Origin: Onthophagus taurus
Lineage: Eukaryota; Arthropoda; Insecta; Coleoptera; Scarabaeidae
Assembly (NCBI RefSeq): GCF_036711975.1
Contig: NC_091966.1
Location: forward strand, 20,839,501 to 20,903,500
Reading direction: 5' to 3'
DNA: 64,000 nt
The notes below the pieces were generated by a model that ran no database searches, was not told where the DNA came from, and saw only the letters and a list, made by a program, of their open reading frames with translations. The number at the start of each line of letters is the position of its first letter. Position 1 is the first letter of the stretch. Both the position numbers and the translations under genes were made by a program. Shown here in pieces: positions 1 through 64,000 of this stretch.

Positions 1-1880
1 ACCATTCTCATTTCAGCTTGTAAACTGCACAACTTTCGCTGTAAACTCTCCACCGTTTGATCCTGACTGAGAAGGTCAGATTGCAATTGATATCTTCAAG
101 GATAATAATTTAGGAATAATTGCTCAAATTGAATATATCCCTAGCTAATCTAAGTAATTAAAATCAAAATGTCTTACCTTTTTCCTTCTAAGTCTGCGTT
201 TTCAGCCGCTAACTTCTCCTGCATATTGTAACTTTCGCAAAGACGTTGAGCGAAAGTATTTTGCATCATACCCTGAAGAATAGCATTTAATTTTGTGAGT
301 TATATAAAAAACTACTACCTGTTTTTACCTGTTGGCCAGGCATTCCACCTGGTGGACCTGTTGGACAAACACCAGGACCTGGACAAATACCACCTAATGG
401 ATTTAACATTGGTTGTTGTCCCATCATTCCTTGACTCATCATCCCTTGTCCCATCATTCCTTGTCCCATCATTGACGGACCTCTCATCATTGGTTGACCC
501 ATATCCATTCGATTAGTACAAACTGTTGAAGCTCCCCCACCTCCACCTGGCCTAGAAGGACCAGAAATACTTAACTCTCTTGGGTCCTTGCAGATACAAT
601 CTTGATCAATTGGTGGTTCTTGCATCAATGGTTGCATCAGACCAGCTCTCTTTTTCTTTTTCTTATCATCACAGACTATAATTTTCGGCATCGCGTTCTC
701 AGCGATTCCACATAAAATCACTTTTGGAAGTATGTCTTCCGTTTGAGGTTGATCGTATTTTGCTTTCTGACGTGATAAGGTCATCAAGTATTCGACCTTT
801 TTTGTTTTTTGTTCGAGCAACATCATTTTATCATTGAGTTCTTTTTGATTTCGGTCTAATTCATCATCTTCTTCTGGACTTCTTTCCGGTTTCTATTAGT
901 AAAAATTTTATTATAATGAATTGTTGGTGATTCTCCAAATTTATTACTTACACTAAGTAACGCAGTTACTTTCTTTTTTAATTCAACTAAAATCGCAGAT
1001 ATTTCAGTACATTGTGCTTCACATTCTGCAACTTCCCTTAAAATTCCTTTATCATCAATATCTTTTGGCACATCAACATCATCCTCAGCTAATTGCTCGT
1101 CCATTTCATCCAACTCTGCTTCAGCTTGATTCACCAACTCTTCTGTTCCTTCGAGAGGATCACCCTGAAGAATCATAATTAAAAATTACATTGAGAAACA
1201 AATTCAAGAAAAGGAGACAACAAACCATTTCTTCGCCTCCTTCATCTTCAGCCATTTTTACTTTATTGACGGCGGTTTGTGATGTTACAGGACTTAAAGG
1301 AGAATAAAAGGCTTCAGAATCAGTATCTTCGGTACGATTAGTTTTAGAACTTTGGGGTCGAGATGATCTAGCTGATTTAAATGAACCACGAAATTTATCT
1401 TTATTGTCACCACTACCAACTGTAGATGCAGATTTACGTCTTTCCTGTAAAATTTGATCAAAAAATAATAATTTTTAAAATTGTAAATGTTAAATTATTT
1501 CTTACTGGCTTTAAAGAAAGTAAAGTTTTATTTAACCTGCTGGAAGCTTCAGTTCTAACAGTTACAAACTCAAGATCGTCGTAATTCCTAAGACTTTGTT
1601 TGAAGTATAAGTCTGGATCACCGCCTTGATACCAAGATTTGCCGATAAACGAAGAATAGTTGTGTAAAATTCGAGCGCCCTTTTGAAGAAAACTACCACT
1701 GCTGGTTGCTCTTGGTTTTTTAGTCGCCCTGTCCCCTGATGATGGTCGTCTTAAATCTGAGTCGGAGTACTTCGACGCAAGAAGCTGTTTGTTCACCGTC
1801 GGGGAATTTCGACTCTAAAGTGGAAAAATGTTGAGTGTGTTAGGATGGTGGAAAAGTTCATGTTGTAATAGTACCTTCAT
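1..1880 (-). CDS. Host multi-exon coiled-coil protein (3' end outside window)
   Basis: Seven exons can be read on the minus strand: 1880-1875 (start ATG AAG), 1814-1506, 1444-1226, 1164-952, 892-329, 272-178 and 93-1, which runs off the window. Every junction is GT-AG, introns are 56-84 nt, and phases agree throughout. I did not recognise the protein. Its N-terminal part is Ser/Lys/Arg-rich and basic; the middle is acidic and helix-prone (exon 1164-952, rich in Glu/Asp); a lysine run (DDKKKKKR) lies in the fifth exon, followed by a Gly/Met-rich low-complexity stretch with MMGQG repeats and a Pro/Gly segment. The last two visible exons look like coiled coil (LQSDLLSQDQTVESLQRK). It is the only sequence here with ordinary host gene structure and no transposon hallmark. 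Exon calls are mine from splice-site inspection. Confidence 0.72.
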
Positions 1881-2746
1881 ACCGATAAAGTGATGTTGGA
1901 GTGAGTTTTCGATTGATTAGTATAGGATTTGGGGCTGCTGTGTTGTATGAAGGACGACGGTCGCGATTTCTTCGCGAGAATTGAGGCGAAAACGACACTC
2001 TATATCGAGTAGTTGCTAAAAAAATTGTGTATAAAAAATTGTGGTAAAAACTGTCTGTGTCAGAGTGATTAGAAAAAATCATTAAATAAAAACTGACAGT
2101 TTTTATAGCTGGGTTCTTGATTTAAAGCAAAAACTGTATACATAATAAAAAAATATAAAAAAATTAATAAAACTAGTTAGTGAATTATAAGTTATAGTGA
2201 TTTAAAAGTGGTATAGTTACAAATAAAATTCAAGTGGTCGACGTGACATTCTACGATTAATTTGCGCTCAAGGTAATTATAGGCAAATAGGCAATGACGA
2301 ATAAATTTACGTTATTTAGGCCCACTTTTACCAATAATAAGCGTTTTATATAATAATTATATAATTAAATATGGGTCTTATAAAAGTATGTTATAAGAGA
2401 TATAAAAAAGTTATTGACAAAACGAGTATTATATACAATCAATGATTAACAAATATCGTTTAATGATAATGACACTTAATGTTTTAAATTCAAGTGTTAT
2501 TGTATTATTGTATACTCCATTATATTATTACATCTACTATAAAAACTACTTCCTTTTAAATTTTTATCAATAATATAACATAGTAACACTTATTTTATCG
2601 TTACAATTTTTACGTTAAACAACACGGTCTAAATGGGAGAGACATTTAACAAAAATTTGTTGACGGCTTAACCCGAGAGTTTTTAGTTGTAGGTCTAGTG
2701 TTAGTTCTAGTTTTAGTTTAATTAACACCTTCACAAAAAACTATTA
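1881..2746. other. AT-rich upstream flank of the host gene, nothing recognised
   Basis: About 870 bp of AT-rich sequence 5' of the minus-strand gene. The first part (to about 2090) is probably the 5' UTR/promoter of that gene, since the first exon holds only two codons before its donor. No RNA gene, repeat array or coding frame was seen in the rest. A short CTAG-rich phrase near 2690-2725 (GGTCTAGTGTTAGTTCTAG) recurs in inverse orientation near 15700-15730. Confidence 0.4.
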
Positions 2747-2814
2747 ATATAACTTAACTTAAAAATGATAAACTGTGAAAACTTAATTATACTCTCAACT
2801 TAATTAAGGAGATT

Positions 2815-4044
2815 TTGAATGACAAATTAAACAATGAATTAGATTGTAAAAACCTTTTTAAACTATTTCAAATCTGTATGCAACAAAATTTTTGCTTGTT
2901 TGATGGAAAGATTTATGTTTACGATAAAGGACTTCCAATGGGATCTCCCCTTAGCGGGATGTTAGCCGACATCTTTTTAAATGAAATTGAGGATAAATAT
3001 ATTCTTAACGATACAAACCCAATTAGAAAAAATATCTTACTCTGGAAACGATATGTCGATGATATTTTCATTATAATTAAGGATAAGAATGATAACACAA
3101 TTGAAGATTTACACGAATACATTAATTCACTTCACAATGACATAACGTTTACTGTAGAAGTTGAACAAGATAATACTTTAAACTTCCTGGACCTAACATT
3201 AAAGAACACCAATAGTGGCTTACAATATCAAATTTATCATAAAGTTACTCAAACAGACATAGTTATCCCATACGATTCACACCACGACCATACCCACAAA
3301 TTAGCTGCTTTCCGTTCATATATAGATAGAGCTTTTTCATCATCACTTACACCAGATCAAATACAGATAGAATTATCAATAATTAAACAGATAGCCAACA
3401 ATAATAGTTTTCCAGACAAAATAATTGAAGATTTGATTAAGAAACAACAAAGCAAAAATCTTATACAAATTTATACTAGCCGAAATCAACAAAACAAGGA
3501 ACAACCAATTACATATAGATCCATTAACTATCAAGGTAAAGTCTGTAACAAAATTAAGAATATTTTTAAGAAATATGACATCCTCATCTCATGTAAGACG
3601 AACAACACTATTGGTCAAATATTAAATAATGGAAAGGACAGAATTGATATACCGAATGATAATGGGGTATACAAACTTGAGTGTGATACTTGTAAGGCAA
3701 CCTACATAGGTGAAACGGGGAGAGCCCTTCATACAAGAATAAAAGAACATAAGAACAAGTCATCATCGAATTTTGGCAGACACTTGAACTTTAATACAGA
3801 ACATCAATTTGATGAGAACATTCATGCTACAATATTACACCGTAAAAATAAAGGCTATATGCTGGAATTATTGGAAAGCTATGAGATTAATAAGTTCAAA
3901 AACAACAATCCAAACATCTTGTGTTTAAATGACCAGATTCAACCAGTTTCTAAACCTTTATACTCATACCTCCAAACACCGTACACACTCCCTTCCAAAA
4001 AACCCCCAGATAAACGAGGATTTCAGACCATGGTAACAGTCTGA
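2815..4044 (+). pseudogene. Penelope-like element: 5'-truncated reverse transcriptase with GIY-YIG endonuclease
   Basis: The frame opens right after an in-frame stop and lacks the RT fingers, giving about 409 residues against roughly 800 for an intact Penelope protein. It enters at the palm with GLPMGSPLSG, followed by the YVDD catalytic motif (RYVDDIFII, about residue 85) and NFLDL. The C-terminal third has a Penelope-type GIY-YIG endonuclease: VYKLECDTCKATYIGETGR, then HTRIKEHK about ten residues on. This pairing is diagnostic of Penelope-like elements. The reading frame itself is open, so the copy is fairly young but 5'-truncated as is usual for the family. A short inverted repeat (about 30 bp, 2747-2785 against 5113-5150) brackets it. 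Confidence 0.88.
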
Positions 4045-4527
4045 ATTTCGCAATGTCTGGGTCCCTTGGTTACCAAAATCCCTTCCCCCCCTCTCCTTCT
4101 TCTCCTCTCTTCTCTACATCTCGGTCATATTCACTATTGTCTACCAAACCCAATCCCCACCATACTACTTAACCATGTTATACTATGTATTCTTTTTCAA
4201 TATAATAACAACTCAAAGCTACAAAATCACATATTCTACATTGTTAACTGATATCAATGTATACTTCTAATCCAGAAATTGTTCCTGAATTAATTTTGTC
4301 TCGAAGGGTTTACTCATGTTCTCGATTTTTATTTGTTTTGTTTTATTAATTGAAAGATTCTTGCTACATATTTTATTGTACAGTACGTCACATATATTTT
4401 TTTCTGTAGATTTTGACCTCTTCTGAAAATAATTTGATAATTACCATAGTTTTACCCCAGATAAACGAGGATTTCAGACCAAGGTAACAGTCTGAATATC
4501 GCAATATCTGGGTTCCTTGGTTACCAC
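4005..4527 (+). repeat. Duplicated Penelope 3' motif with hairpin (two copies 451 bp apart)
   Basis: A block of about 70 bp at 4005-4076 recurs at 4456-4527 with a few changes. Each holds an inverted pair (TTCAGAC...GTCTGAA) within an outer pair (CCAGATA...TGTCTGG) and ends in CTTGGTTACCA followed by a C/T-rich tract. The first copy overlaps the end of the RT/GIY-YIG frame, so this is the element's 3' terminal region present twice, as expected from the tandem or partially duplicated arrangements of Penelope elements. I looked for the hammerhead core (CTGATGA...GAAA) and did not find it. Confidence 0.6.
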
Positions 4528-5776
4528 CATCCTTCTTCATCTCCTCTCCCCTACCTCACAATCATTTTCAATTTAACCTCAATAAAACCCAATTCCATAC
4601 CTACCCTGTTCAATCTTACTACAACATGCATCCCACTAAGATTTGTTATTTACATACAACTGCATAAGTCTTGATATTTTAGATCACCAAACAATATTAA
4701 CATATAACTCCTGTCCAAACTTTTGTTTATTATTTTGCTAAAAATTTCTGTTTTTCAATGTATTTCTGTAATAATTTTGTATTTGTTGTATTGACGGTTA
4801 AAATTTATAATATTTTTACATTTTATGTACAATTCCTCACACGATTTTTACCCTGAAATTTGATTTCATTTTGAAAATGTTTCCGATAGACTTTGATACT
4901 GTTTTGTATTCATTTTGTCAATTTGTCAATTTTCAAGAATTCAATTTATATTGTTTGAATAATTAGAGATTTTTTAAATATTGAATTTTTCGCGCCATAG
5001 TTCCAGAACGTCAATTGTATATTTTTGTTCAAGTGCTGCCAACAGATTTTTAGTTTAATTTCCAACTTTGCAACTGAAATATAACCTCAAAACACATATT
5101 TGCGGGCCTAAAAGTTTTCACAGTTTATCATTTTTAAGTTAAATTATATCATTGTCTTTAAATAGCAATCCTTAGATTAAATAGATTATGTAAGAATAAA
5201 TTTTATGTAAGAAACTATACGTGACGCTTAAAAAAAAAGATAAAGTTTTTATCCAACGAAATTTCTGTTCTTATTAATTAACCGAATCATTTAATTTTAA
5301 ATTTGTCGAATACTTAACAAACAAAACAGGAACTGTTGATACATAGATACAGGGTGTATCTGAATGACTGCAACAAACTTCAAGGGGTGATTCTTTAGTG
5401 AATTTTAAGGGTACTTTGATATATGAACTATGGGCGACTCACACTCAGCACCAAAGGTGCCTCAAAGATCCGTATTTTCTAATATCTTCAATATAATGCT
5501 AGTGTATGCTTAAGTGATGCTCTGGCTTAAATTATTATGTCTAATAATTCCCAAGAGGTCACTCGAGTCTGGGGTCACAAACCAAGGTGGAAAACCAAAA
5601 CAAAACCAGACTCGAAGGACCCTCACAATTCACATCCCCACCCAACACGGGGTAAACAAAAACTAACCTAACATCGAAATAAACGTTAATACAAACGCGG
5701 ATATTATGTTTCAATGTTTTTCTGCATTTTACAAAAACCAAAAAACATGTAACTATAACATTTACCTGGTCATTAA
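4528..5776. other. AT-rich non-coding DNA after the Penelope fragment
   Basis: No gene seen. Contents: an inverted copy (5113-5150) of the sequence at 2747-2785, which probably marks the limit of the Penelope insertion, and a repeat-like phrase at 5348-5390 (starting ACAGGGTGTATCTG) typical of dispersed insect repeats, which I cannot assign. Confidence 0.35.
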
Positions 5777-7064
5777 CCCGTTTTTGCCCAAGTTTTCTTA
5801 TTTCGAATACAAAGGTTGTTTTACATAATTTTGACAATTTTTATGCATAAGATGTCTAATTATATGCAAAAAAAATATTTATATATAATTTTTGCTAATT
5901 TTTGATGTTCCAATTTTGAAACACTGGGAGTGAAAGGGTGCGGTGTTTAAATATTTAATAAACAATAAAATAAAAATTAAAATAACGATATATTAATTTT
6001 CTTTAACATCATAACTCTTAAAACAATAATTATGAAGGTTTACAACACATTTCTCGCACATGTTCGTAGCGTTTTTGTGCCAGTGTGCCCAACGATTTAG
6101 GCAATCATATCGAATTAGGGCATGAATTCCACAAGCCCCATATCTTGTACCCATATCTAATCTTTTACCTTTGATGAACTGTTTGGCTCCATGTCGATCA
6201 AAATAAGGAACCATGCTTTCGTCAATGCACAGTTTTTCATTTAGGACTGCATGTGCTAAGTAACGTTTGTTAAGCATGTCAAAAAGAGGACGCAACAAGA
6301 AACAGCATCGGTAAAGTTGTATGTACGAGATTGGCTCGGTGAAACAAATGGCGGCAAAGTTGGAGTCAAATCACATTTCGCCCAATTTCTTTTAGGCGGA
6401 TGATTATAATTTGTGTTAACTAAACGAGAAAGAGGTAAATCGTCTTCGTCACTAGAATTTTCTGTGTCTTCGACGTCTCCGATGTAAGCGGTGTTATCAA
6501 ATTGTCTAAATTTTGCAGTCGCAAGCGCTTGTAACTGTCGTTCACTCAAGTGATTTATATCTGAAGGAAGTGCTTCATCGTCACTATCTTTCTCTGAGTT
6601 TCTTCCATCATTAGGTGGAGTAATATAAATGTCTGCTTCCCAAAACTCATCACTTTCCACCAAATCAATAAGCTGTTTGGTAGAATAGTACCTAAAGAAA
6701 GAGTGCACAATCACTGCCAGTGTTCCGAAATTGGAACATTGCAAAATAACGGCAAATTACCATAATAAACGCATGCAAATTTGGCAAGATCTTTTATAGC
6801 AAACATTCAACAGACAATATAGTATGTTTTAGTACAAAAACAATTTGAAATTATTTACAGTAAATTACAAAAAAATACTTACTTCTTTGCAGCCATTTTT
6901 GCACTATAAACACCAGCACAGTAAACTCTGTGAGATTTGCAAACGAGTGAATTCTAACAATATAGTACACTTCCCAATAACGTATGAGAGTATGTCGGAC
7001 AAGATGAGACCTGCAGAATTGGTAGGGTAAAACTGTCGCTGTTCCAATATTGGACAAAAACGGG
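5777..7064 (-). mobile_element. piggyBac-family element, internally deleted, TTAA-flanked
   Basis: The ends are inverted repeats beginning CCCGTTTTTGCCCAA (left) and CCCGTTTTTGTCCAA (right, read inwards), directly flanked by TTAA at 5773-5776 and 7065-7068. Precise TTAA target duplication and short TIRs beginning with C are the piggyBac hallmark. Length is 1288 bp, about half an autonomous element. It still contains two pieces of transposase on the minus strand, so it is a deletion derivative that could be mobilised only in trans. Confidence 0.88.
5993..6744 (-). pseudogene. piggyBac transposase remnants (N-terminal acidic region; DDE start; C-terminal Cys-rich tail)
   Basis: On the minus strand, 6744-6301 encodes an acidic N-terminal region like PGBD transposases (DVEDTENSSDEDDLPLSRL) and a DVS-type proline-rich linker. 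6298-5993 encodes the start of the catalytic core (LCIDESMVPYFDRHGAKQF, the conserved IDE(S/A)M(V/I) with an RNase-H strand) followed at once by the C-terminal cysteine region (CEKCVVNLHNYCF). The bulk of the DDD domain between them is missing and the two pieces are in different frames, so no active transposase can be made. Confidence 0.85.
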
Positions 7065-7252
7065 TTAAACTCTGATGAGTGCAGTCAATAGCACCGATTA
7101 CTAATTGAAAACAAACAAACTCATAAAATACTATTTGATTACTTCAAATATCATCACCATTATCAGATGTCTTCAAGTTGTGATGCCTAAATTTATATAA
7201 CTTGACTTATTTAAACAAATAAAAGCACAATGTTTACATCTAAAAGGGCACA

Positions 7253-8750
7253 CGCGAGTCCTCGACCGGCCCAGTGCAGAAGGGCCGGTATTTTAGGCGT
7301 CACACAGTTGACCTAGCGTGGTTCACGAACTGTGACGTGTGATGTTAAGATGGTGATGCAAACATACATATAACACAACAGAATTTTGTTGCTATAATTT
7401 TTATAAAAAAAAAATAATCATAAAAGAAAACAATAATAATAAAGGTAAGACAAAATGAATATTGTAATGTAACAATTTTTCTATTTTCTTTTTAGTTTAA
7501 ACCAATAATTGCAAATAAAAAAAAATGTTTAATGTTAGCGAGTAAAACTGAAAGAATATTGCCAAATGAGCAAAATAAAATAAAACTGACCAAATTAATA
7601 AAAAAGAAATTAAATTAAATCGCGCCTAGACTGCGTAGAGTTGAGCTCAACGTAAAGTCTGAAATAATTATGAAAATAATATATTGCAAAAGAAAAGAAA
7701 ACTTAACCTCGCCAACAAAAAGTTATAAAAGATATAAAAATAATGAAGATTAAAAACAAAATGAATCTAAATTACTTTATCTACGACTGCTTGGATAAGT
7801 CATCATTACCGCACTCATTTGAGGTGATTTGAGTTACGTAATGAAGTTCATTACTGCACTGGTTTCATTACGTAACGCATTTTTAGCCTAATCAGAACAA
7901 ACTTAATTTATTGAAGCGAGCAACAATACAAAAGAAAAAGGGCTATCTACTTACAGAGAAACAATATTATTTATTATAAACATTAATTGTTATGTTTTTA
8001 CATTTCGAAACACTTATTCCAGATGAGTAAACATGTTGTTGAAACTGACAATTCAAAATTGTCAACAATCATTTCAAAATATTTTTATAAATGTCAAAAA
8101 GACCCTTTTAAAGAAATTGATTTTTTAGTAATTTTTAGCAGTCGTAGATAAAATGCTGTATATCACACGTGGGCCAGAGCATAATTACAGTACTCGTGTG
8201 ATTACACGACTCGGTCTACGACCTCGTCGTACAATTATTCTCCACACTCGTACAGTAATTATGTTTCTAGCCCACTTGTAATATAAATAACTATAATGAG
8301 TTGCTTTTATTCCTATAATTTAATTGGCTTAATCAGAACCAAAAGTTAATGTACGTTCTCCGACAAAAATAAAATGTGGATGTTATCTAACCTTTAAGGA
8401 CTTTAGGTTAAGCTCAACTCTACGGAGTCTAAACGCGGTTTTTCATTAATTTTATTTACTATTTTGGTTAATTTTATTTACGTGTTCAGTAAAGTCCAGT
8501 TTTTCCCCTTCTCGCTAACATCAATATTTTTTTTCTTGCTTTGCAAACTTTGGATAAAACCTATAAAAAAAATTTGTTTTGGTATATTATCTCAGAAGTA
8601 CATTAAAAAGTACATTTATTTACTTACCTGTACTATTATCATTTTTTTACGAGTATTTTTTTTAATAAAACTATTGCAACTCATAATTCCCTCAAGGTTA
8701 ACTGCGTGGCGCCAAAAATAAATAACCACTGGGCCGGTCGAGGACTCGCG
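7253..8750. mobile_element. Fold-back / long-TIR DNA element of about 1.5 kb
   Basis: A perfect 24-bp inverted repeat (CGCGAGTCCTCGACCGGCCC plus AGTG) lies at 7253-7276 and 8727-8750. Similarity between the arms continues inward with gaps (GTATTTTAGGCGTCACACAG against its counterpart near 8705), and a second inverted block matches at about 7618-7656 and 8396-8436 (GTAGAGTTGAGCTCAACGTA). The arms therefore reach about 400 bp inwards. No coding capacity is seen, so it is non-autonomous. I could not fix a target duplication. It contains a nested hairpin element at 8170-8274. Confidence 0.68.
8170..8274. repeat. 105-bp hairpin MITE nested in the fold-back element
   Basis: Arms of about 32 bp (TGGGCCAGAGCATAATTACA at the left; its near-complement ends in TTTCTAGCCCA at the right) surround a short spacer rich in CGT/ACG words. 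Small, fully palindromic and non-coding, it looks like a miniature inverted-repeat element or its solo hairpin. Confidence 0.55.
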
Positions 8751-9070
8751 GGTATTATTAGGTGTAAACTTATAATTGTTTTGTTTAAATTTTATTTTTG
8801 ATTTTCCGAGTTTTCTAAACAAATGAGGTTTAGATGTAACTTTAGGCTTAGTAAATGTAAACCCATCATGTTTACAATGTAAGTAAATTACAATTCAACT
8901 TTCAGATCCGTAAGTTGGAGGTATTACAGCTTTTGTTTGAATTTACGTCTACACTGTGTGGTAATGTTACTACCGATAAGACCGTGAGCAACCGCTTGTT
9001 TTAAATTTCTATAATGGAACAATCTATACCACTAAGATGTATTTATATCTATTTATATTTTAACAAATAA
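8751..9070. other. Unassigned spacer
   Basis: AT-rich, no coding frame or RNA gene seen. Confidence 0.3.
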
Positions 9071-9215
9071 ATTTTAACAGGCCGGTTTTTACAGATCTGT
9101 TTTATTTAACCAACCGCTTTTATCGGTTGGAACACCGATACTTTTACGAATTCTTCAAGCCGAAATCCAACATTCGTTTTACATTCATTGCGTTAGTAAC
9201 AAACCTTATTTCCAA
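9071..9215 (-). pseudogene. Fragment homologous (inverted) to the unknown frame at 60.84-60.99 kb
   Basis: Reading the minus strand from about 9215 to 9071 gives almost the same sequence as the plus strand from about 60845 to 60985: the tail of a coding frame (residues like MNVKRMLDFGLKN against MKVKRKLGFGFKN), the stop region (CCAACCGATAAA), and a shared 3' stretch ending near TTAAAATTTATTTG. Both are copies of one dispersed retroelement-like sequence that I cannot name. Confidence 0.5.
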
Positions 9216-9479
9216 CAATAAACCGATGTTATGTTGCCAAAATTGGTATCATTCTATAAAAATTGCATGCTACCAGAAATCGTACGTCGCAGTATATGCA
9301 AATAAGACACTGTAAAAAACTTAATTATTACTACATGTAGAGTAATAACCGTTCTAAAATCAGTATTACAATGGCTCGCTGGTTCAAGATATATAATTTT
9401 AACAAATAAATAATATGCCTCGATTCTCCGGAATCCGCCTTATTGGCGTTTCATCGGAGTACTCTCACTTTTCCGTAAA

Positions 9480-9600
9480 CCTGTTCAATAAAAGTAAAAA
9501 GGAGTATTCCACTCATCCGGCTCGAACCCGCTACGTTTGGAAGTTTATTGGCCAAACCACTTCACCAATCCACGTAGCTAACGATTGTATGCATTTCGAC
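9480..9600 (-). mobile_element. tRNA-derived SINE head
   Basis: On the minus strand there is a tRNA-like pol III promoter: an A box TGGTGAAGTGG (within about 9556-9571) and, about 40 nt downstream, a B box GGGTTCGAGCC (within about 9516-9530). Between them TGGCCAATAAACTTCCAAAC resembles a degenerate anticodon arm. No well-folded acceptor stem ends the unit, which argues for a SINE head and not a functional tRNA gene. Confidence 0.55.
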
Positions 9601-10505
9601 GAAATGTTTCGTCATATTATATTTTTCGTTCCATTAATTTTTTTTTATTATTTTTATTTGTGATAAAAAAATTATTATTACAACGTTAGTAGCTAGGGGG
9701 CTTACTATACTTAAAATTTTATTTTAATAAATTAAATATTTTATTTATAAATATGGCGTCATCTTTGAGAGTATGCCCTGAGCTATTTTCATGTTAGAGT
9801 GTTTGCCTATGTCAGCGGTTTATTTATTATTCCATATAATTTACAAGTAATTTCGTAGTTCCAAGTTTTCTGTTAATTAACGTAACAAAATGTGCTGATG
9901 TGGCCGGAAACGGTTTCTGCGGACTATTCTGCTTCGAGTAAAAGTATTTCCCGAATGATTTGTGCCTTACTTCATTTTTTATAACAAAAAACACAAAGAA
10001 GACAAAGTGGCCAAAAATTACACCAAATTTTGCGATTTTTTTTGTTAATAATAATAAGAATTTTGGTGATTGGTGATTTTTACTCGAAAGCCCTATATGT
10101 CTACTTTCACCTCATACTAAAAGTTTTACTTCAATTGTTTTCATGCGCCCTAAATCTTGGAACTGCTGAACCCGTTTCTTATGAACTGTATTTTCATATA
10201 CTTTAACGCGACCTTAAAGGAGTATTTTATGAATTTGAGTTGTGGAAATTCAAACAATCCGATGTTTATCTTCGGTGAAATGGTTAGGATTTGATTCATC
10301 TCACAACAGTCGGAATTCTAAAGACGATATTGTTTAGATTTATATTTTATTTGATTTATTATAAAAATTAAAAAACACATTAATTATAACAACAAATTTT
10401 AATTAAATTCTTTTATAATATTAAAAACCACATTTGATAATTTCCGGATTTGATAATCGGGAAACTTTACTAGGATGTAGTAGTTGCCAAAGTAACACAA
10501 GTTTT
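9601..10505. other. Unassigned AT-rich spacer
   Basis: About 900 bp without coding frames or repeats I can name. The first part may be the 3' tail of the SINE. Confidence 0.3.
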
Positions 10506-10925
10506 TTATATAAACACTAGCTGTACCCTGCGCGCGTTGCTACGCCACCAACTAAAATAAATTTGAAGGAAAGATATTACGCAAATATTCAATTTATTTT
10601 GAGTCATTTTAAAAATCGGCATTCGAGAATTGTCGAAAATTGGTCGTACCAACTTGGAAACCTTCGTATGCTCATGCACAACAACTTTGCTAAAGATCAT
10701 TACATGATCAAGTGCATAGTTTACGATTCTATAAAGGACATACAGACAAACATTCATTTTTATATTATATAGATATGGCCGCAACTCTTTTGTTTTCGAG
10801 CTATGAGCTGTCAAAGTTGAGCCAAAAATTTTCATTTTATCTGTTATTTCGGGTAGAAGTAAAGCATAGAATTTGAAATTTTGCATGTATGTACTACTGG
10901 TTAACACCTTATTTTCAATCATACG
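10506..10925. repeat. Dispersed insect repeat of the ACTAGCTGTACCC type
   Basis: Starts CACTAGCTGTACCCTGCGCG and runs to TAAAGGACATACAGACAAAC. Sequences of this type are common in insect genomes, often as truncated 3' ends of retroelements; the exact family cannot be given from sequence alone. The minus-strand frame across it has no recognisable domain. Confidence 0.4.
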
Positions 10926-11099
10926 ACCATACCTTAAACTTCCCTAGCGCCCTCTAAGGGGATGAAATTCACAACCCCTGTTCCTTTTTATTTATGTTTC
11001 TTTCTGCAAGCGACTGATCCTATTGGCTTTTATTTTTTAATTAGGGTAATTTTGTGTTTATGTGAAAAAAAATATTGTTCCAGGGATAGGATCAGGTTA

Positions 11100-12420
11100 T
11101 ACTAAAACGGCAATTTTTTTATTTCACCAATATTTCGCTTTATATTAAAGCTTCCTCAAGGATGAGGTTACAACTAAATACAAACATCAAAATTAGATTA
11201 ATTCAAAATAATAAATAAAAACTCACATTGCGATGAAACAAGCACAACACAAAAACAACAACAAGTTATAAAATAAAACGTAAAAATTTTTTAAATTCAA
11301 ATCCATAACGGTCAAAAACTAAAAATTTAAAAACAAACAAAAGCAAAAAAGAAACTGCAAACTATGGGGGTTGAGGGTCAAAATCATTATTAAATAACTT
11401 ATTTTTGTTTTTGTAAAAATCGAATATCCAAGAATAAATGGTCCTGATAGAACCAATGTCACTTTTAAAATTAACTGTGTATTCCTAAGTGGCTATGTGG
11501 AACATTTCCAGGAATAAACGTTTATGATAGTTATCTTCTTTGTCTAATATTGCTGTTTTATCAAACCTGAAAACATGACCTAAGGCACAACCACCTATTG
11601 AATTTCTAACATCGCTTTTATGTTTGCTTAATCTTCTGTTCAACCATTGGCAGGTTTGGCCTATGTACGTACTATTGCAGCTACCACATGGGACACAATA
11701 AATGATATTCGACTGATAATCCGTGGGAATTTTATTTTTCAAATTGGAGAAAATAGAAATTAACTTGAATGGATAGTATTCTATTATTTTTAAATTTTGA
11801 TTAACTTGATAATTTTTAAAAACTTTGATCAGTTTATCAGTTAACTCTGGTATGTAAATGATTTTTTTGATTGATTCAAGATCAATGGGATTGTTTTTAG
11901 GAGTTACATTGAACAGTAATTTATTTAACAATTTAATGGGGTATGAGTTATCTAAAAAGATTATCTTTAACTTATTTAAGTTGGTTTGGATAAGTTGTGG
12001 TTCCGAAATATTGACTATTCTATGTTTCATATTTAAAACTGTATTAATTTTATGCTTAACCTTGTGAAATGGATCGAAGTGAATATATCTGCCTGAGAAA
12101 GTCGGTTTATTGTACCAGTCAAACATTAATTGTTTGTTAGAACCTCTTATAATTTTAGTATCTAAGGAAGGGACAAAATTGTTTTTTTCACATTCAATAG
12201 TAAATTTTATATGATTGTTAAAATTATTGAAAATGTTTAGAACCCTCTCCTTAGAACCATGCGGTATAGATAAAATAATATCGTCGACATATTTTTTTAT
12301 GAATGGTAACTCAAATTCTAATGTAGGAATTATTTTTTATAAAGTGTAATCCATAACCATTTGTACTAAAATGGGTGAGATGGGCGAATCCATGGGGTGC
12401 CAAAAATATGTTGGTAAGCA
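11100..12420 (-). pseudogene. Penelope-like element, second family, frameshifted
   Basis: Minus strand. RT motif B-like phrase (SPISPILVQMVMDYTL) lies at about 12400-12345, out of frame with the catalytic KKYVDDIILSI at about 12305-12270 because of at least one frameshift. The frame then continues open to 11485 through a Penelope-type thumb and ends with a GIY-YIG domain (YCVPCGSCNSTYIGQT then NRRLSKHKSD). It differs from the element at 2.8 kb, so a separate family. The 3' flank at 11100-11165 has TTCCTCAAGGATGAGG, typical of Penelope termini. Truncated at the 5' end near 12420. Confidence 0.83.
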
Positions 12421-13374
12421 TTATTGTTAAAAGTGAAAAAAGTCGAATCACAAATGACCAACCCATTGTTCTTTGATAATTTGCGGGATGGAAGAATTTC
12501 TTTGGATGGATTAAGCTACATCCAAAGAAACCACAACGTAACCTGCGGGTAAGATTCTGGTACATTCCTTACATCCTTTATCCTCCCATCTATGGATGTA
12601 ATTACCCCATTTATTTAATTTTTATTAATTAGTTCAATTTTTCATGTTATATCAAATTTTAAAGTTCAATTATCTTTTTTTTTCTCTTCAATCTTTAGTT
12701 TCATAAAGTAAATTTCTTAAGAAATAATTTAGGGAAATTTTATGATATATTGTTATTCACAAACTTTTTTTGATACCGGTTTTGGAAAAATTTTAGCGAG
12801 AACCTGAGAGGGTTGACTGAATCACCAGACTTCGTAAAGATAAGACGCGTGGGTAAATTTTTGCTAGTTATTAGTTCGACATTTATCATCCACTGAAATT
12901 TTTTTTTTCTTTCGAAAAGTCAATACCTATTCTTAACTGGTGTAGACCTCGAACAACTGAGGTAGGTGGAATTTTTAATCCCAAACCCTAAATGAATTAG
13001 GTATATTTTTTTAAATATTTTTTTCTTGTCCTATTAGGCCTTTTTCCGCCACAGCATTTTTTTTCGTTAACGCACTTTTGGCGAGAACATTTTTTTTGAG
13101 TACCCTCTTGGGGGAAGCCATCTTCAATTGGAACTTGAAAGGGAAATATCATTAATAAGCGAATTATCCATTCCATCCTATCAACTTCCCGTTCCAGAGG
13201 AAGTTGCTGGAGAATCATCATCGTCAAAAGAAAAAATAAAACAAGGTCAGAATTTTTGTTATCCAACGTTGTACCTGAAACATAGGTCAATTATTCAAGA
13301 ATACGTAAAATATTATTATACTTACTTGCGGCCATAATTTTCATTATTATTTTTTTTTGATTTATTAATTTCAT
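12421..13374. other. Unassigned, T-run-rich sequence
   Basis: Contains many T9-T12 runs and the phrase GAACAACTGAGGTAGGTGG at about 12950, which resembles ACTGAGGTAAG at about 49770 in the leader region of another retroelement fragment. Both may be splice-donor regions of env-bearing gypsy elements, an inference. Frames such as 13128-13337 have no known domain. Confidence 0.3.
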
Positions 13375-14370
13375 TTGTATTTTATTTTTACCAAAAGTAA
13401 TAAGATGATGAAGCCCTACTTTGGATCATACCCTATTATAAAAATAAACGACAACAATACCGTCGATGTTCAAACTCGACAAGGAATTCAAACATATCAT
13501 ACCAGAAGACTAAAACATGGGATTGTTCCAGATCCTACTGGACCACCAGCGCCACGTAAAAATAACGTCACTGGATGGACCTCTATTACTATTGTACTTG
13601 GGAACCGCTAAAAACCAACTAAACCATTGGACGACTGTAGTTCACTATAATCTAGATGGTTTAATAACCCAAATTAATAAATTAAATACCCACTATTTGG
13701 AATTGGTAAAGATGGCAAAAACAATAAAAGACACAAATCAAGAAATTCTTTTAAATCCCATAGAAGAAAATGTATATAAAATTGAAAAAATCATAACGGT
13801 TAAAGCTTACTGAAAAGGTAAAATTCTTACTTTCCTTTTACAAAGTCCCTTAGTTGAAAAAACAATCTATCAATATTATCAATTGATTCCACTTCCTGTC
13901 CTATACAATTCAAGTTACCTAACATTAAATATTCCTCAACCCTACCTCGCAGAAAGTAAAGACAAGTACTTTACAATGACTTCCACCTGTAAAGAATTGC
14001 AACGAGGAGAATATTTATGTGAAGCCACCAATCTTGATGCAAGCACTCGATCGAGTTGTGCCTACGAATTGTTAAGACATTGTACCCACACGAAATGGGC
14101 TCGCTTAAATGAAGAAGGTTTTCATCCAACTGATTCCGTATGAACCCTGTTCCAGGCCAATTTTACTGGAGAAATAGTATGTGAAAATCGTAGAGAAGTT
14201 CGCCAATTTCAAGAAAATCTGTTGATTCAAATAACACCAGAATGCGCCGTCCATCTAGGAAAAGACGTTCTACGGACAACAACCAACTATTTACCCGACA
14301 GAGAATATCATTTTGCCAATTACATTTCGATAGGTAGTCGACAAAGATACGTTGGTTTTTCCGGCTAAAT
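13375..14370 (+). pseudogene. Gypsy/errantivirus-type fragment: integrase C-terminus followed by env-like sequence
   Basis: 13405-13540 encodes the end of a Ty3/gypsy integrase (KPYFGSYPIIKINDNNTVD ... YHTRRLK). After it, in shifting frames, come pieces resembling the F-type envelope protein of insect errantiviruses: a helical segment (13630-13790), then IPLPVLYNSSYLTLNIPQPY with a cysteine-bearing ectodomain (13885-14143), then a further segment at 14150-14335. Stops and frameshifts break the reading, so it cannot make an envelope protein. Assignment to env rests on remembered family features and on the same sequence appearing inverted just downstream. Confidence 0.55.
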
Positions 14371-14382
14371 TCCGCATTTTGT

Positions 14383-14935
14383 TTAATTTTTATGCTCGTT
14401 TTGATGTTGTAACACCTCCCCTCTTGAAGAGAGCCAAGAGTTGGGAATCTTCGTTTCTGAGCCTTGGTTCGATGTTTGGTCGGTACGACCTCTGGTTTTC
14501 TTCAAATTCTGTAAACCAATAATTAGTGCGCTAATTCGCAGAAGCGTACCTATTGTTAATGCGGTTGTTGAATTTCCGAAGCTGATGAGGTTGCTTCTTA
14601 ATTCCTGGAATTTCTTGTGTATTTCCGAAAAATCGAGCGTCATTTAAGGTGTCTAATTGCACGTTTTTCAACTGAATATCCTCTAGCCGCCAGACTGGTT
14701 GCTCTTCTGGAACCTCTGGTAGATTTATTGGGGCCAAATGATATTCTCTGTCGGGTAAATAGTTGGTTGTTGTCCGTAGAACCTCTTTTCGTAGATGGAC
14801 GGTGTATTCTGGTCTTATTTGAATCAACAGATTTCCTTGGAATTGGCGAACTTCTTGAGGAATATTGATAGAATTGTATAGGATAGGAAGTGGAATCAAT
14901 TGATATGATTGACGGACGGGTTTTGAAAACTCGGT
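14383..14935 (-). pseudogene. Inverted second copy of the env-like fragment
   Basis: Minus-strand frames here (14899-14531 and 14643-14383) repeat the downstream env fragment: both copies carry QFQ(E/G)NLLIQI and TTTNYLPDREYH. This copy has in addition the membrane-proximal region and a hydrophobic stretch (TALTIGTLLRISALIIGLQ) with a basic tail. It is fused at about 14935 to gag sequence, so an internal deletion removed the pol region. Confidence 0.5.
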
Positions 14936-15643
14936 CTCTTTGGTTTTGGTGACAATCCTCTCCGCCGGGACGCGTAACTATCACGATTCGCACGATACCA
15001 AATAAGTGCTCGATCGCGAAATAAATCCACAGCCGAAACAAAAAGAACCGACTTTGAAACGCCCCTTGCAAATCTTAATTCGTTTACCCGCTCCAAAAAA
15101 GCATTTAACGAACAACGACCGTCCCCAGCAAAAGATATTCCCACTTAGCAACAGAAATCAATTTTGAAGGTCCAGCAACCCCGCCATTAGCATCACCCTC
15201 GTCCGAAGAAGTATCACTAGATACTGTTGAACTCGAGTCCTCATTCAAATTAACCGTACTAATATATACTGCGGCCCGAGTAGGTGTAGAAGCAGCTCTA
15301 GCTTTCAATTCTAATCGCGATGACAATGTGACAATTTCAGAAATATATTCCGTTTTCAATTGTATCTCATCCGCGTTTTTAGGTAAAGTTCGATTAGCAC
15401 GCCCCAGGAAATAATTCAACCAAGTATTAAGTCTTTTAAATTCGGAAGATGTCGCGATTCCCGTAAAATCATCTATTTTAGCCTTTACCTTCGTTAGATC
15501 GTCTCGTATTGCTTTCGAATCCTGTGCGAATGTGAACGGATACTCTGGCAATGTAAAGCTCGCAACTGTTCAGTAACGCCCCTAACTCTAAGCTCATATC
15601 TTAACGCGTCCGCGGTTAACCGTCCTACATCTAAATTACTCTC
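14936..15643 (-). pseudogene. Ty3/gypsy gag fragment (env-bearing element, deleted and frameshifted)
   Basis: A start codon at about 15643 opens the conserved insect gypsy gag N-terminus (LTADALRYELRVRGV), followed after a frameshift near 15550 by a helical Ser-rich segment and then the capsid-like core (GRCSLNAFLERVNELRFARG ... LFRDRALIWYRAN) at about 15115-14965. The order LTR/leader (16060-15850), gag, env shows one element on the minus strand that lost its pol. Confidence 0.72.
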
Positions 15644-15649
15644 CATTGT

Positions 15650-15850
15650 TTACAAAAAAAAAATATGGCTTTTCCCTATCCTTAAAAATGACTATATTTA
15701 AACTAAAATTAGAACTAAAACTAGAACTAACACTAGAAACTTTCGAGTTTTGCCGTGCGGCTTTTAATAAAAGGTTTGACGTTTCGGATGCCATGTTGCA
15801 ACCTTCTTCAGAAACTGGTTCGAAGTGTCTTCTTCGAAACCAAAACGATT
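15650..15850. mobile_element. Penelope-type end fragment inserted in the gypsy leader
   Basis: Holds the CTAG-word repeat (AACTAGAACTAACACTAGAA, inverse of 2693-2725) followed by GGTTTGACGTTTCGGATGCC and CAACCTTCTTCAGAAAC, phrases typical of Penelope termini. It interrupts the sequence between the gypsy leader (above 15850) and the gag start (below 15645). Confidence 0.4.
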
Positions 15851-16060
15851 TATGGAAAATGGTGAAAAATATTAAATCCGGTTAAAATATCCGGGTCGGG
15901 TTATAGAAAAGACTTAACCGCGACTTTTCAACGGGAGTGATATTTCCGATGTCTTCGGATTAGCCTCAAGACGCCAAAATTTAATCGCAAATTTTCCAAA
16001 ATGGCTATCTACGCTGATTTACACTCGTCGTTGCTTTTCTTCACCACCGGCGCTCGTGGG
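15850..16060 (-). repeat. LTR end / primer-binding-site / leader segment of a gypsy-type element
   Basis: Read on the minus strand this is about 95% the same as the plus strand at about 49545-49750. Both contain the phrase TTTTGGCGTCTTGAGG after a likely LTR end and then the leader up to TTTTTCACCATTTTCC. Here gag follows in the same direction, which identifies it as 5' LTR/leader sequence. Confidence 0.55.
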
Positions 16061-16167
16061 ACCAATTAGTAGAGGGTTTAAACTACAATTTCAACCTATT
16101 GACTACGATGATAGATTATTTAATGAATCGAACATCGAACATAGGGCCCTACTGAATCGATCGGAAT

Positions 16168-16933
16168 CTATGTATCCGTGATGCAAAATCTATTCTCGCG
16201 ATTAAATACCCGAATACCGGAAAGTACGCGAATTAAAATAATGCTAATGGCGGAATAAATTGCCAATAATTCACGATCAAAAGTGGAATATTTCGATTGA
16301 GTAGAAGTGAGCTTTTTTGAATAAAATGCAAGTGGTGCTGTAAAATTATCAACTGCATGCGAAAGAACGGCTCCCATAGCAGTGTCGGAAGCGTCTGTGG
16401 TTAAATGTAAAGCAGCACCAGGGCAAGGATGAGCTAAAGCGATCGAATTTGCTAAAGCACTTTTGGCCGAAACAAAAGAATTGGAATTTTCTTGAGACCA
16501 AAGTATAAGTTGTGTTTTGGAACGAAGGGAAGTTGCCAAATTATAAAGAGGTCGTAATATCTCTGAAAAATTTGGTACGAACCTGTGAAAGTAGTTTATC
16601 ATCCCTAAAAATCTTTGAAGTTCCTTTAAATTTGTAGGTTTTGGAAAATCATTAATAGATTTTACTTTCAATTGAGAAGGGCGGATTCCTTCTGAAGAAA
16701 TTTCGTGCGCAAGGAAATCTAAAGAAGAAACTCCAAAAAGACATTTTGATGGTTGGATATTGATACCGTAAGCGCTTAACCTCTCAAAGAGTGTTGATAA
16801 GTGAAGTAAATGGTCTTCTTCGTTTTTACTTGCGACAAGGATATCGTCCAAATACACAAAAATGAAATCTAGACCAGAAAGTACTTCGTTCATGAAGCGT
16901 TGGAACATTCGAATCTTTTTTAGGCACCATGTG
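16168..16933 (-). pseudogene. Host gypsy element, RT fragment downstream of the Polinton insertion
   Basis: Minus strand. Encodes the RT palm from FQRFMNEVLSGLDF through the catalytic VYLDDILVAS, the gypsy connection (LQRFLGMINYFHRFVPNF) and the start of RNase H (LTTDASDTAMGAVLSHAVD, YSTFDRELLAIYSAI). It is cut at about 16150, inside RNase H. The frame just before FQRFM lacks the expected upstream RT fingers, so a deletion predates the Polinton. The other half of this pol lies at 35896-36480, on the far side of the Polinton. Confidence 0.85.
16928..16933. repeat. Polinton target-site duplication, left (CATGTG)
   Basis: CATGTG directly precedes the left terminus and is repeated at 35890-35895. 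Six base pairs is the expected size for Polinton integrase. Confidence 0.88.
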
Positions 16934-17493
16934 AGTAGTATAGATTCGCCGATTCAAGAACCTCCTCCTCGAACCTGCGTTCTAGGAGGAGGTTCTTGAA
17001 TCGGCAATTTTTTTGGGGGTCAGAGGAGGTTCGATGAGGAGAGGAGGTTCTTGAATCGGCGATTCTTTTGAGGGTCGGAGGAGATTCGATGAAGAGAGGA
17101 GGAGGTCAATTAACTTGAGAAGGTCATGTTATTTTGACGAAATTATTAAAAATGTATCTTTATTTAGGTTATGTTATTAAAAATTTATCTGAAAACAATT
17201 ACTATGTTTATCCTTCGACGCTTCTCAATGAACTGTTAATGTTTTCGATATATCTCTTAATTTATTATACACAAAGGTATACGGTTTTGAGACGTGTAGG
17301 TATACAAATAAGTGAGTCATAACTTACCTGCGAGATATTTTTTTATTTTATTATGTAAAGGTGTACGGGTATTTAAGAATATGCGAGGAGGTTCTTGAAT
17401 CGGCAAATTTTTTGGGAGGATAGGTTTGAGGAGGAGGTCAACTAACTTGTTAGTAGTAGATGAGTCATGATCTACCTGCGAGATATTTTTTAA
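16934..17493 (+). repeat. Left terminal inverted repeat with tip hairpin and internal 20-mer copies
   Basis: Matches the reverse complement of 35286-35889. Right after the AGT-start there is a 22-bp perfect palindromic stem (16948-16969 with 16984-17005) around a 14-nt asymmetric loop. The 20-mer GAGGAGGTTCTTGAATCGGC, which forms the stem arm, recurs in direct orientation at 17041-17060 and 17385-17404. A unit containing a bent phrase (ACCTGCGAGATATTTTTT) is present twice (about 17330 and 17475). No gene lies in the TIR. Such repeats are plausible binding sites for integrase or replication proteins. Confidence 0.9.
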
Positions 17494-17626
17494 GAGCTTC
17501 TTAATAAATTTGTCATGCGTTTTGTCTGACGTCTCACGATATAATGACGTGTTAGAACATATATAATAGATATATTCGGTAATGATGTGAAATATTACTC
17601 CCCCCACCAGCAACCTTATGTATTGC
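17494..17626. other. Short spacer between TIR and first promoter
   Basis: Also present in the second copy (63660-63798) with few changes, including a C-run just before the TATA box. Presumably upstream promoter sequence. Confidence 0.45.
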
Positions 17627-17660
17627 TATAAATACAAACGTTGGTCGAAGTTGTACCGCA
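17627..17660 (+). promoter_or_regulatory. Core promoter 1: TATAAATA box and start region
   Basis: TATAAATA at 17627-17634, with a CAGAGT start-site-like sequence at 17659-17664 about 32 nt downstream. Conserved in the second copy (TATAAATA at 63799-63806). It drives the spliced first gene. Confidence 0.7.
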
Positions 17661-18726
17661 GAGTGTTGTGCTTCAGAGTAAGGTTTTTGTGTATTTAGTA
17701 CATATTAAAAATATCGTGTAGATTTTTGGTGCATTTAGTACAGAGGATTTTTAACGTAACGAGTAAGTAATTCAAATGTAATACAAGTAGATAATGTACT
17801 AATGTAAACAATAATATTGATGTTTAGTGGCAACCAGACCGAACCCCAAATGTCCAACTAAGAGAGCTGCTGTAAATTCATTTGAAAAGGGTGAAAATAA
17901 AAAACCTGCCCGAAACATCAAAATGGAGGGTAATTGTAATGAGACAACTGCAACAAATGTGTCGCTAGGAAGTGATAATCAAAGAAAAAGTGATGTGGTA
18001 TTCGATGGAATTAATTTGTTGGCTTCCGACTTAGCGGAGTACGTATTTCCTAGCAATCAACAACATTATGTAGAAAATTGTGGAAAGTTACCTTTCACAA
18101 GTAACGTAGTATTAAATGAAGCAGTGAAAAATAATCTCCAAAAAGGTAATCAAGCGCCATTATTCTCCGAGAGTACATATTATTTAAATAAAAGTCGAAC
18201 GAAATGGATATCGATTGGCATGTCTGCCAATCTACATTTTGATCCGGTTATAAGATTAATGGGAAAAGGACAATGCATAACTTTTACCGAAAACGAATGG
18301 AAAAATGTGATTAATAGCAGACAATTGATTATGAATAGTTTTGTTGGTGATTTATCGGCACCACCACATTTCGTTGTAAGCGGCGTGACCTGCAGCAGCC
18401 AATGGATAGAAAATGTACGAAAAGTGTTGAAAATGGAAAGGGGGTCAGAAATATTTTACCTGGCTTACGACTCGTTACACGAATTGTGGAAACTTAGCGA
18501 TTTAGTTTCGAGTAGGGTAGAAGTATTAAAGTGTATGGAATATAAAAATTATTACGATAGCGTGATCGATGTGGTATCAACAATGCAAGGTGATATAAAA
18601 TCGAATATATTGGTTGCTTCAAACGGTGCACCAAGTGAACATTTGTGCGTAACTAAAGAACTGCTCGTATACGGTATGGATAAGGTATTACTGGATTTAG
18701 ATTTGCACGCATTAATGAAGATGTGA
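17660..18726 (+). CDS. Polinton first gene: spliced, possible PC4-like nucleic-acid-binding protein
   Basis: No ATG opens the long frame, whose first codons follow an AG at 17826-17827. A donor (GTAAGTAA, 17763) and this acceptor define a 65-nt intron, and joining A17762 to TG17828 makes ATG GCA ACC, so the start codon is created by splicing. A second leader intron (17678-17738, GTAAGG...TTTAG) would leave a 24-nt exon. The product is about 299 residues: a basic low-complexity N-terminus (to about residue 55), then a globular part. Residues about 125-165 (KWISIGMSANLHFDPVIRLM, then KGQCITFTENEWKNVI) follow the pattern of PC4-type single-strand DNA binding folds (beta strands, KG, then an L-T-x-x-x-W helix). 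I infer this weakly; the family is otherwise unknown to me. Confidence 0.7.
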
Positions 18727-18736
18727 AGTGAATAAA

Positions 18737-18898
18737 ATGGAAAAAAAAGTGACGTTTTGCGAATGGAAAAATAGAGTGTACCGAATGCACACTTGGACGT
18801 TTGCTTACAGACAATCAAGGATAAGTGACTGGGAAGAAAAGATGTTGGACGGAATTAGATTTAAGACTAGGATAAGAAACGTAAATAAGTTATTATAA
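18737..18898 (+). CDS. Small basic ORF, 53 aa, function unknown
   Basis: Starts 10 nt after the stop of the preceding gene (ATGGAAAAAAAAGTGACG) and ends TTATTATAA. Residues include KVTFCEWKNRVYRMHTWTFA; aromatic- and arginine-rich, no known domain. Its position right behind the first gene, in the same direction, suggests co-transcription, but an AATAAA overlaps its start, so it could also be untranslated 3' sequence. Confidence 0.35.
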   Translation: MEKKVTFCEWKNRVYRMHTWTFAYRQSRISDWEEKMLDGIRFKTRIRNVNKLL

Positions 18899-19204
18899 GT
18901 TAATAAGTTATAAGTTATTAGAAAAATATTTAGATGTAGATTATAGATTAAATATATATCAAGAACGTTTTAGCATTGTAGAGTAATCGAAATGTTTTTA
19001 ACTGAGTAACAATTAATTTTTAGGATATTAGTAGATTTAAGTGTAGCTGAATAATAATAATAATATTAATAGATTTAAGTATAAATTAAGAGCAAAACTG
19101 TTTTTGTAAAATATTTAAAAGGAATAAAAGCTTAAAGCACAACAGCAGAGCTTCATTTCTAGTTTTTAACTGTGAAGAAAAGGAAGAAGGAGTGAAATTA
19201 TAAA
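18899..19204. other. AT-rich spacer before the PLA2 gene
   Basis: Contains repeated TAATAAGTTATAAG words (18881-18920) and ATAATAATAATATTAATAG. GGAATAAAAGC (19121) could serve as a poly(A) signal for the upstream gene or as a weak TATA-like element. No gene. Confidence 0.35.
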
Positions 19205-20122
19205 ATGAATTTGTTAGAACCTAATCGTAACAGTTATCGTTTGACAGGCAAACGAATTGGTCGAGGATTTTTTAACAAGTGGATAGATAAACTTCCGATA
19301 GAACTTCATTTGCCAGGATATAATTTTTGTGGACCGGGTACCAAGTTGGAAAAGAGATTATCGAGAGGAGATCGAGGCGTGAATCCATTAGACGAAGCGT
19401 GTAAGAAACACGATATAGCATATACGGTCAATTCAAATTTAAAATTTAGACACGACGCAGACAGAACATTATATAAAGCAGCGAAAGAACGAATACGAAA
19501 TAAAGAGTCTACTCTTGGAGAAAAAGTGGCATCGTCCGCAGTTGCCGCCTTAATGAAAGCAAAAGTAGCGGTCGGTATGGGCATAGGTAGAAAAAGAAAT
19601 CGTACGGGTCGACGACCTTTAAAAAAAGTCCGAACGCGTGTAAAGCGTTGTGGAGCTATATCTTTTGTAGATGCACTTCGATTCGCTCGCAACGCAATAT
19701 CGAGATCAGGTGCTAAGAATTTGTTGACAAACGTTAAAGCGGCGTACGGAGCTTTGAAAAAGATAAGAAAAAGAATTTCCGGACCTAGAGGTCGAGTTAT
19801 TCGAATTCCGAAAACGGGAGGATTTTTACCTTTAATTCCCCTGTTCGCAGCTTTAGGTGCCCTAGGTAGTATCGGCGGTGGTGCTGCCGCTATTGCAAGA
19901 ACTATAAACAACGCGAAAACAGCTAGAGAGCAATTAGATGAAGAACGAAGACATAACAAGGCTATGGAAGCAAAGGCCGTAGGTAGCGGATTTTATATAA
20001 AACCATATAAGAAAGGTTGCGGTTTGTTTATTGAAGGAAAGGGGAATAATGTTGGCGGCACAGGTTACTTCAATAAACCCTATAAGAAAGGTTGCGGTAT
20101 AACCACTAGTTCAAAAAACTAG
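19205..20122 (+). CDS. Minor virion protein: phospholipase A2 domain with membrane-active and basic C-terminal part
   Basis: 305 residues. An N-terminal secreted-type/parvovirus-VP1-like PLA2 domain has the calcium loop YNFCGPGT (about residue 39) and the catalytic dyad helix ACKKHDIAY (about residue 66), as in parvoviral VP1u and Polinton PLA2 proteins, which breach endosomal membranes on entry. The middle is very basic (RKRNRTGRRPLKKVRTRVKR), a probable nuclear signal or core-binding part. A Gly/Ala-rich hydrophobic stretch (GGFLPLIPLFAALGALGSIG) resembles adenovirus pVI/pX-type lytic segments. The tail has two copies of a (I/N)KPYKKGCG motif after GSGFY/GTGYF. The gene ends in a slippery heptamer directly before its TAG (see 20113). 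Confidence 0.9.
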   Translation: MNLLEPNRNSYRLTGKRIGRGFFNKWIDKLPIELHLPGYNFCGPGTKLEKRLSRGDRGVNPLDEACKKHDIAYTVNSNLKFRHDADRTLYKAAKERIRNKESTLGEKVASSAVAALMKAKVAVGMGIGRKRNRTGRRPLKKVRTRVKRCGAISFVDALRFARNAISRSGAKNLLTNVKAAYGALKKIRKRISGPRGRVIRIPKTGGFLPLIPLFAALGALGSIGGGAAAIARTINNAKTAREQLDEERRHNKAMEAKAVGSGFYIKPYKKGCGLFIEGKGNNVGGTGYFNKPYKKGCGITTSSKN

Positions 20123-20157
20123 TTCGAATACCTCGTCGTGCGTTAACTAACGTCGAG
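20113..20157 (+). promoter_or_regulatory. Predicted -1 ribosomal frameshift signal (A_AAA_AAC) with weak downstream hairpin
   Basis: A AAA AAC occupies 20113-20119 in the exact zero-frame phasing (tcA AAA AAC) of the PLA2 gene and is followed at once by its TAG stop. Slipping by -1 enters the protease frame, which is open from this point with no stop and no AUG before 20209. After a 12-nt spacer a bulged hairpin is possible (CTCG 20132-20135 with CGAG 20154-20157, CGTT 20141-20144 with AACG 20149-20152). The heptamer is one of the classical eukaryotic -1 sites; use here is my inference. Confidence 0.6.
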
Positions 20158-20499
20158 TTGGAAAAGTTTGCGAAAGTACTAAAAATTCCACATTTTCGGG
20201 GTATATTTATGAGAGACAATCCCCCGAGTAAGATTAAAAAGAAGGAAAGAGGTATTGTTAACTTGGACAACTTGAAAGGACGAGGGACTCATTGGGTCGC
20301 CTATAAGAAAGACGACAAGGACATATACTATTTCGACAGTTACAGTGATTTAAGACCGCCATTAGAAATTGAACAATATTTGCTGTCAGACGGTAGGGGT
20401 GGTCAAGTAAAGTATAATTACTGTCGATATCAAAGAGAAATAGATCAAAATTGCGGACAGTTGTGTCTGAAGTTTCTAAGTAATAAAAGGATCTATTAG
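20119..20499 (+). CDS. Adenain-like cysteine protease (maturation protease), AUG-less N-terminus
   Basis: Encodes a short C5-type (adenovirus/Polinton) protease that would process capsid precursors. Visible catalytic features are His in GTHWVAYKK, Asp in YYFDSYSD, Gln in QREIDQNCG and the nucleophile Cys in NCGQLCLKFL. The conserved N-terminal phrase LEKFAKVLKIPHFRG starts 50 nt upstream of the first AUG (20209, which would cut it off), and no AUG precedes it in frame. It may therefore be made by -1 frameshifting from the PLA2 gene, by splicing to an AG near 20108-20122, or from TTG at 20158. About 115-130 residues, short but complete for Polintons. Confidence 0.88.
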   Translation, partial: LVRIPRRALTNVELEKFAKVLKIPHFRGIFMRDNPPSKIKKKERGIVNLDNLKGRGTHWVAYKKDDKDIYYFDSYSDLRPPLEIEQYLLSDGRGGQVKYNYCRYQREIDQNCGQLCLKFLSNKRIY

Positions 20500-20529
20500 A
20501 GTCTAGAGACGTTTAGACGTTCAGAAGTA

Positions 20530-21261
20530 ATGGAGAAAGAAGCAATACACACGACATATACATTTACGTTGACTGGAAAGGCATCTGAATTGACTTGTAA
20601 TTTTAATCCTCCGATCTATTTGAACGAATTTGGTAGTTACGAGTTGGCTCTTTTGAATTTCGAAACGTTTAATAGTTTATCAAACATTAATAAAAACAAC
20701 AACGTAATCCAATACGAAGATAAGACAGGACATTTTAAAAACAATATAATAGTACCTGTTGGAACGTACGATATTGATGATATTGCCGAGTTCGTGAATG
20801 AACAGCTAGACAAAAGACACGCTAAAGGAGTCGTAATAAGGATTAAGGGGAATAATAACACACAACATTCTTTAATAAAAAGTACCCGTCGAATTAATTT
20901 TGCATGCGATAATTCTATAGGGCCGTTACTTGGCTTGAAGCCTCAAATATTACCTAGAGATACGGAAGTGGAATCCGATTTCGTAGTAAACATAAATAAA
21001 ACGAACGCCTTACAAATTTATTGTAATTTAGTGACGGGATCGTATAATAACGGAGTTCCCGTGCACGTTTTATATCATTTTTTCCCAAACGTTCCGGCAG
21101 GTTTTAAAATAATCGAATCACCACAACTGCCTATTTATTTACCGGTTTTAACGAACGTGATTAGTAGCTTAACAGTACGTATACTTGATCAGGACGGAAA
21201 CTTGGTAGACTTCAGAGAAGAAGAAATAACAGTGAGAGTTCACCTGAGATCGATAAATTGA
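20530..21261 (+). CDS. Penton-like minor capsid protein (single jelly roll)
   Basis: 243 residues starting at ATG 20530, 30 nt after the protease stop. The N-terminus (YTFTLTGKASELTCNFNPPI) and the motif GSYELALLNFETFNSL are typical of the Polinton minor capsid protein, which forms pentameric vertices. Predicted mainly beta, no signal peptide, no transmembrane segment. Position between protease and MCP is the usual Polinton/adintovirus order. Intact frame. Confidence 0.82.
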   Translation: MEKEAIHTTYTFTLTGKASELTCNFNPPIYLNEFGSYELALLNFETFNSLSNINKNNNVIQYEDKTGHFKNNIIVPVGTYDIDDIAEFVNEQLDKRHAKGVVIRIKGNNNTQHSLIKSTRRINFACDNSIGPLLGLKPQILPRDTEVESDFVVNINKTNALQIYCNLVTGSYNNGVPVHVLYHFFPNVPAGFKIIESPQLPIYLPVLTNVISSLTVRILDQDGNLVDFREEEITVRVHLRSIN

Positions 21262-21284
21262 ATTATTTAAATTTGACTAACGTT

Positions 21285-21476
21285 ATGACAGTGTTATATC
21301 AAAACAAAAGAATGCGGTGGTCAAGAAGAGACAGAGCGAGAAAATTGTTTAATGGAGAAAACTATAAAGCGCGCGTCATCAGTCAACGTAGCGGCAGTAG
21401 AAGACGATCCATTCATCGATTATCACCAGTCAATCGAAGGTATTTAGTTCAGTTAGGATACGAAGTATTAAAGTAA
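21285..21476 (+). CDS. Small Arg-rich basic protein, possible virion core peptide
   Basis: 63 residues from ATG 21285 (the frame is open from 21258 but that codon is TTG). Very basic (MRWSRRDRARKLF, RSGSRRRSIHR), resembling adenovirus-type DNA-condensing core peptides in composition only. Its TAA overlaps the ATG of the major capsid gene (TAATG, 21474-21478), a layout that permits termination-reinitiation on one mRNA. Confidence 0.6.
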   Translation: MTVLYQNKRMRWSRRDRARKLFNGENYKARVISQRSGSRRRSIHRLSPVNRRYLVQLGYEVLK

Positions 21477-22735
21477 TGGACATTTTAAAAGTAACGGATA
21501 AGATAAAAACAGATCACTCTATCGTAAGTTATGAATTCCATTCGCATCAACCGTTTGGATCGACCACGTTCGATAACAATGACGAAATTAGAATTTCAAT
21601 TCCGGAAATAGATAATTATACTTTACCGAGCGAGAGTTATCTATACGTCGAGGGTAGCGTTCGTAAGTTAGCCGCGGACGGAAGTATAACAAAAGATGCC
21701 AGCGCAACGGGGCAATTGGTTAACAATCCCGTTGCATTTATGTTTAGCGATATTCGATATCTTATTAACGGAGTACATGTTGATGGTGTGCGGAACGTCG
21801 GTATAAGCTCATGCATGAAGGGTTATTTCTCATCTACACAGAACGAGGTGGTGAAATTAGAGAACGCCGGTTGGCACATAAAACCTTGGAAAGATGATAT
21901 AGCGGGTGTTTCAAAGGCTTTAAATAAAAATGGAAATTTCGGTCTTAGCGTTCCGCTAAAAACGTTGCTAGGATTCGCAGAAGACTTCAGAAAGATCATG
22001 ATGAACGTTCGACAGGAACTTGTGCTAATTCGCGGACACGATGATACGGACGTCATCTTTCAACCAGCAGCCGTTCCGAACGACGAAAAATTGAAACTGA
22101 TCATTAATAAAATTATATGGAGAGTTCCTCACGTGGCGGTAGGATTACGCGAACAGTTGGCATTAACAAAACTATCAGAAAGAAACGTAGACATTCACGT
22201 TCCTTTTCGATCGTGGGAAATACACGAGTACCCTCAATTACCTCAAACTACGAAGCAATCTTGGGCCGTCAAAACTGCTCCACAATTGGAAACGCCTAGA
22301 TTTATAATCATCGGATTTCAAACAAATCGAAAGGGTATATTTAAAGGAAACATGGCATTATTTGATAATATAAACTTAACGAACGTAACCGTTTTCTTGA
22401 ATGGAGAACGTTTTCCGTACGATAATTTGAATGTGGATTTTGATAACAATCACTATGCGATTTTGTATGATATGTATTCATGATTTCAGCAAGCATACTA
22501 CTATCAAGAAAGCGAACCTTTGTTTTCACCGGAAGAATTTAAAACTTACGCGCCGTTAATTGGAATCGATTGCACGTATCAACAGGAAGCAATACATAAA
22601 AGCGGAGTAGAAATAAAAATCGAGTATTCAACGAAAAATCCAATTCCGGAAGGTACGACAGCTTACGCATTAATTCTGCATGACAGAGCATTTGTGTATT
22701 CGCCTCTTACGAAAATGGTTAAGCAATTAATATAG
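21476..22735 (+). pseudogene. Major capsid protein (hexon-like double jelly roll), one in-frame TGA
   Basis: Begins MDILKVTDKIKTDHSIV, typical of Polinton MCPs, and continues through the diagnostic second jelly-roll phrase SWEIHEYPQLPQTTKQSWAV and IIGFQTNRKGIF. A TGA at 22481-22483 follows YDMYS, after which the same frame stays open for 83 more codons (YYYQESEPLFSPEEF ... TAYALILHDRAF) to TAG at 22735. The relic MCP at 55.4-55.9 kb matches both sides of the TGA, and its aligned residue there is a sense codon, so the stop is a secondary mutation or a readthrough site. Full length would be 419 codons. Without readthrough no complete capsomer could form. Confidence 0.88.
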
Positions 22736-22808
22736 TGGTACTGTTGAAGCAACGTCATTTAGTGTATCTCTAAACATCGAAGGAAACGTTTGCATATAGT
22801 GGTATATT

Positions 22809-23288
22809 ATGGATATTATGGTTTTTCAAAGGGATTTTATTATTTTGGACATTCAAGGTTTCACGATAAACGATGAAGAATTTATCCCAAAGGAACTGGC
22901 TTCTTACGACAGTAATCATTGTATAAGTCATTACGTGTTTCAACCTAGTCAAAGCTTTTCTTCACTATCTACCAAATTTCGCAATACGGCGAATTGGTTA
23001 ATGAGTCATCATCATTGTATTGATTGGAACGACGGGTTTGTTCCTGCGTCTCGTTTCGATGAGATCGTTTATTATTTGTGTCGTTCGACAAAAGTAGCGT
23101 ACGTAAAAGGACGTGAGAAAGCTACATTTTTAAGAAGAATTTTAACAATACCGGTAAAAGAATTGCCGGAAAATGAATGCAAATTGGAGGTTGGTGCGCC
23201 GATGTGTCCCTATCATAAAAAGAGACCAAGTATGTGCTCCTTATCGAATGTTTTTTATTTATTTTCATACGTATTCAGACATCTATAA
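22809..23288 (+). CDS. Conserved Polinton-type protein with IQGF N-terminus and C-terminal Cys/His cluster, function unknown
   Basis: 159 residues. The N-terminal strand FIILDIQGF...EFIPKELA and the segment WLMSHHHCIDWNDG, then AYVKGREKATFL, match a family I recall from many insect genomes and retro/Polinton-like elements; its alternating strand pattern is compatible with an RNase-H-like/exonuclease fold, but catalytic acids are not clearly complete. The tail CPYHKKRPSMCSLSNVFYL carries conserved Cys/His. A GTATGT at 23232 could act as a donor, but splicing there would destroy the conserved tail, so I favour the unspliced reading. Confidence 0.65.
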   Translation: MDIMVFQRDFIILDIQGFTINDEEFIPKELASYDSNHCISHYVFQPSQSFSSLSTKFRNTANWLMSHHHCIDWNDGFVPASRFDEIVYYLCRSTKVAYVKGREKATFLRRILTIPVKELPENECKLEVGAPMCPYHKKRPSMCSLSNVFYLFSYVFRHL

Positions 23289-23344
23289 CTATATGTAAAC
23301 GAATTGAGAAAGGCAGACGGGTAGTAGCGGTAGAGCAGTTCAAG

Positions 23345-23677
23345 ATGGAACGTCTTTGGCGGTTAGTTACCAGATTGGGACTTTCAACTTTTATAATTAA
23401 TAAAGTGTGGGATATTATGGAAAGATACGAATCTGATTTATCTTTTGCGAATATTAAAAACTACGAATTATGTTATTTACCAATCGATTATTATATCAAT
23501 AAAGTAAAGCCATTAGATTTGGCGGCGGTTTGGTTTAAATTACCGTTGAAGTATAGAAACGATGAGCGATTACAAAGCAAGCTGCCCTGTTTTGAACATT
23601 ATAATTTACCTCATTGGGAAACGCATATTGATGGTCCTCCATCGGCAAGAAAGGATTGTTCTTTATGTAAGGTTTAG
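23345..23677 (+). CDS. Conserved small Polinton-associated protein, function unknown
   Basis: 110 residues from ATG 23345. Helical N-terminal half (MERLWRLVTRLGLSTFIINK), aromatic middle (LPIDYYINKVKPLDLAAVWF) and a C-terminal motif CFEHYNLPHWETH with DCSLCKV, suggesting a bound metal (Cys-His-His-Cys-Cys). It follows the previous gene in the same direction. No catalytic motif recognised. Start choice: first ATG in a frame that is also open upstream, so an upstream exon cannot be excluded. Confidence 0.5.
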   Translation: MERLWRLVTRLGLSTFIINKVWDIMERYESDLSFANIKNYELCYLPIDYYINKVKPLDLAAVWFKLPLKYRNDERLQSKLPCFEHYNLPHWETHIDGPPSARKDCSLCKV

Positions 23678-24020
23678 TATATAAACATTGTCAGTTATAG
23701 ATTGTAAATTAATAGAAAAGGGGAAAAAAGGGGAAAAAGGGAAAGAAAAAAAAAAAAAAGAGAAAAAAAAAAAGAGAAAAGAAAAGGGAAAAGGATTGTT
23801 TATTGAAGCTCCTCCTATGCTCCTCCCATGCTCCTCCTCAGGCTCCTCCCAAAGTGGAGATGGAAGAGTGGGGATGGGAGTGGGGGAAATCTAAAATTCC
23901 CCCCCCCCCAGTTGCCAGGAAAGTTGAGCCAGAAAAAAAGTACCCCCACTCTAACTCCGCCCATTCCCCACTCCTCCCCCTTGCCACGCCCCACCCCACG
24001 CCCCCCCTTCATTACTCTAC
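23678..24020. other. Purine run and C-rich upstream promoter region
   Basis: 23717-23800 is almost pure G/A on the plus strand (long A runs with GGG), then CTCCTCC-type repeats at 23805-23860 similar to the TIR pyrimidine words, then C-rich boxes (CCACGCCCCACCCCACGCC at about 23984-24002) like Sp1/KLF sites. No gene; probable upstream promoter of the leader transcript. Confidence 0.5.
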
Positions 24021-24053
24021 TATAAGAAGACACCTCCCAGCCTTTGAAAGTCA
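24021..24053 (+). promoter_or_regulatory. Core promoter 2: TATAAG box and initiator
   Basis: CTATAAGAAG with TATAAG at 24021-24026 and TCACTT at 24051-24056; putative start A24053, 32 nt downstream. Upstream C-rich boxes. It feeds directly into the multi-intron leader. Confidence 0.65.
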
Positions 24054-24801
24054 CTTAAGTGTTTGTGTTCTTCAGTTTTTTTGGTAAGTACAACCTTCTT
24101 TATTATCAACTTTATATAACGTTCATTTTCTCTCCATCACTACAGCTCTTTCTACAACTTTCTCTTTTTTTGGTGAGTAAAACTATATTTGTTTTGCATG
24201 TTTATATAATATTTAAAATTTTTTTTTTTCCCAGTCCTAGACATCCTTCTGCTTTCTCTTTTTTGCTGACGTGTTTTATTTGGTAAGTAACCTTTTTTAC
24301 TTTGCTTATATAATATGTAAAATATTCTTGTTTTGTTTCATCATAACAGCTCTTTCTACTTTGTTTTTGTGAGTACAACTTGTTTATTTGTTTGTTATGT
24401 TAAATTGTTATTTTTATTTTTTCAATTCCTACAGGACCTTACTACTGATCACTTCCATTTTGTGTTTGATCAGTTCGATCAGTTTTGATAACTTCGTTAT
24501 CTCGGCGACTTTTTTCTGGTAAGTATAGCCTTCTTTTCCTTTGCATATATTGTTGCTAATCTGTTTTTTTTTTTCATTCCTATAGCTCCTTCTATTTTAA
24601 ATCTTAATTTTTGTTGGTAAGCATAACTTTATTATTCGAACGTTTGTATCATAATATCTACAATAATTTTTTATCATTCACATCCTATCATTCAGCACCC
24701 ACTGCAATTAGATTTTAACGTTCTTTTCATCAAGCGATGTAAGTATACATGATTTTTTATTAAAATAAAATAAATTAATGTATGAATCTTTTTTTATCAA
24801 G
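24053..24801 (+). promoter_or_regulatory. Seven-intron non-coding 5' leader (AUG-free after splicing)
   Basis: Predicted exons: 24053-24083, 24146-24172, 24235-24282, 24350-24368, 24435-24518, 24586-24616 and 24696-24738, then the coding exon from 24802. Introns are 62, 62, 67, 66, 67, 79 and 63 nt, all GTAAG or GTGAG to YAG, except the last, which ends AAG. The joined leader of about 283 nt has no ATG, whereas several introns do. Three exons start CTCTTTCTA or CTCCTTCTA and their preceding introns resemble each other, so the leader grew by tandem duplication of an intron-exon unit. The layout recalls the multipartite late leader of adenoviruses, an analogy only. Confidence 0.75.
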
Positions 24802-25785
24802 ATGTCTCAAGACGGTTTTAGTCAAATTGATTTAACTGCTCCCGGTTTCGCCAGCAGCCAGGAGTCATTCCTGTTAAACAGTTTTGACATAAACCTGTTG
24901 AACATATCGACTGTTGAGAAGGCGCTGGATCCAAACGTGCAGCCTAATGAGCAGCCGATGGATCCTAACGTGGAATCTAATGCGCAGCAAGATCCGTCGC
25001 TTCTGAACGTCGCAGGTTCCGCGAATGTCGACGATAAAAATGTGAAACGCCTTTCACTTCGTCGGAATTCGGGGAACCGTGAACATTAGAAGAAGGCTGC
25101 AGGTGTGTGGGTACCGTCAGAAAAGTATAGAGAGGAAAGAAGGGAGGCACGTGCTCGTTCGCGACGTAGCCAACGCAAGTATGTGTCAGTTGAACAAGCG
25201 ACCCCGTCGAAGGTTGAAATGACACAGTCGAAAGTGGTTACCGAGAACGAGTCCGATAAATCCGACGACTCTCTTGCTTTAATGGCGGTATCACAACACT
25301 GTAGTAACCGGAAGTATCTTAAAGCTACTAAGGCTTCTTTTTCTTCTTCTTCTAAAGCTTCATTGGCTCCCGTTACTAACTCAAATATCCCTAACACCGA
25401 AATTTCTTCGTTAAGCCCGAAAGTACACATCTTAAGGGTTGACAATATTCCTGCTAATATTCCTGCTACTTCAGATATTTCCGATGTGTCTGCCAGCCTT
25501 TTTTCAAACGCAATGTGTACAGCAGTAGAAACAACCAAAGGGCAGATTTTGGCCGAAATTAATAATTTGTATCAAAATTTTTATAAAGACCTTCATGCAA
25601 AGGTTCTTCAATTGCAGACCTCTTTGAGAGAACTTTCACAGTTTAGAGAAAGGCTGGCATCGAGCTGTAACAACCCTTTAACAATATCGCTCGACATCAC
25701 CATAGCATCATTAACCTGTGAAATTAAAAAGGCTGAATGTATTTTATCTAGTTTCACTACTAATAGCGTAAACTTCCCTTCCTAG
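24802..25785 (+). CDS. Leader-driven Polinton protein with in-frame TAG; coiled-coil C-terminus; unknown function
   Basis: ATG 24802 is the first base triplet after the last leader intron and begins MSQDGFSQIDLTAPGF. The N-terminal 95 codons are Asn/Asp/Pro-rich with repeats (DPNVQPNEQPMDPNVESN). A TAG at 25087-25089 interrupts the frame, which then continues open for 232 codons: a very basic segment (YREERREARARSRRSQRKY), a Ser-rich linker, and a helical coiled-coil part (GQILAEINNLYQNFYKDLHA, LQLQTSLRELSQF). Possible readings are readthrough, nonsense mutation, or two proteins (next in-frame ATG about 25219). No homologous family recognised. A fibre/spike or regulatory protein are guesses I cannot support. 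Confidence 0.55.
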
Positions 25786-25792
25786 CTTAAAG

Positions 25793-26159
25793 ATGACTAA
25801 TAATATGGATAATATGAGAGTTAATCATATGCTAAGACTATGTGAAGTGGAGCAGAAAGTTGCCTCGTTGGAGGTAAAATTAGATGCTATATTTAAGTTG
25901 GTACGTTATACTTATAATACTTTTTTCCATGTCATTAATTTTATCTTCTCAGCTGCAGAGTGTGTCAGAATCGGCTGTGGTGAGGGGTGAAGTGCATGTG
26001 CAAAACATGCACATTAACCGTTGCACATGTGTTAGTTCACCGACTCCGGCACCGACTCCGGCAACGACTCCGGCAACGACTCCGGCAACTACTCCGGCAC
26101 CAGCAGCACCACCACCTCCTTACCAAAGATATCAAGAAGAGGAGGAGGAGGAGTGGTAA
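25793..26159 (+). CDS. Spliced small protein with Pro-Thr repeat and acidic C-terminus
   Basis: ATG 25793 lies 8 nt after the previous stop. Exon 1 (25793-25900) ends AAG TTG at a GTACGT donor; a 52-nt intron ends TTCTCAG at 25952; exon 2 (25953-26159) keeps the frame. Product about 104 residues: helical coiled-coil start (LCEVEQKVASLEVKLDAIF), a Cys/His segment (MHINRCTCVSS), five or so PTPAT-type repeats, PPPP, and a tail of six glutamates and Trp. The proline-threonine rod followed by an acidic tail could be a stalk or linker. Unspliced reading stops early, supporting the intron. Confidence 0.6.
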
Positions 26160-26182
26160 CTACTCCTTCTCTTCTTTTATTT

Positions 26183-26307
26183 ATTAAGTTAATATTAAGT
26201 TAATTATTAAGTTAATTATTAAGTTAATTATTAAGTTAATTATTAAGTTAATTATTAAGTTAATTATTAAGTTAATTATTAAGTTAATTATTAAGTTAAT
26301 TATTATT
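26183..26307. repeat. Tandem repeat, unit AAGTTAATTATT (12 bp, about 10 copies)
   Basis: Near-perfect array of the 12-mer between the Pro-Thr gene and the ATPase promoter. The high identity shows recent slippage. Pure A/T apart from one G per unit. Confidence 0.92.
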
Positions 26308-26343
26308 TTATAGTTCCAATATACTCAATATATTTTATATATC

Positions 26344-26379
26344 TATATAAAGTTACTTTTGCTATATTTTCATTCAGTC
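26344..26379 (+). promoter_or_regulatory. Core promoter 3: TATATAAAG and TCAGTC initiator for the ATPase gene
   Basis: TATATAAAG at 26344-26352 and a perfect arthropod-type initiator TCAGTC at 26374-26379, start A26376, 30-32 nt apart. The ATPase ATG follows 43 nt later; a minimal upstream frame (ATG TTA TAA) lies between. Confidence 0.78.
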
Positions 26380-26418
26380 TTATCCTGTTAATGTTATAAT
26401 TCATTTAGTACGAGAATC

Positions 26419-27123
26419 ATGATCGACGAGAAATTAAAATGTTTACCGCAACTTCTAACACTGCCTATAGTAAATTTTAGTAATGGTTCGGTCGAAGAAC
26501 ACTTTACAAGACACAGCAATTTATTTGGTGGAAAATGTAAGCGAGGTTTAATTGTAGGACCCTCTGGTGTGGGAAAAACAAATGCTATGTTATCGCTTTT
26601 ACTTGCACGTAATGGCCTCCGCTTCCTAAACTTATACTTATGCTCCAATTCGTTATACCAAAATAAGTACGATTTTTTAAGACGTTTAATTGAACCTATA
26701 AAAGATTGCGGTTACTATGAATTTTCTAATACAGACGAGTTCATTCGACCGGAAGATGCGAAAGAATATTCGGTAGTCGTATTTGACGATGTTTCCTGTA
26801 CAGGTCAAAATGTCATTAAGGAATTTTTTTCGTATGGTCGACATAAAAACATTGATTGTTTTCTAATTTGTCAAAGTTATAGTGCAATTCCAAAACAATT
26901 AGTTCGCGATAATTGTAACTTTTTGGTGTTATTTAAACAAGACTTAACAAATTTAAAACACGTATTTGAAGATCACATAATGAGCGATATGGAGTTTCAT
27001 CGGCTAAAGGAAATTAGCGATGCTTGTTGGGAGAATAGACACGGCATCCTAGTTATTGATTTAGATTGTAGTGTATCTAAGGGACGTTACCGTAAGGGTT
27101 TTGATAAATTCATTGAAGTTTAA
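26419..27123 (+). CDS. Genome-packaging ATPase (FtsK/HerA, A32-like)
   Basis: 234 residues. Walker A GPSGVGKTN at about residue 50, Walker B SVVVFDDVSC at about residue 118, then the sensor-like CQSYSAIPKQLVRDN, all as in Polinton/adintovirus and poxvirus A32-type DNA-packaging ATPases that pump genomes into preformed capsids. Frame intact; own promoter just upstream. The relic at 55.97-57.05 kb is homologous along its length. Confidence 0.92.
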   Translation: MIDEKLKCLPQLLTLPIVNFSNGSVEEHFTRHSNLFGGKCKRGLIVGPSGVGKTNAMLSLLLARNGLRFLNLYLCSNSLYQNKYDFLRRLIEPIKDCGYYEFSNTDEFIRPEDAKEYSVVVFDDVSCTGQNVIKEFFSYGRHKNIDCFLICQSYSAIPKQLVRDNCNFLVLFKQDLTNLKHVFEDHIMSDMEFHRLKEISDACWENRHGILVIDLDCSVSKGRYRKGFDKFIEV

Positions 27124-27174
27124 AACTAACGACTTCAGCTGTACAGTTCGTAGTAACTTCACATACATCATACA

Positions 27175-28338
27175 ATGAACAAGACGATAGCTGCAGAACT
27201 TATCGCGGCACGAGAAGTCGTGAGAGACAAAATTCGTTCTTTAAAAGAAGACTTAGAGGAGTCAAGGATTCGGTCGGAAACCGCATATGCACCCATCGCA
27301 AGGCCCTTACAGGATATTGTCGCAAAACTTGACACTGCGCCTTTACTATCCATTCCAAAACGAAGTTTATCTCCAAAAGAAGAAAAATTGATATCTAAGA
27401 TACAACGCTACTCGCCGGATATTTCTGACGTACCAGCTAAAACCGAGACCGAATATTTTATTCGAAAACCGAAAGTTCCATTAAAAGAACAACGACGAAA
27501 ATTTGCTACATCGACTCCTGAAAAAAGGTTGGTATCTTCTCCCACGTCTTCTCCTCTTGGTCCATTAGTTCATGCAGAAGAAGAAGTATATGAAGTTCCG
27601 CCGAGCGAAGAAGAAGAACTCCTCGATTCTAGCGAGGATACCGGAGCTCTTATTTCGGACGCACATAATCGAATAGAACGACTTAAAGATGAAATAGAAG
27701 AAAGATTGGAGTCTCCAGAGGTACAAGCCGCTTTGAGTCAGTTTCATCCTTTGCCCAGAACGTATATTGTTGGTTTAACAACTGATTTAAAAGATGATTA
27801 TGATCGTTTATACGGTGTTCGCGAAACTCCCGAAGGTTTCTACATTGGAGTCAGTCCTGTTCACTTTGAGGATCAGGATATTCACGTTGGCAACTTCAAA
27901 TATACGGGAACCGTTGGTTTATATGATTTACTATTTAAAAACGAACCGGGCAAATTTACAATTCAGGACATGCGCAACTACAAAGATATCTTACTACGTT
28001 CAAATGCTCCGTACATTAATTACATTCCAGAGGCAGGTATGACTACTGAGGACGACAGTGGGAAATTTCAGAATATTATCAAGCCTATCGTTGAAGGTAA
28101 CAAACCCAAGGTGCATTGGGCTAAATACTGGCCGAATCCGAAGAAAAAAGTCGGTGGTGCATTACAAAAACAAGTCGTTCCTGGGGCTCTTATCGAATAC
28201 GAGTATTGGGACGATCCCAACGAACTTGTCGACAGACTGCGTTTGTTGATGGCCTCGCAAACTGCAGGTCATTCTGCACATGTCAATGAAATATCATCAA
28301 TAATATCGGAGCTAACAGAGGCCGAGATTATACGTTAA
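27175..28338 (+). CDS. Polinton-specific conserved protein (GLYDLL / NAPYxNYxPE family), function unknown
   Basis: 387 residues. Helical, charged N-terminus (EVVRDKIRSLKEDLEESRIR), a Ser/Pro/acidic linker (residues about 95-165, with EEVYEVPPSEEEELLDSSED), a short coiled coil, and a conserved C-terminal domain with YIGVSPVHFEDQDIHVG, YTGTVGLYDLLF and DMRNYKDILLRSNAPYINY. I recall this domain as regularly encoded beside the ATPase and integrase of arthropod Polintons. Bulky acidic linker and coiled coil suggest a scaffold or virion internal protein, but function is unknown. Intact frame. Fragments of a relative lie at about 61.03-61.33 kb. Confidence 0.8.
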   Translation: MNKTIAAELIAAREVVRDKIRSLKEDLEESRIRSETAYAPIARPLQDIVAKLDTAPLLSIPKRSLSPKEEKLISKIQRYSPDISDVPAKTETEYFIRKPKVPLKEQRRKFATSTPEKRLVSSPTSSPLGPLVHAEEEVYEVPPSEEEELLDSSEDTGALISDAHNRIERLKDEIEERLESPEVQAALSQFHPLPRTYIVGLTTDLKDDYDRLYGVRETPEGFYIGVSPVHFEDQDIHVGNFKYTGTVGLYDLLFKNEPGKFTIQDMRNYKDILLRSNAPYINYIPEAGMTTEDDSGKFQNIIKPIVEGNKPKVHWAKYWPNPKKKVGGALQKQVVPGALIEYEYWDDPNELVDRLRLLMASQTAGHSAHVNEISSIISELTEAEIIR

Positions 28339-28407
28339 AATATTATCATAAATATACGACTCTCACATTTTTTGTTTTAAAACACCTACGTTTGTGAACT
28401 AGAGCAG

Positions 28408-28833
28408 ATGAGTTTAAGCAAGTTCGGAAAACATTCGTCTAGTATGACGATCGATAAGTTTGGTAAACACGTACACGGACACAACATTGCTGCTCATTTT
28501 AATAAACGTGAAAACTTACAACGATATTTCAAACAACCAACAATACTTACGTTTAGCGGAGATGGAACTACGGATACAACGGATAATTATTACATTATTC
28601 AAAATTTAGGTTACGTAAGTAAATATATAAACTTTTTATATATTGGTGAAATAGTGAAATACCGATTTGAAGGAGACGTTGAAATGATTATTAACGGGAG
28701 TATCTTCGATCCAAATAAAAAGTTAAATGTTCTCTTCTTTGGAGATAAAATAGTTTGCAAACCCACAACGAAGACCACTTTACTCAAGAAACCATTTATG
28801 GTAGAACTGCTCATTGAAATATCCAGAAAATGA
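28408..28833 (+). CDS. Small KFGKH-motif Polinton protein, function unknown
   Basis: 141 residues; N-terminus MSLSKFGKHSSSMTIDKFGK repeats the KFGKH motif. Many arthropod Polintons carry a similar short (K/R)FG(K/R)H-starting protein with a beta-rich remainder; a virion surface or fibre-type role is possible but unproven. Its TGA overlaps the ATG of the integrase (ATGA at 28830-28833), so the two are probably translated from one transcript. Confidence 0.7.
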   Translation: MSLSKFGKHSSSMTIDKFGKHVHGHNIAAHFNKRENLQRYFKQPTILTFSGDGTTDTTDNYYIIQNLGYVSKYINFLYIGEIVKYRFEGDVEMIINGSIFDPNKKLNVLFFGDKIVCKPTTKTTLLKKPFMVELLIEISRK

Positions 28834-29765
28834 GCGATATTAAAAGGTCCGTCGTAAACGAGTTGCACGCGTCCGCGAGGAAAAAGTATAAACGCAGACG
28901 TGTTATTATAAAAGGTTTAACGGACTTATTTCAAGCTGATTTAGTGGAGATGATACCTTATTCAAAAGCAAATGGTAATTTTAAATATATTCTAACAGTT
29001 ATTAATGCTTTCTCAAAGTATGGATGGGCTGTACCACTAAAAAACAAAACTGGCAAAGAAGTTACGCGAGCTATGGAAACAATTCTATCGGAAAAGCGGA
29101 AAAACATACCGAAGAATCTGCAAACGGATAACGGAAAAGAATTTTACAATGAGGATTTTAAAAAGCTCATGTCACGATATCACATCAATCACTACAGTTC
29201 ATTTTCCAATTTAAAGAGTTCTATTGTTGAACGGTTTAATAGAACAATAAAAGAAAAAATGTGGAAAGAATTTAGTATGCAAGGTAACTATCGTTGGTTG
29301 GAATTGCTTCCCAAATTAATTCTGGATTATAACAACCAAGTTCACAGGACGATAGGAATGAAACCTAGCGAGGTAAATAACAGAAACGCATCGACACTGT
29401 TAAAAACTGTATATAATTACATAAAAATTGCCGATCCTTATACCAAAAAATTTAATGACGGTGATCATGTCAGAGTGAGCAAGCATCGACACGCCTTCAC
29501 CAAAAACTATACTCCCAATTGGTCTAACGAAGTGTTTACAATACATTCTGTTCGTAATACTTTCCCAACAACATATCTGCTCAAAGATGCATCCAATGAA
29601 AAAATTATGGGTGGTTTTTATCGAGAGGAATTACAAAAAGTTAAATATCCTGACGTCTACTTGGTGGAAAAAGTGCTACGGCGAAAAGGAAATCAAGTGT
29701 TTGTGAAATGGTTAGGATTAGGTCCGTCTCATAATTCTTGGATCTCAAAAACTAACGTTCTTTAA
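28830..29765 (+). CDS. Polinton integrase (rve fold with C-terminal chromodomain)
   Basis: 311 residues. DDE catalytic residues: Asp in LFQADLVEM (about residue 35), Asp in LQTDNGKEFY (about 90), Glu in SSIVERFNRTIKEKM (about 126). A C-terminal chromodomain is seen in YLVEKVLRRKGNQVFVKWLG. This is the retroviral-type integrase that inserts Polintons with 6-bp duplications, matching the CATGTG found. Full-length and open, so possibly functional. It converges with polB; about 100 bp separate them, holding TTTATT words that are AATAAA signals on the other strand. Confidence 0.95.
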   Translation: MSDIKRSVVNELHASARKKYKRRRVIIKGLTDLFQADLVEMIPYSKANGNFKYILTVINAFSKYGWAVPLKNKTGKEVTRAMETILSEKRKNIPKNLQTDNGKEFYNEDFKKLMSRYHINHYSSFSNLKSSIVERFNRTIKEKMWKEFSMQGNYRWLELLPKLILDYNNQVHRTIGMKPSEVNNRNASTLLKTVYNYIKIADPYTKKFNDGDHVRVSKHRHAFTKNYTPNWSNEVFTIHSVRNTFPTTYLLKDASNEKIMGGFYREELQKVKYPDVYLVEKVLRRKGNQVFVKWLGLGPSHNSWISKTNVL

Positions 29766-29867
29766 AACGTATAAAGACCTATTTAAAAGTTTACAAGACT
29801 TTATTAACAATCGAACATTACAAATACATTATTATTATTATTCTTTACATTTTTTTTTAAATTAAAT

Positions 29868-30103
29868 TCATTTATTCGCATTCAATCTTTTTATCAACCA
29901 ATGACCCCACGCCAAAGTATTACATCCGTTCGGTAATATGTATCGTTTATCATCGTACGATGAAAGAGCAATTTTATTCTTTAATTCGGTATACATAGTA
30001 TGAAATTCTGACTTAAAAATGTACATTTTTTTATGAACCGATCCGCCACATTCAACCACACGTTTATAATCGGTCACGCTTAAATGTTTATCTATAACAC
30101 ACG
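29868..30103 (-). pseudogene. Detached C-terminal part of DNA polymerase B
   Basis: Minus strand. Reads VIDKHLSVTDYKRVVECGGS, then HKKMYIFKSEFHTMYTELKN and DDKRYILPNGCNTLAWGHW, the usual C-terminus of arthropod Polinton PolB. It follows logically after the last PolB codons at 31116 but is separated from them by the 30104-31116 insertion. Confidence 0.85.
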
Positions 30104-31116
30104 GTAAAAAATGGATGTAAAAATACATTATACTACATTAAACTACAAGATTGACTTATGAAATAATACATGAATTAACAACGTAATTTTCGAAATCCAG
30201 TTAATACCAAGTAAAATTACAGGAAATTAGTAAATTTGCAAAATATTACATTTTTTTAATATGAATTACACAAAGCTATGTAAACTACAGGAAAAACCTG
30301 TAAATAAATGGAAAATCAAGTAAAACAATGTAAATGTATTTAATAAATTGGGAAATCATGTAGTATTGCTAAAAATTACTATTACTAACATGTAAAATAC
30401 CGGTTGGCCCCACCACCACTTTCTGCGTTCAGTCGGCCGAATAGCGTTGCAACTACGCACAACGCGTTGACAACATTGTGCCGAGTACAGTCTAATAACG
30501 TATCAATCGTCGAACGTTATACGCGCTCTCTTATAATAATAATAATAATAAACCACTTTAATCTGTCCATTTAGTATTTCGTTCTTGGGTGCCCTTTAGT
30601 ACGTATACCGGTTGTACACAAAGTTTTTGTGTTCCAAGTTTGCCGTCTGTTAAAATTGTAAAAGTTTACACTTTTTCCACTATTCTTTTAATGCTTTTGT
30701 ACTGTAAAACATTATAACAATGGTGGAAAAACTATTGGCTTTCATAATTTGGACATAAAACAAATTTGGATATCTAGAACTTCCATAATGACATTCGTAT
30801 TTTTACATTTATTTAAGCTTAAAACTATGTAAATGTACAGGGCTGAATAATGAATTATTACATAGCAGACGAACTACAATATTCATAGCACAAGTAATTT
30901 TACATATAAATATAGTCATTTTTACGTGTTAATACGTGTACATTACCTGGGTTAAGAAGTAAAATTATATCAATCACAAACGAAAAGTACAAACATAGAA
31001 ATGGAAAATGCGCTTGTTTAGATATGTATTTATTTTGCTATTACATACGTGTAACTTTTTACATGAATATCCATGGCAATAAATTACCAGTACTGGACCA
31101 TGTAATTATTTTTTAC
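30104..31116. mobile_element. 1013-bp non-coding insertion in polB, unclassified
   Basis: Splits polB between its thumb region and C-terminal segment. Ends carry a short inverted pair GTAAAAAAT / ATTTTTTAC (30104-30112, 31108-31116). The interior is AT-rich with many TGTAAA/TTTACA words, and a CpG-containing block at 30390-30620 that starts TGTAAAATACCGG and ends CCGGTTGTACA, reminiscent of a small LTR. No coding frame. Target duplication not resolved. The stop that ends the main PolB frame is supplied by this insert. Confidence 0.55.
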
Positions 31117-34100
31117 TGTGCATATTTCTTTACTCCTTTAGCCTTTTTTACATTATCATTCAACAAGGTGATGCAGTACGCCTTAGCTCCTGTTCCAACA
31201 AATGACGTTATGCACCTGTTTGGATATTCATCTTTCATTCTTCCCAACACAGATCGACCGCGAGGTATATTGTGTATATTCTCTAACGGATAATTGGACG
31301 TGTCAAAAAATTCAATATTTTCTTTTATATCCTCATATACATTGGGAGTAGTAATTTCTAGGATTAGGGAATCAGTATCGGTGTATAAAAGTGTTATGTT
31401 ATTTCCATATTTAACTTTTAAGTAATCATAGAAGAAGCTGTACATTACGGTTTTCGAAAGCTCTAGTATACTGAAACCCACATACAGCGGTTTGCAATAA
31501 CGAACTTCCGCTACGTTCAATTGAACGGCTATCAAATTATCGCAAAATATTTTCGAAGATTTAAATTTTGGTTTAGCTATTAGGGCTTCCACGCCCGGTT
31601 TCTTATGACGACATTCCCAGTGGGTAACTAATCTTATATCCACTCGCTTTTCCACATTTTCCATTGTCTTACCGTATACGATGTTATTCATTGCTTTGTA
31701 ATGATTTTTTTCAAATTCATTCTTAGCTTTCGCACGTTTATCGGAATTGAAATCGATGTAGCTCCGCATCCAGTTGGATTGTTTAAATTCTAATACTCTG
31801 TAAATCTTCGTTAGTTTCAATCCGAACTTGATACACTGCTTTAGATTCACGTAATGAATGATGTATTTTGTTTTATTTTCCAAATTTGCTATTAACTTTG
31901 CATTTTTTGAACCTGGGGGTACAATCCGTTCTGGACAAAATGGCAAATCGTTGTGTTCATCATGTATTGCTTCCGGATACTCTAAATCTACCTCGAACAC
32001 GTAACCCTTTTCGGAATCGTCTTCCGTATTGTAAATATCTAACTTTTGAATCTCTTCATCTGATAGCCATCGAAATCCCCCCGTCGGTAATTTTCGTCTC
32101 ATTGCGTGTCCATACAAATTCGTAGCGTCGAGATACAAAATATAAGATAGGTCTTTGGTTTCATCAAATTCCATCATTAATTTATTGTTAGCCTTCGCAC
32201 TGCGTTTAGTGCACATACTTAATCCACCGCGAATACCATTTTTAAAGAAGTGTAACATGTCTATGTCCGTTAATAATTCTAATTTTACCCCTGTCATTCG
32301 TAATAATGCATCCCAACCGAAGCCCGGCGCTGTGAAGTAATGACATGGATCTAAAGAGTAATACTTCATCGAGATGGTTCGGAAATTCTCAAATACGTCC
32401 GCCAAAAGTAAAACGTCAGACGTTAAATAAATGTCGCTATATTCGCCTAAAGTGCGACAGTTAAATAAGTTCCACACCGTTTGTGCACGACAATAATTTT
32501 CTTCGGTTATACTATCATCGCATAAAGTATTGTAAAAACTACTTCGATCTGGCAGAGCGGTAAGATTCAGCTTTTCGAATGAATCCACAAAGGAATACGG
32601 AAAAAGTCCTTTCTGACGTATAAGTCGAAACTGTTCTTCGTTCCTAAAATATTTTCTGATTTGAACGCATTGGTTGTCTTCCAAAAATGAACCCAACTTC
32701 TCTAGCGATAAAGCCATAAACCTAAATGAATCCACAAATCTCAATTTCATATGAACCCGCCTTAGCTTTCCCTTGCTGTCAATGTTTTCTCCTACGATAA
32801 TTTTTTTCGAAAATGATATATACTTTTCTTTATTCTGTGCTATAACGGCCACGTCTTCTTCTTTTAATGCCATATCTTTCACAAACATATGACAATCGTA
32901 GTTCGAAAGATTGTGAAAGAATATCGGTATGAACTTTGGTAATTGATAATTGATGTTACATACAGCATGTGCGGGTCCTCTATACAACCCAGTTAGGTGA
33001 TCATGATCGCACACTTTATTACCTTCTTTTATTTTGTGCGAACAAATGTGACAGATATCCTGCATCTCATGTATTAATCTATCAATAGGTGGTAATGGGA
33101 GCATTTCTTTTGGTTGGCTTAAATAATTTTTGTATATATTCAGAACGTCATGTTCCAACTTGCTCATGAAAATTTGAGCAGCATTACATCCGCGATATAT
33201 TTCAAACTTCGACAATGATTCGTCATATGAACATTTTATATAATATGCAAATGCATAAGGTTCGTGTTTGAAACATTTGACGGAGTATGAATTATCATCG
33301 TTAAGTTCTGTTGCTTCCGCATCGGCGATCGGTTTCTGTAATGCTTCAAAATCTGCATACACCACGAACGGTATTTTTAATTGTCGTTCAAAATTTTCGA
33401 ACTGTAGTATATTTTCCTTTTCTTCATTTCCATATTTATTTATTTTCAAATTTGTTGTTGGTAAAATTGCCCTTACCTTGCTGCAATCGTCACTTTGATG
33501 ACGGATAAGTTTATTTTCTGACGTAAAGAATACCAAGCATCCGTCGCAAATATACTTTTCATGACCATTCTGCGATGCTTGCGATGATAGTAATCGAGAC
33601 GGGTTTTTTATCCAACAATAGTGACTATTCCCGGAATCATTTGTAACCAATAATAAATTTATATGTCTTTCTTCTTTTTGTCGACATATATACATTGTAA
33701 TTATGTCATAATTCATAACACCGTCTTTAAAATACTCATTTATTCCATATACATTAATAGATAGTTTGTTCTGCTTTTCAAATACAGGTATATCTCGTAA
33801 TTTAACTGGAAAAACAATATTTGAATAGTCTAAGCCGCAGTCTAGGTAATTCGGATACGAAGATGTCCTCTGTGGTAAACCGTTCGGTTCATGTAGTGCG
33901 GATGTTACAGCCCATGCAAAACATGCATCATCCGCGTTTTGTATATTTATCACAGCACGCTTTGCTTTTATTTGCGATGGTAGATCGATGTAATTAGATG
34001 CTCTGATAGGATTATATTTGTTTAAATTTAACTCCATATAGAGAATTTGCATTAAAGTCCATCCTAAATAAAATATTGAAACATTTATTTTTTAATATAC

Positions 34101-35106
34101 AGCGTGTCCCGTATCTTCCGCATCAGAGCATTATACGGTTGTAGAATACATTATTCTGAAGCGATCTTTCTAATAAATTTTTTTCGAAATGTTTATAATA
34201 ACCGCACGGGAACTGTTTAACGACGACCAATAACGGACGACTTTGATTCATCGAAAAAGTTTATTTCTCTTTCCATGACGAATCTATTGGTGAGTACACG
34301 TGGGAAACGAGTTATCATCGGCGTAGCGAACCGGCCGAGGGTGGCACCGATTACCTGAGTCTGATTTGCGATCTGCTGATTGGACGAAAAACAGTTCCTT
34401 TAAACAGTTCCCGTGCGGTTATTATAAACATTTCGAAAAAATTTTATTAGAAAGATCGCTTCAGAATAATGTATCCTACAACCGTATAATGCTCTGATGC
34501 GGAAGATACGGGACACGCTGTATAGGTATATTATGTCACATTACGCTTACCTGGATCTCGTTCCTGGAATTCTGACATTTTTGATGAAATTTCATCAATA
34601 AATTCCTTATATATTTTATACAGATCCGACGCTAATGATACTACCTTATTTTTCGTATTGAATGATTTTATTTCACAGTCTTCCTTTGATTGTAAAAAAT
34701 ACAAACCAAAACATTCCATATTTAATTTTACATTTCGGTGAATATCGATTGCGCTTTGTATTAGATTTAGTATTTTTTTTCGAATTCTATGAGAAAATTC
34801 ATCCAAATCCACAAAAAAACCTTCTTCACTTATTCGATAACTGACGATTTTGTCACCGAATGCTCCAGCTATTCTCTCCACTCCGTCATCGATTATAACA
34901 AAAGCGTTACGCTTGTGTGCGTTGCTTCGTAAATGTGCAGAGTAACATTGTCTATTTACATAATCATCGCAAGCCTCACATTTTACTGCTTTTGGAATTT
35001 GCGGTGCGTCAAGCTTGATTCTCTTGCCAATACAAGATAATCGTTGATGTCTTTTTAAATTGTCAACTCGAGTAAAACTTTTTCCACAATCCTCACACAC
35101 GACCAT
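31113..35106 (-). pseudogene. DNA polymerase B (protein-primed type) with N-terminal zinc-finger exon; C-terminus cut off
   Basis: Two exons on -: 35106-34551 (185 codons) and 34063-31113. Exon 1 has a C2H2 finger (CEDCGKSFTRVDNLKRHQRL) and a second Cys/His pair (CEACDDYVNRQCYSAHLRSNAHK). Donor GTAAGCG at 34550 and acceptor ATTTAG at 34064 join EFQERDPG to WTL-MQIL, the expected Polinton sequence. Exon 2 has the exonuclease motif VVYADFEAL, a Zn/HNH-like recombination endonuclease VII-type insert (CHICSHKIKEGNKVCDHDHL), motif A YLDATNLYGHAM, motif B KAMNNIVYGKTMENV and motif C LYTDTDSLIL. It ends at KKAKGVKK plus insert-derived codons; the last roughly 80 residues lie at 29868-30103. Confidence 0.9.
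34100..34520. mobile_element. TA-flanked MITE (421 bp) inside the polB intron
   Basis: CAGCGTGTCCCGTATCTTCC at the left end is repeated inverted at the right; the arms reach about 130 bp (to GCACGGGAACTGTTTAA). TA flanks both sides (34098-34099, 34521-34522), as for Tc1/mariner-type MITEs. A sister copy lies at 53077-53509. Being wholly intronic it leaves the PolB coding sequence intact. Confidence 0.85.
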
Positions 35107-35175
35107 TTTACAATTTAATGTTGTACACTTCTACTTGTTATGAAAGAACTACGTCAATACCACATTTCGCAGGCG

Positions 35176-35181
35176 TTTATA
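35176..35181 (-). promoter_or_regulatory. TATA box upstream of polB
   Basis: TATAAA on the minus strand, within TTTATAAACG, 70 nt before the ATG at 35106. A start site about 30 nt downstream would lie near 35150. This places a divergent promoter just inside the right TIR. Confidence 0.55.
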
Positions 35182-35285
35182 AACCCTCACCGCTCCTGAA
35201 ACTTATTGGGGAGGAGGAGGATGCATCGAGTGCGTTTGTATACATGTATATTTATAACTCCGTATACCTCTGCATAATAAATTAA

Positions 35286-35889
35286 AAAAATATCTCGCAG
35301 GTAGATCATGACTCACTTACAAGTATTAAGTTAATTGACCTCCTCCTCGAACGTATCCCCCCCAAAAAAATTTGCCGATTCAAGAACCTCCTCGCATATT
35401 TTAAAGCTCCGTATACCTTTACACAATAAATTTTAAAAAATATCCCGCAGGTAGATCATGACTCACTTATTTGTATACCTACATGTCCCAAAACCGTATA
35501 CCTTTGTGTACAATAAGTTAAGAGATATATCGAAAACATTAACAGTTCATTGAGAAGCGTCGAAGGATAAACATAGTAATTGTTTTCATCTAGGTAAACA
35601 GGTTACATATAAAGATAAATTTTTAATAACATAACCTAAATAAAGATACATTTTTAATAAAGATAAATTTTTAATAATTTCGTCAAAATAACATGACCTT
35701 CTCAAGTTAATTGACCTCCTCCTCTCTTCATCGAATCTCCTCCGACCCTCAAAAGAATCGCCGATTCAAGAACCTCCTCTCCTCATCGAACCTCCTCTGA
35801 CCCCCAAAAAATTTGCCGATTCAAGAACCTCCTCCTAGAACGCAGGTTCGAGGAGGAGGTTCTTGAATCGGCGAATCTATACTACTACT
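35286..35889 (-). repeat. Right terminal inverted repeat
   Basis: Reverse complement of the left TIR, with the same tip hairpin (loop in the same orientation relative to the terminus) and the 20-mer GAGGAGGTTCTTGAATCGGC in three direct copies plus one inverted. It ends ACTACTACT at 35889, one triplet more than the left end. Confidence 0.9.
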
Positions 35890-35895
35890 CATGTG
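35890..35895. repeat. Polinton target-site duplication, right (CATGTG)
   Basis: Exact copy of 16928-16933. On the gypsy coding (minus) strand the site reads CACATG, in codons of the RT N-terminal segment. Confidence 0.88.
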
Positions 35896-36480
35896 CAATG
35901 GGGAAGAAACTTGTGAAGAAGATGGCCGACAGATTCCAAGTGATACCATGTGTTCAAATTCTTTTTTAGCGATAGAAAATTTTATGGGGTCTTGGACGAC
36001 AAAACGGCAAGTGAGTGTTTGTAATGATTCGATGTTGCGTTGTGTGTTTAATTGGAGATAAAAAATTAGGTGATGAAGTTAATTTTGGGAAAGATTTAAC
36101 GAGAGAAGTGAATTTAGTTTCGATAGAGAAGAGTTTGGGTATTGGTATAAAAGATTTTTTGATGCTACCTATTGAAGATAATTTGGTAGTATTATCAATT
36201 AAACGACGATTTTTGATGTCGACGATAATGTCGAATTTGTTTAAGAAATCAGCGCCAATAATTGGTTTGTTGACATCAGCAATTGTGAAAACATGTGGAA
36301 AATTTCTTCTTAATTGCAATGTTAATGTTAACAATTTTTTTCCATAGGTAATTATTGGCGTACCATTTGCAGCCGTTAATGTAGAAATGGTATCTCTCTT
36401 ATGTTTACGAAAGAATTTATAAGGCAGCACAGAGATGTCTGCTCCTGTATCAATCAGAAAATTTAAATTGGGTTGGTTAT
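35896..36480 (-). pseudogene. Host gypsy element: retropepsin and start of RT
   Basis: Minus strand. NFLIDTGADISVLP at about 36465-36425 is the retroviral aspartyl protease active site (DTGA), followed by the flap and IIGADFLNKFDIIVD, the second conserved protease motif. Downstream, CRPRPHKIFY and, after a stop and frameshift, sequence typical of the gypsy RT N-terminus lead straight to the Polinton target site. It continues at 16933 on the other side. Confidence 0.85.
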
Positions 36481-36597
36481 CGTAAACATAAAGACGAGAA
36501 CTGATTTGATTAATTACCGGGTGCGTTCGTCGTTCATTGAATTGTTTTGAATCAAGTTTTGAATTTATTGAATTGTTGTTCTCTAGCGAAACTTGTT

Positions 36598-37515
36598 TCA
36601 GTTTTTTTGGTTCTGTGAAGATGATGAAAGATTTGTGTCTTTAAAGGAATTATAAAACATACATTCTTTTGCGCAGTTTCGTGCTTTATCGCCATACTTG
36701 GAATGATAATAGCAGATATGGTTTTGACTTTGCCTGGAAGAACTTCTTGGACGATGTGATCGATACCTTAACATCTTACAATTATAGCAAAGATTTGTTG
36801 CTGTGTCAGGTTCGTTAAGTCGAGCAGCAAGAGAGTTAATGCTCGTCTGGATATTTGATTGCCATTGATGAAGTTGTTGTGAGTTTTTATCAATAGAAAC
36901 TGAAAGGTTATTTATGGCTTGCAACAATTGAGAAGTTGTATGCACATTGAAAGAGGACTCGTCGTTAATTTTGTTGACTTCAATTTTAGGAAAACGAGTC
37001 GTTGAAAAAGATAATGAATCCCAGATTTTATCGGCTATGTTAAGCAAATCATTGATGTCATCTTTACCTGAAGACAATAACGCTACCGAGATAGTTTGGG
37101 GCAATCTTCTCTGCCAAAGTTTTAGCAATAAATTTGGACTTACGACTTGCGATCCACCGACTGTCGATAACATACTCCTATAGAAATCAGATGGTTTTTG
37201 ATCTCCCATCTGAGAGCCGGAAAAGAGATCATCAAGACGTTTCTCTTCACTTAGAGAAAGCCTATTGATCAAAGTGTTTTTTAAATATAAGTATGAATCG
37301 ATATCCGGTGGAGCATCTGCGACGTCGTAAACAATCGAAACTATCTCGGTAGGCAAATGCGTAATTACCAAATTATATTTTGTTTTATCATTAGTTATTC
37401 TTGACAGATTGAATTGCGCTTCAATTTGGTGAAACCATGCAGCAGGATTTGCATTCCAGAAGGGAGGCAATCTAATATTGGTGACAATGTCAACGCTTTG
37501 ATCACCAGAAGTATT
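36598..37515 (-). pseudogene. Host gypsy element: gag
   Basis: Starts MNTSGDQSVDIVTNIRLPPF; the phrase LPPFWNANPAAWFHQIEAQF and LSEEKRLDDLFSGSQMGDQKPS are hallmarks of the mdg3/Osvaldo-like insect gypsy gag. Ends with a damaged CCHC-like knuckle (CYNCKM, then CYYHSKYGDKARNC). Same strand and order as the protease at 36.0-36.5 kb and the RT at 16.2-16.9 kb, so all belong to one element split by the Polinton. Confidence 0.85.
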
Positions 37516-37825
37516 CATGATTGTGGTAGGATACTTATTTAGGTTCAAATAATTATATTGCTGATCAACACCTATTAACCCTTACCAGAAATCGAAATAC
37601 CTGCAATGTAGGTTTCGTCTCTAAAAATCCGGATGTAGGCTCGTGGATGGTCGCTGGATAGGTATCACCAAGTCGTTGTGGTTGTGGAAAAATAGCAGGC
37701 TCGGTCACTGGTGCGAGGTTGGGGAGAATTGGATGAAGAAAACGACGAAGACAATTCCAATTTACGTCAAATCTTTCACTTCTTTCTCCAAAACGTCGGG
37801 TTCTTATTGGTTCTTATAACTTAAC
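37516..37825 (-). other. Gypsy 5' leader, interrupted by the BEL/Pao insertion
   Basis: Sequence upstream of gag; it continues at 43614 beyond the BEL element, where TTAACGTTGGG reaches a primer-binding-site-like TTGGTGACCGCGAAC (minus strand, about 43675-43655). No other gene. Confidence 0.5.
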
Positions 37826-38058
37826 TGTTGTGTTCTGTATGCTATTTATTTTGAAATGAACTGTATTTCTTTATTTTCTTGTTTTTAATTAAGTGACATT
37901 CGCAAATTTAGGTTTTTGTCTAAAGGATAATTAAAACGCACCTAACACCTTTTCTCATTCGACAGGAAGTGTCCATTTTTATTTCGCTGCCAACTTACAA
38001 CTTAAAAATAACCAAATATTACTCTAAGTCAAAAAAAACAAAAACACCAGACAGAACA
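37826..38058 (-). repeat. BEL/Pao 3' LTR
   Basis: 233 bp, TG...CA ends; differs from the other LTR by a few substitutions and one A in a poly-A run. Confidence 0.93.
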
Positions 38059-38174
38059 TGCCGCCAGCCTTGAAATATCAATATTTAAAACTAACATACA
38101 TAAATGAAAACAAATACAAATTTGTAGAAAAATAGGAATATATAATATTTGTAAAATATATTCACTGAACTGAG

Positions 38175-39937
38175 TCAATCTTCATCTATCGGTAACGGAC
38201 AAACTTTTGCAACGGCACGTTTTACCATGCCGCTTCTTGTCCGTACTAACACTACGCGCACTATATGGTCCTGACCGGGATATAGTTCTTCTACACGGCC
38301 TAAACGCCATTGTAGTGGAGGTATGTTTTGCTCTTTCAACAAAACCATGGTTCCAATCTGGACGTCATGATTATTGCGCGTCCATTTTGAACGTTGTTGT
38401 AAGGTGTGTAGATATTCATGATTCCAAACACGCCAAAATCTTTGCAACAATTGTTGCTGTTGTTTAAAATTGTTTAAACGGTTACGGTTGGTACGTCGAC
38501 AATGTTCTCTTGAGGTATTGCTTGTAGTGGTTGTCCAATTAAAAAATGTCCAGGTGTAAGCGGCTCCAAGTCCGTAGGGTCAGAGGATAAAGGTAATATT
38601 GGACGGGAGTTTAGGATTGCTTCAATTTGAGTAAGCAACGTATAAAATTGTTCAAAATTTAATTTAGTTTCACCTAAAACTCTCCTAATATGGAATTTAA
38701 AAGATTTCACTGCCGATTCCCAAAGACCACCGAAATGCGGAGACCTTGGTGGGATAAAGTGCCATGTTATCTGATTGTCAACAAAGTATGAATAATAATT
38801 TTCATCCTTAGCTGTCTCTTTAATAAGGTTATATAAGTTCTTTAAGTCATTATTAGCGCCAACGAAATTGGTTCCATTATCTGAATAAACAGTCCTGCAA
38901 AGTCCTCTGCGCGATACAAAACGTTTAAAGGCGTTCATGAAAGCTTCTGAGGTCAGTTGTGTTACCAGTTCCAAATGTACAGCTTTTGTAGCCAAGCAGA
39001 AAAATACACATAAATAAGCCTTAAGTTCCACACGACTTCTACTCTTACTATCTTTTATTAAATATGGACCTGCATAATCTAAACCGATTGCTGCAAATGG
39101 TCGTGTACGTGTTACTCTGAAATCTGGTAAATCGCCCATCAATTGATCAACATTTAACGGTTTGACTCTGAAGCAAGTTGTACAATTTCTCAAATATCTA
39201 CGTACGGTATTTCTACCATCCAGTGGCCAAAATTTACTTCTAATACGGGATAAAACGAATTGTGGACCAGCGTGTAAGTATTTATAATGATAATACTTAA
39301 CAATTAATTTGACAAAATGATGTTTTGCAGGTAAAACTATTGGAAACTTCTCATCATAAGATAATTCGGAGTGCCTTAAACGTCCTCCTATACGAATTAA
39401 GTTATTGTTATCTAAAAATGGATTTAAGCATACTAATTTACTTTGTTTATGAACCATTTTTCCTTGTTGCAAAAGAGATATTTCTTGTATAAAAGATTGG
39501 TTTTGCACAATTTTGCATAGTTGTATTGTAGCATTATTTAGTTCTTCCAAAGAAAGTAAACCGCTTAATTTAGTTTCTGATCTTATGTTGTTTACAAAAC
39601 GAAGTAGGTATGCCATAACATGTTGTAATTTTAAAAATGTTGAATAGCGGGTACATATATCGAAGTCATTCACTATCAAATATGAAAAATTAATATTTTG
39701 CTTTCGAGCTTCAGGTACGTCGTCTATCGTTACCGTGTGGTTCTGGGGCCAATGCGTTTCTTCTAATGTTATCCATTCGGGACCTTTCCACCAACATTCC
39801 TTATTTTGCAATTCGTCGGGATTAAGACCGCGTGAAACAAAGTCTGCTGGATTATCAGCTGTTGGAACATGTTTCCACATTTCGCGCTCTGTCAATCTTT
39901 GTATCTCCCTATAGGTGCGACTCGGGATTTTGAACAA
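38175..39937 (-). pseudogene. BEL/Pao pol: end of RNase H, integrase and C-terminal domain
   Basis: Minus strand. EMWKHVPTADNPADFVSRG is the BEL RNase H/connection end; then the integrase zinc finger (HYHYKYLHAGPQFVLSRIR, CTTCFRVK) and the DDE core (FAAIGLDYAGPY, TVYSDNGTNF, FGGLWESAVKSFK). 38450-38175 holds the BEL-specific C-terminal domain (GTMVLLKEQNIPPLQWRLG), separated by a frameshift near 38470. Confidence 0.92.
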
Positions 39938-42515
39938 ATCAAATGAGATGATTTTTCGCCATTATCATTGCTCGAACAAACGTAAATGCATGCACCGTAA
40001 GCGACCTGCGAAGCATCGGAAAATCCATGTAATGTAATTGACACTACCTTTGCTACAATAACCGGTCTTGGTATTGCTATTTTGCTTATCATTTTGATGC
40101 TTTTAATAAAATTTGACCATTTTTGTTTTAAACAGTCCGGAATTTCATCATCCCAATCGCTTTGTAATTGCCACAATTCTTGTAAAATTAGCTTAGCTTT
40201 CACAATACATGGATTAATGAGACCCAAAGGATCGAATATTCGCGCCACCTGTGATAATATAACCCGTTTGGTAATTTTGTCATTTTTAATTTCAAAATCG
40301 GTACTGTAATGTAAAGTGTCTTCTCGTGGATGCCAAACAATTCCCAACGCTCTTGTCTCAGTTCCGTCGTTAATCTGAAATTTGTCTAGCTGGTTGTTCT
40401 CATTGTGTAGAACCCTGCTATCGTTCGATTGCCATTTTCTTAATTTAAAGCCCGATTTCGCCAATATACTAGCAAGTTCATCTTTAATTTTCAATGCTTC
40501 TTGCCAATCATCAGAACCAGTTATCAAATCATCCATGTAGAAATCTCGTAATATGATGTTACAAGCTACTGCGTTAGAATTTCTACAATTCAAGCCAACC
40601 TGATGTAAAACACGTGTTGCTAAAAATGATGCACTAGATGTGCCGTAAGTAACTGTGTTCAAACGATACGGCTTTATTTCATCATTAGGGTCGTATCGCC
40701 ATAATATTCTTTGAAAATCTCTTTGTGTTTTATGAATAAGGATCATTCTGTACATCTTTTCTGCGTCTGCGGTTATCACTATCGGGTGCATTCTCATTCT
40801 AACAACTATATCGAACAAATCACTCTGGATTTTTGGGCCAACCTTTAAAACGTCATTCAAACTTAAGCCTGATGTCGTCTTCGCTGAAGCATCAAATACC
40901 ATTCTTACTTTAGTAGTGCTACTCGTTTGTTTTATCACAGCATGGTGAGGCAAATAAATTACAATGTCATTATCACACTTATCGAAAGAAGTAAGAGTCA
41001 TGTGGCCCAAATCCTCATATTCTTTTAAGAATTTATTATACTCCTGCCGTAAATTTGAATTTTTTGCTAGTTTTCTTTCTAACGAGATTAGTCTGTTTTT
41101 TGCTATATCAAAAGAATCTCCTAATGATATGTGATTATCTCGTAAAGGCAATTTAACTGTAAATTGTCCGGTTTCGTCACGTTCAAACTCTTCGCGAAAA
41201 TTCAATTCACATTCCATTTCCTCTTTTGACAATTTAGAGTTTGCAATTTCAATATTTTCAATTTCCCAAAAACGTTCGATCTGCTTGTGTAAATTGTCGG
41301 TTGCCAAAAAACATCTTGTTTCGTTTTTCTGTTTTATTTTTCCTAACATGGGTCCGGCAACTATCCAACCTAACTTTGTATTTTGTAATATAGGACCGTG
41401 CTTTCCCAACTTTAGCTGATCTGGTTTCATTAAGTCGTAAAATATTTCGCATCCCAATAAAACATCAATTTCGGTTGTTTCGTTGTAACTGGGATCAGCT
41501 AATTTTAAATCACTAGGAATTCTTAGATTCGATGTATCGAACGAAGCTTGTGGTAAGCTACCAGTAATGTTGTCGATAACAAGAAATTCCAATTTGTTTT
41601 GATAGGAACAGTCTGCTGATTTAATAATTGTCTCTGTTTTACAAGTTATGTTGCAAATGCTTTGGCTAATACCGGAAATAGGTGCAGCTATATCTTTTCC
41701 CGTTAACTGCAATTTATCGAACAGAAATTTGGTGCAAAAATTTGATTGACTGCCCGAATCCAGCAACGCACGACATTTAACGAATTCTCCGTGCTTATTG
41801 TAAACATTAATAATAGCAGTTGGTAAAATTATTTGTCTTGTTTTAGGAATATAACTTTGTGATGTCATAGTGATTGGCGGTTTCTCATCGTTTTCTTGTT
41901 TGTCGTCGCTCCAACGACTTTGTTTGATATCGTGATCAATTTTTGATATTTCGCTTCGACTAACGTGTGCTTTAATATTAGTAGCTTGTCTTTGACGTAA
42001 ATGAAAATTTTTGTCATGTAAAATAGTATTATGACGTTTCTGACAAATTTGACAACTTTTGCTGTTGCATTTATTAGGAGTATGACCGGATTTTAGGCAA
42101 TTTGTGCATATGTTATTCTTTTTTAGTTCGTTGTAACGTTCGTTAATAGGTAATTTTAATAATCTTTCGCATTTGAATGTAAAATGATCATTGTTTTTGC
42201 AAAAAGTGCAAGACAAAAAGGCTGTTTTTTCGTTATTTGAAGTAATATGCATTGATACCTTTTCGTTTGTACGTTCATTGAATTTATTTGCAAGTTTACC
42301 GTCTAATGATTCAAGAAGTTGGCATTTTTCTTTTAAAACTTTTAAAAATTGATCCAATTTCGGCGTGGTAATGTTTTTTGAATGAGTTTCCCATTCCCGT
42401 TGTGTTTGCTTATCTAATTTTATTGATACAATATGTATTAAAAGTGTATCCCAATGTTGTACTGGCTCACCTAATGTTTGTAAAGAACGAAAATCTTTTA
42501 GAAAATTGTCGATAA
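39892..42515 (-). pseudogene. BEL/Pao gag C-terminus, protease and reverse transcriptase
   Basis: Minus strand. CCHC-like knuckles (CTFCKNNDHFTFKCERL, CTNCLKSGHTPNKC), aspartyl protease (CRALLDSGSQSNFC, LLGCEIFYD), then Pao-type RT with RMVFDASAKT and the catalytic FYMDDLITGS. After FSDASQVAYGACIYV the frame is joined by an internal deletion to the end of RNase H, ending at SKSRVAPIGR; the following reading frame is shifted. Confidence 0.92.
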
Positions 42516-43160
42516 GTTTTCTAAATTAACGTGCGACTCTCGGGTCAGTGGTTGTAGCTCAAAAATGTTTTTTACGTGATTCCGTATCAAAACCTTTTTA
42601 TTTTCATATCTTTCGCGTAATAGCTCAATAGCTACGTCATAATTTGCTTCTGATATTTCGAGTGAATTTATAATTCGTAAAGCGTCATCTTTCAAGCAAG
42701 ATTGTAAATAATAAAATTTCTGAATTTTATTTAACCTTGCATTGTCATGTACGAGCGATTTGTACAATTCGAAAAATCTCAACCATTCTTCGTATGATCC
42801 TTTAAATTGAGGAAGATTCAAAGATGGTAAATTAGCCGAAAATTGTGAATAAGTATCGACGATTGTTGTCTTGTTGACTGATTTATTTAATTCGGTAATT
42901 TCTTCAGCGCGAGAAATAACCTCAAAGTATTTATTTTCAAACGTTTCGCGTTCCGTTGATTGACTTTGTTCGTCACCTTTTTCGTTTTCTTCGATTTCCG
43001 TTTGTATGTTATCAAATTCGTCCCATAATTTTTCTAATCGTTTTAATCGTGTTTTTAATTCCGCGATGTTTTTATTACCCAATTGTACTTCGTCTACGAA
43101 CGAACCGAATCGTGTAACTTGTGATTTTATTACGGCGCGCTTCTTTACTAATTGTTCCAT
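42498..43160 (-). pseudogene. BEL/Pao gag N-terminal part
   Basis: Begins MEQLVKKRAVIKSQVTRF, typical of BEL gag; contains PQFKGSYEEWLRFFELYKSL, the conserved LP.F.G....W..F motif. A frameshift near 42515 separates it from the knuckle/pol frame. Confidence 0.9.
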
Positions 43161-43379
43161 CGCATCGATTTGTACTCGTGAAAGGGATTAAAAGGATGGA
43201 CCAAATATAAAGGACACGAACCTGTATTGCCGTTGTTTAATATTAGCGTCTGTTGCCTTCCCATCCAGCGTAATGACGTCACCAACAAAGAGCGACTCGT
43301 CGAAACTTGTTGGCTGATGTAACCTAACCACAATGTTGATATCACTCAAATTTCGATAATCTTCGCTCGAAGGACCAAA

Positions 43380-43613
43380 TGTTGTGTTCTGTATGTTATT
43401 TATTTTGAAATGAACTGTATTTCTTTATTTTCTTGTTTTTAATTAAGTGACATTCGCAAATTTAGGTTTTTGTCTAAAGGATAACTAAAACGCACCTAAC
43501 ACCTTTTCTCATTCGACAGGAAGTGTCCATTTTTATTTCGCTGCCAACTTACAACTTAAAAATAACCAAATATTACTCTAAGTCAAAAAAAAACAAAAAC
43601 ACCAGACAGAACA
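43380..43613 (-). repeat. BEL/Pao 5' LTR
   Basis: 234 bp, almost the same as 37826-38058. It is the promoter-side LTR of this minus-strand element. Confidence 0.93.
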
Positions 43614-43745
43614 TTAACGTTGGGTTACTTCTTTTTCGATGTCGGGTTAGTTCTTGTTCGCGGTCACCAATTTGTGGGACAATTTAAAAAGAGAGTAAAA
43701 CCAATTTGCGTTACAACGTGACTTGACTTTTTATTTTGTAATAAT

Positions 43746-44061
43746 CAAGGTTTGTAAAGCGTATTGTACCAGGTTGGCCAGATCCAACCTTTTAAAAAAT
43801 AATAATAAATAATAAATAATAATAAAAAAATAAATAAATCGTGCTTAAAAGAAAAATCAATAAAATTAAACAAATGTTGAATAAAATGTAAAACTTAGAC
43901 CAAAATAAAGACTTAACTTTTTGTTCTGTTTATATTAAAAAAGGTTCGTCGTCTACTCCGACTCGGATCTCCAGATCTGGTGACGTCATCCCCCCCTTCA
44001 CTCTTCAAATCGAGTTTTTCCATCTCTGGCCAACCTGGTACAATACACTTTACGAACCTTG
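43746..44061. mobile_element. hAT-type MITE, 316 bp, 8-bp TSD
   Basis: TIRs of about 37 bp start CAAGGTTTGTAAAGCGTATT (left) and CAAGGTTCGTAAAGTGTATT (right, inverted). Perfect 8-bp duplication GTAATAAT at 43738-43745 and 44062-44069. CA(A)GG ends and 8-bp TSD are hAT features. No coding. Confidence 0.85.
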
Positions 44062-44308
44062 GTAATAATAATAATAACCAACACTTTTTGTATCACTATG
44101 GATTTACAATTTTTGTTTAAAAAAGAACTTATTACTATGATTTATTTTTGAGGTTTAAATTTATGATTTATTCATTTATGATTTAATTTATAATTGTGGT
44201 GGTTGCCACACACACAAACTCCTTTGAACATTTTTAAATGATTGGTTTAATAAAAAATAGGCAGAAAGATATAAACATTTATTTAAAAGGTTAAAAACAA
44301 GCTAATAT

Positions 44309-46330
44309 CTAATCTTTGTACATTTCTTTGGTCATTAAACGACGTAAATTATTATTAGGCTTAAAATTAAAACACGTATCCGTAACAATACGTTTACTGT
44401 GCAACAGACCTATAATGGTGTCAGTACCAAGTTTGTTTCTTTGTTTGGTTTTTAACAGATTTATTGTTGAAAACGTTCTTTCCACATTAGCACTTGAATG
44501 TGGTAAAATCTGTAATTTATAAATAAATTCTGTTAAATTCGCAAACATAGGTGTGTCATCGCCGCATTTTATGTTTGAAATTGTGAACTAAAATTCAAAG
44601 ATTTTTTCAGTGTTTGGGACATCTATGTTTTTTAAAAGCCTCCATTCATTGTCAATTATTTGTAGGTTTTTCTCCTCGACTAAATTTGGCCATTTTGATG
44701 CTATAGGGGCAATAGTATTAATCTGTGTTTGACGGACAGACTGAGGATTCAAAAAAGATAACTCTTTTATAAATTGTCTTTTAAAGGGAAACGCTGCAAT
44801 ATTTGTTTTACTCCTTCAATATAAAACGCCAGGCAATTTGTTTTAAGATGATGTAACTCCGTCTCTTGTAGATTTGTTAAATTAATTGCAACCCCAAAAT
44901 ACATTTTTTCCAAAGGTAACATATTCCTGAGATTTTGAAAATCTACGTTAAAAACTTCGTTGCTTTGTAGAATTTCAGGTTTTATGTAATAATCCATCAT
45001 TGTTTTTACTACCAATGTCACTGAGGTATATATATTGCTTATTTGAGGACTTTCAGATTGCATCTGCCTGTTTAAGTTTACAAATAATGGTAAAACAAAC
45101 TGCAAAAATTGCAAGTATAATTTGTAGACTGGGGTTTTTAAATGAGTTAAAATATTATCGGACTGAATATCATCCTTATGATGGTATTCGTATATACATC
45201 GGTGAAAAAGAGAACTAGGGCGTCATATTGTTCGAGGATTCGGTCAACCACACTTATAAGAGATAGCCAACGAGTCTGACACGGGTGCAAAATTTTATGG
45301 CCTTTAATATTACAGAAGTCTTGGAATGCTTTGAATTCTGAAATCCGTTTGGGACTATTGCTGAAATAATTGTGAATATCTCGAGTGATAGCTTCTACAA
45401 AATTTGGTAGTTTACTACATGCATTTGACACACACAATGCAAAACTATGACAAATGCATTTTAAAATAAAAATATTGCGAACTGCCTTAATGAACCTTGA
45501 TGCTACTGAATTATGCCGCCCCATCATATTGGAAGCGCCATCCGCAGCAAAGCCAATGAGATTTGACGTATAGGGAATGTTATTTTGAGTAAAAAAAGAA
45601 ATAATTTGTTCAAATAAAACTTCTGCTTGAGCATTTTCTATTGGAAGAAGGGTTAAAAAGCAATCTTGAATATTATTATCAAACATTAATCTTACAACCA
45701 AGCATAAATGTTTCATTGTTGTTCTGTCTGTTGTTTCATCGATAATTAAACTAAATTTATTATTTTTTAATAACTGAATTAATGTTTGGGATGAATAGGC
45801 GCCAATGACATTTTTTATTATATTTGTTGTTTTAATGCGCGCAGATTTGATACCTGCAGCAATTTTTGAGTCAGGACATACCGATCGTAGCAAGTCGGGA
45901 ATATGATCCATTAATACCAAGGGCAAATTATGTTCAACCACAAAGGCCGCCAATTTTAATTCAGCATCTTTTACTTGAGTGTCGAGTTCGCCAGACATCA
46001 TATCTCTTAAGGATCTCTGCTTGAGTTTAACTCGACAAGCTTGCTTGTGCTTTTCTCTTTCTGCGTGTCGGCGAAGTTGTAGCTTTCCAGCTTTGATGCT
46101 GATATCCAGTTCACAAGCAATGCAATAGGATCCCTACAAAAAATGGTATGAAATATAAACCAAGTTAATGTCTAAAAAAACCTTTTTGCTTGCCTGCAGC
46201 CACCCCTTTAAGTCTGGTTCATCTTCCCATCTGCAACTGTAGGTTTGATGGTATTTTAATTTTTTGACAGGTGTTTGAGCCCCATCAGAATTGTCTCGTG
46301 TTTCTTCAGAACTACTGGACCGACGCAATG
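44309..46330 (-). pseudogene. hAT transposase gene (BED finger plus RNase-H-like core), frameshifted
   Basis: Minus strand. Exon 1 (about 46330-46184) has YSCRWEDEPDLKGWLQASKK; a donor GTTTTTTT and acceptor TTTTGTAG (46135) join it to a BED-like finger (GSYCIACELDISIKAGKLQL, HAEREKHK). The core follows: SLIIDETTDRTTMKHLCLVV with the first catalytic Asp, IGFAADGASNMMG with the second, CHSFALCVSNAC, and CQTRWLSLISVVDRIL (hAT RW motif). Frameshifts near 45200 and in 44580-44770 separate it from a helical insert and the C-terminal dimerisation domain (LPHSSANVERTFSTINLLKT at about 44490). Insect ZBED/SCAND-like hAT group. Confidence 0.88.
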
Positions 46331-46879
46331 TTCTTGAATGTCCTGCTTCTGCTATTATGCACCGTACTATATTTCCAAAAATGTTAATGATTTGGTTTTT
46401 TTTCGTTTTTATAGTGTACTAATACACAAGAACAAATAAAAATAAATTCACTTACCACTTGTTAAATCGGATTCAAATCAAAGAACACTTAAAAACACTA
46501 AACGCTTTGTGATTTTCTTCTGATAGTGGTTTAAATATAAATGACTCATAATTCTCTTCGATTTTCTTTTATACCTCGCCACTTCGGTAAAGTACCCATT
46601 TTCATTAATTAAAAATGTAGCGCTCGTAGCGCCAACTAGAATTACCGACTTTACAGAATCCGCACCAGCAAGTGAACTACCGAATGTAAAGATACTTTTA
46701 AATACTAACAGAGGGCAGTATTTGAAAACAAATGAAGGAAGTTTCCTCGAACCAGCGAGGTGAAATGTTCGAACCGCATCGCACCCTTACTGTATTATAT
46801 TATGTTTTATTTTGTGTTATTTCTATCTAAAGTTACTTATTGTGTTTAAAAGAGTAAATAAGTAAGCTTTTTATGAACC
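46331..46879. other. Spacer between hAT and gypsy fragments
   Basis: No gene. Upstream part may be hAT 5' flank; AGCGCTCGTAGCGCC at about 46620 is a short palindrome. Confidence 0.3.
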
Positions 46880-49000
46880 GTGGTGTGTTTTATTAAAACT
46901 ATTTCCACAGATACACGATGCACGGTTGCAAATAGTGAGAGTTGTCTGGTTGAGGGCGCTGTAAGTGTTCCAATCACGGTCGAAGGTCGGAGTAAAATCG
47001 TAGAAATACTATTAGTACCAGAAGTACGGCATAATTTGATATTGGGAGTGGATTTTTGGCGTAAAATGCGAGTAGTGCCTGACTTGAGACGCGGCGAGTG
47101 GACCTTTTCATGTGACCCTCGATGCGATTCAGGCTCAGGTTGAGCTTAGTATTAGTGATCAAAATAAATTATCGTTATTTCTGGATCGGGTTTTTGACGC
47201 GAATTCGGAACATAAATTAGGTCACACACAATTAGTAGAACATCATATCAAGGTAAATCCCGATGTTTTGCCTATTAAACAGAGGTATTACCCTATATCG
47301 CCAGCAATGCAAGCCGTGGTCGATCGAGAACTAGACGAAATGCTATTGATGGGCGTCGTAGAAAAATCTAATAGTCCATGGGCGTCTCCAATTTTATTAG
47401 TACCCAAACGTGATAGGGGACATCGTTTTTGCGTAGATTTTAGGCAACTAAATAGTTACCAGAGCGGATGCGTACCCGTTACCCCAAATATCGTGGACAT
47501 TAGACAAACTTCGTGACTCGAGCTTTCTATCCTCTATTGACATTAAGTCAGCGTACTGGCAAATTTCTATGGCCGCCGAAAGTAAACAATACACCGCATT
47601 TACTGTGCCAAATCACGGGCTTTTTCAATTCAATAGAATGCCTTTCTGGTTAACGAACGCTCCGACTACGTGGGAGCGTTTTATTGACAATGTATTGGGG
47701 AGTGATCTTGAACCTCATGTTTTTGTATACTTGGATGACATCATTATTGTCACGTACTTGGGTTATGTTGTTGATCGAGACGGGTTGCATGTGGACCCCG
47801 AAAAGGTACGGTCGATATTACAGATACCTGAACCTCGGAAGGTTTCAGACGTGCGTAGATTGGTAGGAATGGCTTCGTGGTATAGGCGTTTTGTGCCGAA
47901 TTTTTCGACTATCATATTACCTCTGACGTCATTGCTGAAAAAGAATAGCAGAGGTTTTAATTGGGACGATAAATGTGATAGGACTCCAGCAATACAATTT
48001 TTCCATTAAGCATAGGAAAGGGAAGAGCATGTTGTACCCGATGCTTTGTCTAGGGCGGTACCCGCGTTAGTTGATGAAATTGAAGACGAGATTAAATTAG
48101 AACCCTGGTATGTTAAAATGTTGCGGTCGGTAAAATCACAGCCGGAAAAGTATCCGTTGTATCGCGTTGAAAACGAGAAATTATTTAAGTCCATACGTAC
48201 TCAACATAACGCGCTTGAAAATCGTAATGATACGTGGAAATTAGTAGTACGAAAAGCTCAGAGAATAGAATTGTTAAAAAAATATCACGATTTACCGGAA
48301 ACGGGTGGACACTTAGGCGTGGCTAAAACAATTTCGCGGATATCTCAACGGTATTACTGAAAGCACCTGCAGGTCAACTCCGGAGTCATATAAATGCCAT
48401 ACGTCCGTGGCGTCAAATGATAAGCGTTGATATTATAGGACCCTTGCCGCGTAGTAATAAAGGCTTTTCTTTCATTCGATTTGCTATCCGTTACGAAAAA
48501 CAACGGCGTCGTCGGTTATTAAGAATTTAGAAGAGAACGTGTTTCTTACTTTTGGGGTGCCGCAAACCATCATTGCAGATAATGGTGTTCAATTCCGGTC
48601 GCATCAATTCGAAAAATTGATGAAAGATTATCGTGTAAAGATTAAATTCACTCATTTTTATCATACTCAGGATAATCCAACCGAAAGTGTAAATCGTACC
48701 ATAAAAACGATGCTTATGGCGTATGTTAGTGATAACCACCGAAAGTGGGATGTTTTTCTACCTAAGGTTACCTGTGCCTTAAGAACTGCGAAGCACGCAG
48801 GAACGGGTTATTCCCCTTATTTTGTAAATCATTTGCGCGAAATGATTTTGGACGGTGAGCTACACGAAATCGACAATATTCAGGAAAAACAAAGTAACAA
48901 AAATAGAGCGAAAACATTTAGTAAGCTCTTTTCGGAAATACATACACGATTGAGGTTGGTTTCTTTACGTTCGAAACAGTATTACAATTTGAGGTGTTGG
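46880..49000 (+). pseudogene. Ty3/gypsy pol remnant (protease, RT, integrase), heavily frameshifted
   Basis: Plus strand. VEILLVPEVRHNLILGVDFW (46990-47080) is the retropepsin end. RT: LPIKQRYYPISPAMQAVVDR, NSPWASPILLVPKRD, VDFRQLNS, then after a frameshift GLFQFNRMPFWLTNAPTTW and catalytic FVYLDDIIIV (47745). A deletion follows (YLGYVVDRDGLHVDPEKV directly after), then connection (MASWYRRFVPNFS). RNase H is missing. Integrase: HDLPETGGHLGVAKT at 48290, DDE part TIIADNGVQFRSHQF and SVNRTIKTMLMAYV at 48565-48725. Decayed copy. Confidence 0.87.
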
Positions 49001-49499
49001 GATTTAAAATGTTATGTTGGCGTCCTCTTTTTTAAACTTATTTTCTGTCTTTCCTTCTTTTCTTCTTTCTTCTCTTTTCTGAACCTTTGTGGTAATATTG
49101 GCTTTGGGTATAAGAAATTTTTGGAGAAAAATTTCTTTTGGCGGGAAAGAGGGGTGTGTTACGTTTTTATTTTTTTCTGTTTCTTAGTGTTTCTTCTCAA
49201 TAGACAGGCAGCAAAATTTGTTTTATATTTTTTTTTGTTTCAGCGACCTTTCCTTTTACCCATTAGATGTCGTTATTCCTTACTTCTTTAAAATTTTGTT
49301 TGCAAAATATTTATTAATAATCTTATTATTTTTTTTTGGGAGAGAGTATTCTCTTTTTTTTGTTAATAAGGGATTTAGTTTTTAAATGTGTAGTAAATAT
49401 GTAAATACTCTAGGTAATATTTATTTTGACTTTTACTTTTGGGTGTTGCGCGATAAGGTACATTTTTTTTGAAAATTCGAGTCGAGTATAAATTCGGAC
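49001..49499. other. T-rich sequence after the gypsy pol, probable 3' region/LTR
   Basis: Many T runs, GGGAGAGAGTATTCTC at 49339; no coding frame. Likely 3' untranslated/LTR part of the preceding element. Confidence 0.35.
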
Positions 49500-49760
49500 G
49501 GGTTTTGAAAACTCGGTCTCTTTGGTTTTGGTGACAATTCTCTCCGTCGGTGGTGAAGAAAAGCAACGACGAGTGTAAATCAGCGTAGATAGACATTTTG
49601 GAAAATTTGCGATTAAATTTTGGCGTCTTGAGGGTAATCCAGACATCGGAAATATCACTCCCGTTGAAAAGTCGCGGTTAAGTCTTTTCTATAACCCGAC
49701 GCGGGTATTTTAACCGGATTTAATATTTTTCACCATTTTCCGTAAATTTTTCGGCGTAGA
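49500..49760 (+). repeat. Gypsy LTR-end/primer-site/leader segment (same family as 15850-16060)
   Basis: Closely matches the reverse complement of 15850-16060, including TTTTGGCGTCTTGAGG and the leader CCGTTGAAAAGTCGCGGTTA. A shorter phrase at its start (GACGGGTTTTGAAAACTCGG) also occurs at about 14915-14935. A leader placed after a pol gene means a second, truncated element starts here. Confidence 0.55.
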
Positions 49761-50632
49761 CGTCGACCAACTGAGGTAAGAATTGCTTATTTCGGTTAAT
49801 CATAACTTTTCCCATCCATATCACAACATCCTTATTATTTATTGTTCCATAATTTCATTGATTAGATTTACCCCTTTCATCTTTTAAAAAAAAAAAAGGA
49901 AATCAACCGTTCACACTTTCATCCGTTCATTCTTTTCATCCATTCCCTTAGCGAATTTTTTTTTCTAATCGGTAATTACGATCCGTAGGTCTTTCTTTTG
50001 GAGGAACCATTTTTTTTTTAATGAAATTTTTGGTCCTAATATTCTGAGCACATTTTAATAACTTCAATACCACTGGATATCCACTCCTTATAAAAAAAAG
50101 GAAGACAACTTAAGGTCAGATCAACAATTCGTTTTAAACTTCGATTTTTTTTTATTCTACTTTATTGTCTGTCTATTGTTTCAATTATTTAGTTTGATAA
50201 TTCAATTTTTTTTTGTACATTATAATAATACTAGCCTAGTTATTTACCTTTTTTTTTAAGAAAAAAAAAAGAATAACATACAAACTAAATTTAGGATGTA
50301 TAACATTGTTTTGAATTTGCGAATCAATTTATTATAATTTATTTTACTTTTGTAAAAGAGTTTAATTGGTATTTTTTTTTGTTATTTATTTTGAAATTCA
50401 ATTTTTTTTTAATTTAATCGATTTCTGAAACAAGTACTTGAGGTAGACAATCGGTGTCGCGGTCAATCAGGTGTTTCATTTAGTTTTTTTTTTTTGGTTA
50501 TCCAATTAAATCTGCTTAGTTTAATTTTTTTTTTTATATTTTTCGTTAGGTTGATATTAATTTTGATTTGATTTAACCTATATAATTTATTTTATTTGAT
50601 TTTTTTTTGCAATATATATATATGTTGGAGGC
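49761..50632. other. T-run-rich non-coding sequence
   Basis: About 870 bp studded with T8-T12 (or A) runs, no coding frame; starts with CAACTGAGGTAAG, a good splice donor context. Similar texture occurs at 12.6-13.0 and 60.0-60.6 kb. Confidence 0.35.
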
Positions 50633-53072
50633 AGATGATGAATTCGGCCCGTGGCCGATTTATTTAGACATATCGGCATATGTCTAAAGCTGTTAGGTCA
50701 CATGACGAAAAAATGATACAATCTGGATCTGACCATATCAGTTTGAACACGTCCCGATATGTACATTTGCACAATGCGCCGATCCGATCGGAACTACACA
50801 TAACCTCTTTTGGGATGTTTATGAGGGACATCACTTACGTGCAGTGTGTTTATTAGTACGTTTTACTGTTTTTAGCAGTTACCGAAGTTATAAAGTTTTA
50901 AATATAAAGTGGTTGACTTTAAATATGGAAAGTGAAAAATATTTAGTTGAAAAACAAATTTTTGAAACTAAGCTTTTTAAATTAATTGAAAATAGTGACG
51001 CTAATAATTTTACCACCGTACTAACTGTTGAGCATTATTTAAGTATTTTAAATCAAGTAAAGAACAGCATTTCAAAGAAAGAGACGAAGGAAAAACTAAG
51101 TTGTCAAGATTATAGGCGTTTGATTAGATTTGAAATTCTAAGAATTGGTGATAAAGAGAAAATTATTGCAAAACGAAAGAATGATGATGTGGTTTCTATT
51201 AGGTATTATTGCGATGTTACGGAGGTACACGGCATTTTAGAAAAAGTTCATAAAGATACTGGCCATAAAAGAAGATTAGGAATCGAAAAAGAAATTGCTA
51301 AGAAATATTGTAATATTCCCAGAAGTGTCACTGAAGAGTATTTGAAATTATGTGCTATGTGTCAATTAAAGAAAAAATCGAAGAAGAAAGGATTAGTAGT
51401 AAAACCAATAATTTGTACAGGATTTAATAAAAGGGAACAAATTGATCTTATTGATATGCAAACAGAACCGGATGGCCCTTATCATGAATTACCAAGACGC
51501 CTCACAAAATTTGTGTTTTTAAAACTTCTAAAAACTAAAAAGGCAGAAGAAGTAGCATATAACTTGATGGATATTTTTTGCATAGTCGGGCCACCTTGCT
51601 TACTTCATAGTGACAATCGCAGAGAATTTGTGAATCAAGTAATTACTAGCCTTGCAGATATGTTTCAAGCGAAAATAATTCATGGTAAACCACGTCATTC
51701 TCAAAGCCAAGGGTCCATCGAGAGAGCGAACCGAGATGTAAGAGACATTTTAATTGGTTGCAGCTTGGATGCGGGAAAATGAGACAACTAAGTGGGCAGA
51801 GGGTCTAAGATTTGTGCAATTAAAAAAGAATAGATCATTTCACCGAGGCATCCAACGTACTCCATACGAGGCTATGTTTGGCATCCCACTTGTTAATGGC
51901 TTAAAGATTCAAATCATCGGCTTGAAATTGTAGAGAAGTTACACGATGAGGACGACATTTATAGATTAGAAAGCAGTGTTGGTAGAAACATAGAACAGGT
52001 AGTACCTGAAAAATCAGATTCAAAATTTCAAAACAGTGATGGAGGAAATGAAAAAGATGTACAAGAAAGCTTTCCCATAAATTATTCCAAAAATGATGAT
52101 GTTGAGGAAGAATTGTTGAGGTAACCTAAAAAACGCAGAGAATTTACATTGCTTATTGTTATTATTATATGTTTCATTTTAGGAACAACGAGATCCGATT
52201 AAAATCAATAAATCACAACGATCTCATAGTATTGCATATTTAAAAAAGCAAGCAACAGAAATGTTACAGCAAAGTTGTTCCCAATTCCCAAAAATTGAAA
52301 TTGGGCAGAACGTTTTAGTTAAGATTCCTGATGTCGACAGAGGACGCTTAGCTCCTCGTAACATTTTGGCTGTTGTATTGCCCGAGAAAGATGATTTATA
52401 CCAACTTGGTACAAAAAATCCACTGGCGTCTTGGAAAAACTATATGCAAGGAATGAGTTCCAGGTATGTACTTAACTAATATTTTATATATTTAAACGGT
52501 AATAAGGTTTTTCTTTTCAGCCTTCTCAAACGAACTCATTGACATCTTCAGATGTACCCATCGAAAATAAACTCAGTTTCCGAACGGTGGCGACAAAAGA
52601 ATCAAATTCTTCCCAGGGGTTTGTAAGACGCAACTGTCGTAAACAGTGCAGTAATAAAAAGTGCAAATGCTTATTAAAAAACTTGAAATGTAACAGTAAA
52701 TGTCATTCAAGTACTTCATGTCGCAATAAGTAATAAAATAAATATTATGTTAGTTCCTACATTGCATTTGTTTCTCATATGACCAAAACAACAATTAACA
52801 TTTCGGGATATGTTTAACTGCTAAAAACAGTAAAACGTACTATAAACACACTGCACGTAAGTGACGTCCCTCATAAACATCCCAAAAGAGGTTATGTGTA
52901 GTTCCGATCGGATCGGCGCATTGTGCAAATGTACATATCGGGACGTGTTCAAACTGATATGGTCAGATCCCGATTGTATCATTTTTTCGTCATGTGACCT
53001 AACAGCTTTAGACATATGCCGATATGTCTAAATAAATCGGCCACGGGCCGAATTCGTCATCTGCCTCCAACA
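50633..53072 (+). mobile_element. Ginger-type DNA transposon with about 250-bp TIRs, 2440 bp
   Basis: Starts TGTTGGAGGCAGATGA and ends with its complement; inverted repeats 50633-50880 and 52808-53072 are nearly identical. Flanked by TATA on both sides (4-bp TSD, though the sequence is simple). TGT-type ends, 4-bp TSD and an integrase-like transposase match Ginger elements, cut-and-paste transposons whose transposase is related to gypsy integrase. Confidence 0.8.
50926..52731 (+). pseudogene. Ginger/KRBA2-like integrase-type transposase, frameshifted
   Basis: From ATG 50926 (MESEKYLVEKQIFETKLF). Integrase zinc-binding HHCC domain (VHGILEKVHKDTGHKRRLG ... CAMCQLKKKSKKKG), then a DDE core with Asp in EQIDLIDMQTEP, Asp in LHSDNRREFVNQV and Glu in QGSIERANRDV. 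The frame breaks at 51782; the next part (AEGLRFVQLKKNRSFHRGIQ) continues in another frame. 52261-52479 encodes the KRBA2-type tail IGQNVLVKIPDVDRGRLAPR. 52580-52731 is Cys-rich (CRKQCSNKKCKCLLKNLKC). Introns may account for some breaks (GGTAACC 52120, TTTTAG 52180). Several insect KRBA2-like genes are of this origin. Confidence 0.8.
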
Positions 53073-53076
53073 TATA

Positions 53077-53509
53077 CAGCGCGTCCCGTATCTTCCGCAT
53101 CAGAGCATTAAACGATTGTACGTACATTATTCTGAAGCGATCTTTCTAATAAAATTTTTTCGAAATGTTTATAATAACCGCACGGGAACTGTTTAAACGA
53201 ACTGTTTAAACGAACTGTTTTTCGTCCAATCAGCAGATCGCAAATCAGCCTCAGGTAGTCGGTGCCTCCTTCGGCCGGTCCGCTACGCCGATGATAACTC
53301 GTTTCTCATGTGTAGTCACCAATAGATTCGTCACGGAAAGAGAAATAAACTTTTTCGGTGAATCAAAGTCGTCCGTTATTGGTCGTTGTTAAACAGTTCC
53401 CGTGCGGTTATTATAAACATTTCGAAAAAAATTTATTAGAAAGATCGCTTCAGAATAATGTATTCTACAACCGTATAATGCTCTGATGCGGAAGATACGG
53501 GACACGCTG
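53077..53509. mobile_element. Second copy of the TA-flanked MITE (433 bp)
   Basis: Same family as 34100-34520, in the opposite orientation, with CAGCGCGTCCCGTATCTTCC at the left and the inverse at the right, TA on both sides. It carries a short duplication (AACTGTTTAAACG, 53188-53210). It abuts the Ginger element with only TATA between. Confidence 0.85.
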
Positions 53510-54060
53510 TATATATCATTTTGCTTACCTGCATCTATTGAGTTTCTTTATTTTCTTTCTATATCTTTGTGTTGTTAAATTTTCGTTTTTGTATGAACCT
53601 CTTGTTTCCAACATCACTTCACAATCAGTGCCCGTTGCGAATTAACGGATTGTGTGGCGCCTTAAATAAATCGAACCTTCCCTTCTCCAAACGAGTTTGC
53701 CGGGGAGTTCGCAACAAACTGGTTAGGCTTAATGATAACGTAAATTGTTTTGCGGGTTGTGTGTCGATCGGGTAACAATTTCAAAAATTATCATAATTTT
53801 CATTTCGGGTGCGTTTTGGTTTTCCTCCTTTTTTTTAAGGCGTAACACAACCTAAATATGGGTAGAAAAGTAACTAAATTTAGGTTGGTATTGGAAAAGT
53901 TACTAGATGTCGACCGGAAGTTGGTCCACATGCTCCCCCTGTGACGTCACGCTGCAATGTTATAAGTGAGTTATTAGGGAGCGGTGCCAACCTAAATCTG
54001 GATTGGTTGGTATTGGAAAAGATTCTATGTAGTAATGTTCTGATGTGGTGACTTTTTATT
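53510..54060. other. Unassigned spacer
   Basis: No gene. Two copies of GGTTGGTATTGGAAAAG (53884 and 54003) show a short direct repeat of about 120-bp period. Confidence 0.35.
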
Positions 54061-54704
54061 GCGCCACCTAGTGGCTGGTAGTGGAACAAAACCCAAGACA
54101 TTTCTGTGCACGGAAAGGAAAAACGCCACCTGGCGGTGGAACTCGATGGTTACCTGTTTCGGTGGTGGATAGAGGGCGCGCGACTGCCACCTAGCGGTGG
54201 AACGATGAATAGACTAACTCTATTCATCGTTCCACCTAGCGTGGAACTGTTGAACGATAAATTGGGGGGGGGGGGGTGTTACCTGATGGGCGGTAGATGG
54301 CGCACGTAAATTGCTAGCTCTTATGGCGTCACCTAGCGGTGGACAGCGGAATGCACATCTGTTGAGCGATAAATAGCTATGGGCGTTCTGGACCAAAATC
54401 CCATAAGATTTAACATAGGGGGTCGGAAATCACATTTTATCCCCACTTCCTTTTGAGGTTCTGGCCACGCCCACATTTTAAATTCAACCAATCAGAGCGC
54501 AGCATTCTCCAAGAACCCTCTTTTTGGCGGGAAATTTGAATGAGGCTATCTAAATCGACGAGCCTTATCACGATGACGTCATCGTCGATACATGCGGACA
54601 TAAAGCATTGAGCGACAAATGACGCGCACTAGGTGAGAGGGTGTTGCCTGATAGGCGATAGATAGCGCGCGTAAATTTAAAATTCATGTGACGCCATCTG
54701 GTGG
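54061..54704. repeat. Cluster of CTCF-core-like GCCACCTAGCGG motifs
   Basis: Matches to the CTCF core (GCGCCMYCTRSTGG or its complement, or AGRKGGCGC) occur at 54061-54074 (GCGCCACCTAGTGG), 54124-54136, about 54170 (AGAGGGCGC), 54184-54197, 54231-54245 (inverted partner), about 54295-54303 (AGATGGCGC), 54325-54339 and 54691-54704 (ACGCCATCTGGTGG). Two of them form a 60-bp palindrome (54184-54245). A G11 run lies at 54262. No coding. Confidence 0.6.
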
Positions 54705-55359
54705 TGGTGGTAAAAGATAATAGAAATACAATTATTTTGATAGTATTAAAATACATATTTTTAACAAAAAATAAAAAAACAAAAATAAATATTAATTTAT
54801 TAATTAAAACATAAATTTAATAATACAATAGGAATATTTCTAATAATAATTCAGGCAACTTAAATACAAGTAACTTTATTTTGTTTACATAAAATTTTTT
54901 TTAAATTACAACATTGTTCTGTGAACATACCGCTGGAGAACAGCCGACGTGGAACCAACATTGATTGGAGGTTGAATTTAATTTAGTTTCATCCTCTTCC
55001 GCAAATTCTAACGCAATATCTGTTATTATTGAATTATTATTATGGTTAAGTGTTTCGAAAAACTGCTTCTTTTGATTTCCCTTAACAAATATTTGATCGT
55101 ATTAGGAAATTAAACCATCAATTACATTTAGAACTTCTGATTGATTTATCCACCCATCGTTATATATCAACCTGTGATGGTTGCGTTCTAAATATCTTAC
55201 TGACCTCTGATCTTCAACGTTTAATCGCTGGAATGCTCGGCTTTAGGTGTAAATGTATAATGTACATGTATAATGTAATTTTATTGGATCCAGTACATCT
55301 GATTTACTAATACGTTATGTTGTTGAGATAGAGTTATTTACAAACTGATCTATATTTGA
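54705..55359. other. AT-rich DNA at the edge of the Polinton relic
   Basis: Minus-strand reading at about 55260-55130 gives a short frame (FQRLNVEDQRSVRYLERNHH) that may be relic coding sequence; I cannot assign it. Confidence 0.3.
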
Positions 55360-55884
55360 TTAATCATACCAGTTAAAGGAACATATTTGAAAACACGATA
55401 ATTCATGTAAGATTAAACAGTAGAGGGAAGTAGCATTAGGTATCTCTTCACTCGTTTCAAATTCATTGCGAATATCAACGGTTCCAACATTTAAAATATC
55501 ATTTTGCCGTGAACAATTAATTACAATAATCGGTGTATTTGCTATAAATGTATCTCTGTTAAAAATTGGTTCTGCAAGTTCTCGACCGTAATACGTCTTT
55601 GCGAAATTACAATACATTTCACATGAAACTGCAACTTAACCTGTCTTAAAATTTAAAGCTTCATAGGGATATTTCTTACTATTTAAAAACACTTTCATAT
55701 CTGTTAAATTACAGTGGTCAAATTGTGATGCAGAACGTAACGTATTATCTTTTCTATTGATTTGAAACCCAAATATAAAGTATCTGGGCTTTTCTAATTG
55801 AGTAGATGTTTTAATTGTCCATGTGTGTTGTCTACTTTTTGGTAATGATGTGTATTCATGTAAATCAAATGATCTAAATCCCAT
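55360..55884 (-). pseudogene. Relic Polinton major capsid protein, C-terminal half
   Basis: 55884-55636 reads GFRSFDLHEYTSLPKSRQHT then FIFGFQINRKDNTLRSASQF, matching the second jelly roll of the intact-copy MCP. After a stop/frameshift at 55636, 55617-55360 gives the C-terminal part (YCNFAKTYYGRELAEPIF ... SLYCLILHELSCF). The start of the gene is gone. Confidence 0.85.
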
Positions 55885-55973
55885 GTCTAATTAACATGAG
55901 GGACTTTCCATACTATTTTATTAATAGTAATCATCATATTAGGTAAAAGACTTTCAATAACATTCTTATTATT

Positions 55974-57045
55974 GTGTATTCAAAGTCATTGTATCAAGCC
56001 AAATATGAATATTTGAGAAAATTGCTGCAGCCTATAAAAGGTTTAGGATATTATGAGTATACCAGTAGTGATGACATAATGCTTCCTTCCAAAGCGAATG
56101 AAGATTCAGTTTTTATATTTGATGATGTAGCATGCGATAAACAGTCAATTATTCGTGATTATTTTTCTTTGGGACGACATAAGGCAATAGAGAGTTTTTA
56201 TTTATGCCAGAGTTACACAGGTATTCCAATGCATGTAATCGGAGCCTACGATATTCCAGGCCATACTGTAATGGTGGGGAGACTCGAATCTCAGGGTACG
56301 ATTCTTCATCTCGGGGTACCGCTCAGTCGTGTTTTAACTGTCGAGCTGATAGGTAGTCGGAGCGTCCTCACAGTTTTAAACGTTAGATATTTTCAGGGTT
56401 TTTTCTGTAGGTTTTCTACGTCTTATTTAATTTTTCATTTTTGTTTTTCATCAGATTTTCCTCTTTTTATAAAGAAGATTGTGTTTTTAATTAATATTTT
56501 CTCAGAGTTAAGCTTATATTCGTTGTCGTCTATTTTGTGGTTGGGTTTTCCTTTGTTCTATTTAGCATTTCTTTGTAATTTTTTTACATCGGTTTTGTGC
56601 AATATATTTTTAAATAATTATACAAAAATCATAAATAATAATAATTTTGCAGAAAATAGTAAGAAAGTAAGAAAATTTAATGCCACATAAAAACAAATAT
56701 TTTTTCTATCCACGTAGAACGATGAATGTCTTCTTAAAACGGCTACACTGCTATAGTCCGTCTTTGTCATCGTAGTTTATACCCCATCACAGTACGGCCT
56801 GGAATATCGTAGGCTCCGATGTAATACGTGATAATGCAAACATTTTAATACTTTTCAAACAAGATGCTCCAAATTTAAAACATATTTATAATGATCATGT
56901 AACAAACGATATGAAATTCAATGTCTTTAAGAAAATGTGTTCAATGTGTTGGAAAGATAGATTCGGATTTTTTGTAATCAGTAAGGAGGACGATATGAAC
57001 AATGGTAGATATCGTAATGGGTTTCATTACTATATAAAACTGTGA
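55974..57045 (+). pseudogene. Relic packaging ATPase split by a MITE
   Basis: 55974-56239 encodes SLYQAKYEYLRKLLQPIKGL, the Walker B SVFIFDDVAC and the CQSYTGIPMHVI motif; 56826-57045 continues it (LFKQDAPNLKHIYNDHV ... YRNGFHYYIKL, stop). The Walker A part is missing upstream. Removing the MITE and one 7-bp duplicate restores alignment with the intact ATPase. Confidence 0.88.
56240..56818. mobile_element. 579-bp TIR element in the relic ATPase, 7-bp TSD
   Basis: Ends CGGAGCCTACGATATTCCAG and its inverse, TIR about 35 bp; flanks ATGTAAT at 56233-56239 and 56819-56825. The interior is T-rich, with a GTACCGCTCAG/AGTACGG pair. No transposase. Confidence 0.82.
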
Positions 57046-57068
57046 TTGTGTATGTTTCTATATCAGTC

Positions 57069-57272
57069 ATGTTAGTGACTCGAACAGGTGGAGAGCTGCA
57101 TTTACCCAGTTATCAGTTTTGTGGACCTGGGACAAATCTCATGAAACTACTAACACGCGGAGATCCTGATATTAATGACCTTGATAGAGCATGAAAACGT
57201 CATGATTTAGTATATGCACAATACACAGATTTACACAATCGACATAAAGCAGATAAAGTATTAGCTGTGTAA
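57069..57272 (+). pseudogene. Relic PLA2 virion protein, N-terminal domain only
   Basis: Opens at ATG 57069 and has the calcium loop YQFCGPGTNL and the dyad context KRHDLVYAQY, with an in-frame TGA (57192-57194) just before the KRHD motif. Ends at TAA 57272; the basic and hydrophobic C-terminal parts are missing. Confidence 0.85.
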
Positions 57273-58025
57273 CGGTTTATATTTCATTTTAAGATAATTG
57301 GCGTCATCTATTATCATTTATTGTCGTTTACAGATCGTATCGATTCCTGTAATTTATTTTATTGTTGTTAGGGGTGGGGCTAACCACTTTTGAGCGTTGT
57401 TCACGTTGGCTCTTCCTCTTTTGTTATCAAGACGTTGTAAGTTACACATCGTTACATTTTGTAAAAGTTCGTACGACCCGCGTGGTTTGGCAGTGTTTGA
57501 AGAATTGTTAATTTTTGGAATTGGATTGAAAATCTTCTTCGCGGCTTAGCCGGATTTGAATCTCATACCATATTTTTCGGAGAAACTTCTTTTTAAAGTT
57601 GTTATTATATATGGAAATATGGCCTTTTGAGATTATTGAATGGTTTTATTGACGTTTTAAATAGAACAACCTTAACTTAAATTATATCGGACAACACTAA
57701 ACGATACGGACTGTACGACGCTCACACTCTCTCTATCGTATTATTTTTTTAGTTCGCAGTGCCACCGCTACAACCATAGAATATAAAACTAAACATATAT
57801 TTTATTGATACCCAACAAAAGTTTTCTCGAGTCGTATGTTTCCGGATTTTCAGGGGTGCGTGGCGTTCTTTCTTGGAGCCGATTGATATCGGAAGGTAAT
57901 TATGGTTTGATTCTTTTGTTTCTTTGTTAGGCTCTATTTAGAGGAAGAGTAACGTTGGAAATCATATTTTTTTACAGGCTCTTTACCGTTGTCGTCGTTG
58001 AATCGTCGACGTCGCTTACTTCGTT
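57273..58025. other. Unassigned spacer
   Basis: No gene. A GTCGTCG-rich stretch at 57990-58015 precedes the TIR element. Confidence 0.3.
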
Positions 58026-59847
58026 AAGGCTAAACACATACTGGAGCGACAAGCAAAGCGGCGAGGAGAGCGGTGAAGACAGCGGCGACCGAGAATCGCG
58101 GTAATAAAAGAGTTGCATTCACATAGTGGCGCGTCTAATAAGGAGGTATAGATTTATTACTATTAGAAAATTCTTCCGTGAAAATTTGGTATTTATTAAA
58201 ATATAAAAGGAAGAGAAGTTGTAATGTACATGAAATAAATAAAACTAGACATATACATGGCGAATTTCATCATTTGTATGAACAACTACGCCATTACTCA
58301 ATGATAAATTTTACCAATACAATGAGGGTCTTCCAATGGGATCCCCCTTGAGCGGTCTACTCTCCGACATATTCCTTAATAATATAGAAAACAAAATTTT
58401 ACACAAAGATAACATTAACAATAATAATATAGTCCTGTGGCTCAGATATGTTGATGATATTTTGATAATTTGGGATGATGACGGATTCAATTTGATAGAT
58501 GATTTCCATAAATACATTAATAACCTCCATAAAAATCATAAATTTACTATAGAAATTGAAAAACATAAACAACTCATTAAGAGTATAGGTATTAACAATG
58601 GTTTTCAATTATCCAAAATTGATAAAATAATTAATAAATTCATTTTTAAACAAAACCTTAACAACTCTACAGGTCTTCAACCTATAACTCAAAACTTTGA
58701 TACATACAGATCAATTACTTATCCCGGCAAAATAGCTCACAATATCAGAAACATTTTCAATAAATATGGAATCAGCATATCTTACAAAAACAATCACACC
58801 TTACAAAAACTTTTGCATAATGCAAAAGATAAGCTAGACTTGTTGGAACTTAACGGTGTTTACAGTTTAGAATGTAATATTTGCGGAGCCACATATATTG
58901 GCGAAACAGGGAGAGCCCTAAAAACAAGAATTAGAGAACATTTAATAAAACCCAACTCTAATTTTGGTAAACACCTATCTCTGCACAACCACACTTTTGA
59001 TATTAAAGAAAATGTAACACTGATACATAAACAAAATAAAGGCCACAAACTTGAGCTTTTAGAGAGCTATGAAATAGACAAATTCATAAAAACTAATACA
59101 AGACTTGAGTGCCTTAATGACCAGGTCCTCCCCTTAAAGCCACCCTTATACAAATGCCTCAATTACCCATTTCCCCAAAATACCGAGGATCAGTGTACTT
59201 AGCCGCACACACTGTTCGCAGATTTTGGGGTCCCTGCGGCAACACCCAACTCCTGTCTACACCCTATCCTTGTATTCCCTATCCTATATTTTTCTATTAA
59301 TTTAAAAATCCAAATTTTATTATCCCCTTCCCTTACCTTACTATTCAACGCCTGGAAATATTAACTACAAAATACAGATTATATACATTACATACATTTT
59401 TTAAAAACAGATTTTAGAGTTGTTGCCTCGCAGACAATTATACCCGCAGAAGGGATTTGTTTCATCTGAACACCCTCTATGTAATTTTATTTTATTTTCA
59501 ACACATGCGCATTTATACATTTTATTTCTGGTTTTCGCGAACTCATAAAAAGTGGTTACCTCTTGCAATTTCTCAACCATTTTATTTTATTTTTGTAACT
59601 TTTCATGTAACGTTTTCATGTAACTTTTCATGTATTAAAGTTTCAACATCCATTTTGTATCAAAGAGGAGAGCGGAGAAAACAAACTTGCTTGAACGCGC
59701 CGCTATCCTCTCTTATGACCACACTGCTACTTGGCGCCGCGCCGCACCACTATGTTCTACTCATTTGGATATGTATAGTTTGTTTTCGCCGCTTTCCTCA
59801 CCGCTCTGCTCGCCGCTTTGCTAGTCGCATCAGTATGTGTTTAGCCT
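58026..59847. mobile_element. TIR DNA element carrying a Penelope insertion
   Basis: AAGGCTAAACACATACTGGA at 58026 is inverted at 59828-59847 (TATGTGTTTAGCCTT); similarity continues for about 65 bp through GCGGCGAG and AGAGCGGTGA words. Probably a hAT- or Harbinger-like non-autonomous element; TSD not resolved. Its centre is occupied by a Penelope fragment (58.3-59.2 kb). Confidence 0.65.
58302..59202 (+). pseudogene. Penelope-like element fragment with GIY-YIG, internal deletion
   Basis: Enters at YQYNEGLPMGSPLSGLLSD, has catalytic RYVDDILIIWDD, then lacks about 70 residues of the thumb compared with the 2.8-kb element, and ends with the endonuclease (VYSLECNICGATYIGETGRA, KTRIREHL). Frame open from 58336. 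Same subfamily as the 2.8-4.0 kb fragment by motif similarity. A hairpin-forming 3' tail follows (GAGGATCAGTGTACTTAGCC). Confidence 0.87.
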
Positions 59848-60548
59848 TACATTGTTTACTCATTTGCGTCCATTGCATTGACGGTGTCTTTACCGATCTC
59901 ATCGACACGATTCTGGTCATCGCAATCCATTTTCGAGTCACTGGGTCATTTTTTGCTGAAATTACGTCGAACACGTGGTTAGCCATCCGATTGAGTCGCC
60001 ATAACGTCGTGGGAAGACGTGAGTTAGGTCAGAAAAACTTAAAGAAAAAAAAAAGAAAGAAAGAAAGAGAAGGTAAACCATCGAATCTTATCCTTGTTCC
60101 TTTTTGTTACAACCGAACCATTCTTTAAAAAAAAGAAAGAATACGTAAAAGTTTAGATAAATAATTAACTAATTGTAGCTGTATTAAAAAAAAAGATATT
60201 TTGATTATTACTGTTTAAAAAAAAAAGAAATTAAGGTATTTTGTTTATTGTTAAAAAAAGAAGTTTAACATTTGTAATTTAAGTACTCCTTTATTATTTT
60301 GTAAGTTTTTTTTTGATTTGTCAGTCGGTTACCCAGATTTTTTTTTAGTTTAAACTATTTTTATTTTTACCTACGTTGAACCAGCTGGATCAATTGAAAT
60401 TTTTTTGATGGTAAATCTATTTCTTTTATTTCAGGTTATTTCATTTTATTCTTTATCTAGAGTAACTAGATTTTTCGTCAGATCTTATATTACTGATTTA
60501 ATTTGTTATTTTTTTGTTGTTCTGTGAACAATCCTTAATACCATTTTT
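59203..60548. other. Non-coding: Penelope tail, TIR arm, then T/A-run-rich DNA
   Basis: 59203-59450 Penelope 3' region; 59783-59847 TIR arm; 60030-60548 A/T-run-rich texture like 49.9-50.6 kb. No supported gene, although 59457-60128 is open by chance. Confidence 0.35.
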
Positions 60549-60923
60549 TTGGGGTTTACAATATATATTTGTTTCGTATTCGACGTCTATTTGTTTCTTT
60601 TCCTTCATAGTTTCGAACTTAGCTTTGATAGGAGCTCGTTGGTGGAAGGAATTAAGTTCGTGGCGCCCTTTTTAAAATCTGAACCCCCCCGTCACCACTG
60701 TGCAACACCGGAGCCAACTTCTACCAACAAGTGTTGTCCTTGTATTTGTTTATCTGTTGAAATTAACGCCACAGCTGAAGAAGTATGGAAGAGAGTATTA
60801 GCGAAAGATTCATCGATCGGTGAAAAAGCTAACGCATGGTTTGTTACTAATGCGATGAAAGTAAAACGAAAGTTGGGTTTCGGTTTTAAGAATCCCAAAA
60901 AGTATCACTGTTACAACCGATAA
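60549..60923 (+). pseudogene. Unidentified coding remnant (second copy inverted at 9.07-9.22 kb)
   Basis: The last 55 codons (TAEEVWKRVLAKDSSIGEKA ... MKVKRKLGFGFKN) look coding and recur, inverted, at 9215-9071. Upstream codons are low complexity. Presumably the end of a retroelement or domesticated gene. Not identified. Confidence 0.35.
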
Positions 60924-61029
60924 ATGCGATTGGTCGGATAAAACAGATCGTTTAAAACCGGTCTGTTAAAGTTTATTTGTTAAAACAGTTCCAATAAAAC
61001 TCTAAAGTAAACACACGTATAAGTCAGTA

Positions 61030-61330
61030 AGCACAACTAATACGAAAGCTTATTAAAACTAGAGCAAATGTAAAAAAGAAATTGGATAAATTAAAAGCAA
61101 GGAAACACAAATCTGAGCATTTGCTTCAAGAGCAATATAAAGTAACAACCCCTTCAGAAAAAATAATTTCCACAATTAAACATCTTATTAAAGTTAAGAA
61201 GGAGGAGGAGGAAGTGCTTAAATCTGAGGAAGTTAAAGAAGACAAATTTAAAACAGTAATACCTACAAAGAAAAGAAGAGTATCAAAAGTAGTACAAGCA
61301 TCACGTCTACCAGAACTTCCTATACTTATC
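61030..61330 (+). pseudogene. Probable fragment of the Polinton-specific GLYDLL-family protein (N-terminus)
   Basis: KLDKLKARKHKSEHLLQEQY followed by SEKIISTIKHLIKV resembles, in pattern, the N-terminal helix of the 27175-28338 protein (VRDKIRSLKEDLEESR ... AYAPIARPLQDIV): basic helix, then a P-containing hinge and LxxI helix. An acidic/basic linker (KKEEEEVLKSEEVKEDKFK) follows. Similarity is weak and the conserved C-terminal domain is missing. Confidence 0.4.
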
Positions 61331-61412
61331 CCTATACTTATAACTTATAACATTGCAGCAGTGACGTCACAGGGGGATTTAAGGATTAACTTCCGCTCCA
61401 GAACTCTCATTT

Positions 61413-61845
61413 CTATACTACTTCTGTTATTATATATCCAACATATTTTATTTCTTTTTTTAGAAATTCACATTTTTCTAGTTTAATTTTAAAGTTTGCC
61501 GATTCTAATCGTTGGAAAACTTTGATCAATTTTTGGATGTATTCTTGAAGTGATGATGAATAAATTATTATGTCATCGAGATAAACAAGACACGTATCTT
61601 CGAGTAATCCTGTCAATACTTCATCCATAACTCGTTGAAATGTAGCAGGTCCTGTAGCATTCTTTCAGAAATGTAGCATTCTTTACACCAAAAGGCATTC
61701 TTTTAAATTCAAAATATCCTTGCTCGGTGCTAAAGGCGGTTTTTTCTGTATCTATTGGATCCATTTCAATCTGATGATAACCAGACGCTAAGTCGAAGGA
61801 TGTAAAATAGTTTGCTCTTCCTAATTTATCAAGTATATCGGTTTT
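61413..61845 (-). pseudogene. Ty3/gypsy RT fragment
   Basis: Minus strand: [20 protein letters not shown] and [17 protein letters not shown] at about 61830-61670, then, after a short duplicated patch (GAAATGTAGCATTCTTT), [20 protein letters not shown] with the YLDD catalytic box at about 61580 and ANFKIKLEKCEFLKKEIKYV. Distinct from the other gypsy elements here. Confidence 0.85.
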
Positions 61846-62186
61846 TTTTTAGAGTAAATTTTATTCTATTATTTACTCTACTTATGGATAAACTCTATTA
61901 GAGATAATTTTTTCAATATACTCTTATAGATTAAAATTTCCTGTTGTAGATTTACGTTAAACATGCCAGAGTTAAAATTTAACTCTTAACAGTGTTGAAA
62001 GTTACTCTAAATCCAGAAAAGCTCACAAACAAGTTCACAACCTTTCTTGCTTGAACACGTGTTGATGTGAAAACAAGACGTGTTGTTCAGTTTGTTCTCA
62101 ACGATATGTGGACAGGGCTGCATTAACCAGTAGGCGCTTGAGGCGCGCGTCTCAGGGCCCTGCACTTACAGGGGCCCGGTTCTGGT
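61846..62186. other. AT-rich spacer ending in a possible hAT end
   Basis: 61855-61975 has repeated (inverted) AGAGTAAA/TTTACTCT words. CAGGGCTGCATTAACCAGTA at 62113 followed by GGCGCTTGAGGCGCGCGTCT resembles the terminus of a hAT element; no partner end found. Confidence 0.35.
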
Positions 62187-63105
62187 TTGATATTGCATAT
62201 AATATACATGTTTGCGGATCCTACTGTGGTGGTTGGTAACATAACTAGGCAGAATACTATTAATAAAATCCTTGCATCTACCAACGCTTTGCTTTCCTTT
62301 TCATTCAGCTTGGTTACAGATGCTGAGGTCCGGGATGCTTTAACTTACTCCAAGTCCACTAGTGTCGGAGCAGATAGTAATGGACTCAGATTCCACTTAC
62401 CGATTCTGGATATAATTATTACTCCCCTAATACATATTTTCTACTGTTCTTTTGAACAGTCTATATTTCCCTCAATCTGGCGAATCGCCTATTGACTGAG
62501 GCTAGGCGATACCGTTATTCCGTTTCCTAATACCGTCAAAAATTTTGGTGTGGTAATGGATTCGGCGATGTCTTGGCGGCCACAAGTTCAGGGAGTCTGT
62601 AAGAGGGTTTACTTCTGTTTCCATACTTTGAAAAAACTTCGCTGCTACCTTCCTCCTGCTGTACGTCGTAATCTTTGTTATTCTCTCATTTTCCCACACA
62701 TTGATTATGCCGAGTTGTCCGCAGCCCTTCAGGGTAAATTGGAAAGACTTCAAAACAATTGTATACGGTACATTTTTGATTTAGGAAAGTTTCAGCACAT
62801 TACTCCATATCGTAAAAACCTGCAGATGATGACTTGCCAGAGTCCTAGATCATTTCGCATGTTTACTATGTTGTACAAAATTGTCCATACCCGCACTCCT
62901 ACTTATTTTTCCGATGCCTTTCACTTTTTAGCATCACATGACTCGCCCATTCGATCAATGTCGAACTCTACACTCATGTTTCCAGTCCATAGTAGTGAAA
63001 TTTACCACAGATCTTTTACAGTGCAGTCGATTGCGTTGTGAAACGAATTGCCTGCTGTTGTTCGCAATGCAGCTAGTTTAATAATTTTAAAAATGCCTTG
63101 AGGCG
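62187..63105 (+). pseudogene. LINE (jockey/CR1-like) RT remnant with internal deletion
   Basis: 62320-62495 encodes the RT start (SVGADSNGLRFHLPI, HIFYCSFEQSIFPSIWR). At 62500 it jumps to the region after the palm: VKNFGVVMDSAMSWRPQVQG, the FGV-D L-W motif, then LRCYLPPAVRRNLCYSLIFPHIDYA and the LINE C-terminal WNELP-like phrase (NELPAVVRNAASLIIFKNAL at about 63040-63100). The catalytic palm is deleted. Confidence 0.82.
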
Positions 63106-63269
63106 CCATCTGCTATCTCTTTAACTATCTATTTGTTTTCTTCTCTAGTCTGCCTTTCATCTATCTTTGACTGCACTTTTTTTGTGTCTATTTTCTTCCT
63201 TGTAGTAACTGACTGTCGATCCATTACATAACTCAAATATGCTCATTCGCTCAATTCTATTAGCACATC

Positions 63270-64000
63270 AGTAGTATAGATTCGCCGATTCAAGAACCTC
63301 CCCCTAGAACGCAGGTTCGAGGAGGAGGTTCTTGGCAAATTTTCGGAGGTTTTCCTTGTCGGAAGAGATTCGATGAGGAGAGGAGGTTCTTGAATCGGCA
63401 AACTTTTTTGAGGGGTTTCGTTTGAGGAGGAGGTCAATTAACTTGAGAAGGTCATGTTATTTAGAAAAAGTTATTAAAAATGTATCTTTATATATAACCT
63501 GTTTACCGAGATGAAAACAATTACTATGTTTATCCTTCGACTATTCCCAATGAACTTTTAATGTGTTCGAAATATCTCTTAATTTATTATACACAAAGGT
63601 ATACGGTTTTGAGACGTGTAGGTATACAAATAAGTGACCTACCTGCGAGATATTTTTTTAGGAGCTTCTTAATAAATTTGTCATGCGTTCCGTCTGACAT
63701 CTCACGATATAATGTTGTGTTAGAACATGTATAATAGATATAATCGGTAATGATGTGAAACATCACTCCCCCCCCCCCCCACCAACCTTATGTATTGCTA
63801 TAAATACAAACGTTGGTCGAAGTTGTATCGCAGAGTGTTGTGCTTCTGATTGTGAGTAAGGTTTTTGTGTATTTAGCACATATTAAAAATATCGTGTAGA
63901 TTTTTGATGCAGTTAGTACAGAGGATTTTTAACGTAACGAGTAAGTAATTCAAATGTAATACAAGTAGATAATGTACTAATGTAAACAATGATATTGATG
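63270..64000 (+). mobile_element. Second Polinton copy of the same family (left end; continues beyond the window)
   Basis: Starts AGTAGTATAGATTCGCCG exactly like 16934 and follows that element base by base, with few changes, to the end of the window, which corresponds to about 17822. It includes the TATAAATA box (63799) and both leader splice donors. The TIR has one internal unit fewer, a short deletion in the hairpin arm, and the hairpin loop in the opposite orientation. The flanking hexamer is CACATC (63264-63269), a candidate TSD whose partner is outside. Confidence 0.92.

Follow-up and report, generated by a model that had tools for sequence, protein, structure and literature searches.

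The window, that is, the whole 64,000-nucleotide stretch of Onthophagus taurus DNA analysed here, contains an 18.96-kb element that had been called a Polinton on first reading, an assignment upheld by terminal inverted repeats, a target duplication and integrase, capsid and ATPase domains. The element has the Polinton/Maverick combination of terminal inverted repeats (231-nt arms of 99% identity, plus further arms) with a 6-bp duplication (CATGTG on both flanks, 16928-16933 and 35890-35895), and of an integrase with a double-jelly-roll (DJR) capsid and an ATPase. Its plus-strand genes include those for a phospholipase-A2-like protein, the DJR capsid (PF21738, 1.4e-75), an A32-type ATPase (A32-like, PF04665, 2.4e-08) and an rve integrase (PF00665, 4.6e-12), and the capsid, ATPase and integrase ORFs are uninterrupted by introns. 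A minus-strand ORF (31113-34052) contains the motif YTDTDS, which we take to be a PolB signature; Pfam, PHROGs and PDB sequence searches returned no polymerase name for this ORF. No adenain-type protease was detected among 14 proteins put to Pfam, and no relatives were found in IMG/VR with the ATPase or the capsid as query. Directly upstream of the PolB-like ORF lies a 125-nt inverted repeat (34096-34220 and 34400-34524) with a 179-nt spacer. Elsewhere in the window, positions 2878-4044 encode a reverse transcriptase (a hit just under the Pfam cut-off) and then a GIY-YIG domain, an order known from Penelope-like elements.

Downstream of the DJR capsid gene, a promoter-like stretch and a series of predicted introns precede two ORFs, ORF1 and ORF2, which are followed by the ATPase gene. 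Copies of this region occur in two types, A (including the window copy) and B. The features are as follows.

16934..35889, no strand assigned: Polinton element, 18.96 kb, bounded by terminal inverted repeats and target duplication; ends placed by eye
24021..24053, plus strand: TATA-like element TATAAG (24021-24026) and predicted transcription start near 24052 (GTCACTT), both from sequence
24052..24083, plus strand: leader exon 1, with a predicted 5' end
24084..24145, plus strand: leader intron 1, 62 nt, GTAAGT..CTACAG
24146..24172, plus strand: leader exon 2, 27 nt
24173..24240, plus strand: leader intron 2, 68 nt, GTGAGT..TCCTAG, acceptor corrected from 24234
24241..24282, plus strand: leader exon 3, 42 nt
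24283..24349, plus strand: leader intron 3, 67 nt, GTAAGT..TAACAG
24350..24368, plus strand: leader exon 4, 19 nt
24369..24434, plus strand: leader intron 4, 66 nt, GTGAGT..CTACAG
24435..24518, plus strand: leader exon 5, 84 nt
24519..24585, plus strand: leader intron 5, 67 nt, GTAAGT..CTATAG, with branch-point-like TGCTAAT
24586..24616, plus strand: leader exon 6, 31 nt
24617..24695, plus strand: leader intron 6, 79 nt, GTAAGC..ATTCAG
24696..24738, plus strand: leader exon 7, 43 nt
24739..24801, plus strand: leader intron 7, 63 nt, GTAAGT..ATCAAG, ending at the ATG
24802..25785, plus strand: ORF1, adjoining the leader; in-frame stop at 25087 in the window copy, open in many other copies
25758..25785, plus strand: candidate second leader acceptor, consisting of TACTAAT, the CTTCCCTTCC tract and TAG, which is the ORF1 stop and lies 7 nt before the ORF2 ATG
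25793..26159, plus strand: ORF2 with coding intron 25901-25952, C-terminal PPPPY and acidic tail, from sequence and the predicted spliced products of copies L075 (type A) and L065 (type B)

Between the TATA-like element and the start codon at 24802, the sequence contains seven GT..AG introns in order, each 62-79 nt long, together with exons of 19-84 nt. The first-pass annotation had described seven donors, each paired with an acceptor, in these size ranges, and had placed the last acceptor against the start codon; the positions were recovered as a chain of seven, and the acceptor ending at 24801 directly abuts the ATG. The donors, at the first position of each listed intron, all fit GTRAGY, and the acceptors end at the last. 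One border had to be moved. Intron 2 had been ended at 24234 (CCCAG), a site that reads CCAC in 20 of 30 aligned copies; TCCTAG ending at 24240 is kept in 30/30, so intron 2 must end there. Splice-site scoring, which had been suggested as a check, gave a divided answer: in a weight-matrix scan with a donor threshold of 5.5, six leader donors pass and the donor at 24369 (TTT/GTGAGT) falls below. A YNYTRAY scan detected branch points only for intron 5 (in both types) and for the acceptor at 25785.

Chains of this length were confined to the leader. Under a strict rule (GTRAGY donor, pyrimidine tract plus AG, intron of 50-100, exon of 15-120), the leader forms a chain of seven, compared with one on the remaining plus strand of the window and one on the minus strand; none of 5,000 Markov sequences of leader composition exceeded two, and the maximum in 40 Markov windows was three. 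Under a loose rule the leader chain is still seven, the remaining plus strand reaches two and 100 simulated Markov windows top out at four. The minus strand reaches five under the loose rule (34925-35466), a chain judged to be chance because GTGAGG makes up three of the five donors and the last two introns fall within a coding ORF. These results bear on the possibility that the region holds no introns, and that a T-rich repeat array or a coding repeat mimics splice sites. The U-rich composition fits such mimicry; however, simulations of the same composition fall short of the chain in the window leader, stops and indels occur in the array of the window family (F1), and splice cores are conserved across types A and B, as described below. 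We consider mimicry very improbable.

The joined leader had also been said to lack AUGs that the introns contain, and this is borne out: in the window copy, ATG occurs 0 times in 278 nt of joined exons and 6 times in 472 nt of introns. The joined leader of the type-B copy L065 (292 nt) is likewise ATG-free, and one of the 30 aligned copies (L002) has an exon ATG. AUG depletion is supportive but weak alone, because shuffled exons lack ATG in 4-10% of cases (P = 0.04-0.10). The ORF1 reading frame meets stops inside the spliced leader. The ATG at 24778, in intron 7 of the window copy, is in frame with ORF1, and the counterpart of this stretch is ATG-free in the four type-B leaders read.

Leader copies are numerous in the same genome (290.8 Mb). 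The window leader as query identified at least 42 places (40 of 87 candidates scored), namely 29 whole or partial type-A copies, 11 of type B and two fragments of listed copies; a type-B leader, again with 40 of 87 candidates scored, identified at least 40 places, of which 36 belong to type B and four to type A. Pooling both queries gives at least about 65 whole or partial leader copies. Comparison with other copies had been named in advance as a check, and in an alignment of 30 (24 type A and six type B) all seven GT..AG pairs are intact in 26; the borders are, as in spliceosomal introns, conserved across diverged copies. The four non-intact copies comprise L007, with GC at donor 7, L021, without acceptors 3 and 4, and L023 and L025, which are truncated or deleted. 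L019, counted among the intact copies, has an intron 7 cut down to 26 nt, probably too short to splice. Some splice-site changes stay within the consensus: in L074 and L076 donor 7 reads GTGAGT instead of GTAAGT, and in L080 acceptor 6 reads TAG instead of CAG. Three single copies carry other donor changes, one at donor 2 (GTTAGT) and two at donor 7 (GTAACT, GCAAGT). Among nine further stretches examined (L072-L080), L074 and L080 retain all seven introns, L080 without its TATA region. The loss in L076 runs from the promoter through intron 1 and that in L073 extends as far as exon 5, L077 has lost the leader entirely, and no leader sequence was found within the stretches examined of L072, L075, L078 and L079. 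A genome-wide search for processed copies using the exon 7/ATG junction gave 0 hits with up to 3 mismatches for that single junction.

The deletions in L076 (near 895-910) and L077 (near 1501-1517; both plus-oriented) share their starting point, a GGGGGAAATCTAAAATT stretch that lies upstream of the promoter. At G000:C11:4062587-4102270, three leader copies lie on one strand, and their spacing of ~19.3 and 19.5 kb suggests a tandem array of Polintons. An ATPase protein search gave at least 150 matches (150 of 327 candidates scored), many of them 98-100% identical; at the sequence level a recent Polinton burst is apparent, as are further families or subfamilies at about 62, 50, 49 and 48% ATPase identity.

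Types A and B differ in a confined part of the element. In 100-base steps, the window copy (A) and L065 (B) are 97-100% identical between 22900 and about 24240, a purine-rich stretch at 23700-23799 (76%, many gaps) excepted; identity then falls to 59-96% as far as about 26380, and the two are identical again at the ATPase start. A 2.1-kb cassette (24240-26380), comprising the leader from exon 3, ORF1 and ORF2, exists in two strongly diverged forms with near-identical flanks; since it sits inside otherwise near-identical elements, we infer that it probably moved by recombination between Polinton lineages. Within 24283-24801, A equals B at 44/45 splice-core sites and 223/297 other intron sites (Fisher P = 1.6e-4; 23 A copies, with L022 left out, and six B copies), that is, 1/45 core differences versus 74/297. 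Within type A (20 copies; L019, L021, L023 and L025 left out), variable sites number 2/63 in splice cores, 44/409 in introns and 52/278 in exons, or 2/61, 23/286 and 45/195 without homopolymers. With homopolymers removed, core versus exon (P = 2e-4) and exon versus intron (P = 5e-6) both differ; the contrast of core versus intron is weak (P = 0.067, or 0.28 without homopolymers). Within this type, then, variation is greatest in the leader exons and smallest at the splice sites. This order, with the introns in between, favours the act of splicing, rather than the leader sequence, as the selected feature.

This pattern also bears on the likeness to adenovirus late leaders drawn in the first-pass annotation. 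What holds of it, by sequence and conservation, is a multi-intron, AUG-free 5' leader; the part that fails is conservation of exon sequence, as would befit exons with a role of their own, for across the 20 type-A copies the exons outvary the introns. A true counterpart of the late leader would have one late promoter, exons with a role in translation and several late mRNAs, and the multi-exon noncoding leader speaks for it. A leader of the adenovirus kind, whose exons have a function of their own, is made less likely, however, because exon sequence is not kept and no RNA structure was found in the spliced leader beyond that of shuffles (z 0.08 and -0.15). Further evidence comes from the genes downstream.

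ORF1 evolves fast, has no match in Pfam, PHROGs or PDB sequences, is not recognised as a capsid, and is predicted to be mostly disordered (mean pLDDT 46), with only C-terminal helices at moderate confidence. Constraint on it looks modest, given dN of 0.125 and dS of 0.261 (NG86), or 0.139 and 0.202 (YN00), from one pair of natural copies. TACTAAT, CTTCCCTTCC and TAG at its end are conserved in both A and B. When both strands of the window were searched for TACTAAY ahead of a pyrimidine-rich YAG, three sites emerged, the one at 25785 being best by eye. In the weight-matrix scan this site reaches 7.2 in type B but stays under the threshold of 6.0 in type A. One leader may serve both ORF1 and ORF2, as hinted by this conserved branch point and acceptor ahead of ORF2 and by a second Polinton family, F2, whose best acceptor (12.0 bits) precedes its own second ORF; reinitiation after ORF1 is an alternative route to ORF2. 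An internal ORF1 donor at 25103 (CAG/GTGTGT, both types) was considered as a splice partner for the acceptor at 25785 and rejected as a general one, since the frames that result from joining would, by eye, not match in the two types. The acceptor before ORF2 and that before the second ORF of F2 would suit an adenovirus-style leader serving several mRNAs. Against it stand the sub-threshold score of the ORF2 acceptor in type A, the ATPase gene downstream of ORF2, which apparently has its own TATA/initiator-like start (by eye), and the position of the DJR capsid gene upstream of the leader, with no recognised capsid gene downstream. A true late-leader counterpart is accordingly quite unlikely in our estimate.

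ORF2 provides a separate line of evidence. Its coding intron, legible in the sequence itself as are the leader splice sites, their conservation and the AUG pattern, must be removed in both types to reach a common conserved C-terminus, and is therefore independent evidence of the element's reliance on splicing. The PPPPY ahead of the acidic tail, present in both types, resembles late-domain motifs, which recruit Nedd4-type ligases.

Growth of the array by tandem duplication, the origin first put forward for it, is partly confirmed. CTCYTTCTA opens exons 2, 4 and 6, the donors continue alike into the introns, and introns 1-3 share an inner core (pairwise P 0.0025-0.0125, uncorrected, with 21 pairs per type). 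A general resemblance among the introns did not emerge, as no pair outside introns 1-3 was alike beyond the splice sites at P < 0.02. The array appears to have grown, at least in part, via local duplication of exon-intron units. F2, which is found in dozens of copies in the same genome and has an ATPase 62% identical to that of F1, carries a 141-bp tandem duplication of 95% identity that covers a donor, an intron, an acceptor and an exon (L061:1048-1329). The duplicated units sit upstream of the gene preceding the ATPase, the place corresponding to the F1 leader. A third intron is predicted by the loose rule ahead of the start codon, giving three overall; a loose-rule chain of three arises by chance in 64-kb simulations, and the duplicated unit is, at the level of sequence, the stronger point. 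The F2 copies are 99-100% alike at all scored places (40 of 60 candidates scored), so F2 offers no conservation test. In L061 its unspliced frame (999-1358) stays open across the two units, which makes a coding repeat conceivable in F2; this open frame and the chance-reachable chain speak for mimicry of splice sites. No similarity was detectable between F1 ORF1 and F2 ORF1 (the part from L061:1714). Families F3-F5 differ in gene order from the leader-bearing element, and no intron array was found in the stretches read (L062-L064, and L081 and L082, which are F3 flanks), so Polintons do not need such a leader in general. In F3 and F4, the ATPase start and the stretch upstream of it are tandemly duplicated (L062 near 3549 and 3677, reverse-complement coordinates; L063 likewise).

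Duplication of this kind could also have been passive, with introns that are spliced efficiently but bring no benefit by their number, units that are tolerated because they are cleanly removed, and splice sites kept only because their loss would add intron AUGs to the mRNA. Such growth accords with the F2 duplication, which spans a whole exon-intron unit, with the inner core common to introns 1-3 and with the poor retention of exon sequence. However, both types retain the full set of seven although they diverged long ago, and none of the copies aligned or read has cleanly lost or gained one unit. Passive growth is possible, but on this evidence we find it doubtful. Retention of the array in many copies despite surrounding change suggests that the act of splicing matters for gene expression.

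The region is probably a noncoding 5' leader of ORF1 that is spliced by the host, with splicing itself under selection. We infer its transcription start, splicing, the effect of splicing and any sharing of the leader as follows. A host RNA polymerase II transcript would begin near 24052, and host spliceosomes would excise seven minimal introns, joining a ~278-nt, U-rich, AUG-free leader to the ORF1 start codon. In un- or part-spliced RNA, the retained intron AUGs would divert ribosomes, so translation may be gated by full splicing. The benefit of splicing could lie in export, in exon-junction marking and perhaps in protection from a surveillance of intron-poor foreign RNA. The leader may alternatively skip ORF1 and join the 25785 acceptor, allowing ORF2 to be expressed, and local duplication of exon-intron units would account for at least part of the array's growth. 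Weighing against the model are the empty search for the exon 7/ATG junction, the donor changes in single copies that depart from the consensus, the shortened intron 7 of L019 and the few branch points found. A bolder extension of this splicing model is that it protects the element from surveillance of intronless DNA. In its fullest form, seven promoter-proximal introns would mimic host mRNA to a surveillance of intron-poor foreign DNA, the leader would be alternatively spliced to ORF1 and ORF2, with the ORF1 stop as the ORF2 acceptor, and arrays would recur in Polintons via unit duplication; this combination is unlikely, and is weakened by how poorly the ORF2 acceptor scores in type A. A precedent comes from HUSH, for which an excerpt of PMC8770142 reports that inserting an intron relieves the silencing of a repressed transgene and does so even when no splicing takes place. 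That effect was shown for a human silencing hub and is carried over to the Polinton leader as an analogy.

We found no description of such a Polinton leader in the open-access literature (titles and abstract openings, with subscription papers mostly outside this scope), and the excerpts consulted of PMC8363768 and PMC11071296 describe no Polinton leaders. If transcripts confirm the model, a virus-like DNA element would possess an unusually intron-dense leader, present in dozens of copies in one genome and accompanied by the units of a second family. It would then provide a natural experiment on the birth of leader introns by duplication and on whether foreign genes in a eukaryotic host are shielded or boosted by splicing, as well as a point of comparison for how multipartite leaders arose among the relatives of adenoviruses.

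Among known systems, the adenovirus tripartite leader has three leader exons and long introns. Small animal introns are typically GT-AG and about 60-80 nt. The Polinton leader introns resemble ordinary animal 5' UTR introns in borders and size, but here seven are packed into 750 nt, are partly duplicated and lie in a mobile element. With the adenovirus leader, whose three parts are termed introns in an excerpt of PMC5429599, it shares a multi-part noncoding arrangement ahead of viral genes in a dsDNA lineage related to Polintons. It differs in having seven exons, introns of 62-79 nt and exon sequence that is not conserved, and in that one or two target genes are suggested, the target not being a recognised capsid gene. 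The closest parallel within the genome, F2, likewise places tandem exon-intron units before the gene upstream of the ATPase, but with three predicted introns and a downstream protein without detectable similarity to ORF1.
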